From positions 1,736,001-1,800,000 of the forward strand of contig NZ_OX336253.1 of assembly GCF_946902045.1 (NCBI RefSeq): 64,000 nt of DNA, read 5' to 3'. Below are positions 1 to 64,000 of the stretch, in pieces (positions within the stretch are counted from its first letter, which is position 1; every line of letters begins with the position of its first letter). The DNA comes from Neisseria sp. Marseille-Q5346 (GTDB lineage: Bacteria; Pseudomonadota; Gammaproteobacteria; Burkholderiales; Neisseriaceae). A model generated the notes under the pieces. The model was not told the DNA's origin. It worked only from the letters and a program-made list of their open reading frames with translations, and did not search any database. Made by a program: the position numbers and the translations under genes.

Positions 1-33
1 TGGTTGTCAGGATTTTCGGCATTTGCGTCAGTA

Positions 34-297
34 TTAAGCCAAAGCTTTTACTTTAGCAGACAGACGGCTTTTGTGACGGGCTGCTTTGTTTTTGTGGAAT
101 ACGCCTTTGTCAGCGATACGGTCGATGACTTTAACGGATTCTTGGTAAACTGCTTGAGCAGCAGCTTTGTCGCCGGCTTCAACTGCTTTCAACACTTTTT
201 TCACAGCGGTACGGAATGCAGTACGCAGGCTGGCGTTGTGGGCGCGTTGTTTAACCGACTGGCGGGCACGTTTGCGGGCTTGTGCGCTGTTTGCCAT
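34..297 (-). CDS. rpsT: 30S ribosomal protein S20
   Basis: Encodes an 87-residue, very basic, Ala/Lys/Arg-rich protein of typical S20 length. S20 is a primary binder of 16S rRNA in 30S assembly. The N-terminus ([13 protein letters not shown]) and the segment around residues 13-35 ([19 protein letters not shown]) match the helical S20 signature. The ATG is preceded by a good ribosome site (AGGAGATATTC on the minus strand). It stands alone, diverging from the polyamine-binding lipoprotein gene across a 309-bp gap. Confidence 0.96.
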
Positions 298-606
298 ATT
301 GAATATCTCCTGAAAAATAAATTCTGTAAACGCGCAATTTTAAAGACAGATTTCCTTATATGCAAGCTTTTTCTCTATAAACGCGCGCAAATCAGCCGTA
401 TTTTGCCCAAAAACGACAGCCGGTGCAACGCTTTTGGGAAAAAGATGGTGTTGCTTTGCCTTATTTCAATAAAAATCAGATGGATATTGCTTTGCGTTTG
501 CTTACGTTTCCATTACAATAGCCTAACTCTGCGCCGGGGTGTTTATGGGGTGCAGGGTTTCTTATTTTATTGACATTAACCACTCTTTCATCAGGAATCT
601 GCCCGT
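298..606. other. Intergenic region between rpsT and potD-like gene
   Basis: This 309-bp divergent spacer should hold the promoters of both flanking genes. On the plus strand a TACAAT -10-like hexamer lies at 514-519 with a weak TTGCGT at 492-497 (16-bp spacing), a possible promoter for the lipoprotein gene. No convincing ORF, RNA gene or uptake-sequence terminator is visible. Confidence 0.5.
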
Positions 607-1749
607 ATGAAAAAATCTGTATTAGCCGTATTGGCCGCATTGTCTTTGGCCGCGTGCGGCGGTGGCGAGAAAAAAGCCGAGCAACCTCAAGCAGGCAGTG
701 CGCCTGCTGCCAATGCCGAGGCAGCCGCTACCGATACTTTGAATATCTACAACTGGTCAAACTACGTTGACGAAAGTACAGTCGAAGACTTCAAAAAAGC
801 TAACAATTTGAAGCTGACTTACGATTTGTATGAAAACAACGAAACGCTGGAAGCCAAAATGCTGACCGGCAAATCCGGCTATGACTTGGTTGTGCCCGGT
901 ATTGCCTTCCTGCCGCGCCAAATTGAGGCGGGTGCATACCAAAAAATCAATAAGGACTTGATTCCGAACTACAAAAACATCGACCCTGAATTGCTGAAGA
1001 TGTTGGAAACCGCCGACCCTGGCAATCAATACGCCGTCCCATATTTCTCAGGCGTGAATACGATTGCGATTACGGCGAAGGGCAAGGAGCTTTTGGGCGG
1101 AAAATTGCCTGAAAACGGCTGGGATTTGCTGTTCAAACCTGAATACACCAATAAGCTGAAATCTTGCGGCATCGCTTTGTGGGATACCCCGAGCGAAATG
1201 TTCCCAATCTTGTTGAACTACTTGGGTAAAGATCCTAAAGGCTCGAATCCTGAAGATTTGAAAGCGGCGGCGGAAGTGTTGAAGTCTATCCGTCCTGATG
1301 TAAAACGTTTCAGCCCTTCCATCATTGACGAATTGGCACGCGGCGACATCTGCTTGGCGGCAGGTAATGGCGGCGACTTGAACTTGGCCAAAGCGCGTTC
1401 TGAAGAAGTGAAAAATAATGTTGGCATTGAAGTGTTGACGCCGAAAGGCATGGGCTTCTGGATTGAATCTTGGTTGATTCCGGCCGATGCGAAAAACATT
1501 GTTAATGCCCACAAATACATCAACTACACACTTGATCCCGAAGTGGCTGCGAAAAACGGTATCGCCGTAACCTTCGCACCTGCCAGCAAACCTGCACGCG
1601 AAAAAATGCCTGCAGAGCTGGTGAACACTCGTTCTATTTTCCCGAACGAACAAGACATGAAAGACGGTTTCGTCATGCCTCAAATGAGCGCAGATGCGAA
1701 AAAGCTGTCTGTCAACTTATGGCAAAAAATCAAAGTTGGTTCAAATTAA
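607..1749 (+). CDS. potD: Spermidine/putrescine-binding lipoprotein (PotD family)
   Basis: 380-residue periplasmic solute-binding protein for a polyamine ABC importer. Residues 1-17 form a lipoprotein signal peptide with lipobox LAAC (Cys17), followed by a low-complexity linker to about residue 40. The mature domain begins with the PotD/PotF-type segment TLNIYNWSNYVDEST; later motifs include GYDLVVPG, LWDTP and GMGFWIESWLIP. ABC permease and ATPase genes are not adjacent, so it is an orphan binding protein, as often seen for Neisserial PotD paralogues. Ligand preference (spermidine or putrescine) cannot be read from the sequence. Confidence 0.88.
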   Translation: MKKSVLAVLAALSLAACGGGEKKAEQPQAGSAPAANAEAAATDTLNIYNWSNYVDESTVEDFKKANNLKLTYDLYENNETLEAKMLTGKSGYDLVVPGIAFLPRQIEAGAYQKINKDLIPNYKNIDPELLKMLETADPGNQYAVPYFSGVNTIAITAKGKELLGGKLPENGWDLLFKPEYTNKLKSCGIALWDTPSEMFPILLNYLGKDPKGSNPEDLKAAAEVLKSIRPDVKRFSPSIIDELARGDICLAAGNGGDLNLAKARSEEVKNNVGIEVLTPKGMGFWIESWLIPADAKNIVNAHKYINYTLDPEVAAKNGIAVTFAPASKPAREKMPAELVNTRSIFPNEQDMKDGFVMPQMSADAKKLSVNLWQKIKVGSN

Positions 1750-1775
1750 TTTTGATCTGATTGTTTGAAGCAAAG

Positions 1776-1812
1776 CAAAGGCCGTCTGAAATTTTTCAGA
1801 CGGCCTTTTTGA
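1776..1812. terminator. Inverted uptake-sequence terminator
   Basis: GCCGTCTGAA at 1781-1790 is followed by its inverted copy and a T run, giving a strong hairpin. It lies between the convergent potD-like gene and small DMT gene, so it can serve both strands. Confidence 0.85.
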
Positions 1813-1823
1813 TCTTCCAATCT

Positions 1824-2255
1824 TTATCGTTTTAAAGCCAAAGTCAATACGCCTGCGGTTACCAAGCCCAAGCCTATCCATTCCTGCGTGCTCGGGCGTT
1901 CGTCTAAGAAAACGACGGCCATCAAGGCGACTAAAACCAGGCTGAATTTGTCGACGGGTGCGACTTGTGAGGCATTGCCCAGTTGCAGGGCTTTGAAGTA
2001 GGCGAGCCAAGATGCGCCGGTAGCGAGGCCGGATAGGATGAGGAATGTCCAGTTGCGGCCGGTAAAGCTGTTCACGCCCTGCCATTTGCCGGTGTAGGTT
2101 AAAAACAATACCAAAGCGGCGAGGATGACTAAGGTGCGGATAAAGGTGGCGAAATCTGAATCTATGCCCTGTAAACCCATTTTGGCGAAAATGGCGGTCA
2201 ATGAGGCAAAGCCCGCCGATGCCAATGCCCAAAACAGCCATGCGTTGCTACTCAT
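1824..2255 (-). CDS. Small EamA-type (DMT superfamily) membrane transporter
   Basis: 143-residue membrane protein with about four to five hydrophobic helices, equal to a single EamA repeat rather than the usual fused pair. Recognisable segments are the N-terminal WALASAGFASLTAIFAKMG, the middle LIVLAALVLFL-like helix and the C-terminal EWIGLGLVTAGVLTLAL. Half-size DMT proteins of this kind normally dimerise. The substrate is unknown. The gene converges on the potD-like gene across a shared terminator. Confidence 0.75.
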   Translation of the reverse strand: MSSNAWLFWALASAGFASLTAIFAKMGLQGIDSDFATFIRTLVILAALVLFLTYTGKWQGVNSFTGRNWTFLILSGLATGASWLAYFKALQLGNASQVAPVDKFSLVLVALMAVVFLDERPSTQEWIGLGLVTAGVLTLALKR

Positions 2256-2431
2256 ATTTTATTCCTTTGTTTCAAATTGTTGACAATATGAATCCGCTTG
2301 TTAATGAAATATCGAAATTTTCACTGCGGTTTGTCTTTGGAAAACGCTATAATAGAACGAATATTCTTTTTCTTCCAGCCGTCTTTATTGTATTGTTTCA
2401 GACGGCTTCCCTCACTCAATAAAGGAAAATC

Positions 2432-4108
2432 ATGAGCTTCAAAACCGATGCTGAAATTGCCCAGTCTTCCACCATGCGCCCAATTGGTGAAATTGCCGCC
2501 AAGCTGGGTTTGAACGTTGACAACATTGAGCCCTATGGTCATTACAAAGCCAAAATCAATCCTGCCGAGGCATTCAAGCTGCCGGAAAAACAAGGCCGTC
2601 TGATTTTGGTTACCGCCATTAATCCGACTCCTGCGGGTGAGGGTAAAACCACTGTAACCATCGGTTTGGCGGACGCATTGCGCCACATCGGCAAAGACTC
2701 GGTTATTGCCCTGCGCGAGCCTTCTTTGGGTCCGGTGTTTGGTGTTAAAGGTGGTGCGGCAGGCGGCGGCTATGCCCAAGTTTTGCCGATGGAAGACATC
2801 AACCTGCACTTTACCGGCGACTTCCACGCCATCGGTGCGGCGAATAACCTGCTCGCCGCCATGCTCGATAACCATATCTACCAAGGCAACGAGTTGAACA
2901 TCGATCCGAAACGTGTGCTGTGGCGTCGCGTGGTCGATATGAACGACCGTCAGTTGCGCAACATCATCGACGGCATGGGTAAACCTGTTGACGGCGTGAT
3001 GCGTCCTGACGGTTTCGACATTACCGTTGCCTCCGAAGTGATGGCGGTATTCTGTCTTGCCAAAGACATCAGCGATTTGAAAGAGCGTTTGGGCAACATC
3101 CTTGTCGCCTATGCCAAAGACGGCAGCCCTGTTTACGCCAAAGATTTGAAAGCGAATGGCGCGATGGCGGCATTGCTCAAAGATGCGATTAAGCCTAACT
3201 TGGTGCAAACCATCGAAGGCACTCCGGCCTTTGTACACGGCGGCCCGTTCGCCAACATCGCCCACGGCTGTAACTCTGTAACGGCCACCCGTTTGGCGAA
3301 ACACCTTGCCGATTATGCCGTAACCGAAGCAGGCTTCGGCGCGGATTTGGGCGCGGAAAAATTCTGCGACATCAAATGCCGTCTGGCGGATTTGAAACCT
3401 GATGCGGCTGTTGTCGTGGCCACTGTCCGCGCTTTGAAATACAACGGCGGCGTGGAGCGTGCCAACCTCGGCGAAGAAAACCTTGAAGCCTTAGCAAAAG
3501 GCCTGCCTAATCTGCTGAAACACATTTCCAACCTGAAAAACGTATTCGGCCTGCCTGTGGTGGTTGCCATCAACCGCTTCGTGTCCGACTCCGATGCCGA
3601 GTTGGCCATGATTGAAAAAGCCTGTGCGGAACATAGTGTTGAAGTTTCTTTGACCGAAGTATGGGGCAAAGGCGGCGCGGGTGGCGCAGACTTGGCGCAC
3701 AAAGTTGTCAACGCCATCGAAAATCAACCGAATAACTTCGGCTTTGCCTACGATGTTGAGTTGAGCATTAAAGACAAAATCCGTGCGATTGCCCAAAAAG
3801 TGTACGGCGCGGAAGATGTCGATTTCAGCGCGGAAGCGTCTGCCGAAATCGCTTCACTGGAAAAACTGGGCTTGGACAAAATGCCGGTCTGCATGGCGAA
3901 AACCCAATATTCTTTGAGCGACAACGCCAAACTCTTGGGCTGCCCTGAAGGCTTCCGCATTACCGTGCGCGGCATTACCGTTTCTTCCGGTGCGGGCTTC
4001 ATTGTTGCGTTGTGCGGCAATATGATGAAGATGCCGGGTCTGCCGAAAGTTCCAGCTGCCGAGAAAATCGATGTGGATGCAGACGGCGTGATTCATGGCT
4101 TGTTCTGA
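2432..4108 (+). CDS. fhs: Formate--tetrahydrofolate ligase
   Basis: 558-residue enzyme that activates formate with ATP and tetrahydrofolate to give 10-formyl-THF for purine and formyl-Met synthesis. The nucleotide-binding loop [13 protein letters not shown] lies near residue 65; other family motifs are [22 protein letters not shown], the [11 protein letters not shown] stretch and [17 protein letters not shown]. Length is normal. The ATG follows AAAGGAAAATC. A TATAAT hexamer at 2348-2353 is a likely -10 element without a clear -35. Flanked by its own inverted uptake-sequence terminator. Confidence 0.97.
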
Positions 4109-4130
4109 TTTAGATTGATTTTGAAATAGA

Positions 4131-4168
4131 TAAAGGCCGTCTGAAACGAGGTTTCAGACGGCCTTTTA
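4131..4168. terminator. Inverted uptake-sequence terminator after fhs
   Basis: AAAGGCCGTCTGAAAC pairs with GTTTCAGACGGCCTTTT. It separates the convergent fhs and glycosyltransferase genes and is effectively bidirectional. Confidence 0.85.
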
Positions 4169-4172
4169 TAAT

Positions 4173-5102
4173 TTAAGTGAATTTCAACCGGCTTTTTAAG
4201 AAATTGAAGAAATTGTCTATCATGTCGAACATCGTATTGCGGTCTTCGCCAAACAAAGAAATGCTGCGGTCCTTACTGATTCTGTCATACGCGGCAAAAA
4301 TGGTTTTCAGCTCTTCGGTGGTCAAGCGCAGTTGCTTTTCGTACAAGATGCGGCTTAAGAGCGTTACTTCCGTCGCGTTCAAATCAGGGAAGAGATGACT
4401 GATCCACAACTCCATGGTGTATTGGACGGATCTGTTGATTTTGTCTCTTTTTTTGCTTTCTTGATTTGTGTGTATCCTGTATGACAACAAAGACTCGGGC
4501 AGGTTGGCAAAGGTTTTGCCATGTAGGGCGCATTGTACCCACATATGGAAATCGGGAGCGGTTTCTGTCGCGGTGTAGTTTATCCCAAGGTTTTTAATGC
4601 TATCGTGCCGCCACATGGTGGTGGGGTTGAACATGTTTTGGGCGGCAAAGGAGAGAAAGGCTTTAATGTCTTTGTCGAGCAGGGGGAGGTCGCTTAAAAC
4701 GGGTTCTCTTCCGGTTTGGTCGTCGAAAAAGATGGTGGCTTGGCTGCCGACAATATCGATTTCGGGATGGCTGTCTAAAAACTGAATCTGTTTTTCAAAA
4801 CGATCCAAGGCGCAAATATCGTCTGCGTCCATTCGTGCCACATATTCGACCTTTACGTCTTTGAGCATATCCATGGCAAATTGGCAGGCAAACGGCTCGC
4901 CCCTGTTTTCCGGAAGGTGGAAAACCTGCAAACGTGAATCTTTAGTTGCGTAAGCCTCGAGGATTTCGCCGGTTTTGTCTGTTGAAGCATCGTTGATGGC
5001 GATGACGAAAAAGTCACGGAATGTTTGATTCAATACCGAATCCAAGCATTCGGGCAAATAAGCTTCGGCACAATAGGCCGGCAAAATAACGGCGAGTTTC
5101 AT
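4173..5102 (-). CDS. Glycosyltransferase family 2
   Basis: 309-residue cytoplasmic GT-A glycosyltransferase. The N-terminal nucleotide-sugar fold is clear: LAVILPAYCAEAYLPECLDSV (residues 3-23), the INDASTDKT motif near residue 37, and the metal-binding ARMDADDICALDRFEKQ (DxD) near residues 89-105. A C-terminal helical part of about 100 residues (RIHTNQESKKR onward) is typical of LPS and capsule transferases. It is not in a polysaccharide cluster here, so donor and acceptor are unknown; a lipooligosaccharide role is only a guess. Confidence 0.85.
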   Translation of the reverse strand: MKLAVILPAYCAEAYLPECLDSVLNQTFRDFFVIAINDASTDKTGEILEAYATKDSRLQVFHLPENRGEPFACQFAMDMLKDVKVEYVARMDADDICALDRFEKQIQFLDSHPEIDIVGSQATIFFDDQTGREPVLSDLPLLDKDIKAFLSFAAQNMFNPTTMWRHDSIKNLGINYTATETAPDFHMWVQCALHGKTFANLPESLLSYRIHTNQESKKRDKINRSVQYTMELWISHLFPDLNATEVTLLSRILYEKQLRLTTEELKTIFAAYDRISKDRSISLFGEDRNTMFDMIDNFFNFLKSRLKFT

Positions 5103-5164
5103 GTTTGCTTTCGATGTGTTTTGATGTGTAGTCGGTGGAAGATTTTACTATAAATTTCCCCAAA

Positions 5165-5212
5165 GCTAAGGCCGTCTGAAACCTTATTTTCAAGTTTTCA
5201 GACGGCCTTAGT
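5165..5212. terminator. Inverted uptake-sequence terminator after fba
   Basis: TAAGGCCGTCTGAAA and TTTCAGACGGCCTTA form a long stem just downstream of the minus-strand fba stop codon. Confidence 0.8.
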
Positions 5213-5230
5213 GTGAATCCGATCTACGGA

Positions 5231-6295
5231 TTATTTAACGATTTGGTTCAATTCGCCTTTGGCGTATTTGGTTGCCATTTTTTCCAAAGAAATCGGTTTG
5301 ATTTTGTCGGCTTGGCCTTCGCAACCGAATGCGAGGTAGCGGTCAAGACAGATTTGTTTCATGGCTTCGACGGTTTTGCTCAAGTATTTGCGCGGGTCGA
5401 ATTCGGATGGGTTTTCTGCCATGAAGCGGCGGATGGCACCGGTAGAGGCGAGGCGCAAGTCGGTATCGATGTTGACTTTGCGGACACCGTGTTTGATGCC
5501 TTCGACGATTTCTTCTACGGGTACGCCGTAGGTTTCACCGATTTTGCCGCCGTGTTCGTTGATGACTTTCAGCCATTCTTGCGGAACGGAGCTGGAACCG
5601 TGCATCACGATGTGGGTGTTGGGCAGGGCTTGGTGGATTTCTTTGATGCGGTCGATACGCAATACGTCGCCTGTGGGCGGACGGGTGAATTTGTATGCAC
5701 CGTGGCTGGTACCGACGGCAATAGCCAATGCGTCAACGCCGGTATCTTTAACGAAACGTACGGCATCTTCGACGCTGGTCAGCATTTGGTCGTGGGAAAG
5801 TTTGCCCACTGCGCCGACGCCGTCTTCTTCGCCGGCTTCTCCGGTTTCGAGGTTGCCCAATACGCCGATTTCGCCTTCGACGGACACGCCGCAAGCGTGG
5901 GAGAAGTTGACCACGGTACGGGTGGCGTTGACGTTGTATTCGTAAGAAGAAGGGGTTTTGCCGTCTTCCATCAGCGAGCCGTCCATCATCACAGAGGAGA
6001 AGCCCAGTTGGATGGAGCGTTGGCACACATCAGGAGATGCGCCGTGGTCTTGGTGCATTACGACAGGGATGTGCGGGAATTCTTCAACTGCGGCCAAAAT
6101 CAGATGGCGCAGGAATGGGGCACCTGCGTATTTGCGTGCGCCTGCGGATGCTTGAACGATAACGGGGGCGTTGACTTGGTCGGCCGCCTCCATGATGGCG
6201 CGCATCTGTTCGAGGTTGTTAACGTTGAATGCGGGCAGACCGTAGCTGTTTTCGGCAGCATGGTCCAATAATTGGCGCATGGATACGAGTGCCAT
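5231..6295 (-). CDS. fba: Class II fructose-bisphosphate aldolase
   Basis: 354-residue zinc-dependent aldolase interconverting fructose-1,6-bisphosphate with DHAP and glyceraldehyde-3-phosphate. Visible motifs: the N-terminal [13 protein letters not shown], the metal and active-site region [13 protein letters not shown] (residues ~76-88), [14 protein letters not shown], the Zn and phosphate region GTSHGAYKF, and [10 protein letters not shown]. Length and motif order match class II aldolases of beta-proteobacteria. Start ATG is preceded by AGGAGCTTCTC on the minus strand. Confidence 0.97.
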
Positions 6296-6445
6296 GAGAA
6301 GCTCCTGAAGTAGTGAAGGGTAAATTTATCCGATAAATTATAATGTTTTTTGAAATGAAAAACTACAAGCTGCTACATTGTTTTTATATATTAACGAACA
6401 GGGTCTCGGTTTATAATGGCGTGGTATTGAAAACGGGTGTGCAAA

Positions 6446-6874
6446 ATGGATAGGATTTCGGTGGCCGAGTGTGATAAGCCTTTGTTTCAGACGGCCTTGA
6501 CGGTGCAGGTGGGCGATGTGAACTATGGCGGCCATTTGGCGAACGATGCTGTGTTGCGTTTGTGCCATGAAGTGCGGATGCGTTGGTTGGCGAAGCTGGG
6601 TTGGAGCGAAATGGATGCTGGAGGGGCAGGCCTGATTATGGCGGATGCGGCGGTGCAGTATTTGGCGCAAGGTCATCATGGCGATGAGCTGTCGGTGGAA
6701 ATGGGGGCGGCGGGTGTGGCCGGAGTGGGCTTTTCTTTGCTGTACCGTATCCGCAGGATTTCAGATGGCCTTGTGCTGGCGAAAGTGCAGACAGGTATGG
6801 TGTGTTTCGATTATGGCAAGCAGCGTGTCTGTCGTCTGCCTTCGGCCTTGAAAGTAGCATTGGAGGCCGTCTGA
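6446..6874 (+). CDS. Acyl-CoA thioesterase (4HBT hot-dog family)
   Basis: 142-residue single hot-dog-fold protein. The 4HBT-like core reads [21 protein letters not shown] (residues ~18-38), with the family's Asp/Asn-x-x-Gly-His pattern, and a beta-sheet half ending at VRLPSALK-like sequence. It probably hydrolyses an acyl-CoA or acyl-ACP thioester; substrate unknown. An in-frame GTG at 6437 would add three residues; I prefer the ATG. Its stop codon lies inside an uptake sequence that runs to the xerC start one base later, so the two genes are transcriptionally and probably translationally coupled. Confidence 0.8.
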
Positions 6875-6875
6875 A

Positions 6876-7772
6876 ATGGCGGAATCAAACAATTTTGCGT
6901 TTCATCTTGAACGCTATCTGAAAACCTTGCTGCAACAAGGCAAGTCGGAGCATACCGTTTCCGCTTATCGGCGCGATTTGAGTGAGTTGATGCTCCTGTT
7001 GCCCGATAATCTTGAAAACGGCCTGCCGACGCGCCGTGATTTTGTGGCGGTATTGAAAAAGCTGTCGCAAAAGGGCTTAAGCGAAAGTAGCTTGGCGCGG
7101 AAATTGTCGGTGTGGCGGCAGTATTGCAGTTGGCTGGTACAGATAGAAGTCATGGAAAGTGATCCGACATTTAATATGAAAGCGCCGCGCCTGCCCGAAC
7201 GCCTGCCCAAAGCGCTGCCGCAAGAACCTTTAAACCATATCCTTGACCATGCGCCAGTTGATGACGAGTTGGACGTGCGCGATAAGGCCATGTTTGAATT
7301 GATGTATGGCAGCGGTTTGCGCCTGAGCGAGATACAAGGTTTGAATCTGGACGGTATTGTCTTGGACGAAGGCTGGGTCAGTGTGAAGGGTAAAGGGGGC
7401 AAGCAGCGGCAAGTGCCTTTGGTGGGCAAAAGCATTGCGGCATTGCGCGATTATTTGGCAGTGCGTATTGCCAAAGAGGGCGAGCAGGCCTTGTTCACAA
7501 ATAAGAACGGTGGCAGGCTGGGGCAACGTCAAATCCAAAAACGCCTGCAGGCGTGGGCAGTGCGCGTGGGCAGCGCCAGTCATATCTCGCCGCACATGAT
7601 GCGCCACAGCTATGCAACCCATCTTTTGCAGGCATCGGGCGATATCCGTACCGTACAGGAATTGTTGGGCCACAGCAACCTTTCCGCCACGCAAGTTTAT
7701 ACCAAGCTGGATTTCGATCATTTAGCGCGCGTTTATGATGAGGCGCACCCAAGGGCGAAACGGAAAAAATGA
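6876..7772 (+). CDS. xerC: Tyrosine recombinase XerC
   Basis: 298-residue site-specific recombinase that with XerD resolves chromosome dimers at dif. The N-terminal SAM-like DNA-binding domain spans residues 8-95. The catalytic domain holds Arg149 (GSGLRLSE), a Lys in the VKGKGGKQR beta-hairpin near 173, His240 and Arg243 ([12 protein letters not shown]), His266 (LLGHSNLS) and nucleophile Tyr275 (TQVYTKL). The C-terminal AHPRAKRKK tail is characteristic of XerC rather than XerD. It starts one base after the thioesterase stop codon. Confidence 0.95.
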
Positions 7773-7783
7773 TTTTGTTTGAA

Positions 7784-7825
7784 TCAGGCCGTCTGAAAGA
7801 ATGTTTTCAGACGGCCTGATGTTTT
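7784..7825 (+). terminator. Inverted uptake-sequence terminator after xerC
   Basis: TCAGGCCGTCTGAA (7784-7797) pairs with TTCAGACGGCCTGA (7806-7819), a perfect 14-bp stem. Confidence 0.8.
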
Positions 7826-7973
7826 ATGGATAAAAAATACAGATGATTTGAAACCATTTGAATTTTTATCGGTCTGATGAGGTTTCGATATTGGTTTAAT
7901 GTGCGGATAGCATAAACGCCGGAAGAATAGGCTGTTTTGTCTTACCGCTTATCTTTTAAAACTACCTTTTGTT

Positions 7974-8014
7974 TGATAATATTAGTAATGAGAGCTAATA
8001 TCATATTATGATAT
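7974..8014 (+). promoter_or_regulatory. Candidate Fur-binding region upstream of tonB
   Basis: GATAATATTAGTAATGAGA at 7975-7993 matches the 19-bp Fur box in about 12 positions by eye, and TAATATCATATTATGATA follows directly, giving overlapping imperfect sites. Iron/Fur control of tonB-exbB-exbD is established in pathogenic Neisseria; the site here is inferred from sequence only. Confidence 0.5.
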
Positions 8015-8123
8015 GCAGCCTTTAAAACAGCAGGTCTATAAACTTTCTCTATAAGCATTAATGCTTATTTTGACTGTAAAACGACTTGCAAACGGGAATT
8101 GTTGCTATTAACATAACGGAATT

Positions 8124-9047
8124 ATGGATAAAAAACGAATTTTAACTCCAGCCGTCGTGACTTCCGTTGCGTTGATTCACGTCGGCTTGGTTGCACTTTT
8201 ATGGCACGCGCACAAACCGCCTCCTGTCGAAATGGCGAATATTGAATTTGTCGATTTAGGCGATTTCGGCGGTGGCGACGGTAGTCCTGAGGGCGAAGGC
8301 GCACCTGCCGCCCCCGAGCCTGCTCCCGAACAACCGAAGCCAAAACCCAAACCTAAGCCTGTCGAGCCGCCCAAACCTGTTATCAAACCTGTGGTAACGA
8401 AAAAAGAAAAAGCGGATATCGTACAGCAAAAGGAAAAACCGAAACCTATCGAGAAACCTAAGCCCGAGCCTAAGCCGGAACCCAAACCTGAGCCGAAGCC
8501 CGAGCCAAAACCTGAACCAAAACCAGAGCCGAAGGCAGAACCTAAACCGTCTCCCAAAGTATCTGAATACTCAGGCAGCAAAACCGGGCCGAATACTGCT
8601 GAAAACGGTAAAGGCAACGGCGAAGGCAAAGCCTTGGGCGGAGAAGGAAAAGGTAACGGCGGCGGTACGAAAGGTACTGGCAGCGGCCGTGGTGAAGGTA
8701 GCGGATCCGGCAGCGGCGGTGCGAAAGGCGAACATGGTTCCGGCACCGGCGGTAGCGGAGGTGGCAGCGGTACAGGTGCCGGCAGCAGTAAAGGCAATCC
8801 TGCAAAAGGAACCTGCCATATTCCGAGACCTCCGTATCCTTCACTGTCCACTGAAAATGGTGAAGAGGGCTTAGTTGTTTTGAAAGTCTTGGTTGGTCCC
8901 GGCGGTAAAGTGGATTCAATTAGTGTGAATAAATCAAGTGGTTATAGTCGTCTGGATAATGCAGCGCGTAAAGCCGTTAAAGATGGTAGCTGTCATGCAA
9001 GCGTTTGGACTGAATTTAAAGTACCTGTCAAATTCACGCTTGAATAA
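8124..9047 (+). CDS. tonB: Energy transducer TonB
   Basis: 307-residue periplasm-spanning protein that transmits proton-motive force from ExbBD to outer-membrane iron receptors. Residues ~8-29 form the single N-terminal membrane anchor (VVTSVALIHVGLVALLWHAH). Residues ~65-150 are a Pro/Lys/Glu-rich rigid rod with EPKPEPKPEP repeats, followed by a Gly/Ser-rich segment to ~225. The C-terminal domain begins at IPRPPYPSLS and contains GLVVLKVLVGPGGKVDSI and the typical SGYSRLDNAARKAVK element. First gene of the tonB-exbB-exbD operon. Confidence 0.95.
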   Translation: MDKKRILTPAVVTSVALIHVGLVALLWHAHKPPPVEMANIEFVDLGDFGGGDGSPEGEGAPAAPEPAPEQPKPKPKPKPVEPPKPVIKPVVTKKEKADIVQQKEKPKPIEKPKPEPKPEPKPEPKPEPKPEPKPEPKAEPKPSPKVSEYSGSKTGPNTAENGKGNGEGKALGGEGKGNGGGTKGTGSGRGEGSGSGSGGAKGEHGSGTGGSGGGSGTGAGSSKGNPAKGTCHIPRPPYPSLSTENGEEGLVVLKVLVGPGGKVDSISVNKSSGYSRLDNAARKAVKDGSCHASVWTEFKVPVKFTLE

Positions 9048-9149
9048 GTATCTAGGCCTAAGCTGATTGATTAGAAAATATATGCTGTTGGGAAATAGTT
9101 TTAAATGACCCGATAGAAATTTTAATTTTATTTTTAACTTGGAAAAATT

Positions 9150-9809
9150 ATGGATTTAAGTTTAGTTTTCAAATCAGGTGATGTGGTACTGATTGGTGTA
9201 TTTGTCCTGATGTTGTTGATGAGTGTGGTGACTTGGAGCGTCATCGTGATCCGCTGCATCAAATACCGCAAAGCGAAAAAAGGCAATGCTCAGGTAAAAG
9301 AGTTGATGCTGAATGCGTTTACGCTGGCTGACGCCGTACAAAAAGCCAAAGCGGTAGAAGCACCGATGAGCAATGTTGCCGATGAGTCTCTGCGCGCATA
9401 CCAAAACTACCGTCAAACGACAAGCAAATCGCTGATTGACGAATTGCCTTTGAACGAATACTTGGTCGTTCATATCCGTAACAGTTTGGCTCAAACCATG
9501 CGCCAGTTTGACTACGGTATGACTGCTTTGGCCTCTATCGGCGCAACTGCTCCTTTTATCGGTCTGTTGGGTACTGTTTGGGGTATTTACCATGCCCTGA
9601 TCGGCATCAGCGAAAGCGGTCAAATGAGCATTGCTGCGGTAGCCGGTCCGATTGGTGAGGCTTTGGTATCGACTGCTGTCGGCCTGTTTGTGGCGATTCC
9701 GGCCGTATTGGCGTACAACTTCCTCAATCGCGGTACGAAAACCATCGCGCAAGATATGGACGCATTTGCACATGACCTGCATGTACGCCTTCTGAACCAA
9801 AAGGATTAA
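9150..9809 (+). CDS. exbB: TonB-system biopolymer transport protein ExbB
   Basis: 219-residue MotA/TolQ/ExbB proton-channel protein. Three membrane segments are visible: residues ~14-36 ([23 protein letters not shown]), ~130-152 ([23 protein letters not shown]) and ~165-188 ([29 protein letters not shown]). The [16 protein letters not shown] and GEAL..TAVGL..AIPA motifs are diagnostic. Located 102 bp after tonB and 3 bp before exbD. Confidence 0.96.
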
Positions 9810-9812
9810 ACC

Positions 9813-10247
9813 ATGGCTTTCGGATCAATGAATTCCGGCGATGATGCGCCGATGTCGGATATCAACGTTACGCCTTTAGTGGACGTGATGCTGGTGTTGC
9901 TGATTGTATTTATGATTACCATGCCGGTGCTGACCCACTCGATTCCTTTGGAGTTGCCGACTGCTTCGGAAAAAGCGGCGAAAGAGGATAAGCAGCCTAA
10001 AGATCCTTTGCGTTTGAGCATTGATGCCAGTGGTGCTTATATCGTTGGCGGCGATTCCGATACCAAAGTGGATTTGGCAACGGTAACTGCCAAGCTGAAA
10101 GAAGCCAAAGCGAAAAACGAAGATGTGATTGTGGCGATTGCGGCGGATAAAGCGGTTGAATACGATTATGTAAACCAAGCCCTGCAAGCGGCGCGCGAAG
10201 CCGGTATCAGTAAAATCGGTTTTGTAACGGAAACCAAAGCGCAATAA
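9813..10247 (+). CDS. exbD: TonB-system biopolymer transport protein ExbD
   Basis: 144-residue inner-membrane protein with one N-terminal helix (residues ~21-42, PLVDVMLVLLIVFMITMPVL) and a periplasmic domain. Asp25 in LVDVML is the conserved proton-relay residue of ExbD/TolR. Starts immediately after exbB, confirming one operon tonB-exbB-exbD, which ends at an uptake-sequence terminator. Confidence 0.96.
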   Translation: MAFGSMNSGDDAPMSDINVTPLVDVMLVLLIVFMITMPVLTHSIPLELPTASEKAAKEDKQPKDPLRLSIDASGAYIVGGDSDTKVDLATVTAKLKEAKAKNEDVIVAIAADKAVEYDYVNQALQAAREAGISKIGFVTETKAQ

Positions 10248-10262
10248 TCTTTTGAATACAGT

Positions 10263-10304
10263 AAAGGTCGTCTGAAATTTGAGTAAAGTTTCAGACGGCC
10301 TTTT
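10263..10304 (+). terminator. Terminator after exbD (one degenerate uptake sequence)
   Basis: AAGGTCGTCTGAAA pairs with TTTCAGACGGCCTTTT. The left arm reads GGTCGTCTGAA, a one-base variant of the uptake sequence, giving a G-T wobble in the stem. Confidence 0.75.
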
Positions 10305-10311
10305 GTTGTAT

Positions 10312-10340
10312 TTGGTAACTATATGTCCAGGCTGTATAAT
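10312..10340 (+). promoter_or_regulatory. Sigma-70 promoter for ETF-quinone oxidoreductase gene
   Basis: TTGGTA (10312-10317) and TATAAT (10335-10340) are separated by exactly 17 bp, 40 bp upstream of the ATG. Confidence 0.7.
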
Positions 10341-10379
10341 TAGCGGATTAAATTTAATAACGACAATACAGGAACCGCC

Positions 10380-12041
10380 ATGACAGAAACCATCGAACGC
10401 GACAGTATGCAATACGATGTCGTGATTGTCGGCGCAGGCCCGTCGGGTTTGTCCGCCGCCATCAAACTCAAGCAGCTTGCCGAAAAGAATGGACGCGAAA
10501 TCAGCGTTTGTGTGGTGGAGAAGGGTTCAGAGGCCGGTGCGCACTCGCTGGCCGGTGCCATCATCGATCCGATTTCTTTGAATGAGCTGATTCCTGATTG
10601 GAAAGAAAAAGGCGCGCCGCTGACACGCACAGTGACGAAGGACAGGGTTTTGTTCCTGACCGAGAAAAAAGCCTTCAACTTGCCGGTTACCCCGAATTTT
10701 GACAACCATGCGAACTATATTGCCAGCTTGGGCGAAGTTGTGCGCTGGCTGGCGGAGCAGGCGGAAAATTTGGGCGTGGAAATCTATCCGGGCTTTGCCG
10801 CCGCCGAAGTGCTTTATCACGAAGACGGTTCGGTCAAAGGCATTGCGACCGGCAATATGGGCGTGGGCAAAGACGGCGAACCGACCGATTCATTCCAGCC
10901 AGGCATGGAGCTTTGGGCGCAGCAAACCCTGTTTGCCGAGGGCTGCCGTGGTTCCCTTTCCAAGCAAATTATCGAGCGTTTCCAACTCGACCAAAACAGC
11001 GAGCCGCAAACTTACGGCTTGGGCATTAAAGAAATTTGGGAAGTGCCGTCTGAAAAACATCAGCCCGGTTTGGTCATGCACAGCGCAGGCTGGCCGCTCG
11101 ACAGCAAAACCTACGGCGGCTCGTTTATTTATCATTTTGACGACAACAAAGTCGCTGTCGGCTTTGTGGTCGGTTTGGATTATCAAAACCCTTATCTGTC
11201 GCCGTTTGAAGAGTTCCAACGTTTCAAAACCCATCCTGAAATCCGCAAAACCTTTGAAGGCGGCCGCCGTATCGCGTATGGCGCGCGTTCGCTGATTGAA
11301 GGTGGTTTACAAAGCCTGCCGAAACTCTCGTTCAAAGGCGGTGTTTTGGTCGGCGATGCCGCAGGTTTCCTGAATATGCCGCGCATCAAAGGCATCCATA
11401 CGGCCATGAAATCCGCCATGCTCGCCGCCGAAGCCGTGTTCCCCTTGTTGGAAAACCTCGAAGAAGTGGAAAGCTTCGACAGCGGTAAAGAGGCGGCGGA
11501 TTATCAGCAACGCTTTGAACAAAGCTGGCTGTATCAAGAGCTTTACGCCGCGCGCAATGTCCGTCCGTCATTCAAATGGGGCGTTTACCTCGGCTCAATC
11601 TATACCGGTATCGACCAGATGATTTTCAGAGGCAAAGCCCCGTGGACTTTGAAACATCACGGCAAAGACAACGAGCAGCTCAAAAAAGCAGCCGAATGCA
11701 AACCGATTGATTATCCGAAGCCCGACGGCGTGTTGACCTTCGACCGCTTGAGCAGCGTGTTCCTTGCCAACCTTGCGCACGAAGAAAACCAGCCCGACCA
11801 TTTGGTGCTGAAAAATCCGCAGGTCATGATAGACGTAAACTACAAAGAATACGCCTCGCCCGAAACCCGCTATTGTCCGGCTGGTGTATATGAAATCGTC
11901 GAAGAAAACGGCAGCCCGCGCCTGCAAATCAACGCCGCCAACTGCGTACACTGCAAAACGTGCGACATCAAAGACCCGACGCAAAACATCACTTGGATTT
12001 GTCCCGAAGGCGCAAGCGGGCCGAATTACGGCGGAATGTAA
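10380..12041 (+). CDS. Electron transfer flavoprotein-ubiquinone oxidoreductase
   Basis: 553-residue FAD/[4Fe-4S] enzyme passing electrons from electron-transfer flavoprotein to ubiquinone at the inner membrane. An N-terminal FAD dinucleotide fold is seen at residues ~13-30 (YDVVIVGAGPSGLSAAIKL). GVLVGDAAGFLNMPRIKGIHTAMKS near residue 320 is the second FAD motif. The C-terminal ferredoxin-like domain carries the cluster cysteines CPAGVYE, CVHCKTCDIKDP and ICPEG, with the family ending GPNYGGM. Length is normal for ETF-QO (FixC/EtfD-like). Confidence 0.95.
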   Translation: MTETIERDSMQYDVVIVGAGPSGLSAAIKLKQLAEKNGREISVCVVEKGSEAGAHSLAGAIIDPISLNELIPDWKEKGAPLTRTVTKDRVLFLTEKKAFNLPVTPNFDNHANYIASLGEVVRWLAEQAENLGVEIYPGFAAAEVLYHEDGSVKGIATGNMGVGKDGEPTDSFQPGMELWAQQTLFAEGCRGSLSKQIIERFQLDQNSEPQTYGLGIKEIWEVPSEKHQPGLVMHSAGWPLDSKTYGGSFIYHFDDNKVAVGFVVGLDYQNPYLSPFEEFQRFKTHPEIRKTFEGGRRIAYGARSLIEGGLQSLPKLSFKGGVLVGDAAGFLNMPRIKGIHTAMKSAMLAAEAVFPLLENLEEVESFDSGKEAADYQQRFEQSWLYQELYAARNVRPSFKWGVYLGSIYTGIDQMIFRGKAPWTLKHHGKDNEQLKKAAECKPIDYPKPDGVLTFDRLSSVFLANLAHEENQPDHLVLKNPQVMIDVNYKEYASPETRYCPAGVYEIVEENGSPRLQINAANCVHCKTCDIKDPTQNITWICPEGASGPNYGGM

Positions 12042-12066
12042 TTGACTGTTTTAAAGTCAAAACCTA

Positions 12067-12096
12067 AAGGCCGTCTGAAAAATTTCAGACTGCCTC
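12067..12096 (+). terminator. Compact inverted uptake-sequence hairpin before folP
   Basis: GGCCGTCTGAAA pairs with TTTCAGACTGCC with one mismatch. It sits between the oxidoreductase stop and the folP ATG, which argues against the upstream TTG (12042) as the folP start. Confidence 0.65.
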
Positions 12097-12125
12097 TATC
12101 CTATTATTTCATCAATGGACGCATT

Positions 12126-12977
12126 ATGAACACACGCATTTGGCAGGCAGGCCGATTTGAAATCGCCTTGGACAAACCGAAAATCATGGGCATCGTCAAT
12201 CTGACCCCCGATTCACTTTCCGATGGCGGCACCTATTCGCAAAATGTCTCAATAGCATTGGCACATGCCGAGCAGCTGCTGAAAGACGGCGCGGATATTC
12301 TTGATATCGGCGGCGAATCTACCCGCCCGGGTGCGGATGATGTTTCTCTCGAAGAAGAATGGGCCAGAGTGCAGCCGGTTTTGGCGGAAGTGGCCAAGTG
12401 GAATGTTCCCGTCAGCTTGGACACGCGCCACACGGCAATCATGGAAAAAGCCTTGGCGCAAGGCGGCGTCGATATTATCAACGATGTTGCCGCATTGAGT
12501 GATGAAGGCGCAGTCGCATTATTGGCTCAACAGCCGACGACAGGCGTGTGTCTCATGCACATGCAGGGTTTGCCCAAAACCATGCAGCTTAATCCGCAAT
12601 ATCAAGATGTCGTCGAAGAAATCACGCGTTATTTAAAAGCACGCGCGGCAGAATGCGTTCAAGCAGGCATTGACCCTGAACGCATCACGCTCGACCCCGG
12701 CTTCGGTTTCGGCAAAAACCTGCAACACAACATTACCCTGATACAACATTTGCCTGAGTTGATGGAAGCAACCGGATTCCCCCTTCTGATCGGCATATCG
12801 CGCAAAAGCATGATTGGCGAGCTGACAGGCGAACAAGATGCCGCCAAACGCGTACACGGCAGCGTGGCAGCCGCTTTGGCCACAGTCGCCCGAGGCGCGC
12901 AAATCATCCGTGTTCACGATGTCAAAGCAACATCGGACGCTTTGAAAGTTTGGGAAGCATTGGGCATATCGGCATAA
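12126..12977 (+). CDS. folP: Dihydropteroate synthase
   Basis: 283-residue enzyme condensing 7,8-dihydropterin pyrophosphate with p-aminobenzoate in folate synthesis; target of sulfonamides. Signature segments: [16 protein letters not shown] (residues ~19-34), [12 protein letters not shown] near 58-69, and [13 protein letters not shown] near 195-207. I start at ATG 12126 because the open frame's earlier TTG would translate an uptake-sequence terminator. No obvious resistance insertion is visible, but residue-level resistance calls need an alignment. Confidence 0.95.
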
Positions 12978-13025
12978 TACCCGAATAGAAAACCAACAGG
13001 CCGTCTGAAACATTGGCCCGGTATC

Positions 13026-13053
13026 TTGAACAAGAAACAAGTTATGCTATAAT
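13026..13053 (+). promoter_or_regulatory. Strong promoter of the CAU tRNA gene
   Basis: TTGAAC (13026-13031), 16-bp spacer, TATAAT (13048-13053) with an extended -10 TG at 13045-13046. It starts transcription about 10 bp before the tRNA. Confidence 0.8.
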
Positions 13054-13070
13054 CCGCATCTACTCTTGAC

Positions 13071-13146
<76 letters not shown>

Positions 13147-13152
13147 AATATT

Positions 13153-13188
13153 AAAAATGCCCGAGGCTTTTGGCTTCGGGCATTTTTG
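13153..13188 (+). terminator. Intrinsic terminator of the tRNA gene
   Basis: AAATGCCCGA and TCGGGCATTT form a 10-bp stem followed by T residues, 7 bp after the CCA end. Confidence 0.85.
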
Positions 13189-13298
13189 TATTTATTGGTT
13201 TGCGAAAGATTGGAATATAATGTCGACAATAGCAATTGGTTATGTCGTCCAATATGTTTTTTAGGGAAAATTCTTTTTAAAAAAGAAGGAGTAGTTTG

Positions 13299-13592
13299 GT
13301 GGAGTTATTGCCTTATTTTCTGTTTTGTTTAGTATTTTTGTATTTTATTGCAATTATAATTAATCTAGTAATGCTATATAAAATATTAAAATCAGAAGGG
13401 ATGGATATAGGTTTTTTTGAATATCTATTTACTCATAGAAGTATGCAATTAAAATTTTTCAAGATACTGTTTGGAATGCAAAAAATATCCAATAAATTTT
13501 ATCTGAAAATATTAAGAATAAATTTTACGGTTGCTATGATTATTCTTATTTTATGTTTTTCTATTGTCTTATATTCAACATATTTAGCATAA
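13299..13592 (+). CDS. Hypothetical low-GC membrane protein
   Basis: 97 residues from GTG 13299 (or 98 from TTG 13296), preceded by AAGAAGGAG. I do not recognise it. Two hydrophobic helices are obvious: residues ~3-28 (LLPYFLFCLVFLYFIAIIINLVML) and ~73-95 (FTVAMIILILCFSIVLYSTYL), joined by a basic 45-residue loop containing FFEYLFTHRSM. Codons are strongly A/T-biased (ATA, TTA, AAA), unlike flanking genes. This, with the location next to a tRNA, suggests recent acquisition. Topology suggests both ends on the same side of the inner membrane. Confidence 0.6.
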   Translation: MELLPYFLFCLVFLYFIAIIINLVMLYKILKSEGMDIGFFEYLFTHRSMQLKFFKILFGMQKISNKFYLKILRINFTVAMIILILCFSIVLYSTYLA

Positions 13593-13644
13593 AAATTAAC
13601 CTATCGAATGAAAGTCAGCTATTTAAGCTGTAGAGTGTTTTATA

Positions 13645-13691
13645 AAAAAATGCCGTCTGCAAATCTTTATTTCAGACGGCATTTTTTATTT
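13645..13691 (+). terminator. Terminator with imperfect uptake sequences
   Basis: AAAAAATGCCGTCTG pairs with CAGACGGCATTTTTT. The left copy reads GCCGTCTGCA, so the pair is imperfect at the loop. This is the AT-dialect flank, unlike most sites in the window. Confidence 0.8.
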
Positions 13692-13744
13692 TTTAAGTAA
13701 TACTATTTCAGTATGGCTGGATTGTTTTCAGACGGCCTGAAGAT

Positions 13745-14203
13745 TTAGTCGGCCGTTCCGCGTATTTCGTTGATTGGGATGCGCGGTGTATAAAGTATGT
13801 CGTAAGTCGGCTTGTCCAGCAGATCTTGCAGTGAGTATTGATCTAAATGATTGAAGAAGGCTTTGATGGCGCCGGTAATGATACCGGTTAGTCGGCAGGA
13901 TGGGGTGATGAGGCATTCGTTGTTATCGCCCATGCATTCGACAACCTGCATTGGCTCAAGATGGCGCACGACTGCGCCGATATTGATGTTTTCAGGATTG
14001 TCTGCCAAGCGCAAACCGCCGCCTTTGCCGCGCACGCTGACCAGAAAACCGCCTTTGACTAATGAGGTAACCACTTTCATCAAATGGCTTTTGGAAATAT
14101 TGTAAGTCTCGGCAATGGTGCCGATATTGACGAGGGTGTCGTCGTTGATGGCGGTATAAACCAATACGCGCAATCCGTAATCGGTATGTTGGGTCAGATA
14201 CAT
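13745..14203 (-). CDS. nsrR: Nitric-oxide-sensing Rrf2 repressor NsrR
   Basis: 152-residue Rrf2-family regulator. The N-terminal winged helix-turn-helix covers residues ~1-65 (TDYGLRVLVYTAIN, then VNIGTIAETYNISKSHLMKVV and the RGKGGGLRLA wing). The Fe-S cysteines are C90, C97 and C103 in VVECMGDNNECLITPSCRL, the NsrR arrangement that binds a NO-sensitive cluster. In Neisseria NsrR represses NO and nitrite respiration genes. It diverges from a hemerythrin-like gene followed by nnrS, both plausible regulon members. A TATAAT-containing AT-rich stretch lies about 25 bp before the ATG. Confidence 0.93.
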   Translation of the reverse strand: MYLTQHTDYGLRVLVYTAINDDTLVNIGTIAETYNISKSHLMKVVTSLVKGGFLVSVRGKGGGLRLADNPENINIGAVVRHLEPMQVVECMGDNNECLITPSCRLTGIITGAIKAFFNHLDQYSLQDLLDKPTYDILYTPRIPINEIRGTAD

Positions 14204-14349
14204 GGCTGGCTCTTTAGATATTTTTATTATATGTCAAAAGCGTAGTGCTTGGAGAGGGGCTGTTTGACTTTATGTGGGATTGGGTTTCATAATATCCGAA
14301 ACATTTGAATTAATCCAGTTTGACAAACTGTTACTATTATAACGAACTT

Positions 14350-14730
14350 ATGAAGCCCTTGAAACGCCATCCTGCCTTAATAGAACTTTCCCGCGAACAT
14401 CATGGCTCGCTGTCGTTGTGCGTCCGTCTCCTGCGTACGCCGGAGCAAAGCCATCAAGCGGAGCTGGATCCTCATTTTGTGGAGCTTGAGCCACATTTTT
14501 TGGAGGAGGAAACCATGTTTGCGCCGTATTGGGATAAAATTGAGCCTGCGTTGCGTCAGCGTTTTGAAGGCGATCATGCCAAATTGCGCGCGATGATGGC
14601 GCATCCTGAATATATGAATGAATCATGGAATAAGGAGTTTGCTGTCACTTTGCGCGATCATGCGCGCTTTGAGGAGCGCGAGCTTTTCCCTGCGATTGAA
14701 CCTTTTTTGCCTTTGCCTGAAAATGTGTAA
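14350..14730 (+). CDS. Hemerythrin-like (HHE) domain protein
   Basis: 126-residue four-helix protein with the histidine/glutamate pattern of a diiron hemerythrin site: SREHHGSL (residues ~14-21), HFVELEPHFLEEE (~42-54), GDHAKLRAMM and DHARFEERELFP. Starts at ATG 14350; an upstream TTG at 14320 would add ten uncharged residues that lack family resemblance. Proteins of this kind are linked to NO/O2 sensing or Fe-S repair (compare DnrN/YtfE, which are larger). Its position between nsrR and nnrS supports a nitrosative-stress role. Confidence 0.82.
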   Translation: MKPLKRHPALIELSREHHGSLSLCVRLLRTPEQSHQAELDPHFVELEPHFLEEETMFAPYWDKIEPALRQRFEGDHAKLRAMMAHPEYMNESWNKEFAVTLRDHARFEERELFPAIEPFLPLPENV

Positions 14731-14747
14731 CAGGGAAAGGAGTCGAT

Positions 14748-14777
14748 GGCCGTCTGAAAAGTTTCAGTCGGCCTCTG
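14748..14777 (+). terminator. Weak uptake-sequence hairpin before nnrS
   Basis: GGCCGTCTGAAA pairs with TTTCAGTCGGCC with one mismatch and no T tract, so read-through into nnrS is likely. Confidence 0.5.
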
Positions 14778-14816
14778 TTGCTGTTTTATGATGATATAAA
14801 AATTTAAGGAACCACC

Positions 14817-15974
14817 ATGACCGATTTGTTCAAACACCCGGTTTGGGCAATGGCCTTCCGCCCGTTTTATTCGTTGGCGGCTTTGTATGGCGCATTGTCT
14901 ATACTGCTTTGGGGCTTCGGCTTTCAGGGTACGCCTGAGTTGCCGGGTTTTTATTGGCATGCCCATGAAATGATTTGGGGTTATGCCGGATTGGTTGTCA
15001 TTGCATTTTTATTGACGGCCGTGGCGACTTGGACAGGCCAGCCGCCGACACGCGGTAAGGCGTTGGCCGGTTTGACCGCATTTTGGCTGTTGGCCCGCAT
15101 TTGTATGTTTATCCCCGGTTGGGGGGTAACGGCAAGTGGCATATTCGGTACGATCTTTTTCTGGTATGGCGCGGTATGCATGGCTTTGCCGGTAATCCGT
15201 TCTCAAAACAAGCGCAACTATGTTGCTGTGTTCGCTATTTTTGTTTTGGGCGGCACCCATTTCGCCTTCCATCTGAAAGTACAGCCATTTGATGCCATCG
15301 CGCTGATGACCGGTTTGCAATCCGGTTTGATTATGGTGGCCGGATTTATCGGTTTGATCGGTATGCGGATTATCTCGTTCTTTACGTCCAAACGTCTGAA
15401 TGTGCCGCAAATCCCCAGTCCTCAATGGGTGGCGCACGCTTCACTTTGGCTGCCTATGCTGACCGCCATGCTGATGGCGCATAACATTTTACCGGGACTG
15501 GCCGCGTTGTTTGCTCTGGCTGCTGGTGTGATTTTTACCGTGCAGGTGTACCGCTGGTGGTATAAAGCCGTGCTGAAAGAGCCTATGCTTTGGATTTTGT
15601 TTGCCGGCTATCTGTTTACCGGCTTGGGCTTGATTGCGGTCGGTCTTTCCTATTGGATTTCAAGTTTCCTGAATTTGGGTGTGCACCTTATCGGCGTTGG
15701 CGGTATCGGCGTGCTGACTTTGGGCATGATGGCACGAACCGCGCTTGGCCATACCGGCAACTCTATTTATCCGCCGCCTAAAGTGGTTCCTGTTGCCTTT
15801 TGGTTGATGATAGCCGCAACGGTTGTCCGTGTTTTGGCTACCTTTGTGAGCGGTACGGCATACACGCACAGTATTCGTTGCTCCGCCGCTTTGTTTGCCG
15901 CCTCTTTGCTGTTGTACGCATGGAAATATATTCCTTGGCTGATCCGTCCGCGTTCGGATGGTCGTCCGGGTTAA
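14817..15974 (+). CDS. nnrS: NnrS family heme/copper membrane protein
   Basis: 385-residue inner-membrane protein with about 12 hydrophobic helices. Family motifs: HPVWAMAFRPFYSLAALYG (residues ~6-24), PGFYWHAHEMIWGYAG (~44-59), FLLTAVATWTGQPPTRG and GVLTLGMMARTALGHTG near residue 300. The conserved histidines (HAHE and GHTG) are expected metal or heme ligands. NnrS supports resistance to nitric-oxide-derived stress and is a classic NsrR/NnrR regulon member, consistent with nsrR immediately upstream. Confidence 0.92.
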   Translation: MTDLFKHPVWAMAFRPFYSLAALYGALSILLWGFGFQGTPELPGFYWHAHEMIWGYAGLVVIAFLLTAVATWTGQPPTRGKALAGLTAFWLLARICMFIPGWGVTASGIFGTIFFWYGAVCMALPVIRSQNKRNYVAVFAIFVLGGTHFAFHLKVQPFDAIALMTGLQSGLIMVAGFIGLIGMRIISFFTSKRLNVPQIPSPQWVAHASLWLPMLTAMLMAHNILPGLAALFALAAGVIFTVQVYRWWYKAVLKEPMLWILFAGYLFTGLGLIAVGLSYWISSFLNLGVHLIGVGGIGVLTLGMMARTALGHTGNSIYPPPKVVPVAFWLMIAATVVRVLATFVSGTAYTHSIRCSAALFAASLLLYAWKYIPWLIRPRSDGRPG

Positions 15975-15990
15975 CGGTTTGGCGAAATGA

Positions 15991-16024
15991 GAAGGCCGTC
16001 TGAAAAGTTTCAGACGGCCTTTAT
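15991..16024. terminator. Inverted uptake-sequence terminator after nnrS
   Basis: AAGGCCGTCTGAAAAGTTTCAGACGGCCTT, a near-perfect hairpin with a four-base loop. Confidence 0.85.
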
Positions 16025-16034
16025 TGTTGATAAT

Positions 16035-16064
16035 AAAAAAGCCTTTCAAAGTATGAAGGCTTTT
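16035..16064 (-). terminator. Intrinsic terminator of tRNA-Arg
   Basis: AAAAGCCTTTCA..TGAAGGCTTTT forms a hairpin flanked by an A/T tract directly downstream (minus strand) of the tRNA-Arg gene. Confidence 0.75.
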
Positions 16065-16074
16065 CTTGAAACTG

Positions 16075-16149
16075 TGGCCTCGCCAACAGGAATCGAACCT
16101 GTATTTTACGCTTAGGAGGCATACGTTCTATCCGTTGAACTATGGCGAG
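16075..16149 (-). tRNA. tRNA-Arg (CCT)
   Basis: 75-nt cloverleaf with encoded CCA. Acceptor CTCGCCA pairs with TGGCGAG, D stem GTTC/GAAC, anticodon stem TATGC/GCGTA with loop CTCCTAA (anticodon CCU), T arm ACAGG-TTCGATT-CCTGT, discriminator G. The C1-G72 first pair is slightly unusual but the T-arm register fixes it. Confidence 0.93.
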
Positions 16150-16167
16150 GCGGTAAAGGAGGGGATT

Positions 16168-16614
16168 TTAAACCTTTCCGGCAAAAAAAGACAATAAGCC
16201 GGCGGCAATCAAAGGGCCGACCGGAATGCCGCCGACAAAGGCAACGCCGATAACCGTGCCGATTAATAATCCGGTTACCAAAACAGGCTGTTCGCTCATC
16301 AATGGAACGCCGCGTCCGGCAAGCCAGGCAACCAAAATGCCGATAAGGACGGCAGCAATCATTTTGAAATTGATAAACTCGGAAACCGGCGGAATCTGGA
16401 TTTTACCGGAAACCAACGGACTCAATACGCCGATGGTCAGCAGGATGATGCCCAGATGCAAACCGTGTTTTTCCACCAAGGGAAGATATTGCGACAAGGC
16501 CGTCTGCTGCATGAGCAGCAATACCGCCGCCGAAATCGTAATCGAGTTGTTGTTGCTGACGACGCCCAAAAAAATCAGCGTAACCAGAAACAAAGGGACA
16601 AAGCTGAAATTCAT
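16168..16614 (-). CDS. DUF441 (UPF0756) integral membrane protein
   Basis: 148-residue protein with four to five hydrophobic helices, matching the YeaL/UPF0756 family in length and pattern: [37 protein letters not shown] at the N-terminus, [18 protein letters not shown] in the centre, and the glycine-rich [29 protein letters not shown] at the C-terminus. The family has no established function. It starts 4 bp after the ispB stop and lies just upstream of tRNA-Arg on the same strand. Confidence 0.85.
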
Positions 16615-16618
16615 CGGA

Positions 16619-17593
16619 TTAAGATACTCGGGCCAAAGATTCTTTTGCCAGTTGGATCATGGCTTCTTTGACTTCGCTGTCAGGCAACACGTCCAATGAA
16701 GCGATGGCTTTGTCGACAGCTTTTTTCGCTTCGGAAATCGAATATGGCAAAGCGTCGGAATTAACGACATAGTCGTGGATTTTTTCAAAATAGCTGCGGT
16801 CAGCATTTTCCAAAGCATGGCGCACATCGTTTGCAGCCTGCTCGGAGCCGTTTCGCATCAGGTAAATCAATGGCAGGGTAGGTTTGCCTTCTGCTAAATC
16901 GTCACCGACGTTTTTGCCGATTTCTTCGGTTTCACCTGAATAGTCCAATACATCGTCAATGATTTGGAAAGCCGTACCGACGTACATGCCGTAGTCTTTT
17001 AAAGCTTGCTCGTGTTCGGGGGAAGCCTTGCCCAAAATTGCGCCGACTTGTGCGGCCGCTTCAAACAGTTTTGCTGTTTTGTATTGGATAACTTGGACGT
17101 ATTGCTCTTCGGTAATATCCGTATTGCCGATGTTCATCAGCTGCATGACTTCGCCTTCAGCGATGATGTTGGTCGCATCTGCCATCACTTCCAAGATACG
17201 CATGCTGCCCGAACCAACCATCAGTTGGAAGGCGCGTGTATAGAGGAAGTCGCCGACCAAAACAGCCGCCGCGTTGCCGAAGAGGTTGTTTGCCGTTTTA
17301 CGGCCGCGGCGCAAATCGCTTTCATCGACGACATCGTCGTGCAGGAGGGTGGAGGTGTGGATGAATTCCACCATCGCTGCCAGCGAGTACAATTTTTCAT
17401 CGTCATGCCCGACTGCTTTGCCTGCCAAAATGGTAATAATCGGACGCAGGCGCTTACCACCCGCGCTGATGATGTATGTGCCGATTTGCGAAATCAGCGC
17501 AACATCGGATTGAACAGCTTGGTTGATGACCGCATTAACTTTGGCAAGGTCATCGGGCAGGTGGCGTTGGAAGTAAGGCAGGTTTTCGAGCAT
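16619..17593 (-). CDS. ispB: Octaprenyl diphosphate synthase
   Basis: 324-residue trans-isoprenyl diphosphate synthase that builds the quinone side chain. The first aspartate-rich motif DDVVD lies at residues 86-90 ([17 protein letters not shown]) and the second, DDVLD, at 213-217 ([13 protein letters not shown]). GGKRLRP near 45-51 binds isopentenyl diphosphate. I start at ATG 17593 ([11 protein letters not shown]), preceded by AGAGAATG; an upstream in-frame codon would add 13 unrelated residues. It diverges from rplU-rpmA, the arrangement seen in many proteobacteria. Confidence 0.94.
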
Positions 17594-17772
17594 AAAACAT
17601 TCTCTGTTGATAAAACGGAGCGGTGGCTCCAATGAATCTGTTTAAACCCGTACATTCGGTCGGGGTAATAATGTTGCATAAAGATATCAGCAATCCAGCG
17701 CGTGATTATATCAGTTAAAAAGCATGCAACATATCTTTCAGACGGCCTTTTCAGTTGTAAATAAAATAAATT

Positions 17773-17801
17773 TTGACAAAACAGGCAAATAGAAATAGAA
17801 T
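17773..17801 (+). promoter_or_regulatory. Sigma-70 promoter of rplU-rpmA
   Basis: TTGACA (17773-17778) and TAGAAT (17796-17801) with a 17-bp spacer, a near-consensus strong promoter. The open frame that begins at this TTG is therefore upstream sequence, not coding. Confidence 0.85.
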
Positions 17802-17856
17802 AGCTCGTTTCGCACATGGTGTGCGGAATGTTAACCTAATTCTCATGGAGTTGAGT

Positions 17857-18165
17857 ATGTACGCGGTCGTAAAAACCGGCGGTAAACAATACAAAGTTTC
17901 CGTTGGCGAAAAATTGAAAGTAGAACAGATACCAGCCGAACTCGACAGCCAAATCGAACTGACTGAAGTTTTGATGATTGCTGACGGCGAATCTGTAAAA
18001 GTAGGCGCACCTTTTATCGAAGGTGCAAAAGTAACAGCTAAAGTCGTTGCTCATGGTCGTGGTGAGAAAGTACGCATTTTCAAAATGCGTCGTCGCAAAC
18101 ACTACCAAAAACGCCAAGGCCATCGCCAAAATTTCACCCAAATCGAAATCGTGGCAATCGCCTAA
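17857..18165 (+). CDS. rplU: 50S ribosomal protein L21
   Basis: 102-residue ribosomal protein binding 23S rRNA. The sequence [23 protein letters not shown] and the C-terminal [21 protein letters not shown] are diagnostic. Start ATG 17857 has GGAG seven bases upstream. First gene of the rplU-rpmA pair; the 27-bp gap to rpmA carries that gene's ribosome site. Confidence 0.98.
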
Positions 18166-18192
18166 TTTCAAGTAAGTTCAGGAGTATTACAA

Positions 18193-18465
18193 ATGGCAAG
18201 TAAAAAAGCAGGCGGTAGCACCCGCAACGGTCGCGATTCAGAAGCCAAACGCTTGGGCGTTAAAGCCTACGGCAACGAGCTGATTCCGGCAGGCTCTATC
18301 ATCGTTCGTCAACGTGGTACTAAATTCCACGCAGGTGACAACGTAGGCATGGGCAAAGACCACACTTTGTTTGCTAAAGTCGACGGTTACGTTGAATTCA
18401 AAACCAAAGGCGCGCTGAACCGTAAAACCGTCAGCATCCGTCCTTACACCGGTTCTGAAGAATAA
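18193..18465 (+). CDS. rpmA: 50S ribosomal protein L27
   Basis: 90-residue protein at the peptidyl-transferase centre. It begins [24 protein letters not shown], the classic L27 N-terminus without a cleavable Firmicute-type extension, and contains [23 protein letters not shown]. Co-transcribed with rplU and followed by its own hairpin terminator. Confidence 0.98.
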
Positions 18466-18476
18466 TCGTTTTACGA

Positions 18477-18513
18477 TTGAAAGCCGCATTCCTTTTCGGA
18501 ATGCGGTTTTTGT
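18477..18513 (+). terminator. Intrinsic terminator after rpmA
   Basis: AAGCCGCATTCC..GGAATGCGGTTTTT, a GC-rich stem with T tail that does not use uptake sequences. Confidence 0.85.
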
Positions 18514-18739
18514 TTGTCAGACTGTTTTGTCTGTTTGATAAAATCCGTATGTCGTGAAGCTTGATTTATATTAAGGCTAAAGTAAAAACGTGCTTACAAT
18601 CGATGGCCTTTGTTTTATTCTATCGACTCTTTCTATATAATCTATCAAATGCCTTTGATTTACCCTCATGTAGCTAAACACAGTAAACTTAAGGCCGTCT
18701 GAAAAAATCCGTATCAGTTGAATACAAGGAATTCCTCCC

Positions 18740-19924
18740 ATGAGCTTACACAGTGATATTCTCGTTGTCGGCGCAGGCCCTGCCGGATTAAGTTTTGCCG
18801 CAGAGTTGGCCGGAAGCGGTTTGAACATAACCCTGATTGAAAGAAGTCCTTTAGAAGTGTTGCAAAATCCGCCGTATGACGGCCGTGAAATCGCATTGAC
18901 GCACTTGTCGCGTGAAATCATGCAGCGATTGGGTATGTGGGATTTGATTCCAAAAGACGAAATTTATCCTTTGCGCGATGCCAAAGTGTTGAACGGCCAT
19001 TCCGATTACCAGCTCCACTTCCCGCAACCGACTCAGGCGCGCGGTGAGCCAGCGGACTGCTTGGGCTATTTGATCTCCAATCACAACATCCGCAAAGCCG
19101 CTTATGAAGTCGTGTCCAAATTGGACAACGTGAAAATTCTGACCGGCACCAATGTTAAAGAAGTCAAAACTTTTGACGATGAGGCGCAAGTTATTTTGGA
19201 AAGCGGCGAAGTATTGACCGGTCGTCTGTTGTTGGCCGCCGATAGCCGCTTCTCGCAAACGCGCCGTCAATTGGGCATTTCTTCAGATATGCACGATTAC
19301 AGCCGCACCATGTTTGTGTGCCGCATGAAGCATACTCTGTCCAACCTGCATACCGCATATGAATGCTTCCACTACGGCCGCACCATTGCGTTGCTGCCTT
19401 TGGAAGAGCATTTGACCAATACGGTGATTACGGTGGACAGCGATAAAGCCGAAACGATTAAAAACATGTCGCCGGAAGAATTGGCAGCCAGCGTGAAAGA
19501 GCAACTCAAAGGCCGTTTGGGTGATATGGAATTGGTCAGCACCATTCACAATTATCCTTTGGTCGGTATGATTGCCCAACGTTTCTACGGCAAACGCAGC
19601 GCGTTGATCGGCGATGCCGCGGTCGGTATGCATCCGGTTACTGCGCACGGTTTCAACTTGGGTCTGGCAAGTGCCGATCTTTTGGCCAAATTGGTTCTCG
19701 AAGCCGAGCAACGCGGTCAGGATATTGGTGCGAAGAGCCTGCTGGAAAAATACAGTACCAAGCATATGCTTCACGCCCATCCGATTTACCACGGCACCAA
19801 TATGCTGCTGAAACTCTTTACCAATGAAACTGCTCCGGCGAAACTGCTGCGCGGTTTGGTATTGCGTGCAAGCAATAACTTCCCGCCGCTGAAAAAACTG
19901 ATTACCAAGCAATTGACCGGTTAA
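18740..19924 (+). CDS. ubiM: UbiH/F-type FAD hydroxylase of ubiquinone synthesis, UbiM-like
   Basis: 394-residue FAD-dependent aromatic hydroxylase. The N-terminal dinucleotide fold DILVVGAGPAGLSFAAELA covers residues 5-23. The second FAD motif reads ALIGDAAVGMHPVTAHGFNLGL (about residue 290), differing from the usual GDAAHxxxPxxGQGxNxG of UbiH/UbiF/UbiI. Neisseria are known to use a single UbiM enzyme for several ring hydroxylations of ubiquinone. I assign UbiM from genus and motif, not from an alignment, so UbiH-family hydroxylase is the safe call. Confidence 0.72.
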   Translation: MSLHSDILVVGAGPAGLSFAAELAGSGLNITLIERSPLEVLQNPPYDGREIALTHLSREIMQRLGMWDLIPKDEIYPLRDAKVLNGHSDYQLHFPQPTQARGEPADCLGYLISNHNIRKAAYEVVSKLDNVKILTGTNVKEVKTFDDEAQVILESGEVLTGRLLLAADSRFSQTRRQLGISSDMHDYSRTMFVCRMKHTLSNLHTAYECFHYGRTIALLPLEEHLTNTVITVDSDKAETIKNMSPEELAASVKEQLKGRLGDMELVSTIHNYPLVGMIAQRFYGKRSALIGDAAVGMHPVTAHGFNLGLASADLLAKLVLEAEQRGQDIGAKSLLEKYSTKHMLHAHPIYHGTNMLLKLFTNETAPAKLLRGLVLRASNNFPPLKKLITKQLTG

Positions 19925-19940
19925 TCATTTGAAAACATAA

Positions 19941-19982
19941 AAGGCCGTCTGAACGATTACAGTTTCAGACGGCCTTGTTTTT
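19941..19982. terminator. Inverted uptake-sequence terminator between ubiM and yhhQ
   Basis: AAGGCCGTCTGAAC and GTTTCAGACGGCCTT flank a short loop between the two convergent genes. Confidence 0.8.
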
Positions 19983-19992
19983 TATCTATTGC

Positions 19993-20670
19993 TTATTCGG
20001 CTAAAACCGATTCGGGCATTTCTTGACGGACGTTTAACGAAGTCAGTTTTTTGGTCAAAATGCTCAATACGATGCCGTAGGCAGGCAGGAAGAAGAGGGT
20101 GCAGATGGCGAGTTTGAACAGATAATCGACAAATGCGATGCCCTGCCAATTTGCCGCCATAAATTCATCGTTGCTCGCGTAAAAGGCAACGGCAAAAAAC
20201 ACCAGCGTGTCCAAAGCGTTGCCGACAACGGTGGAAGCAGTAGGGGCAGCCCACCATGATTTCAGACGGCGTAATCTGTTGAACACGAAAATATCGAGGA
20301 TTTGCCCAAGCGCATAGGCGGAAAAGCTGGCCAATGCGATGCGGCCGACAAAGGTGTTAAAGTCGGCCAAAGATGCCCAGCCTGTCCAGTTGCCGTCATG
20401 AAAGAGGACGGAGAAGACATAAGAGAGCAGCAGGGCGGGGAACATCACCCAAAAAATAATCCGTCTCGCCAACGGCGCGCCGAAAATGCGCACGGTCAGG
20501 TCGGTAGCGAGGAAGATAAAGGGGAAGGAAAATGCACCCCAAGTGGTAAAAATACCGAAAATCTGAAAGGGGAACTGCACCAGATAGTTGCTGGCGGCAA
20601 TAATAAAAATATGGAAAAGCACCAGCCAGAAGAGCGCTTTCTTCTGCTGTGCGGCGGTAAATTCGTACAT
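19993..20670 (-). CDS. yhhQ: Queuosine precursor (preQ0/preQ1) transporter
   Basis: 225-residue inner-membrane protein of the VUT/YhhQ family with about six helices. The N-terminal LFHIFIIAASNYLVQFPFQIFG, then TWGAFSFPFIFLATDLTVRIFGAPLARRIIF, and the later SFSAYALGQILDIFVFNRLRRLKSWW match the family. YhhQ imports 7-cyano- or 7-aminomethyl-7-deazaguanine for salvage. It lies downstream of queF on the same strand, fitting a queuosine salvage unit under the preQ1 riboswitch, although the 100-bp gap with two uptake sequences could hold a separate signal. Confidence 0.88.
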   Translation of the reverse strand: MYEFTAAQQKKALFWLVLFHIFIIAASNYLVQFPFQIFGIFTTWGAFSFPFIFLATDLTVRIFGAPLARRIIFWVMFPALLLSYVFSVLFHDGNWTGWASLADFNTFVGRIALASFSAYALGQILDIFVFNRLRRLKSWWAAPTASTVVGNALDTLVFFAVAFYASNDEFMAANWQGIAFVDYLFKLAICTLFFLPAYGIVLSILTKKLTSLNVRQEMPESVLAE

Positions 20671-20770
20671 GGAAATCTTTCGGAAGTATTTCAGACGGCA
20701 TGAAGCCTTGCGAGACTGTGCAATAAATAAAGTCTTGCCATGAAAAGGGCGTTAGGCCGTCTGAACGGGA

Positions 20771-21244
20771 TTATTGTGCGTCGTGCTCAAACAGGCGTTT
20801 GCGTGCCAAAGTTTCAAACTCTGTGCCTGCTTTGCCGTAGTTGGCAAACGGATGAATGGCGATGCCGCCGCGCGGTGTGAATTCGCCGAATACTTCGATG
20901 TATTTCGGATCCATCAGGGCGATGAGGTCTTTCATGATGATGTTGACGCAGTCTTCATGGAAGTCGCCGTGGTTGCGGAAGCTGAAGAGATAGAGTTTCA
21001 GTGATTTGCTTTCCACCATTTTGATATGGGGGATGTAGCGGATGTAGATGGTGGCAAAGTCGGGCTGGCCGGTCATCGGGCAGAGGCTGGTGAACTCGGG
21101 GCAGACGAATTTGACGAAATAGTCGTTGTCGGGGTGTTTGTTGTCGAACGCTTCCAAAATTTCAGGCGCGTATTCGCTCGGGTATTGGGTTTTCTGGTTG
21201 CCCAAAAGGGAGATGCCTTGCAGCTCTTCGTTGTTGCGGGACAT
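20771..21244 (-). CDS. queF: NADPH-dependent 7-cyano-7-deazaguanine reductase
   Basis: 157-residue single-domain (short-type) QueF reducing preQ0 to preQ1, the precursor of queuosine in tRNA. The catalytic Cys55 and Asp62 lie in [18 protein letters not shown], and the substrate-binding [24 protein letters not shown] follows near residues 77-100. The ATG is preceded by the riboswitch-linked ribosome site CTAAGGA. It is followed by yhhQ, so reduction and import of the same intermediate are coupled. Confidence 0.96.
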
Positions 21245-21250
21245 GAGGTT

Positions 21251-21287
21251 TCCTTAGTTTTTTAATGTGGGAGGTTTTCGAACCACG
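21251..21287 (-). promoter_or_regulatory. preQ1-I riboswitch controlling queF
   Basis: On the minus strand the 37 nt before queF read GTGGTTCG, then AAAACCTCCCAC, then ATTAAAAAACTAAGGA. GTGG and CCAC form the P1 stem, GGTT-type bases and CCTCC the pseudoknot region, and the A-rich tail ends in CTAAGG, which is also the ribosome site. This matches the compact preQ1-I aptamer in which ligand binding hides the Shine-Dalgarno. Translational control of queF (and perhaps yhhQ) by preQ1 is inferred from the match. Confidence 0.85.
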
Positions 21288-21439
21288 GGGTGCGGATTGT
21301 AATATAAATTGCATGGCTTGTGCGGATTTTATAGCGATGAATCAGCAGGATAGCTTTCAGACGGCCTGTTTTGTATTTTATGAAACCTGTTTTCCGCTTT
21401 ACAATAGCAGCCAATCAACAGGCCGTCTGAAAGTTTTGT

Positions 21440-22522
21440 ATGTCTTTAGCCCAACCCAAACGTATTCTGATCATCAAATTGCGCCATCATGGCGATGTGC
21501 TTTTGAGCACGCCGGTAGTCGATGCGCTGAAAACCCGTTTCCCCGATTGCGAAATCGATATGCTGGTATACGCCGGTACGGAGCAGCTGATTGCCGATAA
21601 TCCGCAGATTGCGCAGATTTTTACCATTGATCGAAATTGGAAGAAGCTGGGCGTATTCAAGCAGTTGGCGTGTGAGAAAAACCTTTTTTCAAAGCTGAAG
21701 GCACGCGATTACGACTGGGCTTTCAATCTGTCCGACCAATGGCGCGCGGCTGTCATTGCCAAACTGTGCGCCCGTTGTAGCGTGGGTTTGGACTGCATCA
21801 AGCGCGACGGTTTCTGGTGGCGTTTCTGTCATGATTTTATCAACCATGAGCTTGATACCAGCCATCATATCGTTGAAAACCAATTGAATATCCTCGCGCC
21901 GCTTATCCAGCCGGAAGATGTAGCCGATGCCAAAGTGCGCCTTTGGGTGGCACAAGATGCAAGGGAAAGCATGCAGCAGAAATTGCGTGAGCAGGGTTGG
22001 AACGGCGAAGATTATGTGTTGCTGCACCCGGGGGCGCGCTGGCATTTCAAATGTTGGGAAGACGGCAAAAACGCCGCCATCGTACAGCTTCTGCTCAACA
22101 GCGGGCAGAATGTCGTATTGACTGCTTCTCCCGATACTGTCGAGCAATACATGCTTCAGGAAATTATAGGTCGTCTGAATATTCCGGAGGGCGGAAAAGT
22201 ATATGTGTTGTCCGGATGCTTGAGCCTGCGTGAATTGGCGGCGGCCATTGAGGGCGCCAAGCTGTTTGTCGGTGTCGACTCCGCACCGATGCACATCGCT
22301 GCTGCTTTGGATAAACCGCAAATCGCTTTGTTTGGCGCGTCATGGGTGGATAAATGGCGTCCGTATTCCGAGCAGGCAGAAGTTATTTATGCCGGCGATT
22401 ATGCCGAATTGCCCAACCCCGACAGTATCGATACCAACGATCCGACCCGTTTGTTGAAAGCGATTCCGTTGCAGGATGTGTGGGATAGAATTTCTGCCAA
22501 ATTGGAGGCGTTAGAGGCTTAA
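21440..22522 (+). CDS. LPS heptosyltransferase, WaaQ/RfaQ-like (GT9)
   Basis: 360-residue glycosyltransferase family 9 protein that adds heptose to the lipooligosaccharide inner core. The N-terminal Rossmann element KRILIIKLRHHGDVLLSTPVVDALKTRFP is typical, as are LLHPGARWHFKCW near residue 195, the VLTASPDTVEQYM stretch, and the ADP-heptose site LFVGVDSAPMHIAAAL with ALFGASWVDKWRP. It resembles heptosyltransferase III (WaaQ) more than WaaC/WaaF, but exact linkage cannot be read. It stands alone, diverging from queF. Confidence 0.85.
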   Translation: MSLAQPKRILIIKLRHHGDVLLSTPVVDALKTRFPDCEIDMLVYAGTEQLIADNPQIAQIFTIDRNWKKLGVFKQLACEKNLFSKLKARDYDWAFNLSDQWRAAVIAKLCARCSVGLDCIKRDGFWWRFCHDFINHELDTSHHIVENQLNILAPLIQPEDVADAKVRLWVAQDARESMQQKLREQGWNGEDYVLLHPGARWHFKCWEDGKNAAIVQLLLNSGQNVVLTASPDTVEQYMLQEIIGRLNIPEGGKVYVLSGCLSLRELAAAIEGAKLFVGVDSAPMHIAAALDKPQIALFGASWVDKWRPYSEQAEVIYAGDYAELPNPDSIDTNDPTRLLKAIPLQDVWDRISAKLEALEA

Positions 22523-22528
22523 AACCGC

Positions 22529-23509
22529 TTACCACGATCCGTTAAACGTTTTAGCTTTGCGCCAAAATGCCCATTTGGAACGGCGGCCGATTTCCAGCGT
22601 GCCGCCGTTTTCGCCGTCTGTGGCAATGCACACGGTTTTCAGACGGCCTGAAGCGAGTGCATCCCATAAAGGCGCAAACCAACGGGTTTCCCAGCTTTCC
22701 AAAATATCTTTGTATGCCCAAACATCGCCTGTTTGTAAGGTGGAAACCAAGTCGTCCAAAAAAATAAGGCCGTCTGAAACAGTATTTCCTGTTTCTTGAA
22801 TCATCTCAAACCAAGCCTTCAAATCATACGGCGCATCGAGTTTGGGCGTATCCGAAAAACGCGCCCATGCGCTGTCTGAGGCGACGATATCCGCAGACTG
22901 TGTACCGTCTGCATCATTCCACAGCCACAAACCGTTGATTTCCGGCAAGCCTTGTTGTTCGCGTGCTTGGTTAATCGGATGCGTGTGGAGAAACATTTGG
23001 ATTTCCGTCTGCATGGCCAACCAAGACACCGCATCTTTGCCGTGTGCCTGACCGTCCATTTCCGGCTGCCCGCACACATCCAAAACACATTCCGCGCCCC
23101 AATCTTCAATCTTCGGCATATTGAGCAGCCACATGCTTTCGCAAAGCGGCTCGAACTGCCAATCTTTATCTTGATAAAACGCCGACAAATCCGCACATAA
23201 CCGTTGCGCCTCCTCTTTTTGGATGCCGATAAACTCGCCGCTGATAATGTTGACATGGTGCATGCCCATCTGTTGCCAAACCGGAGAGGCAAAAGCGGCT
23301 GTGCGTTTTTGGCTTGTGTGGCGTAAACGTTGCACTTGGGCAATGAGGCTGCCGCTCCACAAATGGCGTCCGTAAAATTCAGACGGCCTGAGTGTTTCTT
23401 TGCGTAATGTGCCGTAACGCAAAAGACGGTTAAAAGCAGGTAAGGCAAGCTCGGGGACGGATTCGTCGGCAAAGCGGTTGAGCGAGGGGAGGGCGAGGGT
23501 CAGCTTCAT
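22529..23509 (-). CDS. Uncharacterised protein, phosphoglycerate-mutase-related (COG4255-like)
   Basis: 326-residue soluble protein. I recognise it only as resembling a beta-proteobacterial family loosely annotated as phosphoglycerate-mutase-related. Visible parts: MKLTLALPSLNRFADESVPEL at the start, VWQQMGMHHVNIISGEFIGIQ near residue 100, LNEP-like HTHPINQAREQQGLPEINGLWLWNDAD near 180-200, and VCIATDGENGGTLEIGRRSKWAFWRK at the end. No metal-binding cluster of a true iPGM is obvious to me, so I would not assign enzymatic activity. Converges on the heptosyltransferase with only six bases between them. Confidence 0.6.
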   Translation of the reverse strand: MKLTLALPSLNRFADESVPELALPAFNRLLRYGTLRKETLRPSEFYGRHLWSGSLIAQVQRLRHTSQKRTAAFASPVWQQMGMHHVNIISGEFIGIQKEEAQRLCADLSAFYQDKDWQFEPLCESMWLLNMPKIEDWGAECVLDVCGQPEMDGQAHGKDAVSWLAMQTEIQMFLHTHPINQAREQQGLPEINGLWLWNDADGTQSADIVASDSAWARFSDTPKLDAPYDLKAWFEMIQETGNTVSDGLIFLDDLVSTLQTGDVWAYKDILESWETRWFAPLWDALASGRLKTVCIATDGENGGTLEIGRRSKWAFWRKAKTFNGSW

Positions 23510-23873
23510 AAGCGCAAATAGATAGGAAAACCGTTATTTTACGCGACAAATGATGCGTTTCGGAACCTTGCTCTTACGCCCTGAAAAAGAACCGTTCAGA
23601 CGGCCGGTTTGGAAAAAATGGGCTGTCATGCTAGAATGTGTGGCGTAAATTTCAGAAAAACAGGGTGTAAATCAACACAATAGCCCTGATAATAACGTCA
23701 ATCTCAAACACGACCTCATTCATTCCGAATGAAAACCTGATTTTCAGATCGGAAAAAAAAGACTCAAAGTCCTTTATCCCCAAAACTGTTTAAACCAGCA
23801 GGCGGTCGCAGCAGGCCGGATGTGCCGGCATTCTGCAAACCTCAAAAACAGACCGCCCCATTAAGGATAACGC
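23510..23873. other. Long 5' leader region of mpg
   Basis: 364 bp without an ORF. It holds one uptake sequence near 23596, the extended -10 promoter at 23609-23637, and about 230 bp of leader. The leader contains GACTCAAAGTC (23760-23770) and a GCAGGCCGGATGTGCCGGCATTCTGC hairpin-like stretch (about 23813-23838), so mRNA-level regulation is possible but unproven. Confidence 0.45.
23609..23637 (+). promoter_or_regulatory. Extended -10 promoter upstream of mpg
   Basis: TTGGAA (23609-23614), 17-bp spacer, TAGAAT (23632-23637) with TG at 23629-23630. Confidence 0.65.
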
Positions 23874-25169
23874 GTGATTAAAAACAAATATTCCACTCGA
23901 TTCAAAGCAACCCTCTTAGCGTTTCTGCTGCCGGCTTCAGGCATCATGACTGCATACGCCATTACCGACCCTCAACCTGCACAAACCGATTTCAAAGTCG
24001 AGCGTATCTCCGAAGAGCTGCCTGCCGTTTATGTGGAAACCAATACCTATCAATCCAGCTATTGGGTGCAAGAAGTCGTCCAAGCCGGCGACTCTTTGGC
24101 AGACGTTTTGACGCGCATGGGTGTCAACCAAGAAGACATCAAGCAAATCATGGCGAAAAACAATGCCAACCTCGACATGAAAAACCTGCGGACCAACCAA
24201 TCCGTCAATATCCGCATCGATTCTTCAGGCCAAGTGACCGATGTTCAATTCTTTACCGATGAAGAATTGGAACGCAACTTGGTGGCTTTGGAAAAAGTCA
24301 AAGGTAAATGGCGCATCTCCAATGCCGAAATCGACATGAAAACCATGCCGACCCTGCGTTCCGTGCAAATCCGCACTTCCGCCATCGGCGATATGCTCCG
24401 TGCCGAAATTCCTTCCGAAGTGTATATCCAGCTCAAAGAAATCTTTGCCGATTCGTTTAATATGAGCGACTTGGGCGAAGGCGATACCGTGCGTCTTTTG
24501 TACAACAGCATGTATTTCCGCGGACAACAAATGGCCGTCGGCGATGTTTTGGCGGCTGAAGTGGTCAAAGACGGCAAAACTTACCAAGCCTATTATTACA
24601 GCCAAGGCAAAGGCGACGAAGAAAGCGGCAGCTACTACGACCAAAACGGTAAGTCCCTGCAACAAAAAGAAGGCTTTAATACCGAGCCTGTTGCATACAC
24701 GCGCATTTCTTCCCCGTTCGGCTACCGTGTCCACCCGGTTCTGCATACCGTCCGTATGCACACCGGTATCGACTATGCCGCACCGACCGGTACGCCGATT
24801 AAGGCCGCTGCCGACGGCGAAGTGATTTTCAAAGGTTGGAAAGGCGGCTACGGTAATACCGTGATGATCCGACATGCCAACGGTGTGGAAACCCTGTACG
24901 GCCACATGAGCGCGTTCAGTCCTGCCGACGGCAGAGTCCGTGCCGGCGAAGTGATTGGTTTTGTCGGTACAACCGGCCGTTCGACCGGTCCGCACCTGCA
25001 CTACGAAGCACGCGTCAACGGCCAGCCGGTCAACCCGACTACCGTCGCCCTGCCGACGCCGAAATTGACCCCGACCAATATGGCCGCGTTCCGCAAACAG
25101 CAAAAAGATGCCAGCACGATGTTGTCTACCATCCGCTCTTTGCCGGTTTCCGTAGCGCAGTTGGATTAA
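23874..25169 (+). CDS. mpg: M23 zinc peptidoglycan peptidase, Mpg-like
   Basis: 431-residue cell-wall peptidase. A signal or anchor helix lies at residues ~12-30 (TLLAFLLPASGIMTAYAIT). A LysM/OapA-like region follows (SLADVLTRMGVNQEDIKQIM near residues 74-95). The M23 domain carries HTGIDYAAPTGTPI (His296, Asp300) and HLHYEARVNG (His374, His376), the full zinc and catalytic set. Length and layout match the gonococcal Mpg DD-carboxypeptidase/endopeptidase, linked to piliation and peroxide resistance. GTG start with AAGGATAACGC upstream. Confidence 0.88.
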   Translation: MIKNKYSTRFKATLLAFLLPASGIMTAYAITDPQPAQTDFKVERISEELPAVYVETNTYQSSYWVQEVVQAGDSLADVLTRMGVNQEDIKQIMAKNNANLDMKNLRTNQSVNIRIDSSGQVTDVQFFTDEELERNLVALEKVKGKWRISNAEIDMKTMPTLRSVQIRTSAIGDMLRAEIPSEVYIQLKEIFADSFNMSDLGEGDTVRLLYNSMYFRGQQMAVGDVLAAEVVKDGKTYQAYYYSQGKGDEESGSYYDQNGKSLQQKEGFNTEPVAYTRISSPFGYRVHPVLHTVRMHTGIDYAAPTGTPIKAAADGEVIFKGWKGGYGNTVMIRHANGVETLYGHMSAFSPADGRVRAGEVIGFVGTTGRSTGPHLHYEARVNGQPVNPTTVALPTPKLTPTNMAAFRKQQKDASTMLSTIRSLPVSVAQLD

Positions 25170-25174
25170 TAAGA

Positions 25175-25216
25175 TAAAGGCCGTCTGAATAAGGTTTCTT
25201 TCAGACGGCCTTTTCC
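25175..25216 (+). terminator. Inverted uptake-sequence terminator after mpg
   Basis: AAAGGCCGTCTGAAT..TTTCAGACGGCCTTTT. Confidence 0.85.
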
Positions 25217-25261
25217 ATTAAAATTGATACCTCAACGCCCACGTTTACTCAGAGAAAGCTT

Positions 25262-26482
25262 ATGTCTGCTCATCAGCCCATTATCCAATCCCTGCTTGAT
25301 ACTGACCTGTACAAATTCACCATGCTGCAAGTCGTGTTGCACCAATTCCCGCAAACCCACAGCCTCTACGAATTCCGCTGCCGCAACAAAGAGATGGTGT
25401 ATCCGCTGGCCGATATTCAAGAAGACTTGGAACGCGAACTCGACGCCCTGTGTCAGCTGCGCTTTACCCATGACGAACTCGACTATCTGCGCAGCCTGCG
25501 CTTTATCAAAAGCGACTTTGTCGATTATCTCGAACTTTTCCAACTCCAACGCCGCTTCGTCCAAGTCAGCCCTGACGATCAAGGCCGTCTGAATATCCGC
25601 ATCGAAGGCCCGATGATACAGGCGATGTTCTTCGAGATTTTCATTCTTGCCATCGTCAACGAACTCTATTTCCGCCGCTTGGAAACGCCTGCCGTCATTG
25701 AAGAAGGCGAGCGCCGTTTGCAGGCCAAAGCGCAACAGCTGAAGGAAATTGCGGCTACACAAAATCCGAATGATCCGCCGTTCCTTATTTCCGATTTCGG
25801 TACGCGCCGCCGCTACACCCTTGCATGGCAGGAACACGTTATCCGTACCTTATTGGAAGCTGCTCCCGACATCGTGCGCGGTACCAGCAACGTTTATCTG
25901 GCCAAAAAACTCGGTATCACACCCATCGGCACCATGGCGCACGAGTTCCTCCAAGCCTTCCAGGCCTTGGACGTACGTTTGCGCAATTTCCAAAAAGCCG
26001 CGCTGGAAAGCTGGGTGCATGAATACCGCGGCGACCTCGGCATCGCTCTGACCGACGTGGTCGGCATGGATGCCTTCTTGCGTGATTTCGACCTGTACTT
26101 CGCCAAACTCTTCGACGGCCTGCGCCACGACAGCGGCGATCCTTATGTTTGGGGCGACAAAGCCTACGAGCATTACAAAAAACTCAAAATCGACAGTCGC
26201 ACCAAAATGCTGACCTTTTCAGACGGCCTCGATATTGAGCGTTCATGGGCGTTGCACCAATACTTCAAAGACCGTTTCAAAACCAGTTTCGGTATCGGTA
26301 CCAATCTGACCAACGACTTGGGACATACGCCTTTGAACATTGTTTTGAAACTCGTCGAGTGTAACGGACAATCCGTCGCCAAGCTCTCCGACTCTCCGGG
26401 CAAAACCATGACCACCAACAACACCTTCCTCGCTTACCTGCGCCAAGTGTTTGACGTACCGGAGCCGGAAGAGAAAGCCTAA
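25262..26482 (+). CDS. pncB: Nicotinate phosphoribosyltransferase
   Basis: 406-residue enzyme converting nicotinate and PRPP to nicotinate mononucleotide in NAD salvage. Diagnostic segments: [18 protein letters not shown] (residues ~9-26), [17 protein letters not shown] near 180, [25 protein letters not shown] (with the phospho-accepting His) near 210-234, and [27 protein letters not shown] near 340. Length normal. Single-gene transcription unit between two terminators. Confidence 0.96.
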
Positions 26483-26485
26483 AAA

Positions 26486-26522
26486 CAAAGGCCGTCTGAA
26501 ATGTTCAGACGGCCTTTTTAAT
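26486..26522. terminator. Inverted uptake-sequence terminator between pncB and mtgA
   Basis: AAAGGCCGTCTGAAATGTTCAGACGGCCTTTTT, serving both convergent genes; the mtgA stop codon abuts it. Confidence 0.85.
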
Positions 26523-27223
26523 TAATCCATATCGCTTTCGGGCAATTCTGCCGAACCCATGCGGCGCAGGATGATATTGGTTTTGTTGTGCATCCGTTTG
26601 CTCTTAGGATGGTCTGCGTAAAACAGCGGAGCCGGAACGCGCGCCGTGAGTTTGGCGGCTTGTTGGCGGGTGAGGGCAGAGGCAGGTTTCTTGTAGAAAT
26701 ACTGGGATGCCGCTTCCGCGCCGAATACGCCGTAGTGCCATTCGATTGAGTTTAGATACAGCTCAAAAATGCGGTCTTTGTCGGTAACGGCTTCCATCAT
26801 CGCCGTAATCGCCGCTTCTTCGCCTTTGCGGATATAGCTGCGGCTTTCGTTGAGAAACAGGTTTTTCGCCAGTTGTTGGCTGATGGTCGAACCGCCGGCT
26901 TTGACTTCGCCGCTTTGCTTATTGCGTTTCATGGCGTATTTGATGCCGTTCCAGTCAAAGCCGCTGTGTTCGGCAAAGTTGGCGTCTTCGGACGCAATCA
27001 GGGCTTTTTTGAGGTTGACGGAGATTTGGTCGTAAGGCACCCAGCGGTAATCCAGCTCGACATCGCGGCCTTCTTTTGCAAACTGGCTCATGCGCATGGA
27101 CATGAAGGCGGTTTTGCTGGGCGCGACGGCGCGGTAGGTAATGATGTTGCCGTACACATAAGCGTTGAAGAAAATGAAGATGCCGATGGGCAGGGCAATC
27201 AGCCATTTGATGATGCGGAACAT
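26522..27223 (-). CDS. mtgA: Monofunctional peptidoglycan transglycosylase
   Basis: 233-residue GT51 enzyme polymerising lipid II. Residues 1-25 are an N-terminal membrane anchor (FRIIKWLIALPIGIFIFFNAYVYG). GT51 motifs: ALIASEDANFAEHSGFDW (catalytic Glu in SEDANFxxH), GGSTISQQLAKNLFLNESRSYIRKGEEA, and IFELYLNSIEWHYGVFGAEAAS. I start at ATG 27223, two bases after the aroE stop codon; a longer frame overlaps aroE and is not needed. Translational coupling with aroE is likely. Confidence 0.94.
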   Translation of the reverse strand: MFRIIKWLIALPIGIFIFFNAYVYGNIITYRAVAPSKTAFMSMRMSQFAKEGRDVELDYRWVPYDQISVNLKKALIASEDANFAEHSGFDWNGIKYAMKRNKQSGEVKAGGSTISQQLAKNLFLNESRSYIRKGEEAAITAMMEAVTDKDRIFELYLNSIEWHYGVFGAEAASQYFYKKPASALTRQQAAKLTARVPAPLFYADHPKSKRMHNKTNIILRRMGSAELPESDMD

Positions 27224-27225
27224 GG

Positions 27226-28035
27226 TTACAAGGCTTTCATGTATTCGATAACGGGGCGGATATCGGGCGTAAATCCGCGCCAAATATGGTAAGAAGCGGC
27301 AGCCTGACCGACCAGCATGCCCAGGCCGTCTGAAACTTCGGCCGCACCGTTGTTTTGGGCAAAGTTCAAAAACGCCTGCGCCGCGTCGCCGTAAACCATA
27401 TCGTAGGCAAGGCGGCAGTTGCGGAAAATTTCAGGGCTGACGGCAGGAAGCTGACCGCTCAAGCTGCCGGACGTGCCGTTGATGATGATATCAAAACCGC
27501 CGTTCAAATCCGCCATTGGGATGGCTTCAATGCCGAAAAGTTGCGCCAATTCCTCGGCTTTGGCATGAGTACGGTTGGTAATGACGATACGGGCAGGGCG
27601 GTGTTCTTTCAACACTGGAATCACGCCGCGTACCGCGCCGCCTGCGCCCAAAAGCAAAATGGTTTTGCCTTCGATGGCAATGTTTTTGACCTGTGTGATG
27701 TCGTTGGTCAAGCCGATACCGTCAGTGTTGTCGCCGCGTATTCTACCGTCTTCAAGCCACACCAGCGTATTGACCGCGCCGGCAGCCAAAGCGCGGTCGG
27801 AATGCTCGTCTGCCAGCGCAAAAGCTTCCTGCTTGAATGGGACGGTTACATTCGCACCTTGCCCACCCTCGGCGCGAAACGCCGCAACAGCCTCGGCAAA
27901 ACCGCCGATTTCGGCACAAATGCGCCCATATTCGATGGCCGCGCCTTCCTGCAGCGCAAATTGCTGATGGATTTGCGGCGATTTACTGTGTGCAACGGGG
28001 TTGCCGAAAACGGCGTAACGCGGAGTGTTGTTCAT
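27226..28035 (-). CDS. aroE: Shikimate dehydrogenase
   Basis: 269-residue NADPH-dependent enzyme of the shikimate pathway. The substrate site [21 protein letters not shown] is at residues ~6-26, [15 protein letters not shown] carries the catalytic Lys, [11 protein letters not shown] binds shikimate and [17 protein letters not shown] is the NADP loop. Start ATG 28035 (MNNTPRY) rather than the upstream codon at 28056. Forms an aroE-mtgA operon. Confidence 0.95.
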
Positions 28036-28113
28036 AAAACGGGTCTGAGAAAACAAAAGAAAAGAGTGCTTATTATAGCGGTCTTTATGTTAAGAAAGCG
28101 TAATGTAAAATTG

Positions 28114-28142
28114 TTGACAATTAAACGGTCTGAAACTATATT
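28114..28142 (+). promoter_or_regulatory. Sigma-70 promoter of glnA
   Basis: TTGACA (28114-28119), 17-bp spacer, TATATT (28137-28142). The spacer contains GGTCTGAAA, a degenerate uptake sequence. The leader to glnA is about 85 bp and includes another uptake sequence (28171-28180). Confidence 0.75.
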
Positions 28143-28232
28143 TCATTGCGTAAAAACGGGTGCCCTGATGTATTTCAGACGGCCTTACCGTGGTAGAATA
28201 ACAACTTAAACCCATTCCCTCAGGAGCTGAAG

Positions 28233-29651
28233 ATGTCCATCAAAGACGCTGTAAAACTGATTGAAGAAAGCGAAGCCCGCTTCGTAGATTTGCGCTTTAC
28301 CGATACCAAAGGCAAGCAGCACCACTTTACCGTACCTGCCCGCATCGTCCTCGACGATCCCGAAGAATGGTTCGAAAACGGTCAAGCGTTTGACGGTTCG
28401 TCCATTGGCGGTTGGAAAGGTATTCAGGCTTCAGATATGCAGTTGCGCCCCGATGCGTCTACGGCCTTCGTTGATCCTTTCTACGACGATACCACCGTTG
28501 TCTTTACCTGCGACGTTATCGATCCGGCCGACGGCCAAGGCTATGACCGCGACCCCCGCTCTATCGCACGCCGCGCCGAAGCCTATTTGAAATCTTCCGG
28601 TATCGGCGACACCGCCTATTTCGGTCCCGAGCCTGAATTCTTCGTTTTTGACGGCGTAGAATTTGAAACCGACATGCACAAAACCCGTTACGAAATCACT
28701 TCCGAAAGCGGCGCATGGTCAAGTGGCCTGCACATGGATGGTCAAAACACCGGCCACCGTCCTACCGTTAAAGGCGGTTACGCACCTGTTGCGCCGATTG
28801 ATTGCGGTCAAGATCTGCGTTCCGCCATGGTCAATGTTTTGGAAGAACTCGGCATCGAAGTGGAAGTTCATCACGCCGAAGTCGGTACCGGCAGCCAAAT
28901 GGAAATCGGTACCCGTTTCTCCACTTTGGTTAAACGTGCCGACCAAACCCAAGACATGAAATACGTGATTCAAAACGTTGCCCATAACTTCGGCAAAACC
29001 GCCACCTTCATGCCTAAACCCATCATGGGCGACAACGGCAGCGGTATGCACGTTCACCAATCCATTTGGAAAGACGGTCAAAACCTGTTCTCAGGCGACG
29101 GCTATGCCGGTTTGTCCGATACCGCCCTTTATTACATCGGCGGTATCATCAAACACGCCAAAGCCCTGAACGCGATTACCAATCCGTCCACCAATTCTTA
29201 CAAACGCCTCGTGCCGCACTTTGAAGCGCCGACCAAATTGGCATACTCTGCCAAAAACCGTTCCGCTTCCATCCGTATTCCGTCTGTGAACAGCAGCAAA
29301 GCACGCCGCATCGAAGCGCGTTTCCCTGATCCGACCGCCAACCCATACTTGGCATTTGCCGCTTTGTTGATGGCCGGTTTGGACGGTATTCAAAACAAAA
29401 TCCATCCGGGCGACCCTGCCGATAAAAACCTCTACGATCTGCCGCCGGAAGAAGATGCATTGGTGCCGACCGTTTGCGCTTCTTTGGAAGAAGCACTGGC
29501 CGCCCTCAAAGCCGACCACGAATTCCTCCTGCGCGGCGGCGTATTCAGCAAAGACTGGATCGACAGCTACATCGCCTTTAAAGAGGAAGATGTCCGCCGT
29601 ATCCGCATGGCGCCACATCCGCTGGAATTTGAAATGTATTACAGCCTGTAA
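28233..29651 (+). CDS. glnA: Glutamine synthetase, type I
   Basis: 472-residue dodecameric enzyme assimilating ammonium into glutamine. Visible motifs: [17 protein letters not shown] (residues ~52-68), [10 protein letters not shown] (metal site), the ATP loop [19 protein letters not shown] near 265-283 and NRSASIRIP near 345. The adenylylation tyrosine is Tyr401 in [10 protein letters not shown], so this is the GSI-beta type regulated by GlnE. No sigma-54 promoter is visible; a sigma-70 promoter is. Confidence 0.97.
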
Positions 29652-29680
29652 AACAGCTGAGGCATTTTAAATAGTAAATC

Positions 29681-29723
29681 AAAGGCCGTCTGAAACTGGA
29701 TTTGAAGTTTCAGACGGCCTTTA
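29681..29723 (+). terminator. Inverted uptake-sequence terminator after glnA
   Basis: AAAGGCCGTCTGAAACTGG..AGTTTCAGACGGCCTTT. Confidence 0.8.
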
Positions 29724-29755
29724 GGCTTGAAATAGATAGGGTAATTGAATCAGGT

Positions 29756-29971
29756 ATGATAGCGAGAAGCAATGAATCATACCGTTTGAAAACCTTTATG
29801 GAATCGGTACTGCGTGTTAAATTTCAGCATGACAGGCCTTTTATTAAAGATATTCGCCATTACTTTATAGTGAACCAGTCTTCAAATTTAATCCGCAAGG
29901 TAAAGGCATTACTTGGGAAGAGCGAAGAGCTGAAAGAGTCTTTCGATTCGGATAAGACAGAAGAAGATTAA
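29756..29971 (+). CDS. Hypothetical 71-residue protein
   Basis: Open frame with a basic core (RVKFQHDRPFIKDIRHYFIVNQSSNLIRKVKALLGK) and an acidic tail ending SDKTEED. I do not recognise it. An earlier in-frame TTG at 29702 lies within the glnA terminator, so ATG 29756 is more plausible; the ribosome site is poor. No signal peptide or membrane helix. It may be a small cytoplasmic nucleic-acid-binding protein or a gene remnant. Confidence 0.4.
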   Translation: MIARSNESYRLKTFMESVLRVKFQHDRPFIKDIRHYFIVNQSSNLIRKVKALLGKSEELKESFDSDKTEED

Positions 29972-30043
29972 AGCCTCGGGCCGTCTGAAAGGATATTTAA
30001 GGATATTTTTTGTTTTCAGACGGCATGTTTGATAAGGAAAACC

Positions 30044-30694
30044 ATGTTTGCAAATTTTGATTTAGGCGTATTTCTGCTGGCAGTATTGCCCGTGTTGTTG
30101 GCCATTACCGTGCGCGAAGTGGCACGCGGTTATACGGCGCGGTATTGGGGCGACCATACCGGCGAGCAGCTTGGGCGTTTGACCTTCAATCCGCTGCCGC
30201 ACATCGACCCTGTCGGTACGATTGTCGTGCCGTTGGTGTGTCTGATGATAGGCAGTTTTCTGTTTGGTTGGGCGCGTCCTATGCCCATCGATTCGCGTAA
30301 TTTCCGTGATCCACGCCGCGCGTGGCGTTGGGTGTCGATTTCAGGCCCGATTGCCAATCTGATTTTGGCGTTCTTTTGGGGTTTTGTCGTCGTACTTGCT
30401 GCGTATGTACCTGAGTCTTATCAAGCACCCTTGGCGCAGATGGCCGGTTACGGCGTGATGGTGAACTCGATTTGGGTCGCATTCAGCCTGATTCCGATTT
30501 TGCCTTGGGACGGTGGTATTTTTATCGATACCTTTCTCAACGCCAAACAGTCCATGCAGTTCCGTAAAATCGAGCCATACGGCACATGGATTATCCTGAT
30601 CCTGTTGTTTACCGGCCTGCTGGCCAAACTGATTTGGCCGATTATCGCCATGATTCAGGCTGCAGTGCAGATGGTTGTCATGCTGTTTATTTAA
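30044..30694 (+). CDS. M50 (site-2 protease-like) membrane protein lacking HEXXH
   Basis: 216-residue integral membrane protein with the overall M50 layout: first helix residues ~9-23, then TARYWGDHTGEQLGRLTFNPLPHIDPVGTIVVP (31-63), FGWARPMPIDSRNFRDPRRAW (74-94), GPIANLILAF, and the third-ligand motif SLIPILPWDGG with Asp156. The zinc-binding HEXXH is replaced by REVAR (Arg24, Glu25, Arg28), so two metal ligands are missing and proteolysis is unlikely. Start ATG 30044 has AAGGA upstream. Function unknown. Confidence 0.82.
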   Translation: MFANFDLGVFLLAVLPVLLAITVREVARGYTARYWGDHTGEQLGRLTFNPLPHIDPVGTIVVPLVCLMIGSFLFGWARPMPIDSRNFRDPRRAWRWVSISGPIANLILAFFWGFVVVLAAYVPESYQAPLAQMAGYGVMVNSIWVAFSLIPILPWDGGIFIDTFLNAKQSMQFRKIEPYGTWIILILLFTGLLAKLIWPIIAMIQAAVQMVVMLFI

Positions 30695-30706
30695 ATGTTT
30701 TGGCTG

Positions 30707-30746
30707 AAAAGGCCGTCTGAAACTCAGGTTCAGACGGCCTTTTTCA
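30707..30746 (+). terminator. Inverted uptake-sequence terminator
   Basis: AAAGGCCGTCTGAAACTC..GTTCAGACGGCCTTTTT after the M50-like gene. Confidence 0.85.
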
Positions 30747-30767
30747 TTGTGCAACATGTAAATACGA

Positions 30768-30796
30768 TTGGAAAAGTTGCTTAAAAATTGTACAAT
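30768..30796 (+). promoter_or_regulatory. Sigma-70 promoter of dusB
   Basis: TTGGAA (30768-30773), 17-bp spacer, TACAAT (30791-30796), 30 bp from the start codon. The -10 is part of a palindrome AAATTGTACAATTT. Confidence 0.7.
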
Positions 30797-30825
30797 TTCA
30801 GCCCTTTCAATTTGGCGCACACATC

Positions 30826-31830
30826 ATGCACATCGGCGGCTATTTCATTGACAACCCCATCGCACTTGCCCCCATGGCAGGCATTACGGACAAACCGTTC
30901 CGCCTGATTTGCCGCGAGTTTGGCGCAGGGTGGGTGGTATGCGAAATGCTGACCAGCGATCCGAGCTTGCGCCATACCAAAAAAACCTTGCGCCGCAGCG
31001 ATTTTGAAGGCGAGGGCAGAGTGGTGGCCGTGCAGATTGCCGGCAGCGATCCGCAGCAGATGGCGGAAGCCGCGCGGTATAACGTCGGCTTGGGCGCTCA
31101 GGTGATTGATATAAACATGGGCTGTCCGGCCAAAAAAGTCTGTAATGTGCAGGCGGGCAGCGCATTGATGCAAAACGAGCCGTTGGTTGCCGAAATCTTG
31201 AAAGCCGTTGTAAATGCGGTGGACGTACCCGTTACCCTCAAAACCCGTTTGGGCTGGCACGATGAACATCAAAACTTGCCGACTATTGCCAAAATCGCCG
31301 AAGAATCAGGCATCGCTGCCCTTGCCATACACGGACGTACACGCACGCAGATGTACAAAGGCGAAGCGCGTTACGAACTGATTGCCGAAACTAAAGGCCG
31401 TCTGAACATCCCCGTTTGGGTCAACGGCGATATCACTTCGCCGCAAAAAGCAGCCGCCGTCCTCAAACAAACCGCTGCCGACGGCATCATGATAGGGCGC
31501 GGCGCACAAGGCAGACCGTGGCTTTTCCGTGATTTAAAACATTATGCCGAACACGGCGTTTTGCCGCCGGCCTTGAGCTTGGCAGAATGCAATACCACCA
31601 TTTTGAACCACATCCGCGCCATGCATGAATTTTATGGCGAAGTCGCCGGCGTACGCATCGCCCGCAAACACATCGGCTGGTATATCGATGAAATGCCCGA
31701 CGGCGAACAAACACGCCGGGAAATCAACCGCTTGGACAGTGCCTCAGCACAATACGATACCCTTGCCGCCTATCTTGAGACGCTTTCAGAGAAAACCGAC
31801 CGCTGGGTATGCCACTATCGGGAAGGCTAA
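30826..31830 (+). CDS. dusB: tRNA-dihydrouridine synthase B
   Basis: 334-residue flavoenzyme reducing uridine to dihydrouridine in tRNA. FMN-barrel motifs: ALAPMAGITDKPFRLICREFGA (residues ~13-34), catalytic Cys100 in DINMGCPAKKVCNVQAGSALM, VTLKTRLGWHDEH and ALAIHGRTRTQMY. The NxGCPxxKV form is that of DusB rather than DusA/DusC. In many gamma- and beta-proteobacteria dusB is directly followed by fis; here fis follows 1.1 kb later after two extra genes. Confidence 0.93.
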   Translation: MHIGGYFIDNPIALAPMAGITDKPFRLICREFGAGWVVCEMLTSDPSLRHTKKTLRRSDFEGEGRVVAVQIAGSDPQQMAEAARYNVGLGAQVIDINMGCPAKKVCNVQAGSALMQNEPLVAEILKAVVNAVDVPVTLKTRLGWHDEHQNLPTIAKIAEESGIAALAIHGRTRTQMYKGEARYELIAETKGRLNIPVWVNGDITSPQKAAAVLKQTAADGIMIGRGAQGRPWLFRDLKHYAEHGVLPPALSLAECNTTILNHIRAMHEFYGEVAGVRIARKHIGWYIDEMPDGEQTRREINRLDSASAQYDTLAAYLETLSEKTDRWVCHYREG

Positions 31831-31868
31831 AGGGTTTCAGACGGCCTTTTTCTTTTTGGGAAGTAAAT

Positions 31869-32240
31869 ATGAAATTGACCTCACGGTTCAAACGCTTCGG
31901 CATAGCCGCACTGTTGCTGACAGGATTTGGTATTTATGTTTATGACTACAATCTGATAGCCTGTAAATTAATGGATCGCTATTGGAATGAAGACAAGGGC
32001 AGGTGCATGAATCCTGATTGTCGTCAACATGATGCTTGTATGCTGAGTGCAGGTAAGGATAAAGCAACATGCGAAACCATCCGTCCCGGTGATAGTTTGG
32101 ATAAGGCTTGGTATGTTCTGGGCAAGCCTTGGTATGAGGAGAATGGGCGTTTCTTTTGGAGTAATAAAGATGGAACTCATGTAGCAGAAATCGAACCTGA
32201 CGGAGAAAAGGTTGGCAAGATTACTTGCTTTGAGGAGTAG
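31869..32240 (+). CDS. Hypothetical cysteine-rich exported protein
   Basis: 123-residue protein starting at ATG 31869. Residues ~8-27 form a hydrophobic signal or anchor helix (FGIAALLLTGFGIYVYDYN). The rest has seven cysteines (in IACKL, GRCMNPDCRQHDACML, ATCETI and ITCFEE), expected to form disulphides in the periplasm. A short beta-rich C-terminal part follows: WYVLGKPWYEENGRFFWSN. I do not recognise a family. Separated by 31 bp from the next unknown gene, with which it probably forms a unit inserted between dusB and fis. Confidence 0.55.
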   Translation: MKLTSRFKRFGIAALLLTGFGIYVYDYNLIACKLMDRYWNEDKGRCMNPDCRQHDACMLSAGKDKATCETIRPGDSLDKAWYVLGKPWYEENGRFFWSNKDGTHVAEIEPDGEKVGKITCFEE

Positions 32241-32271
32241 GTTGTGTGAGGAGATGGTTTCAGGAAACCCT

Positions 32272-32793
32272 ATGTTTCAGTTGATTAAACGTTTATTTTC
32301 TACAAAGCATCAAGCTGATTCCATGTTTCCACGCAATCGTTTCGAACATGTGGATTGGGAACAGGAATTGGCCGATGCTGCTCGTCGTCTGGTCAATGAT
32401 GATGGACATTATGACGAACAAGGCAATACGGTTGAGCTGGAGTTAAGTGAGAGTGCACATAATATCCTGCTGTATTTTGCTTCAGGAAATGAAGCTCAAT
32501 ACATGGAAATCCTGCAGAATTTGAACGCATGGGATAATCAGGTTCAAGCATCTTTGGAAAAAGAGGATCAATCGCCTATTCCTAGAGCTTATCAAGAAAT
32601 AGGATATAACCGCCAATCTTGGAAAAAGGTGCGGCAATTTCATGTTTGGATAGTCAATTGTGAAGAAAAACCGTATTCCATCCATTACGTTGCCGATCAT
32701 GTCAATAATGAATTTGTTATTTATCTGGCTCAAGAAAATGGCGTGTGGCAGGCGTTTTGGGACAGTAAATTACAGAAATCTATTTCAAAATAA
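32272..32793 (+). CDS. Hypothetical soluble protein
   Basis: 173-residue, acidic, predicted cytoplasmic protein beginning MFQLIKRLFST. The ATG at 32272 follows AGGAAACCC; another in-frame ATG at 32254 has an overlapping ribosome site and is less likely. Features: HVDWEQELADAARRL (residues ~26-40), LELSESAHNILLYFASGNEAQYMEIL in the middle, and a C-terminal beta-rich half with VWIVNCEEKPYSIHYVADHV and VWQAFWDSKL. No family recognised; the size and acidity resemble immunity-type proteins, but no toxin partner is visible. Confidence 0.5.
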   Translation: MFQLIKRLFSTKHQADSMFPRNRFEHVDWEQELADAARRLVNDDGHYDEQGNTVELELSESAHNILLYFASGNEAQYMEILQNLNAWDNQVQASLEKEDQSPIPRAYQEIGYNRQSWKKVRQFHVWIVNCEEKPYSIHYVADHVNNEFVIYLAQENGVWQAFWDSKLQKSISK

Positions 32794-32857
32794 GATATTG
32801 ATAGCTAATCAAAAATAAATATAAATCGGATAGGGTAAATTCAATCAAATCAAATAA

Positions 32858-32886
32858 ACGTCGTCTGAATGTTCAGACGGCCTCAT
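32858..32886 (+). terminator. Short uptake-sequence hairpin before fis
   Basis: CGTCGTCTGAATGTTCAGACGGCC, with a degenerate left arm; separates the two unknown genes from fis. Confidence 0.55.
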
Positions 32887-32920
32887 CATTTAAAAACAAA
32901 TCTAAAGAAAGACAATCACG

Positions 32921-33160
32921 ATGAATCAAACGACGACTGACATTGCGCAATGTATTGAACAAAACTTACGACAATACTTCAAAGACTTGGATGGTACGGA
33001 ACCTTGCGGCGTGTATGATATGGTATTACATCAAGTGGAAAAGCCAATGCTTGCCTGCGTGATGGAGCAATGCGGCGGCAACCAGTCTAAAGCGGCCGTT
33101 ATTTTGGGTTTGAACCGCAATACCCTGCGTAAAAAATTACAACAGCACGGTATGCTGTAA
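32921..33160 (+). CDS. fis: DNA-binding protein Fis
   Basis: 79-residue nucleoid protein of the Fis family. The C-terminal helix-turn-helix GNQSKAAVILGLNRNTLRKKLQQHG (residues ~53-77) is near-canonical; the N-terminal beta-hairpin region is shorter than in E. coli Fis (98 residues), as in other Neisseria. In enterics fis follows dusB in one operon; here it has its own leader after a hairpin. Confidence 0.93.
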   Translation: MNQTTTDIAQCIEQNLRQYFKDLDGTEPCGVYDMVLHQVEKPMLACVMEQCGGNQSKAAVILGLNRNTLRKKLQQHGML

Positions 33161-33203
33161 TACGGCAGGGCAATCCGTCCTGACGGTCGAAGGAGAAATA
33201 ACA

Positions 33204-33938
33204 ATGCAAAATCCGAATAAATTAAATATCCATTTCATCTTGCACGAGGCATTTGAAGTGCCGGGAGCATATTTGAAATGGGCGCAATGGCGCGGACATA
33301 ACATCAGTACAACCAAAGTGTACGAAAGGGAAACCCTGCCTGACAATGTGGACGATATAGATTTTTTGATTGTGATGGGCGGGCCGCAATCGCCTGATGA
33401 AGACAGGCAGGCATTCCCGTATTACGACCCCGAATCCGAGCTGCGCCTGATGCGTCAGGCGATGGCGGCGGATAAATATATTGTCGGCGTGTGTTTGGGT
33501 GCGCAGCTTTTATCCGTTGCCTACGGCGCGCGCCACACACGCAGCCCTGAGCGTGAAATCGGCATTTATCCGATTGAGCTGACGGCGGAAGGTTTGGCGG
33601 ATGCCCATGTTTCCCTGTTGGGCAAAACCCTGAATACCGGCCATTGGCACGGCGATATGCCCGGTTTGACGGATAAGGCGGTTGTGTTGGCAACCAGCAA
33701 AGGCTGTCCGCGCCAGATTATCCGTTTTGCGCCCAAACATTATGCCTTCCAGGCTCATTTGGAGTTTGACCGTGAAGCCGTCGGGCTGCTGATTGCGGCG
33801 GACGGACGCGAAAATGTGGCCGAACAAAGCCAAGCCCAAACTTATGTCCAGCATCCGGATAAAATCGAAGCGGCGGATTTCAGTGAAATGAATGCCAAAC
33901 TCTTCGACTTTTTGGATTCGCTGACGCAGTCAAAATAA
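33204..33938 (+). CDS. Class I glutamine amidotransferase-like protein
   Basis: 244-residue protein with a GATase1 fold. Nucleophile Cys97 lies in IVGVCLGAQLLSVAYG; the catalytic dyad His185-x-Glu187 is in YAFQAHLEFDRE; the oxyanion segment is FLIVMGGPQSPDED. Domain pattern matches GMP-synthase-like amidotransferases of unknown acceptor found as stand-alone proteins. It follows fis by 43 bp on the same strand with a good ribosome site (GAAGGAG). Confidence 0.85.
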   Translation: MQNPNKLNIHFILHEAFEVPGAYLKWAQWRGHNISTTKVYERETLPDNVDDIDFLIVMGGPQSPDEDRQAFPYYDPESELRLMRQAMAADKYIVGVCLGAQLLSVAYGARHTRSPEREIGIYPIELTAEGLADAHVSLLGKTLNTGHWHGDMPGLTDKAVVLATSKGCPRQIIRFAPKHYAFQAHLEFDREAVGLLIAADGRENVAEQSQAQTYVQHPDKIEAADFSEMNAKLFDFLDSLTQSK

Positions 33939-34014
33939 AAAAGGCCAACCCTACAGGCCGTCTGAATAATAAATATAGAGAAGAAACGATTAACCCTTTT
34001 TAAAAGGTCGGACC

Positions 34015-34890
34015 ATGTTCTATCAAATACTTGCCCTGCTGATTTGGGGCAGCTCTTTTATCGCTGCCAAGTATTCTTACGAGATGATCGACCCTGCGCT
34101 GATGGTTGAGGCACGGTTGTTGATTGCCGCATTGATGGTGCTGCCGTCGTGCCGTCGCCATTTGGGTAGGATTCCGCGGAGCGAGTGGAAGCCGTTGTTG
34201 TGGATTTCCTTTGTCAACTACGTTGTCGTTTTGATGCTTCAGTTTATCGGTTTGAAATATACATCTGCCGCCAGCGCGGTTACCATGGTCGGGCTGGAAC
34301 CCTTGCTGGTGGTTTTTGTTGGTCATTTCTTTTTCAACGACAAAGCGAAAATTTACCACTGGATTTGCGGTGCGGCGGCGTTTGCCGGCGTGGGCATGAT
34401 GGTAATGGGCGGCGCGGAAGAGGGCGGTACGATTGACTGGTTCGGCTGTCTGCTGATTTTGCTTGCGGGATTGGGTTTTGCAGGCGTGATACGTCCGAGC
34501 CAGCAGATGGTTGCCCGTATCGGTGCGCCCGCATTTACCGCGGCTTCCATGTCGGTGGCGGCGGTGTTGTGTCTGCCGTTTTCGCTGGTGTTGGCAGACA
34601 GTTATCAAATCAACTGGTCATGGGGCGGTACGCTGTCGATTTTATATATGGGGATCGGTTGCAGTTGGCTTGCCTATCTGTTGTGGAACAAAGGCATGAA
34701 CAAAGTCCCTGCCAACGTCTCCGGCCTACTGATTTCGCTTGAGCCTGTCATCGGCGTTATCATGGCGGTGTTAATTTTGGGCGAACATTTAAGCGCTATG
34801 TCTGCGATGGGCATTACCGTCGTTATTGCGTCCACTTTTGTCGCCGGTATGCTGGCACGTGTCAGCAACAAACACAAAAAGGCCGTCTGA
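34015..34890 (+). CDS. EamA-family (DMT) exporter
   Basis: 291-residue membrane protein with ten predicted helices and two EamA repeats: LLIWGSSFIAAKYSYEMIDP (residues ~7-26), SAASAVTMVGLEPLLVVFVGHFFF (~83-106) and, in the second half, NVSGLLISLEPVIGVIMAVLILGEHLSAMSAMGITVVI. Probably exports amino acids or related metabolites; substrate unknown. Its stop codon falls inside an uptake sequence that is the left arm of its terminator. Confidence 0.88.
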   Translation: MFYQILALLIWGSSFIAAKYSYEMIDPALMVEARLLIAALMVLPSCRRHLGRIPRSEWKPLLWISFVNYVVVLMLQFIGLKYTSAASAVTMVGLEPLLVVFVGHFFFNDKAKIYHWICGAAAFAGVGMMVMGGAEEGGTIDWFGCLLILLAGLGFAGVIRPSQQMVARIGAPAFTAASMSVAAVLCLPFSLVLADSYQINWSWGGTLSILYMGIGCSWLAYLLWNKGMNKVPANVSGLLISLEPVIGVIMAVLILGEHLSAMSAMGITVVIASTFVAGMLARVSNKHKKAV

Positions 34891-34912
34891 AAACAGTTTC
34901 AGACGGCCTGAA
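34876..34912 (+). terminator. Inverted uptake-sequence terminator overlapping the EamA stop
   Basis: AGGCCGTCTGAAAAC..GTTTCAGACGGCCTGA; the TGA in the left arm is the stop codon. Confidence 0.8.
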
Positions 34913-34956
34913 GTAAGCAGTATCTTTTTTCAATAAAACATTTTGGGAAAATTTCT

Positions 34957-35775
34957 ATGAAACGCATTATCTCCCTGCTTTTGCTTGCCTGCCCCGTTTT
35001 GGCGTCGGCAGCACCCGATAACGACAAAGCCGCCGTACAGGCCGTCATTGCCAAGTATTACAACCGACCGCTTGCCGCGCACAAATGCCAGCTTACCGAG
35101 CCGCCGAAAGACAGTGAGACAGCATCTGACAATATCATGTATTGCATGAAACCTGTCGCCGACCATACCGTAACACGCAACGGCAAAGCCGCGCGCTATG
35201 TGTTGTACACAGGTTTTGCCTACGATATGGAACAAAAAGTAAAACAGGATGCCCATGCTTCTTCCGGTCTGGCAGAATTGTTTGTTTTGGAGAAAGCAGA
35301 CGGCAAGTGGGCAATCAAACAGCACGGAAAAGATAAAATCGGCGCATGGGGCGAGCCACCGGAGAATAAGGAATGGAAGTTTGTTCAGGTGGGCGCACAA
35401 AACTGGGGCTATGTTGCCGAATCAAGTTATACAGGCCAAGGCGACACGATGACTTCGCAAAACTTCCTGTTTACCGATGATAGTAACCGAATCCGCAACA
35501 GTGTCATGATCAGCGGTAACGATAACGGCGCATATTACGGCAATTGCGATGAATATAAAGGGCGCGAAAAACGCCTCTGCGAAGACACGTTTGTCAGCAT
35601 GGAAGCCAAAATTGCTTTTGACAAAAGCCGTCCTGCCGTATCCGGCGTATGGGCGTTGGCTGCAAAACTCAGCGGCGTATCAGGAAAGAAAAATTATAAA
35701 AATCAGAAATATATTTTCCCTTATAACGGCAAAACCCACGTTGCCCCCAAAAACTATCCCTTAGGCGGACAATAG
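34957..35775 (+). CDS. Hypothetical secreted protein
   Basis: 272 residues with a classical signal peptide (MKRIISLLLLACPVLASAAPDND; predicted cleavage after ASA, residue ~19). The mature protein has cysteines near KCQLTEP, IMYCMKP, YGNCDEY and RLCEDTF, likely two disulphides, and two beta-rich stretches (FVQVGAQNWGYVAESSYTGQG and QNFLFTDDSNRIRNSVMISGN). I do not recognise a family; a periplasmic or outer-membrane-associated role is inferred from the signal only. Confidence 0.65.
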   Translation: MKRIISLLLLACPVLASAAPDNDKAAVQAVIAKYYNRPLAAHKCQLTEPPKDSETASDNIMYCMKPVADHTVTRNGKAARYVLYTGFAYDMEQKVKQDAHASSGLAELFVLEKADGKWAIKQHGKDKIGAWGEPPENKEWKFVQVGAQNWGYVAESSYTGQGDTMTSQNFLFTDDSNRIRNSVMISGNDNGAYYGNCDEYKGREKRLCEDTFVSMEAKIAFDKSRPAVSGVWALAAKLSGVSGKKNYKNQKYIFPYNGKTHVAPKNYPLGGQ

Positions 35776-35826
35776 TTTCCTTGAAAAACGCTTTTATCAA
35801 ACCACTACTACCTCAAGTCAAATCCC

Positions 35827-37053
35827 GTGAAAGACACTCATAAACTCTGGGCCGCCCTCATCATTACCGGCATTATCGGCGGCATGGTCGGCATTGTATT
35901 AACCGAAATCATGCACACGATTCAACATCTTGCCTACGGTTACGGTTCAGACGGCCTATACGTTTCATTCCGAGAGGGCGTAGCGCAGGCAAGTCCGGAG
36001 CGACGTATCGGCGTGATGACCTTTTGCGGCGCGGTGGTCGGCTTGGGGTGGTGGTTGCTCAAACGCTACGGCAGGCCGCAACCGAGTATTAAAGCCGTGG
36101 TTAAAAATCTGCTCGCCGGTTTTCCGTTTTTTGAAACCGTCAGCCATGCACTGTTGCAAATCATTACCGTCGGGCTTGGCTCGCCGCTCGGCCGCGAAGT
36201 TGCGCCGCGCGAAATGACCGCCGCCTTTGCTTCAGTAGGCGTCAACCGTTTCGGGTTGAGCGAAGACGACACAAGGCTGGTCATCGCTTGCGCCTCGGGT
36301 GCAGGTTTGGCGGCTGTGTATAACGTGCCGCTCGCCTCCACACTTTTTATCCTCGAAGCCATGCTGGGCGTATGGACGCAGCAAGCCGTCGCCGCCGCAT
36401 TGCTGACTTCCGTCATCGCCACCGCCGTCGCGCGCATCGGCCTGGGCGACGTGCAGCAATATCATCCGGCCAACCTTTCCATCAACACCTCATTACTTTG
36501 GTTTTCCGCCATCATCGGCCCGATACTGGGCGTAACCGCCGTCTTTTTCCAGCGCACCGCCCAAAAGTTCCCCTTCATCAAGCGCAACAATATCAAAATC
36601 ATTCCTTTGGCCGTCTGTATGTTTGCACTCATCGGCGTGATTGCCGTTTGGTTTCCCGAAATTTTGGGCAACGGCAAAGCAGGCAACCAACTGACTTTTG
36701 GCGGCTTGACCGACTGGCAACACAGCCTTGAGCTGACCGCCGTCAAATGGCTGGTCGTCTTGATGGCACTTGCCGTCGGCGCATACGGCGGCCTGATTAC
36801 CCCGTCCATGATGCTCGGCAGTACCATTGCCTTTACAGCTGCCGCCGCGTGGAACAGCGTTTTCCCAGAAATGTCCTCCGAAAGCGCGGCCGTTGTCGGC
36901 GCCGCCGTTTTCCTTGGCGTTTCCCTCAAAATGCCACTGACGGCCATCGTCTTTGTTTTAGAACTCACCTACGCCCCCGTTGCCTTACTCATGCCATTAT
37001 GTGCAGGCATGACAGGCGCAGTATGGGTAGCAAAGAAAATGGGATTTAAATAG
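35827..37053 (+). CDS. ClC-type voltage-gated chloride channel family protein
   Basis: 408-residue membrane protein of the ClC family with about ten to twelve helices. Family motifs: GSPLGREVAPREM (residues ~118-130; the GREGP position is altered to GREVAP), CASGAGLAAVYNVPLASTLFILE, and AVGAYGGLITPSMMLGSTIAF near residue 320. No C-terminal CBS domains. The variant selectivity-filter sequences make ion preference uncertain (chloride, fluoride or other anion). GTG start. Confidence 0.85.
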   Translation: MKDTHKLWAALIITGIIGGMVGIVLTEIMHTIQHLAYGYGSDGLYVSFREGVAQASPERRIGVMTFCGAVVGLGWWLLKRYGRPQPSIKAVVKNLLAGFPFFETVSHALLQIITVGLGSPLGREVAPREMTAAFASVGVNRFGLSEDDTRLVIACASGAGLAAVYNVPLASTLFILEAMLGVWTQQAVAAALLTSVIATAVARIGLGDVQQYHPANLSINTSLLWFSAIIGPILGVTAVFFQRTAQKFPFIKRNNIKIIPLAVCMFALIGVIAVWFPEILGNGKAGNQLTFGGLTDWQHSLELTAVKWLVVLMALAVGAYGGLITPSMMLGSTIAFTAAAAWNSVFPEMSSESAAVVGAAVFLGVSLKMPLTAIVFVLELTYAPVALLMPLCAGMTGAVWVAKKMGFK

Positions 37054-37062
37054 TCAAAAGCA

Positions 37063-37099
37063 TCAGGCCGTCTGAAACCAAGTTTCAGACGACCTTTTG
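37063..37099 (+). terminator. Uptake-sequence terminator after ClC gene
   Basis: AGGCCGTCTGAAAC pairs with GTTTCAGACGACCTTTT; the right arm has one changed base (GACGACC). Confidence 0.75.
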
Positions 37100-37215
37100 C
37101 AATAAAATTGTCAACAATATCTATAAAAACCTACTGCCAAAAAGGCGAAAATAGCGGATAATACCGCCCTGAAAATTCATCCCATACTGATTAAACCTTC
37201 AACAAAGGAAATCCC

Positions 37216-38796
37216 ATGTCTTCCATCAAACGCGCCCTGATCAGCCTATCCGACAAGACAGGCGCAGTCGAATTTGCACAAACCCTGACCAAGCTCGGTG
37301 TTGAAATCCTCTCTACCGGCGGTACAGCAAAGCTCTTGGCTGATGCAGGCGTCCCCGTTATCGAAGTTGCCGACTATACCGGCTTCCCCGAAATGCTCGA
37401 CGGCCGCGTGAAAACCCTGCATCCGAAAATCCACGGCGGCATCCTCGGCCGTCGCGATTTAGATGAACACGTCGCCAAGATGGAAGAACACGGCATCGGC
37501 AATATTGATTTAGTGTGCGTCAACCTCTACCCCTTCGCCGCCACCATCGCCAAACCAAACTGCACACTGGAAGACGCGATTGAAAACATCGACATCGGCG
37601 GGCCGACCATGGTTCGCTCTGCCGCGAAAAACTGGAAACACGTCGCCATCGTTACCGATACCGCCGATTTCCCTGCCATCGCCGCCGAACTCGAAGCCAA
37701 CAACGGCGCATTGAGCGACAAAACCCGTTTCAACCTCTCACGCAAAGCATTCAGCCATACCGCCCAATACGACGGCATGATTTCCAACTACCTGACCTCG
37801 CTTTCAGACGACGTCTTAAGCGGCCAGCCCCAAATCGGCGAATTCCCAAGCCAGTTCAACCAAAGCTGGATTAAAGTGCAAGACATGCGCTACGGCGAAA
37901 ATCCGCACCAACGCGCCGCGTTCTACCGCGATATTTACCCAGCCGCAGGCAGCCTTTCCGCCTACAAACAGCTGCAAGGCAAAGAATTGTCTTACAACAA
38001 CATCGCCGATGCCGATGCCGCTTGGGAAGCCGTCAAATCCTTTGACGCGCCGGCCTGCGTGATCGTGAAACACGCCAATCCGTGCGGCGTGGCCATCGCC
38101 TCCAATACCTTGGATGCCTACAAACTCGCCTACGCTACCGACACCACCAGCGCATTCGGCGGCATTATCGCCTTCAACCGCGAAGTGGACGGCGAAACCG
38201 TCAAACAAATTACCGACAACCAATTTATGGAAGTCCTCATGGCGCCGAAGTTCACCGCCGAAGCACTCGAAATCGCCGCCGCCAAGAAAAACGTGCGCGT
38301 ATTGGAAGTGCCGCTCGAAGCAGGAGCCAACCGCTTTGAACTCAAACGCGTCGGCGGCGGACTGTTGGTACAAACCCCCGACATCCACCGCCTCAACCGC
38401 GCCGATTTAAAAGTCGTCTCCAAACGCCAACCGACCGAGCAAGAATGGAACGACCTGATGTTTGTCTGGAACGTCGCAAAATACGTCAAATCCAACGCCA
38501 TCGTCTTCGGCAAAGGCGGTCAAACCTACGGCATCGGCGCAGGCCAAATGAGCCGCGTGGACAGCACCCGCATCGCCGCCCGCAAAGCGCAAGATGCCAA
38601 TCTCGACCTCAACGGCGCATGTGCCGCTTCCGATGCCTTCTTCCCATTCCGCGACGGCGTAGATGTCATTGCCGAGCAGGGCATCAAAGCCATCATCCAT
38701 CCCGCAGGCTCCATGCGCGACCAAGAAGTCTTTGATGCAGCGGACGAACACGGCATTGCCATGGTCGTCACCGGCATCCGCCATTTCCGCCACTAA
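37216..38796 (+). CDS. purH: Bifunctional AICAR transformylase/IMP cyclohydrolase
   Basis: 526-residue enzyme for the last two steps of IMP synthesis. The N-terminal cyclohydrolase (MGS-like) domain spans residues ~1-200 with [48 protein letters not shown] and [16 protein letters not shown]. The C-terminal transformylase has [31 protein letters not shown] (catalytic Lys-His) and [15 protein letters not shown]. It draws 10-formyl-THF, the product of the fhs gene in this window. Confidence 0.97.
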
Positions 38797-38813
38797 TTAA
38801 GCTGATATAAAAT

Positions 38814-38873
38814 AAAGGCCGTCTGAAAACAAAGTTTCAATATCATGAAACCCGTTTTCAGACGGCCTTCTTT
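38814..38873 (+). terminator. Inverted uptake-sequence terminator after purH
   Basis: AAGGCCGTCTGAAAAC and GTTTTCAGACGGCCTT with a 28-base loop that contains its own short repeat. Confidence 0.75.
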
Positions 38874-38997
38874 AATCATCAAACAATTTAGCGGCCTAAC
38901 TGCAAATCAGGACAAAGCAACCAAGCCCCAGCTCGTCCGATTCATGCAGCAACACAACGCCGCTCAAGTCTAAAGCCAACCCATTCAGAGAAAGAAC

Positions 38998-39126
38998 ATG
39001 AAACACATCCTCCTCATCATTACCCTCGCCACACTCACCGCCTGCGCCTCCAGCCATACCGGAGGCTACGGCTATGCCGGCAACAACGGCGCTTCAGCAG
39101 GCGTAACCCAAACATTCCGTTGGTAA
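38998..39126 (+). CDS. Small putative lipoprotein
   Basis: 42-residue protein starting MKHILLIITLATLTACASSH with a clear lipobox LTAC (Cys16) and a short Gly/Tyr/Asn/Ala-rich mature peptide ending in FRW. AGAAAG lies seven bases before the ATG. At 26 mature residues it cannot be an enzyme; such peptides are often envelope-associated or entry-exclusion-like. It is 768 bp upstream of the first adhesin; a link is unproven. Confidence 0.6.
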   Translation: MKHILLIITLATLTACASSHTGGYGYAGNNGASAGVTQTFRW

Positions 39127-39608
39127 GGCCGTCTGAAAAAACAACACAGTTTTCTACAATAAAGAACAAACAAATCCCAAACGTAAAGGCAAGTTTTACA
39201 CTTGCCTTTTTAACGCTGTCCATCGGCTCAATAGCGCATAAATTCGTGTCATTTGCCCGCTGTTTGCTATGTTAGAAAACGTTAAAGGCCGTCTGAAAAC
39301 AGGCGATATAAACCCATCACACGGTTTAAACCGATCCTCGATACAAATCTCATTAATTCTCTAAATAAAAGCTGACATCTAAATCTATCACTAAAATAAC
39401 TATCCTGTTAACATATTATTTAATAATCATTATTGTTTAAAAATTTCAACAAAAATCATATAATTATAAAAATCGTTTAAAAAAAAGCAACAAGTAAATC
39501 TAACGGGCATGACCGTTGAGGCCGAAAAAATAACACTTTATCGGAAGAGTTGATTTGTAAAACCAAACGCATATAAAATTTGGACAAGGATTCCGAATGC
39601 ATTGATAG

Positions 39609-39651
39609 AAGCTGACAAAAAGTGACTTGTTAAGAAACAAGCTGACAAAAA
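39609..39651 (+). promoter_or_regulatory. Candidate enhancer (activator) site: paired 13-bp direct repeats
   Basis: AAGCTGACAAAAA occurs at 39609-39621 and again at 39639-39651, exactly 30 bp (about three helical turns) apart and 100-145 bp before the sigma-54 -24 element. Position and phasing fit binding by a sigma-54 activator; no activator is identified in the window. Confidence 0.45.
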
Positions 39652-39752
39652 ACGGCACATCGTTTCCCAAACTTCACAAGCTTCTGGAAATGTATCAGCA
39701 TAAAATCCCATAAAACAGGCTTTTAGCTGCTATTCGGCCGAGTGGAGACTTT

Positions 39753-39769
39753 TGGCACGGGAATTGCAT
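39753..39769 (+). promoter_or_regulatory. Sigma-54 (RpoN) promoter of the first adhesin
   Basis: TGGCACGGGAATTGCAT matches the consensus TGGCACG-N4-TTGCA; the -24 GG (39754-39755) and -12 GC (39766-39767) are exactly 12 bp apart start to start. Transcription should start near 39779. Confidence 0.82.
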
Positions 39770-39893
39770 ACAAGAGATTACGACGTAAAACCGCATAAAG
39801 GGGAGACTCTGAAGTGCGGCATATGTATGGGCAAGCGGTTTATGGCCGAGCAAACGTCCCAAAAGAAATCAAACCCCTTACAGGAAAATCGAT

Positions 39894-41549
39894 ATGAATA
39901 AAGTCTTTAAAGTTATTTGGAACCACGCGACCCAGACATGGACCGCGGTTTCCGAGATCAGCCATGCACACGGCAAAAAATCCGCTTCTGACAAGCGTAA
40001 AGCCGTAGCTGCTGCAGTGGTTGCAGCAGGTGCTTTGATGGCATCTAGCGGAGCAGAGGCCGATGTAAAATTGGGAGGTAGTGCAGTAAACATTACTCCT
40101 AATGGTACTTACAACGGTTCTAACAAAAACGTTGGTGTCAACTCTGTTGTAGTGGGTTATCAAAATACTGCCAGCGGCCAAGATGGCACTATCGCTTACG
40201 GTGCTAACAATACTGCGACTGCAAACGCAGCATTGGCTGTGGGTAATAACAATATCGCAACCGGCGGTGCATCGACTGCAATGGGTGTAAGCTCTGTTGC
40301 AAGTGGCGAAGCTTCTGTTGCAATCGGTAACGTAGCCCAAGCAACGCAAATTCGTGCGACTGCAGTAGGTAACCGTGCGACTGCTACTCAAGACTCCGCA
40401 AGTGCATTCGGTAACCGTGCAAATGCTGGCGCACAATTTGCAACAGCTATTGGTGACAACTCCAATGCAAATGCTGCTGCAGTTGCTGTAGGTACGCATG
40501 CGAACGCTGAAAAACAAGATTCTATCGCTATTGGTAACAACGCTCACGGTGCTTGGACAAATGCGATTGCTGTCGGTAAAGATAGCGTAGCAAAACAAGA
40601 CCACGCGATTGCAGCAGGTACTAGCGCAAATGCGTCAGGTATTCAAGCTGTCGGCGTTGGTTCATATACAAAAGCAGAAGGTAATCTGACAGTTGCGGTT
40701 GGTCCATATGCGCAAGCCAATAAAGAAGCTGCAGTTGCTGTAGGTTCTAATGCTACTGCTGCTGAGTCTAACTCTATTGCCGTGGGTCAAACTGCTACTG
40801 CGGCTAACAATAATTCCATTTCTATCGGTACTAAAACAGTTTCTAGAGGCGATAACGCAATTGGTATCGGTGCTTATGCTGAATCAACTGCTGCACGTGG
40901 TACCGCTATCGGCGTATTGTCTCAAGCGAATGGCGAAGGCTCATTTGCCGGTGGTGCATCTGCTCAAGCAGTAGGTACTAACTCTGTGGCTATTGGTGGT
41001 GCGACAGATGGTACTCTGGGTAATAAAGCAGGTACTGCTGCTAAAGCAACCGGTAACAACTCTATCGCTTTGGGTACTCAATCTAAAGCTGCTGGTAATA
41101 ACTCTATTGCACAAGGTACTGCTTCTAACGCTGCTGGCAATAACTCTATCGCTCAAGGTAATAGTGCAACTGCTAAGCAAGCTGCTGACGTTGCCGTAGG
41201 TCATGCTGCTACAGCTGATGGTACTTCTACTGGCGCTGATGCTGAAGGCGCAACAAACAAAGCTGGTTCAGCAATGGCAATCGGTACTGAAGCTCAAGCA
41301 ACCGGTATCGTAGCTACAGCCATCGGTGAGCGCTCTAAAGCTCTGGCAAACGGCGCAGTAGCATTGGGTGGCGATGCTCAAGCTAAAAAAGGTTCTGCCG
41401 TAGCAATCGGTCGCGGTTCTGTAGCGGACGGTATTTCTGCCGCTGCATTCGGTCCTGCTGCTCAAGCAACTGGTAAATACGCAGTAGCTTTGGGGTGTAC
41501 AAAGCCAAGCCACTTCAGAACAAGCCATCGCATTGGGCCGTGGTGCTAA
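39894..41549 (+). CDS. Trimeric autotransporter adhesin, N-terminal fragment (frameshifted)
   Basis: 551-residue fragment. Residues 1-25 are the extended signal peptide region ([22 protein letters not shown]) typical of large type V secreted proteins; the hydrophobic core ([18 protein letters not shown]) follows to ~56. Residues ~75-535 are a YadA-like head of short repeats of the AxAxGxxAxA type (for example [10 protein letters not shown] and [10 protein letters not shown]) forming a left-handed beta-roll. The frame ends in an unrelated tail ([17 protein letters not shown]) because of an extra G in GGGG 41492-41495. Removing one G restores [19 protein letters not shown] and joins it to the next frame. 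Codon use continues smoothly across the break. Confidence 0.85.
41492..41495 (+). other. Frameshift site (GGGG) within the first adhesin
   Basis: TTTGGGGTGTAC: with three Gs the head repeat continues in frame as [17 protein letters not shown]. With four Gs the frame stops at 41549. Four Gs is short for slipped-strand phase variation, so a pseudogene-making mutation or sequencing/assembly error is also possible. Confidence 0.85.
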
Positions 41550-44500
41550 AGCCAATGGCGGTGAATATGCAACTGCTCTGGGTAATGGTGCTCAAGCAAC
41601 AGCCAAAAACACTCTGGCTTTGGGCACAGAAGCTAAATCTACTATCGAAAACAGCGTAGCCCTGGGTAACGGTTCTACAACCAGCGCATTCGCACCTACT
41701 AACAGCGCTACTGTTGGCAATTACACTTACGGTGGTTTCGCAGGTGCAACCAGCAGCTTGAATAACGGCGCAGTATTGTCTGTAGGTTCTGCAGGTAACG
41801 AACGTCAAATTCAAAACGTTGCTGCAGGTCGTATCTCTTCAACTTCTACCGATGCAATCAACGGCTCTCAATTGTTTGCCGTAGCAAACCGCATCGAAAA
41901 CCTGAATCCGTTTGTATTCACAGGCCACAATGGCAGCGGTAGCTCACCAGCTGAAGGTACTTACAAATACGATCCTAAATCAAATGCCAATAACACTCTG
42001 AAACTGATCGCTGGTAACGGTTTGACAATGACCTCAAACGGCACTAACGAGTACACCCTGAGCGTAATCGGTGGTGGTTCTACTGGTGCTACCGGCGCTA
42101 CTGGTCCTAAAGGCGAAAAAGGCGATACCGGTCCTGCTGGCCCTAAAGGCGACAAAGGCGATAAAGGTGACACTGGCGCAGCCGGCGCTAAAGGCGACAA
42201 AGGTGACACTGGTGCAGCTGGCGCTAAAGGTGACACTGGTGCAGCTGGCGCTAAAGGCGACAAAGGTGACACTGGCGCAGCCGGCGCTAAAGGCGACAAA
42301 GGCGATAAAGGTGACACTGGTGCAGCCGGCGCTAAAGGCGACAAAGGTGACACTGGTGCAGCCGGCGCTAAAGGCGATAAAGGTGACACTGGTGCAGCCG
42401 GCGCTAAAGGCGACAAAGGCGATAAAGGTGACACTGGTGCAGCTGGCGCTAAAGGCGATAAAGGTGATACTGGTGCAGCCGGCGCTAAAGGCGACAAAGG
42501 TGACACTGGTGCAGCTGGCGCTAAAGGCGATAAAGGTGACACTGGTGCAGCTGGCGCTAAAGGCGACAAAGGTGACACTGGTGCAGCCGGCGCTAAAGGC
42601 GATAAAGGTGACACTGGTGCAGCTGGCGCTAAAGGCGACAAAGGTGACACTGGTGCAGCCGGCGCTAAAGGCGACAAAGGCGACAAAGGTGACACTGGTG
42701 CAGCCGGCGCTAAAGGCGACAAAGGTGACACTGGTGCAGCCGGCGCTAAAGGCGACAAAGGCGACAAAGGTGACACTGGTGCAGCCGGCGCTAAAGGTGA
42801 CAAAGGCGATAAAGGTGACACTGGTGCAGCCGGCGCTAAAGGCGACAAAGGCGACAAAGGTGACACTGGTGCAGCCGGCGCTAAAGGTGACACTGGTGAA
42901 AAAGGTGACACTGGTGAAAAAGGTGGCAGCATCACAGGTGAAGTTGTAGATAATGGTGACGGTACCCATACAATCACTATTACTGATCTTGAGACCGGTA
43001 CAGTCACTACTACCATCGTTAAAGACGGTAAAGACGGTGTAGATGGTAAGAATGCTAAAGCCGACGTTAAAGACAACGGCGATGGTACTCACACTGTAAC
43101 CATCACTGATGGCGAAGGTAATACCACTACTACTATCGTTAAAGACGGTAAGAACGCTGAAGCCGACGTTAAAGACAACGGCAACGGTACTCACACTGTA
43201 ACCATCAAAGACGGTAACGGTAATACCACTACTACCATCCTTAAAGACGGTGCTACTGGCGAAAAAGGTGACACTGGTGCAACCGGCGCTAAAGGCGACA
43301 AAGGCGACAAAGGCGACACTGGTGCAGCCGGCGCTAAAGGCGACAAAGGTGATACTGGTGCAGCTGGCGCTAAAGGCGACAAAGGTGACACTGGTGCAGC
43401 CGGCGCTAAAGGCGACAAAGGCGACAAAGGTGACACTGGTGCAGCCGGCGCTAAAGGTGACAAAGGCGATAAAGGTGACACTGGTGCAGCCGGCGCTAAA
43501 GGCGACAAAGGCGACAAAGGTGACACTGGTGCAGCCGGCGCTAAAGGTGACACTGGTGAAAAAGGTGACACTGGTGAAAAAGGTGGCAGCATCACAGGTG
43601 AAGTTGTAGATAATGGTGACGGTACCCATACAATCACTATTACTGATCTTGAGACCGGTACAGTCACTACTACCATCGTTAAAGACGGTAAAGACGGTGT
43701 AGATGGTAAGAATGCTAAAGCCGACGTTAAAGACAACGGCGATGGTACTCACACTGTAACCATCACTGATGGCGAAGGTAATACCACTACTACTATCGTT
43801 AAAGACGGTAAGAACGCTGAAGCCGACGTTAAAGACAACGGCAACGGTACTCACACTGTAACCATCAAAGACGGTAACGGTAATACCACTACTACCATCC
43901 TTAAAGACGGTGCTACTGGCGAAAAAGGTGACACTGGTGCAACCGGCGCTAAAGGCGACAAAGGCGACAAAGGCGACACTGGTGCAGCCGGCGCTAAAGG
44001 CGACAAAGGTGATACTGGTGCAGCTGGCGCTAAAGGCGACAAAGGTGATACTGGTGCAGCCGGCGCTAAAGGCGACAAAGGTGACACTGGTGCATCCGGC
44101 GCTAAAGGCGACAAAGGTGACACTGGTGCAGCCGGCGCTAAAGGCGACAAAGGCGATAAAGGTGACACTGGCGCAGCCGGTGCTAAAGGCGACAAAGGTG
44201 ATACTGGTGCAGCCGGCGCTAAAGGCGACAAAGGTGATAAAGGTGACACTGGTGCAGCCGGCGCTAAAGGCGACAAAGGCGACAGCATCACAGGTGAAGT
44301 TGTAGATAATGGTGACGGTACCCATACCATCACTATTACTAATCTAGGTGATGGCTCAGTCACTACTACCATCGTAAAAGACGGTAAAAACGGTAAAGAT
44401 GGTAAAGACGGTGCTACTGGCGCAGCCGGCGCTAAAGGCGACAAAGGTGACACTGGCGCAGCCGGCGCTAAAGGCGACAAAGGTGACACTGGTGCAACCG

Positions 44501-47500
44501 GCGCTAAAGGCGACAAAGGCGATAAAGGTGACACTGGTGAAAAAGGTGGCAGCATCACAGGTGAAGTTGTAGATAATGGTGACGGTACCCATACAATCAC
44601 TATTACTGATCTTGAGACCGGTTCAGTCACTACTACCATCGTTAAAGACGGTAAAGACGGTGTAGATGGTAAGAATGCTAAAGCCGACGTTAAAGACAAC
44701 GGCGATGGTACTCACACTGTAACTATCACTGATGGCGAAGGTAATACCACTACTACTATCATTAAAGACGGTAAGAACGCTGAAGCCGATGTTAAAGACA
44801 ACGGCAACGGTACTCACACTGTAACCATCAAAGACGGTAACGGTAACACCACTACTACCATCATTAAAGACGGTGCAACTGGTGCCAAAGGCGATACCGG
44901 CGCAACTGGTGCAACCGGTGCTGACGGTAAGAACGCTGAAGCCGATGTTAAAGACAACGGCAACGGTACTCACACTGTAACCATCAAAGACGGTAACGGT
45001 AACACCACTACTACCATCGTTAAAGACGGTGCAACTGGTGCTAAAGGTGACACTGGTGCCGACGGTAAGAACGCTGAAGCCGACGTTAAAGACAACGGCG
45101 ACGGTACTCATACTGTAACCATCAAAGACGGTAACGGTAACACCACTACTACCATCGTTAAAGACGGTGCAACTGGTGCCAAAGGTGACACTGGTGCAGA
45201 TGGTAAGAACGCTGAAGCCGACGTTAAAGACAACGGCGACGGTACTCACACTGTAACCATCAAAGACGGTAACGGTAACACTACTACTACCATCGTTAAA
45301 GACGGTAAGAACGCTGAAGCCGATGTTAAAGACAACGGCGACGGTACTCACACTGTAACCATCAAAGACGGTAACGGTAACACCACTACTACCATCATTA
45401 AAGATGGTGCAACTGGTGCCGACGGTAAGAACGCTGAAGCCGATGTTAAAGACAACGGCGACGGTACTCACACTGTAACCATTAAAGACGGTAACGGTAA
45501 CACTACTACTACCATCGTTAAAGACGGTAAGAACGCTGAAGCCGACGTTAAAGACAACGGCGACGGTACTCACACTGTAACCATCAAAGACGGTAACGGT
45601 AATACCACTACTACCATCGTTAAAGACGGTGCAACTGGTGCCAAAGGTGACACTGGTGCAGATGGTAAGAACGCTGAAGCCGACGTTAAAGACAACGGCG
45701 ACGGTACTCATACTGTAACCATCAAAGACGGTAACGGTAACACTACTACTACCATCATTAAAGACGGTAAGAACGCTGAAGCCGACGTTAAAGACAACGG
45801 CGACGGTACTCACACTGTAACCATCAAAGACGGTAACGGTAACACCACTACTACCATCGTTAAAGACGGTGCAACTGGTGCTAAAGGTGACACTGGTGCC
45901 GACGGTAAGAACGCTGAAGCCGACGTTAAAGACAACGGCGACGGTACTCATACTGTAACCATCAAAGACGGTAACGGTAACACCACTACTACCATCGTTA
46001 AAGACGGTGCAACTGGTGCTAAAGGTGACACTGGTGCAGATGGTAAGAACGCTGAAGCCGACGTTAAAGACAACGGCGACGGTACTCACACTGTAACCAT
46101 CAAAGACGGTAACGGTAACACCACTACTACCATCATTAAAGATGGTGCAACTGGTGCCGACGGTAAGAACGTTGAAGCCGACGTTAAAGACAACGGCGAC
46201 GGTACTCACACTGTAACCATCAAAGACGGTAACGGTAACACCACTACTACTATCATTAAAGACGGCACAGCTGCCGCAAAAGGTGATAAAGGTGACAAGG
46301 GTGATAAAGGTGATACCGGTGCTAAAGGTGACCAGGGTATTAAAGGTGACCAAGGCGCTAAAGGTGACAAAGGTGATACCGGTGCTAAAGGTGATCAAGG
46401 TATTAAAGGTGACCAAGGTGCTAAAGGCGACAAAGGTGACACTGGTGCCCAAGGTGCTAAAGGTGATACCGGTGCTAAAGGTGATACTGGTGCAGACGGT
46501 AAGAATGCCAAAGCCGACGTTAAAGACAACGGCAACGGCACTCACACTGTAACTATCACCGATGGCGACGGTAAAACTACTACCACTATCGTTAAAGACG
46601 GTAAGAACGCTGAAGCTGAAGTTAAAGACAACGGCGACGGTACTCATACTGTAACCATCAAAGACGGTAACGGTAACACCACTACCACTATCGTTAAAGA
46701 CGGTGCAACTGGTGCTAAAGGTGATACCGGTGCCAAAGGTGACCAAGGCGCTAAAGGTGACAAAGGTGATACCGGTGCTAAAGGTGACCAAGGTATTAAA
46801 GGTGACCAAGGTGCTAAAGGCGACAAAGGTGACACTGGTGCCCAAGGTGCTAAAGGTGATACCGGTGCCAAAGGTGACCAAGGCGACAAAGGCGTCAAAG
46901 GCGATACCGGTGCTAAAGGTGATACCGGTGCTAAAGGTGACACTGGTGCAGACGGTAAGAATGCTAAAGCTGACGTTAAAGACAACGGCAACGGCACTCA
47001 CACTGTAACTATCACCGATGGCGACGGTAATACCACTACCACTATCGTTAAAGACGGTGCAGACGGTAAGAACGCCAAAGCCGAAGTTAAAGACAACGGC
47101 AACGGTACTCACACTGTAACCATCACCGATGGCGACGGTAAAACTACTACCACTATCGTTAAAGACGGTAAGAACGCTGAAGCCGAAGTTAAAGACAACG
47201 GCAACGGCACTCACACTGTAACTGTCAAAGACGGTAACGGTAACACTACTACTACTATCGTTAAAGACGGTGCAACTGGCGCTACCGGTGCAACTGGTGC
47301 CAAAGGTGACCAAGGCGATAAAGGTGTCAAAGGCGACAAAGGCGATAAAGGTGACCAAGGTATTAAAGGTGACCAAGGCGCTAAAGGCGACAAAGGTGAC
47401 ACTGGTGCCCAAGGTGCTAAAGGTGATACCGGTGCTCAAGGTGCCAAAGGTGATACCGGCGCAACTGGTGCAACCGGCGACAATGGTAAGTCAGCTGAAG

Positions 47501-48330
47501 CTAAAGTTACACGTGATGATACTAAAGGTGAAACCACTATCACTGTTAGAAACCTGGATAAAGATGGTAAAGTCATCGGTACCACTTCTGAAGTTGTGAA
47601 AGATGGTAAGAACGCTGAAGCTAAAGTTGAAACTACAGCTAAAGGCGAACATACTGTAACCATCAAAGACGGCAACGGTAACACCACTACCACCATCATT
47701 AGAGATGGTAAAGATGGTAAAGACGGTAAAGATGCTGATGGTACCTTCGGTCTGCGTGATGAAGAGAACGCTGAAATCACCAAACCGCTGAATAACACTA
47801 TTCAGATTAAAGGTGGGGATACTATTACAGTTGACGGTCAGAATCTGGGGAAAAACGTCTCCGTTAAGAAAGACGGCGATGCGCTGAAAGTCAGCATGAA
47901 CCCTGATCTGCACGTTAATAGTGTTACTACTAACGAACTGAAAGCAGGTCCTGTAACCATCAACCAAGGTGGTATCGATGCCGGCAACACTACTATCCAA
48001 AATGTTGCTCCAGGTAAGAAAGGTACCGATGCGGTTAACGTTGACCAGCTGAACCAAAAATTCGGCGATGTGAACAGCAATGTGAACAAGGTTGACAACA
48101 ACGCCCGCGCAGGTGTGGCTCAAGCTCTGGCTACTGCCGGTCTGCCACAAGCTTACTTGCCAGGTAAGAGCATGCTGGCTATCGGTGGCGGTCACTACCG
48201 CGGTGAAACCGGTTACGCTGTCGGCTTCTCTAGCATCTCCGATGGTGGTAACTGGATCATCAAAGGTACTGCTTCCGGCAACTCACGTGGTCACTTCGGT
48301 GCTACCGCAGCAGTTGGTTACCAATGGTAA
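41533..48330 (+). CDS. Trimeric autotransporter adhesin, collagen-like stalk and anchor (frameshifted part)
   Basis: 2,265-codon frame that continues the upstream head; the true in-frame sequence extends back to about 41497. Order: last head repeats, neck ([29 protein letters not shown], about 41785-41900), then 94 uninterrupted Gly-X-Y triplets (42085-42930). Next come alternating beta-rich repeats of 34 residues ([20 protein letters not shown]..) and further Gly-X-Y runs (43249-43590, 43909-44286, about 44386-44550, 46280-46500, 46705-46950, 47270-47490). A short stalk ([20 protein letters not shown]) leads to a YadA anchor (residues ~2170-2265) ending in aromatic YQW. Alone it has no signal peptide and could not be secreted. 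Confidence 0.88.
42085..42930 (+). repeat. Collagen-like Gly-X-Y repeat array
   Basis: 94 consecutive Gly-X-Y triplets, mostly the 12-residue unit [12 protein letters not shown] (36 bp) with variants GDKGDK and GAKGDT. Proline occurs only in the first few triplets (GPK, GPA, GPK), so Lys-Gly-Asp charge pairs would stabilise any triple helix. Confidence 0.9.
42721..44040 (+). repeat. Perfect 660-bp tandem duplication in the first adhesin
   Basis: 42721-43380 and 43381-44040 are identical line by line; the first difference downstream is at 43389 versus 44049 (C versus T). Each unit holds a Gly-X-Y run plus three beta-rich modules. Confidence 0.9.
44770..46270 (+). repeat. Beta-rich 34-residue (102-bp) repeat array
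   Basis: About a dozen copies of a module reading [20 protein letters not shown] then [14 protein letters not shown], tandem or separated by short [11 protein letters not shown] linkers. Copies differ mainly at synonymous positions and Asp/Asn in NGD/NGN. Confidence 0.85.
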
Positions 48331-48335
48331 TCTGA

Positions 48336-48366
48336 CTTTCAGACGGCCTGAAAAGGCCGTCTGAAA
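48336..48366 (+). terminator. Inverted uptake-sequence hairpin after the first adhesin
   Basis: CTTTCAGACGGCCTGAAAAGGCCGTCTGAAAAG, arms in the order opposite to most pairs in the window. Confidence 0.75.
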
Positions 48367-48378
48367 AGACGAAGCAAA

Positions 48379-48411
48379 GTAAATGCGGCCTATTTAGGCC
48401 GCATTTTTTTA
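48379..48411 (+). terminator. Second, GC-rich intrinsic terminator
   Basis: AAATGCGGCCTATTTAGGCCGCATTTTTTT, a perfect 11-bp stem with T tail, giving the first adhesin a double terminator. Confidence 0.9.
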
Positions 48412-48502
48412 TGCTTAGATTATGTTTTGGGTTTATTTGATGAATTAATCGCAATAGTAGCCAAAGAGAAATGAATATATCTTTAGCAGTCTGTTGTAAT
48501 TT

Positions 48503-48547
48503 AAAAGGCCGTCTGAAACATCATTTAATGTTCCAGACGGCCTTTCT
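48503..48547 (-). terminator. Uptake-sequence terminator of dusA
   Basis: AAAAGGCCGTCTGAAACAT..ATGTTCCAGACGGCCTTT; the right arm has one inserted or changed base (TTCCAGACGG). Confidence 0.75.
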
Positions 48548-48567
48548 TTTATTCGCACTATATGCCA

Positions 48568-49572
48568 TTAATCCCAAATATTTGCGCGTTCGACTTCTTT
48601 CCATGCGTCTAAAATCAGGCTGCCGTCGTTGTCTTTCAGCAAAGTAGCATCTGAGAGCATACGGCGCCAAGTGCGGGCATTTTTTAGGCCGTGCATCAAG
48701 CCTAGTGCATGGCGGACGATATGGCGTAGGATGGTACCGCGTCCTGAGGCGATTTGTTCGTGGCTGTATGCGTATAGCCAAGCCGCTAAATCTGCGTATT
48801 GGATTGGTGCGTGTGCGTCGTTGTAAAACAGTGTATCCCAATCGCGCATCAGCATTGGATTGTGATAAGCCTCGCGCCCGATCATGACACCATCGACAAA
48901 TTTCAGATGCTCGGCTATTTCTTCGTTGGTGGTGATGCCGCCGTTAATTAAAATTTCTAAGTCGGGGAACTCTTGTTTCAAGCGGTAGACGTATTCATAT
49001 TTGAGTGGCGGAACTTCGCGGTTTTCTTTTGGAGATAAGCCGTCCAGCCAAGCATTGCGCGCATGGACGATAAATGTGCGGCAGGCTGTTTTTTCGCGAA
49101 GTGTTCCCACAAAATCTGCCACGACTTGATATTCTGTTTGTCTGTCTACGCCGATGCGGTGTTTGACCGTCACCGGAATTTCAACAGCATCCTGCATCGC
49201 ATTCAAACAATCTGCCACCAAATCTACATCATTCATCAGGCAGGCGCCGAAAGCGCCTTTTTGAACGCGTGGGCTGGGGCAGCCGCAATTTAGGTTGACT
49301 TCATTATAGCCATACGTCTCAGCTGCTTTAGCGGCGATTGCCAAGTCATGCGGATCTGAACCGCCAAGCTGTAAAGCTATCGGCTGCTCGCCTTCGTTGA
49401 AACTTAAAAAACGGTCTTTATCTCCATAAACCACCGCGCCTGAATTGACCATTTCGCTATAAAGCCAAGCATTGCGCGTAATTTGTCGCGCCATAAAGCG
49501 ATAGTGTCTGTCTGTCCAATCGAGCATGGGGGCAACAGACAAGCGGCGTGAAGGTAGGGAAGAAGCAGACAT
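48568..49572 (-). CDS. dusA: tRNA-dihydrouridine(20/20a) synthase
   Basis: 334-residue flavoenzyme. Motifs: RLSVAPMLDWTDRHYRFMARQI (residues ~10-31; the APMLDWTD form typifies DusA), LQLGGSDPHDLAIAA, catalytic cysteine in EVNLNCGCPSPRVQKGAFGACLM, and VTVKHRIGVD. I start at ATG 49572 (MSASSLPSRR); a TTG five codons upstream is also open. It lies between the two giant adhesin loci together with yciO, so both adhesins are embedded among housekeeping genes. Confidence 0.95.
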   Translation of the reverse strand: MSASSLPSRRLSVAPMLDWTDRHYRFMARQITRNAWLYSEMVNSGAVVYGDKDRFLSFNEGEQPIALQLGGSDPHDLAIAAKAAETYGYNEVNLNCGCPSPRVQKGAFGACLMNDVDLVADCLNAMQDAVEIPVTVKHRIGVDRQTEYQVVADFVGTLREKTACRTFIVHARNAWLDGLSPKENREVPPLKYEYVYRLKQEFPDLEILINGGITTNEEIAEHLKFVDGVMIGREAYHNPMLMRDWDTLFYNDAHAPIQYADLAAWLYAYSHEQIASGRGTILRHIVRHALGLMHGLKNARTWRRMLSDATLLKDNDGSLILDAWKEVERANIWD

Positions 49573-49770
49573 TGAGATGGCTTTCAAACAAAATAATGCA
49601 TTATATAGTGTATCAAATTGACTTTCGATATTAGCAGTAAATCAAAATGGTATATAAGGTGTTGTAGCTGAGGCTAAATCCATTCATGATGGTGGAAATC
49701 CAATATTCAGATGGCTAAATAAGTTTTAAAATACCAAACAGCAAACCATTAGAATGATAAGGAAAAAAAC

Positions 49771-50391
49771 ATGGCTCAATTTTTCGCCATCCATCCCGAT
49801 AATCCCCAAGACCGCCTCATCAAACAAGCCGCCGACATTGTCCGCAGTGGCGGCGTTATCGTTTACCCTACGGACTCCTGCTACGCGCTGGGTTGCAAAC
49901 TCGGCGACAAAAACGCGATGGAGCGCATTCTCGCGATTCGCAAAATCGATCAAAAACACCATCTGACCCTGATGTGTGCTGATTTGAGCGAATTGGGGAC
50001 TTACGCCAAAGTAGATAATGCCCAATTCCGCCAGCTCAAAGCAGCTACACCCGGCAGCTACACCTTTATCCTGCAAGCAACCAAAGAAGTGCCCAATCGC
50101 ACGCTTCACCCCAAACGTAAAACCATCGGCCTGCGTGTTCCCGATAACGCCACTGCCTTGGCACTTTTGCAAGAATTGGGCGAACCTATTTTAAGTTGCA
50201 CCCTTATGCTGCCTGAAGACGAAGAGCCATTGACCGATCCATACGAAATTCGAGACCGTCTTGAGCATGCTGTCGATCTGGTTATCGATGGCGGCTGGTG
50301 CGGTACTGAGCCGACGACGGTTATTGATATGACCGATGGTACCGAGCTGATTCGTCAAGGTAAGGGCGATATTGCCGTATTTGGTTTATAA
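49771..50391 (+). CDS. yciO: YciO family (Sua5/YrdC-like) protein
   Basis: 206-residue protein with the full YrdC/Sua5 core. MAQFFAIHPDNPQDRLIKQAADIV..GGVIVYPTDSCYALGCKLGDKNAMERI closely follows E. coli YciO in length and sequence. The RKIDQKHHLTLMC region replaces the KxR..S pattern of true threonylcarbamoyl-AMP synthases; TPGSYTFIL, KTIGLRVP and PTTVIDMTDG follow. YciO proteins bind nucleotides or RNA and may have weak TC-AMP activity. Good ribosome site (AAGGAAAAAAAC). Confidence 0.9.
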   Translation: MAQFFAIHPDNPQDRLIKQAADIVRSGGVIVYPTDSCYALGCKLGDKNAMERILAIRKIDQKHHLTLMCADLSELGTYAKVDNAQFRQLKAATPGSYTFILQATKEVPNRTLHPKRKTIGLRVPDNATALALLQELGEPILSCTLMLPEDEEPLTDPYEIRDRLEHAVDLVIDGGWCGTEPTTVIDMTDGTELIRQGKGDIAVFGL

Positions 50392-50526
50392 CACTCTCTG
50401 CGTTTACATCGGCTAGGGATGTGCCTATTCCTGCCATTATCGATCACAAGCTATATTGCTCAGTTATCGTCAGTTTATACAATCAAAACGTCTTTAAATT
50501 AAGCAATTGTTCAAAATCATTTCATC

Positions 50527-50560
50527 AAAGGCCGTCTGAAATCTTTCAGACGGCCTTTTC
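50527..50560 (+). terminator. Inverted uptake-sequence terminator after yciO
   Basis: AAAGGCCGTCTGAAATCTTTCAGACGGCCTTTT. Confidence 0.85.
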
Positions 50561-50604
50561 CATTTCTTAGAAAACAATTCATTTTAAATAAAATTCCAAG
50601 TAAT

Positions 50605-50621
50605 TGGCACGTGGCTTGCAT
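50605..50621 (+). promoter_or_regulatory. Sigma-54 (RpoN) promoter of the second adhesin
   Basis: TGGCACGTGGCTTGCAT fits TGGCACG-N4-TTGCA with GG (50606-50607) and GC (50618-50619) 12 bp apart, the same spacing and nearly the same sequence as the site in front of the first adhesin. Start predicted near 50631. Confidence 0.82.
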
Positions 50622-50964
50622 GATTACTGTGATTGCTGATGACTTGTCGACGGAATACAACATTACGCTTATTAATAAAAACATGACTGGAGAACTTTTA
50701 ATGATTGGTTTTTCTGTTCAAGCATCATGATTTTATTTAAAAATTAAAGATAATCGGTTGATATTTCTGACTAGCGGATATTTAGTAAGTATGAAATACT
50801 ATTTCACTTCGAGACAGTAAAAGACCTAAATTTTGTCTCAAAGTGACAATAAACGTCAGCTCGAAGCAAGTATTTGCTGGGAAATCTTCCGCAATAGACT
50901 TTTTAAAGTAGCGTCATGCTCATGCTCACGCTTTTACCTATCATAAAAAGAGAAAGACACACCT

Positions 50965-53900
50965 ATGAATAAGATATTTAAAGTTGTTTGGAACCGTACG
51001 ATTCAATCTTTTGTCGTAACTTCCGAATTGGCCAAAGGCCGAGTGAAATCGTCTGCAGAACAAAACAGTACAGATGTATCTGCTGAATCCGGTAAAAATG
51101 GTATCGCGACAGTTTTTAGATTGACAGTGATTTCGGCAGCTCTTTTGGGTGCAGGTAATTCGTATGCGGCAACTGCAGCACGAGGAAAAATTGAATTTGA
51201 TGCTGTAACCAGTGCGACTGCGGTTAGTGGTGCAACAGCGACCGGTATTGGTGCTCTGTCAGTAGGAGCATCAGCCAATGCTACGGCTAACGGTGCAGTT
51301 GCGGTAGGTACGAGTGCAAATGCAACACATAATAATAGCCTTGCTGTTGGTACAAATGCCAAGGCTACTCAAAATCATGCTGTTGCGATGGGTGCAGATA
51401 CAAGTGCAAGTAGTTCAAATGCAACAGCGATAGGTAAAAGTGCCAATGCTGTTTCTGCAGATTCAACAGCACTGGGCGCAGATTCCAAAGCAAATGGTAC
51501 GCAAGCGACAGCGGTAGGTAAGAATGCTCTTGCTGATAATACGAGCACAACAGCATTGGGTAATTCGGCGCAAGCATTTGGTATAGGCTCAATGGCTTTG
51601 GGCCAATCCAGCACATCAAGAGGTCAAAACGGCATTGCAATTGGCAGCGGTAGTCAGGCTGCAGCCAATGCGCAAAATGCCATTGCAATCGGTACCAATG
51701 CAGTGGGTTATCAAAGTGAGTCTATCGCCATAGGTAATTCAGCCCAAGCTCAAACTGGAAATACCATTGCCATTGGTAAAGGTGCAGTGGCAAATTCTCC
51801 AGGTTCGGGTAGTGCGCCATCAAGTGCTATTGCACTTGGTGCAGACGCGAATGCAACCGGACTTGGTACGATTGCTATTGGACGTGCATCTGAGGTTCTC
51901 TCCCAAAATAGTATGAATGTGAATGTAACTCACAATAATATTGCTATTGGTAATACGGCTCGAGTAGGCGATTCAAGTAGTTCTAAGATAACTCAGTCTA
52001 TTGCTATTGGTTCAGGTAACCGTGTTGATCCACAGGGCAGACCTGAGGGTGCGTGGGCAAAGGGAGACCAATCTATTGCGGTTGGCGGCAATGTCTTGGC
52101 TAATGGTAATTCATCTGTTGCTATTGGTGGTGATGATTTAGATTCGGTAGGTGGTACTCGATATTCTGGCAATGCAACGGATAAATTCATCAAATATAAT
52201 GAAAAAGGTGCAAAGACCGGTGAATATACGCTGAGCGGTAAAAGTCTGCGTGATATTTATAAAGAGATGACTGGTGATACGATGAATTACGGTTCTTATG
52301 GTAATACTATTGCCGGTCAAGGTTCTGTTGCATTGGGTGTGCAGTCTAATTCATCTGCCGATTTGTCTCTGGCTATCGGTACCAAATCTCAGGCCACTGC
52401 CTTTGGTGGTGTAGCTTTGGGTACAGGTGCGAAGGCTACTTTGCTGAACTCTGTGGCTTTGGGTACGGCTTCTAAAACCGATAAAGAAGGTCAGGCATAC
52501 GTTCAACGCGAAATTATGGGTGTAACCTACACTTGGGCAGGCGGTCAAACTACCGATGCCGGTGATGTTGTGTCTGTCGGTTCCAAAGGTTACGAACGCC
52601 AAATCATCAATGTATCCCCCGGCGATATTTCTGCTACTTCTACTGATGCCATCAACGGCTCTCAACTTTATGGTGTATTGAGTGCGCTCGAACGCATTCG
52701 TTATTTCTCTGTTAAGTCAACTGATGGTAGCACTGACGGCACCAAAAACTGGAATAACGATGGTGCGAAAGGTGCAAACTCAATTGCCATTGGCCCATCT
52801 GCATCTACGACAAGCGCAGCCACAAATGGTGTTGCTATCGGCAATCAGGCAAATGTTACAGGCGTCAATGCTGTTGCTTTGGGTAACGGTACTACTGCTT
52901 CTGTTCAAGACTCTGTTGCATTGGGTAATGGTGCCGTCGGCGCAGCCAATAATTTTGATGCGACAGCTAAAAATGCCTCATTCAAAAACGATAGTGGTGC
53001 TGCGACCAATGTCAGCTATGCTGCTTCTTCATCCTCTAAAACAGGCGCGGTTTCTGTAGGCAGTGCAGGCAATGAACGCCAAATTCAGAATGTTGCCGCA
53101 GGCCGTATTTCCGCTACTTCAACCGATGCGGTTAACGGTAGCCAACTGTACACCGTTATGAACAATGTTGGACACAATATCCAACAAAACGGTACAGACA
53201 AATCCCGTATCAACAACAACGGTACAGTCAACTACGCCGATGGCAATTTGACGACCGTTGCAATCACCGATGGCGAGAATGCATCAAAAGTTCAAATCAA
53301 CGTTACCCAAGGCACATTGTCTGTCGATAATAATGGCACAGTGTCCGCACCGACTGCCGGTGTAGCGACTGCCGGCGATGTAGCCAATGCCATCAATAAT
53401 GCCAAAATCACAACCAAGGTGGAGGCAGGCAGCAACACGCATGTCAATAAGACAACTTCAGGCAAAGAAACTACTTATACCGTCAGCGCAGATAAGGCAA
53501 CGGTACAAGTTTCCAATGCTTTGAATTTGACCTCTAATACTACAACTGCAGCCGATGGTTCCGTCACAACCGACTACAGCATCGACTTGGCGCAAGACAC
53601 CAAAGACGACATCCAAAAAGGTGTGGATGCCAAAACCACCGTTGACACCAAAGGCCTGACCTTCAACGGCGACAGCGGCAGCACTAATATCGAAAAACTC
53701 GGCTCTACCGTGACCGTTGCCGGCGACGACAACATCACCACCGAAGCCCAAGACGATAAAGTGACCGTTAAGCTGAACAAAGACCTGGTAGTGAACAGCG
53801 TCAAAGCCGGCGACACCACCGTTAACAACGACGGCGTTAAGATCGCAGGCGGTCCTAGCCTGACCAAGTCCGGTATCGATGCCGCCGGTAACAAAGTGAC

Positions 53901-56900
53901 CAACGTAGCGGATGGCGACCTCAATGCCAACAGCAAAGACGCCGTCAACGGCAGCCAACTGTTTGCGACCAACCAAAACGTCGCCAACAACGCCGCCAAT
54001 ATCGCCAAAGGCATCAACTTCGGCGGTACGACCGGCAGCAACAACTACGCATTGGGTGACACCATCAATGTCAAAGGCGACAGCAACATCATCAGCGAAA
54101 CCGTAGCCGGTGGTGCACAGTTGAAACTGGCCAAAGACATTACCGTCGACAGCGTTACCGCAGGCGACAGCAAACTGAATTCAGACGGCCTCACCATTAC
54201 CGGTGGCCCGAGTGTGACCAAGTCAGGCATCCATGCCGCCGGCAACAAGATCACCAACGTTGCCGCCGGTACCGATGACAACGACGCCGTCAACTACAGC
54301 CAGCTGAAACAGCAAAGCGCCGCCGCCCGTACCGAAGTACGTGCCGGTACCAACATCAAAGACGTGGTTAAAACGACCGGCGCCAACGGCCAAGACATCT
54401 ACACCGTCAACGCCAAAGGCACCACTGCGAGCGCAGGTTCCGACAAAGTGACCGTCACTGCTTCAGCAGCAGACGCGAACAACGTGACCGACTACAGCAT
54501 CGACTTGGCTGATAGCACCAAAGACGACATCCAAAAAGGTGTGGATGCCAAAACCACCGTTGACACCAAAGGCCTGACCTTCAACGGCGACAGCGGCAGC
54601 ACTAATATCGAAAAACTCGGCTCTACCGTGACCGTTGCCGGCGACGACAACATCACCACCGAAGCCCAAGACGATAAAGTGACCGTTAAGCTGAACAAAG
54701 ACCTGGTAGTGAACAGCGTCAAAGCCGGCGACACCACCGTTAACAACGACGGCGTTAAGATCGCAGGCGGTCCTAGCCTGACCAAGTCCGGTATCGATGC
54801 CGCCGGTAACAAAGTGACCAACGTAGCGGATGGCGACCTCAATGCCAACAGCAAAGACGCCGTCAACGGCAGCCAACTGTTTGCGACCAACCAAAACGTC
54901 GCCAACAACGCCGCCAATATCGCCAAAGGCATCAACTTCGGCGGTACGACCGGCAGCAACAACTACGCATTGGGTGACACCATCAATGTCAAAGGCGACA
55001 GCAACATCATCAGCGAAACCGTAGCCGGTGGTGCACAGTTGAAACTGGCCAAAGACATTACCGTCGACAGCGTTACCGCAGGCGACAGCAAACTGAATTC
55101 AGACGGCCTCACCATTACCGGTGGCCCGAGTGTGACCAAGTCAGGCATCCATGCCGCCGGCAACAAGATCACCAACGTTGCCGCCGGTACCGATGACAAC
55201 GACGCCGTCAACTACAGCCAGCTGAAACAGCAAAGCGCCGCCGCCCGTACCGAAGTACGTGCCGGTACCAACATCAAAGACGTGGTTAAAACGACCGGCG
55301 CCAACGGCCAAGACATCTACACCGTCAACGCCAAAGGCACCACTGCGAGCGCAGGTTCCGACAAAGTGACCGTCACTGCTTCAGCAGCAGACGCGAACAA
55401 CGTGACCGACTACAGCATCGACTTGGCTGATAGCACCAAAGACGACATCCAAAAAGGTGTGGATGCCAAAACCACCGTTGACACCAAAGGCCTGACCTTC
55501 AACGGCGACAGCGGCAGCACTAATATCGAAAAACTCGGCTCTACCGTGACCGTTGCCGGCGACGACAACATCACCACCGAAGCCCAAGACGATAAAGTGA
55601 CCGTCAAGCTGAACAAAGACCTGGTTGTAGACAGCGTCAAAGCCGGCGACACCACCGTTAACAACGACGGTGTGAAAGTAGGCGACGATGTCGCATTGAC
55701 CCAAGACGGCGTTAAAGCAGGTGACGTCAAACTGACCAAAGACGGTTTGAACAATGCCGGCAACAAAGTGACCAACGTAGCCGCCGGCGACCTCAATGCC
55801 AACAGCAAAGATGCCGTTAACGGCAGCCAACTGTTTGCGACCAACCAAAACGTCGCCAACAATGCCGCCAATATCGCCAAAGGCATTAACTTCGGCGGTA
55901 CCACCGGCAGCAACAACTACGCATTGGGCGACACCATCAATGTCAAAGGCGACAGCAACATCATCAGCGAAACCGTAGCCGGTGGTGCACAGCTGAAACT
56001 AGCCAAAGACATCACCGTTGACAGCGTCACCGCAGGCGACAGCAAACTGAATTCAGACGGCCTCACCATTACCGGTGGTCCGAGTGTGACCAAGTCAGGC
56101 ATCAATGCCGCCGGCAACAAGATTACTAACGTAGCCGCCGGTACCGACGATACCGATGCCGTTAACTACGGTCAGCTGAAAGAAACCAACGCCAATGTGG
56201 CCAAAGGTCTGAACATTGCTGCCGACAACGGTAACGACGACAACGTCCAACTGGGCGAAACCGTTGCCTACCGCAGCAGCGACAAAAACATCGTCACCAC
56301 CGTGTCCGACAACCAGATTGATTTCAAACTGGCCAAAGACATCACTGTTGACAGCGTCACCGCAGGCGACAGCAAACTGAATTCAGACGGCCTCACCATT
56401 ACCGGTGGCCCAAGTGTGACCAAGTCAGGCATCCATGCCGCCGGCAACAAGATCACCAACGTTGCCGCCGGTACCGATGACAACGACGCCGTCAACTACA
56501 GCCAGCTGAAACAGCAAAGCGCCGCCGCCCGTACCGAAGTACGTGCCGGTACCAACATCAAAGACGTGGTTAAAACGACCGGCGCCAACGGCCAAGACAT
56601 CTACACCGTCAACGCCAAAGGCACCACTGCGAGCGCAGGTTCCGACAAAGTGACCGTCACTGCTTCAGCAGCAGACGCGAACAACGTGACCGACTACAGC
56701 ATCGACTTGGCTGATAGCACCAAAGACGACATCCAAAAAGGTGTGGATGCCAAAACCACCGTTGACACCAAAGGCCTGACCTTCAACGGCGACAGCGGCA
56801 GCACTAATATCGAAAAACTCGGCTCCACCGTGACCGTTGCCGGTGACGACAACATCACCACCGAAGCCCAAGACGATAAAGTGACCGTTAAGCTGAACAA

Positions 56901-59900
56901 AGACCTGGTTGTAGACAGCGTCAAAGCCGGCGACACCACCGTGAACAACGACGGTGTGAAAGTAGGCGACGATGTCGCATTGACCCAAGACGGTGTTAAA
57001 GCAGGTGATGTCAAACTGACCAAAGACGGTTTGAACAACGCCGGCAACAAAGTGACCAACGTAGCCGCCGGTACCGAAGATACCGACGCTGTTAACTACG
57101 GTCAGCTGAAAGAGACCAACGCCAATGTGGCCAAAGGTCTGAACATTGCCGCCGACAACGGTAACGACGACAACGTCCAACTGGGCGAAACTGTTGCCTA
57201 CCGCAGCAGCGACAAAAACATCGTGACTACCGTGTCCGACAACCAGATTGACTTCAAACTGGCCAAAGACATCACCGTTGACAGCGTCACCGCAGGCGAC
57301 AGCAAACTGAATTCAGACGGCCTCACCATTACCGGTGGCCCAAGTGTGACCAAGTCAGGCATCCATGCCGCCGGCAACAAGATCACCAACGTTGCCGCCG
57401 GTACCGATGACAACGACGCCGTCAACTACAGCCAGCTGAAACAGCAAAGCGCCGCCGCCCGTACCGAAGTACGTGCCGGTACCAACATCAAAGACGTGGT
57501 TAAAACGACCGGCGCCAACGGCCAAGACATCTACACCGTCAACGCCAAAGGCACCACTGCGAGCGCAGGTTCCGACAAAGTGACCGTCACTGCTTCAGCA
57601 GCAGACGCGAACAACGTGACCGACTACAGCATCGACTTGGCTGATAGCACCAAAGACGACATCCAAAAAGGTGTGGATGCCAAAACCACCGTTGACACCA
57701 AAGGCCTGACCTTCAACGGCGACAGCGGCAGCACTAATATCGAAAAACTCGGCTCCACCGTGACCGTTGCCGGTGACGACAACATCACCACCGAAGCCCA
57801 AGACGATAAAGTGACCGTTAAGCTGAACAAAGACCTGGTTGTAGACAGCGTCAAAGCCGGCGACACCACCGTGAACAACGACGGTGTGAAAGTAGGCGAC
57901 GATGTCGCATTGACCCAAGACGGTGTTAAAGCAGGTGATGTCAAACTGACCAAAGACGGTTTGAACAACGCCGGCAACAAAGTGACCAACGTAGCCGCCG
58001 GCGACCTCAATGCCAACAGCAAAGATGCCGTTAACGGCAGCCAACTGTTTGCGACCAACCAAAACGTCGCCAACAATGCCGCCAATATCGCCAAAGGCAT
58101 TAACTTCGGCGGTACCACCGGCAGCAACAACTACGCATTGGGCGACACCATCAATGTCAAAGGCGACAGCAACATCATCAGCGAAACCGTAGCCGGTGGT
58201 GCACAGCTGAAACTAGCCAAAGACATCACCGTTGACAGCGTCACCGCAGGCGACAGCAAACTGAATTCAGACGGCCTCACCATTACCGGTGGTCCGAGTG
58301 TGACCAAGTCAGGCATCAATGCCGCCGGCAACAAGATTACTAACGTAGCCGCCGGTACCGACGATACCGATGCCGTTAACTACGGTCAGCTGAAAGAAAC
58401 CAACGCCAATGTGGCCAAAGGTCTGAACATTGCTGCCGACAACGGTAACGACGACAACGTCCAACTGGGCGAAACCGTTGCCTACCGCAGCAGCGACAAA
58501 AACATCGTCACCACCGTGTCCGACAACCAGATTGATTTCAAACTGGCCAAAGACATCACTGTTGACAGCGTCACCGCAGGCGACAGCAAACTGAATTCAG
58601 ACGGCCTCACCATTACCGGTGGCCCAAGTGTGACCAAGTCAGGCATCCATGCCGCCGGCAACAAGATCACCAACGTTGCCGCCGGTACCGATGACAACGA
58701 CGCCGTCAACTACAGCCAGCTGAAACAGCAAAGCGCCGCCGCCCGTACCGAAGTACGTGCCGGTACCAACATCAAAGACGTGGTTAAAACGACCGGCGCC
58801 AACGGCCAAGACATCTACACCGTCAACGCCAAAGGCACCACTGCGAGCGCAGGTTCCGACAAAGTGACCGTCACTGCTTCAGCAGCAGACGCGAACAACG
58901 TGACCGACTACAGCATCGACTTGGCTGATAGCACCAAAGACGACATCCAAAAAGGTGTGGATGCCAAAACCACCGTTGACACCAAAGGCCTGACCTTCAA
59001 CGGCGACAGCGGCAGCACTAATATCGAAAAACTCGGCTCCACCGTGACCGTTGCCGGTGACGACAACATCACCACCGAAGCCCAAGACGATAAAGTGACC
59101 GTTAAGCTGAACAAAGACCTGGTTGTAGACAGCGTCAAAGCCGGCGACACCACCGTGAACAACGACGGTGTGAAAGTAGGCGACGATGTCGCATTGACCC
59201 AAGACGGTGTTAAAGCAGGTGATGTCAAACTGACCAAAGACGGTTTGAACAACGCCGGCAACAAAGTGACCAACGTAGCCGCCGGTACCGAAGATACCGA
59301 CGCTGTTAACTACGGTCAGCTGAAAGAGACCAACGCCAATGTGGCCAAAGGTCTGAACATTGCCGCCGACAACGGTAACGACGACAACGTCCAACTGGGC
59401 GAAACTGTTGCCTACCGCAGCAGCGACAAAAACATCGTGACTACCGTGTCCGACAACCAGATTGACTTCAAACTGGCCAAAGACATCACCGTTGACAGCG
59501 TCACCGCAGGCGACAGCAAACTGAATTCAGACGGCCTCACCATTACCGGTGGCCCAAGTGTGACCAAGTCAGGCATCCATGCCGCCGGCAACAAGATCAC
59601 CAACGTTGCCGCCGGTACCGATGACAACGACGCCGTCAACTACAGCCAGCTGAAACAGCAAAGCGCCGCCGCCCGTACCGAAGTACGTGCCGGTACCAAC
59701 ATCAAAGACGTGGTTAAAACGACCGGCGCCAACGGCCAAGACATCTACACCGTCAACGCCAAAGGCACCACTGCGAGCGCAGGTTCCGACAAAGTGACCG
59801 TCACTGCTTCAGCAGCAGACGCGAACAACGTGACCGACTACAGCATCGACTTGGCTGATAGCACCAAAGACGACATCCAAAAAGGTGTGGATGCCAAAAC

Positions 59901-62900
59901 CACCGTTGACACCAAAGGCCTGACCTTCAACGGCGACAGCGGCAGCACTAATATCGAAAAACTCGGCTCCACCGTGACCGTTGCCGGTGACGACAACATC
60001 ACCACCGAAGCCCAAGACGATAAAGTGACCGTTAAGCTGAACAAAGACCTGGTTGTAGACAGCGTCAAAGCCGGCGACACCACCGTGAACAACGACGGTG
60101 TGAAAGTAGGCGACGATGTCGCATTGACCCAAGACGGTGTTAAAGCAGGTGATGTCAAACTGACCAAAGACGGTTTGAACAACGCCGGCAACAAAGTGAC
60201 CAACGTAGCCGCCGGTACCGAAGATACCGACGCTGTTAACTACGGTCAGCTGAAAGAGACCAACGCCAATGTGGCCAAAGGTCTGAACATTGCCGCCGAC
60301 AACGGTAACGACGACAACGTCCAACTGGGCGAAACTGTTGCCTACCGCAGCAGCGACAAAAACATCGTGACTACCGTGTCCGACAACCAGATTGACTTCA
60401 AACTGGCCAAAGACATCACTGTTGACAGCGTTACCGCAGGCGACAGCAAACTGAATTCAGACGGCCTCACCATTACCGGTGGTCCGAGTGTGACCAAGTC
60501 AGGCATCCATGCCGCCGGCAACAAGATCACCAACGTTGCCGCCGGTACCGATGACAACGACGCCGTCAACTACAGCCAGCTGAAACAGCAAAGCGCCGCC
60601 GCCCGTACCGAAGTACGTGCCGGTACCAACATCAAAGACGTGGTTAAAACGACCGGCGCCAACGGCCAAGACATCTACACCGTCAACGCCAAAGGCACCA
60701 CTGCGAGCGCAGGTTCCGACAAAGTGACCGTCACTGCTTCAGCAGCAGACGCGAACAACGTGACCGACTACAGCATCGACTTGGCTGATAGCACCAAAGA
60801 CGACATCCAAAAAGGTGTGGATGCCAAAACCACCGTTGACACCAAAGGCCTGACCTTCAACGGCGACAGCGGCAGCACTAATATCGAAAAACTCGGCTCT
60901 ACCGTGACCGTTGCCGGCGACGACAACATCACCACCGAAGCCCAAGACGATAAAGTGACCGTCAAGCTGAACAAAGACCTGGTTGTAGACAGCGTCAAAG
61001 CCGGCGACACCACCGTTAACAACGACGGTGTGAAAGTAGGCGACGATGTCGCATTGACCCAAGACGGCGTTAAAGCAGGTGACGTCAAACTGACCAAAGA
61101 CGGTTTGAACAATGCCGGCAACAAAGTGACCAACGTAGCCGCCGGCGACCTCAATGCCAACAGCAAAGATGCCGTTAACGGCAGCCAACTGTTTGCGACC
61201 AACCAAAACGTAGCGACCAACGCCGCCAATATCGCCAAAGGCATCAACTTCGGCGGTACCACAGGCAGCAACAACTACGCATTGGGCGACACCATCAACG
61301 TTAAAGGCGACAGCAACATCATCAGCGAAACCGTAGCCGGTGGTGCACAGCTGAAACTGGCCGATGTATTGAATGTCGGTCAAGCGGCTCCGGTGAAAAT
61401 CGATGGCGATAAAGGCGAAGTCAGCGGCTTGAGCAATACGACTTTGGGTGGCAGCGACTTTGCCCAAGGCAAACGTGCGGCGACTGAAGAGCAGCTGAAT
61501 GCAGCCCAAGATCAGTTAGTGAATGTATTGGGTGGCAATGCGGCCAATAATGGCGGCAACATCAGCATGACCGATATTGGTGGTACTGGTGAGAACAACA
61601 TTCACGATGCAATCAAAGCCGTTAATGCAACTGCCAATCTGCCTTTGACTTTCGGCGGCGACAGTGGCAAAGACGTTGAACGCAAACCGGGTACGAAGCT
61701 GAATATTGTTGGCGGTCAAACCGATGCAGCCAAACTTTCAGACGGCAATATCGGCGTTGTAGCGAATGGCTCTGATAAGTTGGAAGTCAAATTGGCTAAA
61801 GACTTGGCAGTTGACAGCGTGAAAGCCGGTGATACCACAGTCAATACTGATGGCGTGAAAGTTGGTGATGTCAACCTGACTAAAGCCGGCTTGAACAACG
61901 GCGGCAACAAGATTACCAACGTTGCAGCTGGTACCGATGATACTGATGCGGTGAATGTTGCTCAGTTGAACAAAGCTGCGGCTGCGGCTAAGACTAAAGT
62001 CGTTCAAGGCGATAACATTGTTGTTACTCAGGATGTCGGCGCCAATGGCCAAACCATTTATAAAGTAGCTACTGATAAAAACCTGAAAGTCGACAGCGTT
62101 ACCGCAGGCGATACTGTTATGAATAATGACGGTGTGAAAGTTGGCGATGATGTTGCATTGAACAAAGACGGCTTGAAAGCAGGTGATGTGAACCTGACCA
62201 AAGCTGGCTTGAACAACGGCGGCAATAAGATTACCAACGTTGCGGCCGGTACAGATGACACCGATGCAGTCAATGTTTCCCAACTGAAACAAGCTGCTGC
62301 TGCGTCTAAGACTGAAGTTGTTCAAGGTAAGAATATCGTTGTGACTCAGAAAACAGGCGACAAGGGTCAAACTGTTTACGAGGTGGCAACCGATAAAGAC
62401 TTGGACGTTGACAGCGTGAAAGCCGGCGATACTGCAGTGAACACTGACGGTGTGAAAGTGGGTGACGATGTTGCATTGAACAAAGACGGCTTGAAAGCAG
62501 GCAAGGTAAACCTGACTAAAGACGGCTTGGACAATGCAGGCAATAAAGTAACCAACGTAGCTGATGGCGACGTCAACGCCAACAGCAAAGATACCGTCAA
62601 CGGCAGCCAGTTGTACGCAACCAATCAAAACGTAGCCAACAACGCTGCGACTATCGCCAAAGGCATCAACTTCGGCGGTACGACCGGCAGCAACAACTAC
62701 GCGTTGGGCGACACCATCAACGTTAAAGGCGACAGCAACATCATCAGCGAAACCGTAGCCGGTGGCGCTCAACTGAAGTTGGCTGACGAGATTAGCGTGA
62801 AGACAGTGAATGCCGATACCTTCAAAGCAGGCGATACTGTGATGAATAACGACGGCGTGAAAGTCGGCGATAAAGTTGCGTTGAACAAAGACGGTCTGAC

Positions 62901-63351
62901 CGCAGGCAATACCGTGGTCAACAACGATGGCGTAACCATCGCTGCACCGACTGAAAGCAATCCGAACAACCAAGTCAAACTGTCTCCTGTCGGTCTGAAC
63001 AACGGCGGCCAACGCATTACCAATGTGGCTCCGGGTAAAGACGGTACAGACGCGGCAAACGTGAACCAGTTGATTGGCTTGGGCAACGAATTGCAAAACA
63101 ACATCAACCAAGTAGGTAAGAAAGCCTACGCAGGTGTGGCCGGTGCGATTGCCCAAGGCTCGATTCCGCAAGTAACCCGTCCGGGTGCGACCGGTATCGG
63201 CGTCGGCAGCGGCTACTACGGTGGTCAGTCTGCCATGGCCATCGGCGTATCTGCGATGAGCGACGGCGGCAACTGGATTGTCAAAGGCAACTTCTCGGCC
63301 AATACCGACGGGCATGTCGGTGTCGGTGCCGGTGCGCTGTATCAGTGGTAA
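50965..63351 (+). CDS. Giant trimeric autotransporter adhesin (YadA-like)
   Basis: 4,128-residue intact type Vc autotransporter, expected to mediate adhesion or autoaggregation as a surface trimer. ESPR signal (MNKIFKVVWNRTIQSFVVTSEL) and hydrophobic core (RLTVISAALLGAGNSYA) fill residues 1-72. A first YadA head (~85-515) ends in a neck (VSVGSKGYERQIINVSPGDIS..INGSQLYGVL), and a second short head (~600-690) ends in another ([20 protein letters not shown]). From ~835 to ~3470 runs a stalk of eight large repeats with modules such as GLTFNGDSGSTNIEKLGSTVT, KDAVNGSQLFATNQNV and LNSDGLTITGGPSVTKSG. A more varied stalk follows to ~4030. The four-strand YadA anchor ends in YQW. Confidence 0.93.
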   Translation: MNKIFKVVWNRTIQSFVVTSELAKGRVKSSAEQNSTDVSAESGKNGIATVFRLTVISAALLGAGNSYAATAARGKIEFDAVTSATAVSGATATGIGALSVGASANATANGAVAVGTSANATHNNSLAVGTNAKATQNHAVAMGADTSASSSNATAIGKSANAVSADSTALGADSKANGTQATAVGKNALADNTSTTALGNSAQAFGIGSMALGQSSTSRGQNGIAIGSGSQAAANAQNAIAIGTNAVGYQSESIAIGNSAQAQTGNTIAIGKGAVANSPGSGSAPSSAIALGADANATGLGTIAIGRASEVLSQNSMNVNVTHNNIAIGNTARVGDSSSSKITQSIAIGSGNRVDPQGRPEGAWAKGDQSIAVGGNVLANGNSSVAIGGDDLDSVGGTRYSGNATDKFIKYNEKGAKTGEYTLSGKSLRDIYKEMTGDTMNYGSYGNTIAGQGSVALGVQSNSSADLSLAIGTKSQATAFGGVALGTGAKATLLNSVALGTASKTDKEGQAYVQREIMGVTYTWAGGQTTDAGDVVSVGSKGYERQIINVSPGDISATSTDAINGSQLYGVLSALERIRYFSVKSTDGSTDGTKNWNNDGAKGANSIAIGPSASTTSAATNGVAIGNQANVTGVNAVALGNGTTASVQDSVALGNGAVGAANNFDATAKNASFKNDSGAATNVSYAASSSSKTGAVSVGSAGNERQIQNVAAGRISATSTDAVNGSQLYTVMNNVGHNIQQNGTDKSRINNNGTVNYADGNLTTVAITDGENASKVQINVTQGTLSVDNNGTVSAPTAGVATAGDVANAINNAKITTKVEAGSNTHVNKTTSGKETTYTVSADKATVQVSNALNLTSNTTTAADGSVTTDYSIDLAQDTKDDIQKGVDAKTTVDTKGLTFNGDSGSTNIEKLGSTVTVAGDDNITTEAQDDKVTVKLNKDLVVNSVKAGDTTVNNDGVKIAGGPSLTKSGIDAAGNKVTNVADGDLNANSKDAVNGSQLFATNQNVANNAANIAKGINFGGTTGSNNYALGDTINVKGDSNIISETVAGGAQLKLAKDITVDSVTAGDSKLNSDGLTITGGPSVTKSGIHAAGNKITNVAAGTDDNDAVNYSQLKQQSAAARTEVRAGTNIKDVVKTTGANGQDIYTVNAKGTTASAGSDKVTVTASAADANNVTDYSIDLADSTKDDIQKGVDAKTTVDTKGLTFNGDSGSTNIEKLGSTVTVAGDDNITTEAQDDKVTVKLNKDLVVNSVKAGDTTVNNDGVKIAGGPSLTKSGIDAAGNKVTNVADGDLNANSKDAVNGSQLFATNQNVANNAANIAKGINFGGTTGSNNYALGDTINVKGDSNIISETVAGGAQLKLAKDITVDSVTAGDSKLNSDGLTITGGPSVTKSGIHAAGNKITNVAAGTDDNDAVNYSQLKQQSAAARTEVRAGTNIKDVVKTTGANGQDIYTVNAKGTTASAGSDKVTVTASAADANNVTDYSIDLADSTKDDIQKGVDAKTTVDTKGLTFNGDSGSTNIEKLGSTVTVAGDDNITTEAQDDKVTVKLNKDLVVDSVKAGDTTVNNDGVKVGDDVALTQDGVKAGDVKLTKDGLNNAGNKVTNVAAGDLNANSKDAVNGSQLFATNQNVANNAANIAKGINFGGTTGSNNYALGDTINVKGDSNIISETVAGGAQLKLAKDITVDSVTAGDSKLNSDGLTITGGPSVTKSGINAAGNKITNVAAGTDDTDAVNYGQLKETNANVAKGLNIAADNGNDDNVQLGETVAYRSSDKNIVTTVSDNQIDFKLAKDITVDSVTAGDSKLNSDGLTITGGPSVTKSGIHAAGNKITNVAAGTDDNDAVNYSQLKQQSAAARTEVRAGTNIKDVVKTTGANGQDIYTVNAKGTTASAGSDKVTVTASAADANNVTDYSIDLADSTKDDIQKGVDAKTTVDTKGLTFNGDSGSTNIEKLGSTVTVAGDDNITTEAQDDKVTVKLNKDLVVDSVKAGDTTVNNDGVKVGDDVALTQDGVKAGDVKLTKDGLNNAGNKVTNVAAGTEDTDAVNYGQLKETNANVAKGLNIAADNGNDDNVQLGETVAYRSSDKNIVTTVSDNQIDFKLAKDITVDSVTAGDSKLNSDGLTITGGPSVTKSGIHAAGNKITNVAAGTDDNDAVNYSQLKQQSAAARTEVRAGTNIKDVVKTTGANGQDIYTVNAKGTTASAGSDKVTVTASAADANNVTDYSIDLADSTKDDIQKGVDAKTTVDTKGLTFNGDSGSTNIEKLGSTVTVAGDDNITTEAQDDKVTVKLNKDLVVDSVKAGDTTVNNDGVKVGDDVALTQDGVKAGDVKLTKDGLNNAGNKVTNVAAGDLNANSKDAVNGSQLFATNQNVANNAANIAKGINFGGTTGSNNYALGDTINVKGDSNIISETVAGGAQLKLAKDITVDSVTAGDSKLNSDGLTITGGPSVTKSGINAAGNKITNVAAGTDDTDAVNYGQLKETNANVAKGLNIAADNGNDDNVQLGETVAYRSSDKNIVTTVSDNQIDFKLAKDITVDSVTAGDSKLNSDGLTITGGPSVTKSGIHAAGNKITNVAAGTDDNDAVNYSQLKQQSAAARTEVRAGTNIKDVVKTTGANGQDIYTVNAKGTTASAGSDKVTVTASAADANNVTDYSIDLADSTKDDIQKGVDAKTTVDTKGLTFNGDSGSTNIEKLGSTVTVAGDDNITTEAQDDKVTVKLNKDLVVDSVKAGDTTVNNDGVKVGDDVALTQDGVKAGDVKLTKDGLNNAGNKVTNVAAGTEDTDAVNYGQLKETNANVAKGLNIAADNGNDDNVQLGETVAYRSSDKNIVTTVSDNQIDFKLAKDITVDSVTAGDSKLNSDGLTITGGPSVTKSGIHAAGNKITNVAAGTDDNDAVNYSQLKQQSAAARTEVRAGTNIKDVVKTTGANGQDIYTVNAKGTTASAGSDKVTVTASAADANNVTDYSIDLADSTKDDIQKGVDAKTTVDTKGLTFNGDSGSTNIEKLGSTVTVAGDDNITTEAQDDKVTVKLNKDLVVDSVKAGDTTVNNDGVKVGDDVALTQDGVKAGDVKLTKDGLNNAGNKVTNVAAGTEDTDAVNYGQLKETNANVAKGLNIAADNGNDDNVQLGETVAYRSSDKNIVTTVSDNQIDFKLAKDITVDSVTAGDSKLNSDGLTITGGPSVTKSGIHAAGNKITNVAAGTDDNDAVNYSQLKQQSAAARTEVRAGTNIKDVVKTTGANGQDIYTVNAKGTTASAGSDKVTVTASAADANNVTDYSIDLADSTKDDIQKGVDAKTTVDTKGLTFNGDSGSTNIEKLGSTVTVAGDDNITTEAQDDKVTVKLNKDLVVDSVKAGDTTVNNDGVKVGDDVALTQDGVKAGDVKLTKDGLNNAGNKVTNVAAGDLNANSKDAVNGSQLFATNQNVATNAANIAKGINFGGTTGSNNYALGDTINVKGDSNIISETVAGGAQLKLADVLNVGQAAPVKIDGDKGEVSGLSNTTLGGSDFAQGKRAATEEQLNAAQDQLVNVLGGNAANNGGNISMTDIGGTGENNIHDAIKAVNATANLPLTFGGDSGKDVERKPGTKLNIVGGQTDAAKLSDGNIGVVANGSDKLEVKLAKDLAVDSVKAGDTTVNTDGVKVGDVNLTKAGLNNGGNKITNVAAGTDDTDAVNVAQLNKAAAAAKTKVVQGDNIVVTQDVGANGQTIYKVATDKNLKVDSVTAGDTVMNNDGVKVGDDVALNKDGLKAGDVNLTKAGLNNGGNKITNVAAGTDDTDAVNVSQLKQAAAASKTEVVQGKNIVVTQKTGDKGQTVYEVATDKDLDVDSVKAGDTAVNTDGVKVGDDVALNKDGLKAGKVNLTKDGLDNAGNKVTNVADGDVNANSKDTVNGSQLYATNQNVANNAATIAKGINFGGTTGSNNYALGDTINVKGDSNIISETVAGGAQLKLADEISVKTVNADTFKAGDTVMNNDGVKVGDKVALNKDGLTAGNTVVNNDGVTIAAPTESNPNNQVKLSPVGLNNGGQRITNVAPGKDGTDAANVNQLIGLGNELQNNINQVGKKAYAGVAGAIAQGSIPQVTRPGATGIGVGSGYYGGQSAMAIGVSAMSDGGNWIVKGNFSANTDGHVGVGAGALYQW
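53572..61360 (+). repeat. Eight large stalk repeats of the second adhesin
   Basis: The marker GACTACAGCATCGACTTG recurs at 53572, 54490, 55408, 56692, 57622, 58906, 59836 and 60766, giving periods 918, 918, 1284, 930, 1284, 930, 930 bp. All periods are multiples of 3, so copy-number change keeps the frame. Confidence 0.92.
55755..60215 (+). repeat. 2,214-bp tandem duplication inside the stalk
   Basis: The sequence from about 55755 to 58001 reappears about 2,214 bp later (57969-60215). Sampled lines agree at every base checked, including rare synonymous choices (for example CTAGCC at 55999 and 58213). It ends where GGCGACCTC becomes GGTACCGAA. Confidence 0.8.
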
Positions 63352-63390
63352 GTTGGCAATGACAGGCAACTAGATTTGCTGCCTGAATAG

Positions 63391-63431
63391 GGAGGCCGTC
63401 TGAAATTTTAGGTTTCAGACGGCCTTTTTTT
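63391..63431 (+). terminator. Inverted uptake-sequence terminator after the second adhesin
   Basis: GGAGGCCGTCTGAAATTT..GGTTTCAGACGGCCTTTTTT. Confidence 0.85.
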
Positions 63432-63506
63432 CTGAAAACACTTGAATTTAGGCTATCTGAAACGATATGCTTCATCTATTTACCGCATGACTCTGAAAGA
63501 GAACAA

Positions 63507-64000
63507 ATGAGCAAAACCATCCATTATTTGAAAGACTACGCCGCGCCAGCGTACCGTATTCTGAAAACCGACCTGCATTTCGATATTTTAGAACCGCAAA
63601 CCATCGTCAAATCCAGTCTGACCGTTCAACCTGAAAGAGCAGGGGAGCCATTGGTATTGGATGGTTCGGCAAAACTGCTGTCAGTGAAAGTAAACGGCCG
63701 GGCCGTAGATTATGTGCTGGAAGACGAAAAACTGACGATTGCCAGCGTGCCGTCTGAAAACTTCACATTGGAAGTGGAAACCGAAATTTTGCCAGCTGAA
63801 AACAAATCGCTGATGGGTCTGTATGCTTCCGGCGGCAACCTGTTTACCCAATGCGAACCTGAAGGTTTCCGCAAAATTACCTTCTACATCGACCGTCCGG
63901 ATGTCATGTCTAAATTTACCACCACCATCGTTGCAGACAAAAAACACTATCCGGTGTTGCTGTCTAACGGCAATAAAATCGATGGCGGTGAGTTTTCAGA
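63507..64000 (+). CDS. pepN: Aminopeptidase N, 5' part (runs off the window)
   Basis: The frame starts at ATG 63507 (AAAGAGAAC upstream) and is open to the window end, giving 164 residues. [21 protein letters not shown] and [19 protein letters not shown] match the N-terminal beta domain of M1 aminopeptidase N of E. coli PepN type. [37 protein letters not shown] carries the conserved substrate-binding QCEPEGFR segment. The catalytic HEXXH lies beyond the window. Confidence 0.93.

Follow-up and report, generated by a model that had tools for sequence, protein, structure and literature searches.

Two giant surface adhesins of a Neisseria sp. are very probably transcribed from RpoN (sigma-54) promoters belonging to an RpoN-Npa adhesin regulon that uses a downstream enhancer. 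RpoN is known in Neisseria for pilE, of which Npa is the driver in N. elongata, and the source cited for this control by RpoN and Nps-Npa is reportedly Rendon 2013. It is likely that this pilus switch controls the giant adhesins too; comparison of genomes suggests joint activation of pili and giant adhesins, with this promoter arrangement found again at the adhesin genes of many related species. A preliminary description of the same DNA had proposed that trimeric autotransporters belong to an RpoN-controlled surface regulon, and this proposal is supported by a survey of 46 genomes and by a pilE-type repeat at both adhesins. That description did not include the activator repeats and their downstream placement, the break in the reading frame of adhesin 1, or the TpgA-like operon that carries this module too.

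The two sigma-54-type sites and their genes

The two 17-mers reported earlier, TGGCACGGGAATTGCAT and TGGCACGTGGCTTGCAT, do match the RpoN -24/-12 consensus exactly, and lie on the forward strand 141 and 360 nt 5' of the adhesin ATGs (Table 1). Both have the GG-N10-GC spacing and TGGCAC/TTGC core that define sigma-54-dependent promoters. No other such site had been seen in the window (the whole 64,000-nucleotide stretch that was analysed), and an exact scan for TGGCACG-N4-TTGCA finds these two alone; with two mismatches allowed there are four matches, below the 10.7 in shuffles. In the 2.35-Mb genome, for which a scan had been proposed, they are the sole exact matches to TGGCACG-N4-TTGCW, and a reversed control pattern has none. 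With one mismatch allowed there are 32 sites versus 16 for the control. Of these, 30 were fetched and inspected for ORF cover, and only three fall outside any ORF of at least 100 aa: those of the adhesins, plus a site next to rtcR. Under a relaxed threshold, requiring both GG and GC, a minimum of 9 of the 11 fixed bases and a distance of no more than 600 bp upstream, the window's 54 ORFs of 200 aa or longer yield three hits. Two are the adhesins; the third ORF, on the reverse strand, begins at 3304. Shuffling the adhesin upstream regions produces scores as high in 2.7% of cases, so this third hit is within chance.

Table 1. Features of the two adhesin loci (window positions)
Feature	Position	Strand	Remarks
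pilE-type activator repeat, weaker upstream copy, CTGACAAAAAGTGACT	39612..39627	+	12/16 bases of pilE repeat
Upstream activator repeat of adhesin 1, CTGACAAAAAACGGCA	39642..39657	+	one mismatch to pilE repeat
Candidate sigma-54 -24/-12 promoter, adhesin 1	39753..39769	+	exact consensus; predicted start ~39779
Adhesin 1, first open frame	39894..41549	+	ESPR and YadA heads
Adhesin 1, second open frame (different frame)	41533..48330	+	collagen-like repeats, CFSR repeats, YadA anchor
Candidate sigma-54 -24/-12 promoter, adhesin 2	50605..50621	+	exact consensus; predicted start ~50631
GATAATCGG box in adhesin 2 leader	50749..50757	+	95 bp 5' of palindrome
Putative downstream activator palindrome of adhesin 2, GTGACAATAAACGTCA	50843..50858	+	centre ~+220; two mismatches to pilE repeat
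Adhesin 2 (4128 aa)	50965..63351	+	ESPR, YadA heads, stalks, anchor

The features by which trimeric autotransporters are recognised (ESPR or signal, YadA head, YadA anchor) are all present in both genes, in a single frame in adhesin 2 and across two frames in adhesin 1, which is broken in two by an apparent frameshift. The earlier statement that each site is the only promoter-like element near its adhesin was too strong, as sigma-70-like matches also lie upstream of adhesin 1: five in 39300-39900 (four on the forward strand), where 2.0 (sd 1.5) are expected. The interval 50380-50970 has two, both on the reverse strand.

RpoN, its activators and the genus-wide survey

The lack of an intact rpoN, which the preliminary description had named as evidence against its own reading, is not what the genome shows. 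RpoN is present as an intact protein of 451 aa with its three Pfam domains (activator-interacting, core-binding and DNA-binding). The sigma-54 activators that had been called for are also there, RtcR and a PilR/Npa-like regulator encoded next to a kinase; a search for AAA+ activators gave two strong matches and four weak ones above the cut-off. The rtcR gene adjoins its own one-mismatch site (locus L016), on the other side of which lies an ORF for which Pfam gave no identification. The Npa-like regulator has receiver, AAA+ and Fis-type HTH domains but stays under every NCBIfam cut-off shown, so the name rests on these domains and on gene order. The kinase comes directly before it and an RsmJ-like gene after, which is the order given for several commensals in the relevant part of PMC6528607.

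The survey took in 46 Neisseria genomes, 36 of them bearing rpoN. There were 111 ESPR matches, of which 110 were used (one at a contig start was left out); six genes with short upstream DNA and two unclear ones were set aside, and trimeric-autotransporter and two-partner types were split by eye on the N-terminal sequence. A sigma-54-type site is found on the coding strand of 41 of the 72 trimeric-autotransporter-type ESPR genes versus 0 of 72 on the antisense strand, and before none of the 30 two-partner-type genes. Where a genome lacks an intact rpoN, its adhesin genes (11 in all) have no such site. With similar sequences grouped, 24 of 52 clusters have an adhesin site versus 0 of 52, kinship being handled by this clustering alone and the other counts being raw. 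A site of at least 9 is absent from 31 of the 72 adhesin-type genes and from 6 of the 36 rpoN-bearing genomes. In a separate scan that used 45 of 69 listed rows (mostly weaker paralogues were left out), 3 of the 30 with sequence to scan reach 9 on the antisense strand. The adhesin 1 site is identical in four related loci and differs at its first base in a fifth (G036), while orthologues of the adhesin 2 promoter score 9 to 11 of 11.

Placement of the activator palindrome and alternative readings

The pilE-type repeat lies upstream of the promoter at adhesin 1 and downstream of it at adhesin 2. Among the nine genome matches with at most two mismatches from the pilE repeat, four of which were examined, the stronger adhesin 1 copy ranks third, behind two pilE copies. 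The weaker copy is kept at -167 in four adhesin 1 promoters of relatives (G014, G025 twice, G037) and is not conserved at that of G036. The palindrome of the adhesin 2 leader recurs as the same element in most adhesin genes of the set, again within the leader: it occurs within 36 of 49 leaders (0.65% of shuffles), and in 24 of the 36 its centre falls at +151 to +157, a preferred distance near +154. This leader analysis took 9 of 12 TpgA-like promoters, three close copies being left out. The exact GATAANCGG box is present in 16 of 42 leaders versus 0.27% of shuffles, an enrichment far stronger than that of IHF scores of at least 8 (25 of 42 versus 39%); IHF was considered as the element between repeat and promoter, and adhesin 2 matches its consensus at 9 of 9 positions, though across leaders the enrichment is weak. 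A/T words dominate the 6-mer count in leaders.

The layout is specific to certain genes. When a promoter followed by a palindrome was searched for without regard to genes, 28 matches were found, 17 before adhesins and 10 before the TpgA-like operon, and the control gave 0. The reverse layout, palindrome and then promoter, gave 14 of its 17 matches before pilin genes, again with a control of 0. In the present genome the TpgA-like adhesin-partner operon lies elsewhere and is preceded by the same downstream module. It is called TpgA-like because NCBIfam TpgA gives 47.8 bits against a cut-off of 350 and matches the N-terminal part only.

In the proposed mechanism, RpoN polymerase would be held closed at -24/-12 until Npa, a PilR-type regulator, opens it in its phosphorylated form; the binding sites of Npa would be the TGACA-N5-YGTCA palindromes. 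At adhesin 1 these would act from upstream, as at pilE; at adhesin 2 and most such adhesins of the genus Npa would bind downstream, within the transcribed leader, so that activation would require the DNA to loop back. Since the TpgA-like operon has the same module, its expression would increase along with that of the pilus and the adhesins. We infer promoter activity, Npa binding, looping and co-expression. For the genus it is reasonably probable that, where RpoN is present, one activator serves two mirror-image enhancer layouts in a pilus-adhesin regulon: upstream at pilins, and downstream in the leader at a preferred distance for trimeric autotransporters and the TpgA-like operon, with the GATAANCGG box between. 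The adhesin branch is seen neither in genomes lacking an intact rpoN nor in three that keep it (G005, G009, G039).

It is possible, though unlikely, that the promoters are RpoN-dependent and the palindrome is negative, with Npa or another factor at about +150 to +220 blocking elongation, and with activation through unseen upstream sites or by Npa from solution. The palindrome would lie within the transcribed region, where a bound protein could act as a block, but it is the repeat found upstream of pilE, and an upstream palindrome scoring 9 or more of 10 is lacking near 49 of the 50 promoters.

That the sites are relics and the adhesins driven by sigma-70 promoters is distinctly improbable. Meningococcal pilE is reportedly driven by a sigma-70 promoter, and sigma-70-like matches are found close to adhesin 1, itself frameshifted in this genome. 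Sites can also outlive RpoN, as shown by G042, where they are present yet an internal stop splits the rpoN match, and by G020, where the pilE arrangement is kept despite a broken rpoN. In this host, however, rpoN and the activator are intact, and the site, conserved in diverged leaders, is missing from adhesin genes of genomes lacking an intact rpoN.

That the palindrome works as RNA, in a hairpin or attenuator, and not as a DNA site is very improbable: it would be transcribed, and 16 of the 36 could form five base pairs, but 20 cannot form all five, and the right arm CGTCA, present in 17 of 36, is shared with the untranscribed pilE repeat. Chance resemblance to the consensus is a negligible prospect, for while one-mismatch sites are common and the genus has 57 exact sites (our own count from the listing) versus 33 for the control, with 9 of 18 hand-picked ones not upstream of ESPR genes, this genome's two exact sites both precede adhesins, and strand bias, gene specificity, spacing, the gene-blind search and the survey all contradict it.

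Meaning and comparison with known systems

If the adhesins and their partner share this circuit, a single signal would turn on both pili and very large adhesins in commensals, and in pathogens the loss of rpoN would have rewired adhesion more broadly than through pilin. An enhancer that recurs downstream, at a preferred spacing, would also lend itself to studying how sigma-54 polymerase is activated from behind.

The closest known system is the RpoN and Nps-Npa control of pilE in commensal Neisseria, where pilE is the only type IV pilus gene controlled according to the abstract (PMC6528607). The RpoN -24/-12 promoter, the PilR-type activator and the related activator repeat are alike, but here the targets would be trimeric autotransporters and the TpgA-like operon, and the repeat is usually downstream. 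For the N. musculi capsule locus, a putative sigma-54 site and an Npa UAS are described, so that Npa/RpoN control has been proposed for another non-pilin surface structure; it concerns a capsule rather than adhesins, and the description of the locus mentions no downstream site (PMC9140248). Pairs of TpgA and trimeric autotransporters, with Neisseria named among the holders (PMC13082670; PDB 9vnj), likewise tie a BamE-domain lipoprotein to these adhesins, whereas here the match is confined to the N-terminal part and scores too low for the TpgA threshold, and the promoter provides a further link. FleQ of P. aeruginosa, with enhancer sites "upstream or atypically downstream" in the title of Jyot 2002 (via PMC10723142), is likewise a sigma-54 activator with downstream sites; it is another activator with other genes, whereas here a PilR-type regulator would act, at a preferred distance near +154.

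Predicted sigma-54 promoters before trimeric autotransporter genes

The preliminary description placed near-identical sigma-54 promoters before both giant adhesins of the window and proposed an RpoN surface-adhesion regulon that includes trimeric autotransporters. Both 17-base sites are present at the coordinates reported for them, no further exact TGGCACG-N4-TTGCA occurs in the window, and across the 2,354,813 bases of the genome exact TGGCACG-N4-TTGCW is likewise found at these two sites alone. The claim that each is the only promoter-like element near its adhesin goes too far, since sigma-70-like matches lie upstream of adhesin 1. In the genus the exact short pattern occurs in 31 of 46 Neisseria genomes (57 matches vs 33 for a reversed control), and of 18 stretches chosen from among these matches, nine precede ESPR adhesin genes (signal-peptide-bearing surface proteins) and nine precede none. 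Because the pattern is this common, position, recurrence and partner elements outweigh its count.

ESPR signal peptides are found in all 46 Neisseria genomes. Upstream DNA (600 bp, drawn from loci and stretches) was scored on 11 fixed bases with GG and GC required and a threshold of at least 9, the ESPR type being assigned by eye. The proposed regulon is supported: 41 of 72 trimeric-autotransporter-type genes have such a site in sense vs 0/72 in antisense, and 2.7% of 14,400 shuffles reach the threshold. The other 31 trimeric-type genes have no site of at least 9, and two-partner-type genes score 0/30 in sense and 3/30 in antisense. When upstream regions are clustered by similarity, 24/52 adhesin clusters are positive, compared with 0/52 antisense and 0/19 two-partner clusters. 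Sites are found for 41/61 trimeric-type genes where rpoN is intact or nearly so vs 0/11 where it is not (Fisher p 2.8e-5, uncorrected for kinship), and per genome for 30/36 vs 0/5. The genomes lacking intact rpoN are G017, G018, G020, G031 and G034, two of them incomplete assemblies; the rpoN-bearing genomes without a site of at least 9 are G005, G009, G033, G035, G039 and G044. In N. weixii (G042, locus L222) the rpoN match is split into two segments and contains an internal stop, and the adhesin and partner promoters are kept.

YadA heads are found in 5/5 relatives scanned. Adhesin 2 also has them, and at adhesin 1 they fall in its first frame. The apparent frame change in adhesin 1 separates head from anchor, while related copies stay open (the L069 orthologue across the 1,286 codons read); it may be either real or a sequencing error. 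The adhesin 1 locus occurs twice in G025, as nearly equal copies (L070 and L071) towards the two ends of one contig, either a duplication or an assembly overlap.

Coordinates of the features discussed (G000, host genome; L-numbers, loci)
Feature	Location	Strand	Remark
Pilin-type repeat, adhesin 1	window 39642-39657		1 mismatch to pilE repeat
Sigma-54 site, adhesin 1	window 39753-39769	+	
Frame change, adhesin 1	near window 41533-41549		
Sigma-54 site, adhesin 2	window 50605-50621	+	
Pilin-type repeat, adhesin 2	window 50843-50858		2 mismatches to pilE repeat
Sigma-54 site adjoining rtcR	L016:1501-1516	-	intergenic, one mismatch
Two-gene operon	L237, G000:C1:1537915-1538101 and downstream		adhesin-type sigma-54 + downstream-palindrome module

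RpoN, its activators and the pilE repeat

The host carries an intact rpoN, whose 451-aa product has the domains for activator interaction, core binding and DNA binding. Sigma-54 activators are present too: the sigma-54 interaction domain gives two strong matches, and four more that are weak but above the cut-off. The first of the two strong matches falls on a response regulator of 542 aa that combines receiver, AAA+ and Fis-type HTH domains. Its gene comes immediately after that of a histidine kinase and before an RsmJ-like gene; this Npa-like protein exceeds none of the NCBIfam cut-offs shown. The second is RtcR, above its NCBIfam cut-off. The sigma-54 site adjoining rtcR lies >800 bases before a divergent ORF without Pfam identification.

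In N. elongata, passages of PMC6528607 describe pilE as controlled by RpoN, IHF and Nps/Npa, and as the sole pilus gene so controlled. At host pilE, CTGACAAAAAACGTCA occurs twice ahead of TGGCACACCGACTGC. The best matches to this repeat in the genome are the two pilE copies, followed by the adhesin 1 site; the adhesin 2 site is one of six with two mismatches, and at up to three mismatches the whole genome holds 60 matches vs 50 for a control. The repeat stands upstream of the promoter at adhesin 1 and downstream, within the predicted leader, at adhesin 2. In meningococci, according to parts of PMC6755734, TcTGACAaaaaacGtCA before class II pilE resembles the P. aeruginosa UAS, and RpoN is without importance for that gene. 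In G020, where rpoN is broken, the pilE arrangement is still present.

A leader palindrome shared with a TpgA-like partner operon

Leaders were collected for 41 adhesin and nine TpgA-like promoters (50 in all, 49 of at least 100 nt). TGACA-N5-TGTCA, a predicted Npa repeat, is matched at 9/10 or better in 36/49 leaders, near-identical copies included, vs 0.65% of shuffles (29/40 adhesin, 7/9 TpgA-like). In 24 of these 36 leaders its centre lies between +151 and +157, in five at +220 (adhesin 2 and close relatives) and in seven elsewhere. The adhesin 1 group lacks the downstream palindrome and has upstream repeats, except in G036, where neither is clear. A second element, GATAANCGG, is exact in 16/42 leaders (0.27% of shuffles) and reaches at least 7/8 in 27/42 (5.4%), 24 of these 27 standing 92-99 bp before the palindrome; in the +220 group this distance is preserved and the promoter is further off. 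The IHF signal in leaders is weak.

A search of 83 Neisseriaceae genomes without reference to genes, for a promoter, 145-175 bases and a palindrome (a range that excludes adhesin 2), gave 28 matches, all of them in Neisseria (20/46 genomes); the 37 genomes from 11 other genera had none, nor did the control. Seventeen precede adhesins, ten a two-gene operon, which is also the host's own match, and one (L239) neither. The reverse order, palindrome, 105-135 bases and promoter, gave 17 matches in 16 genomes (control 0), of which 14 precede type IV pilins, host pilE included, two end near contig edges and one precedes something else. G016 has two pilE-type arrangements (L285 and L298), both ending near contig edges.

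The first product of the operon, lipoprotein-like and 171 aa long, contains a BamE domain. Its closest solved relative is TpgA; its best NCBIfam match is also TpgA (N-terminal part, under cut-off). The second has a YkuD match under the Pfam cut-off. Relatives of the first product occur in 45/46 Neisseria genomes, and at 18 of 45 places tabulated the gene lies within 13 kb downstream of a same-strand ESPR gene. A sigma-54 site of its own is found at 0/7 scanned linked genes vs 12/23 unlinked ones (antisense control, 3/30), and thus partner and adhesin may share control, linked or unlinked. Ten of the 12 have the palindrome at +144 to +146. Three TpgA-like genes (L261, L263 and L269, in G005, G023 and G015) share TGGTAATGTTCTTGCAT upstream, scoring 8/11 and without palindrome, possibly a relic promoter.

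Comparison with known systems

Taken together, the motif evidence supports a predicted genus-level RpoN-Npa adhesin regulon, wider than the preliminary description proposed, which most likely would use downstream enhancers. Among the open-access papers listed, no title or abstract opening describes a Neisseria trimeric autotransporter as being under RpoN control. In the sections of Francke 2011 (PMC3162934) bearing on this, sigma-54 is proposed as a controller of the exterior, and Neisseria is cited as having an inactive sigma-54 and no obvious activators. Neisseria is already listed among genera with TAA-TpgA-like pairs in part of PMC13082670. The kinase-regulator-RsmJ-like order of the host is the nps-npa-rsmJ order given for several commensals in PMC6528607, and for activator sites downstream of the promoter there is a precedent in FleQ, going by the title of Jyot 2002 (via PMC10723142).
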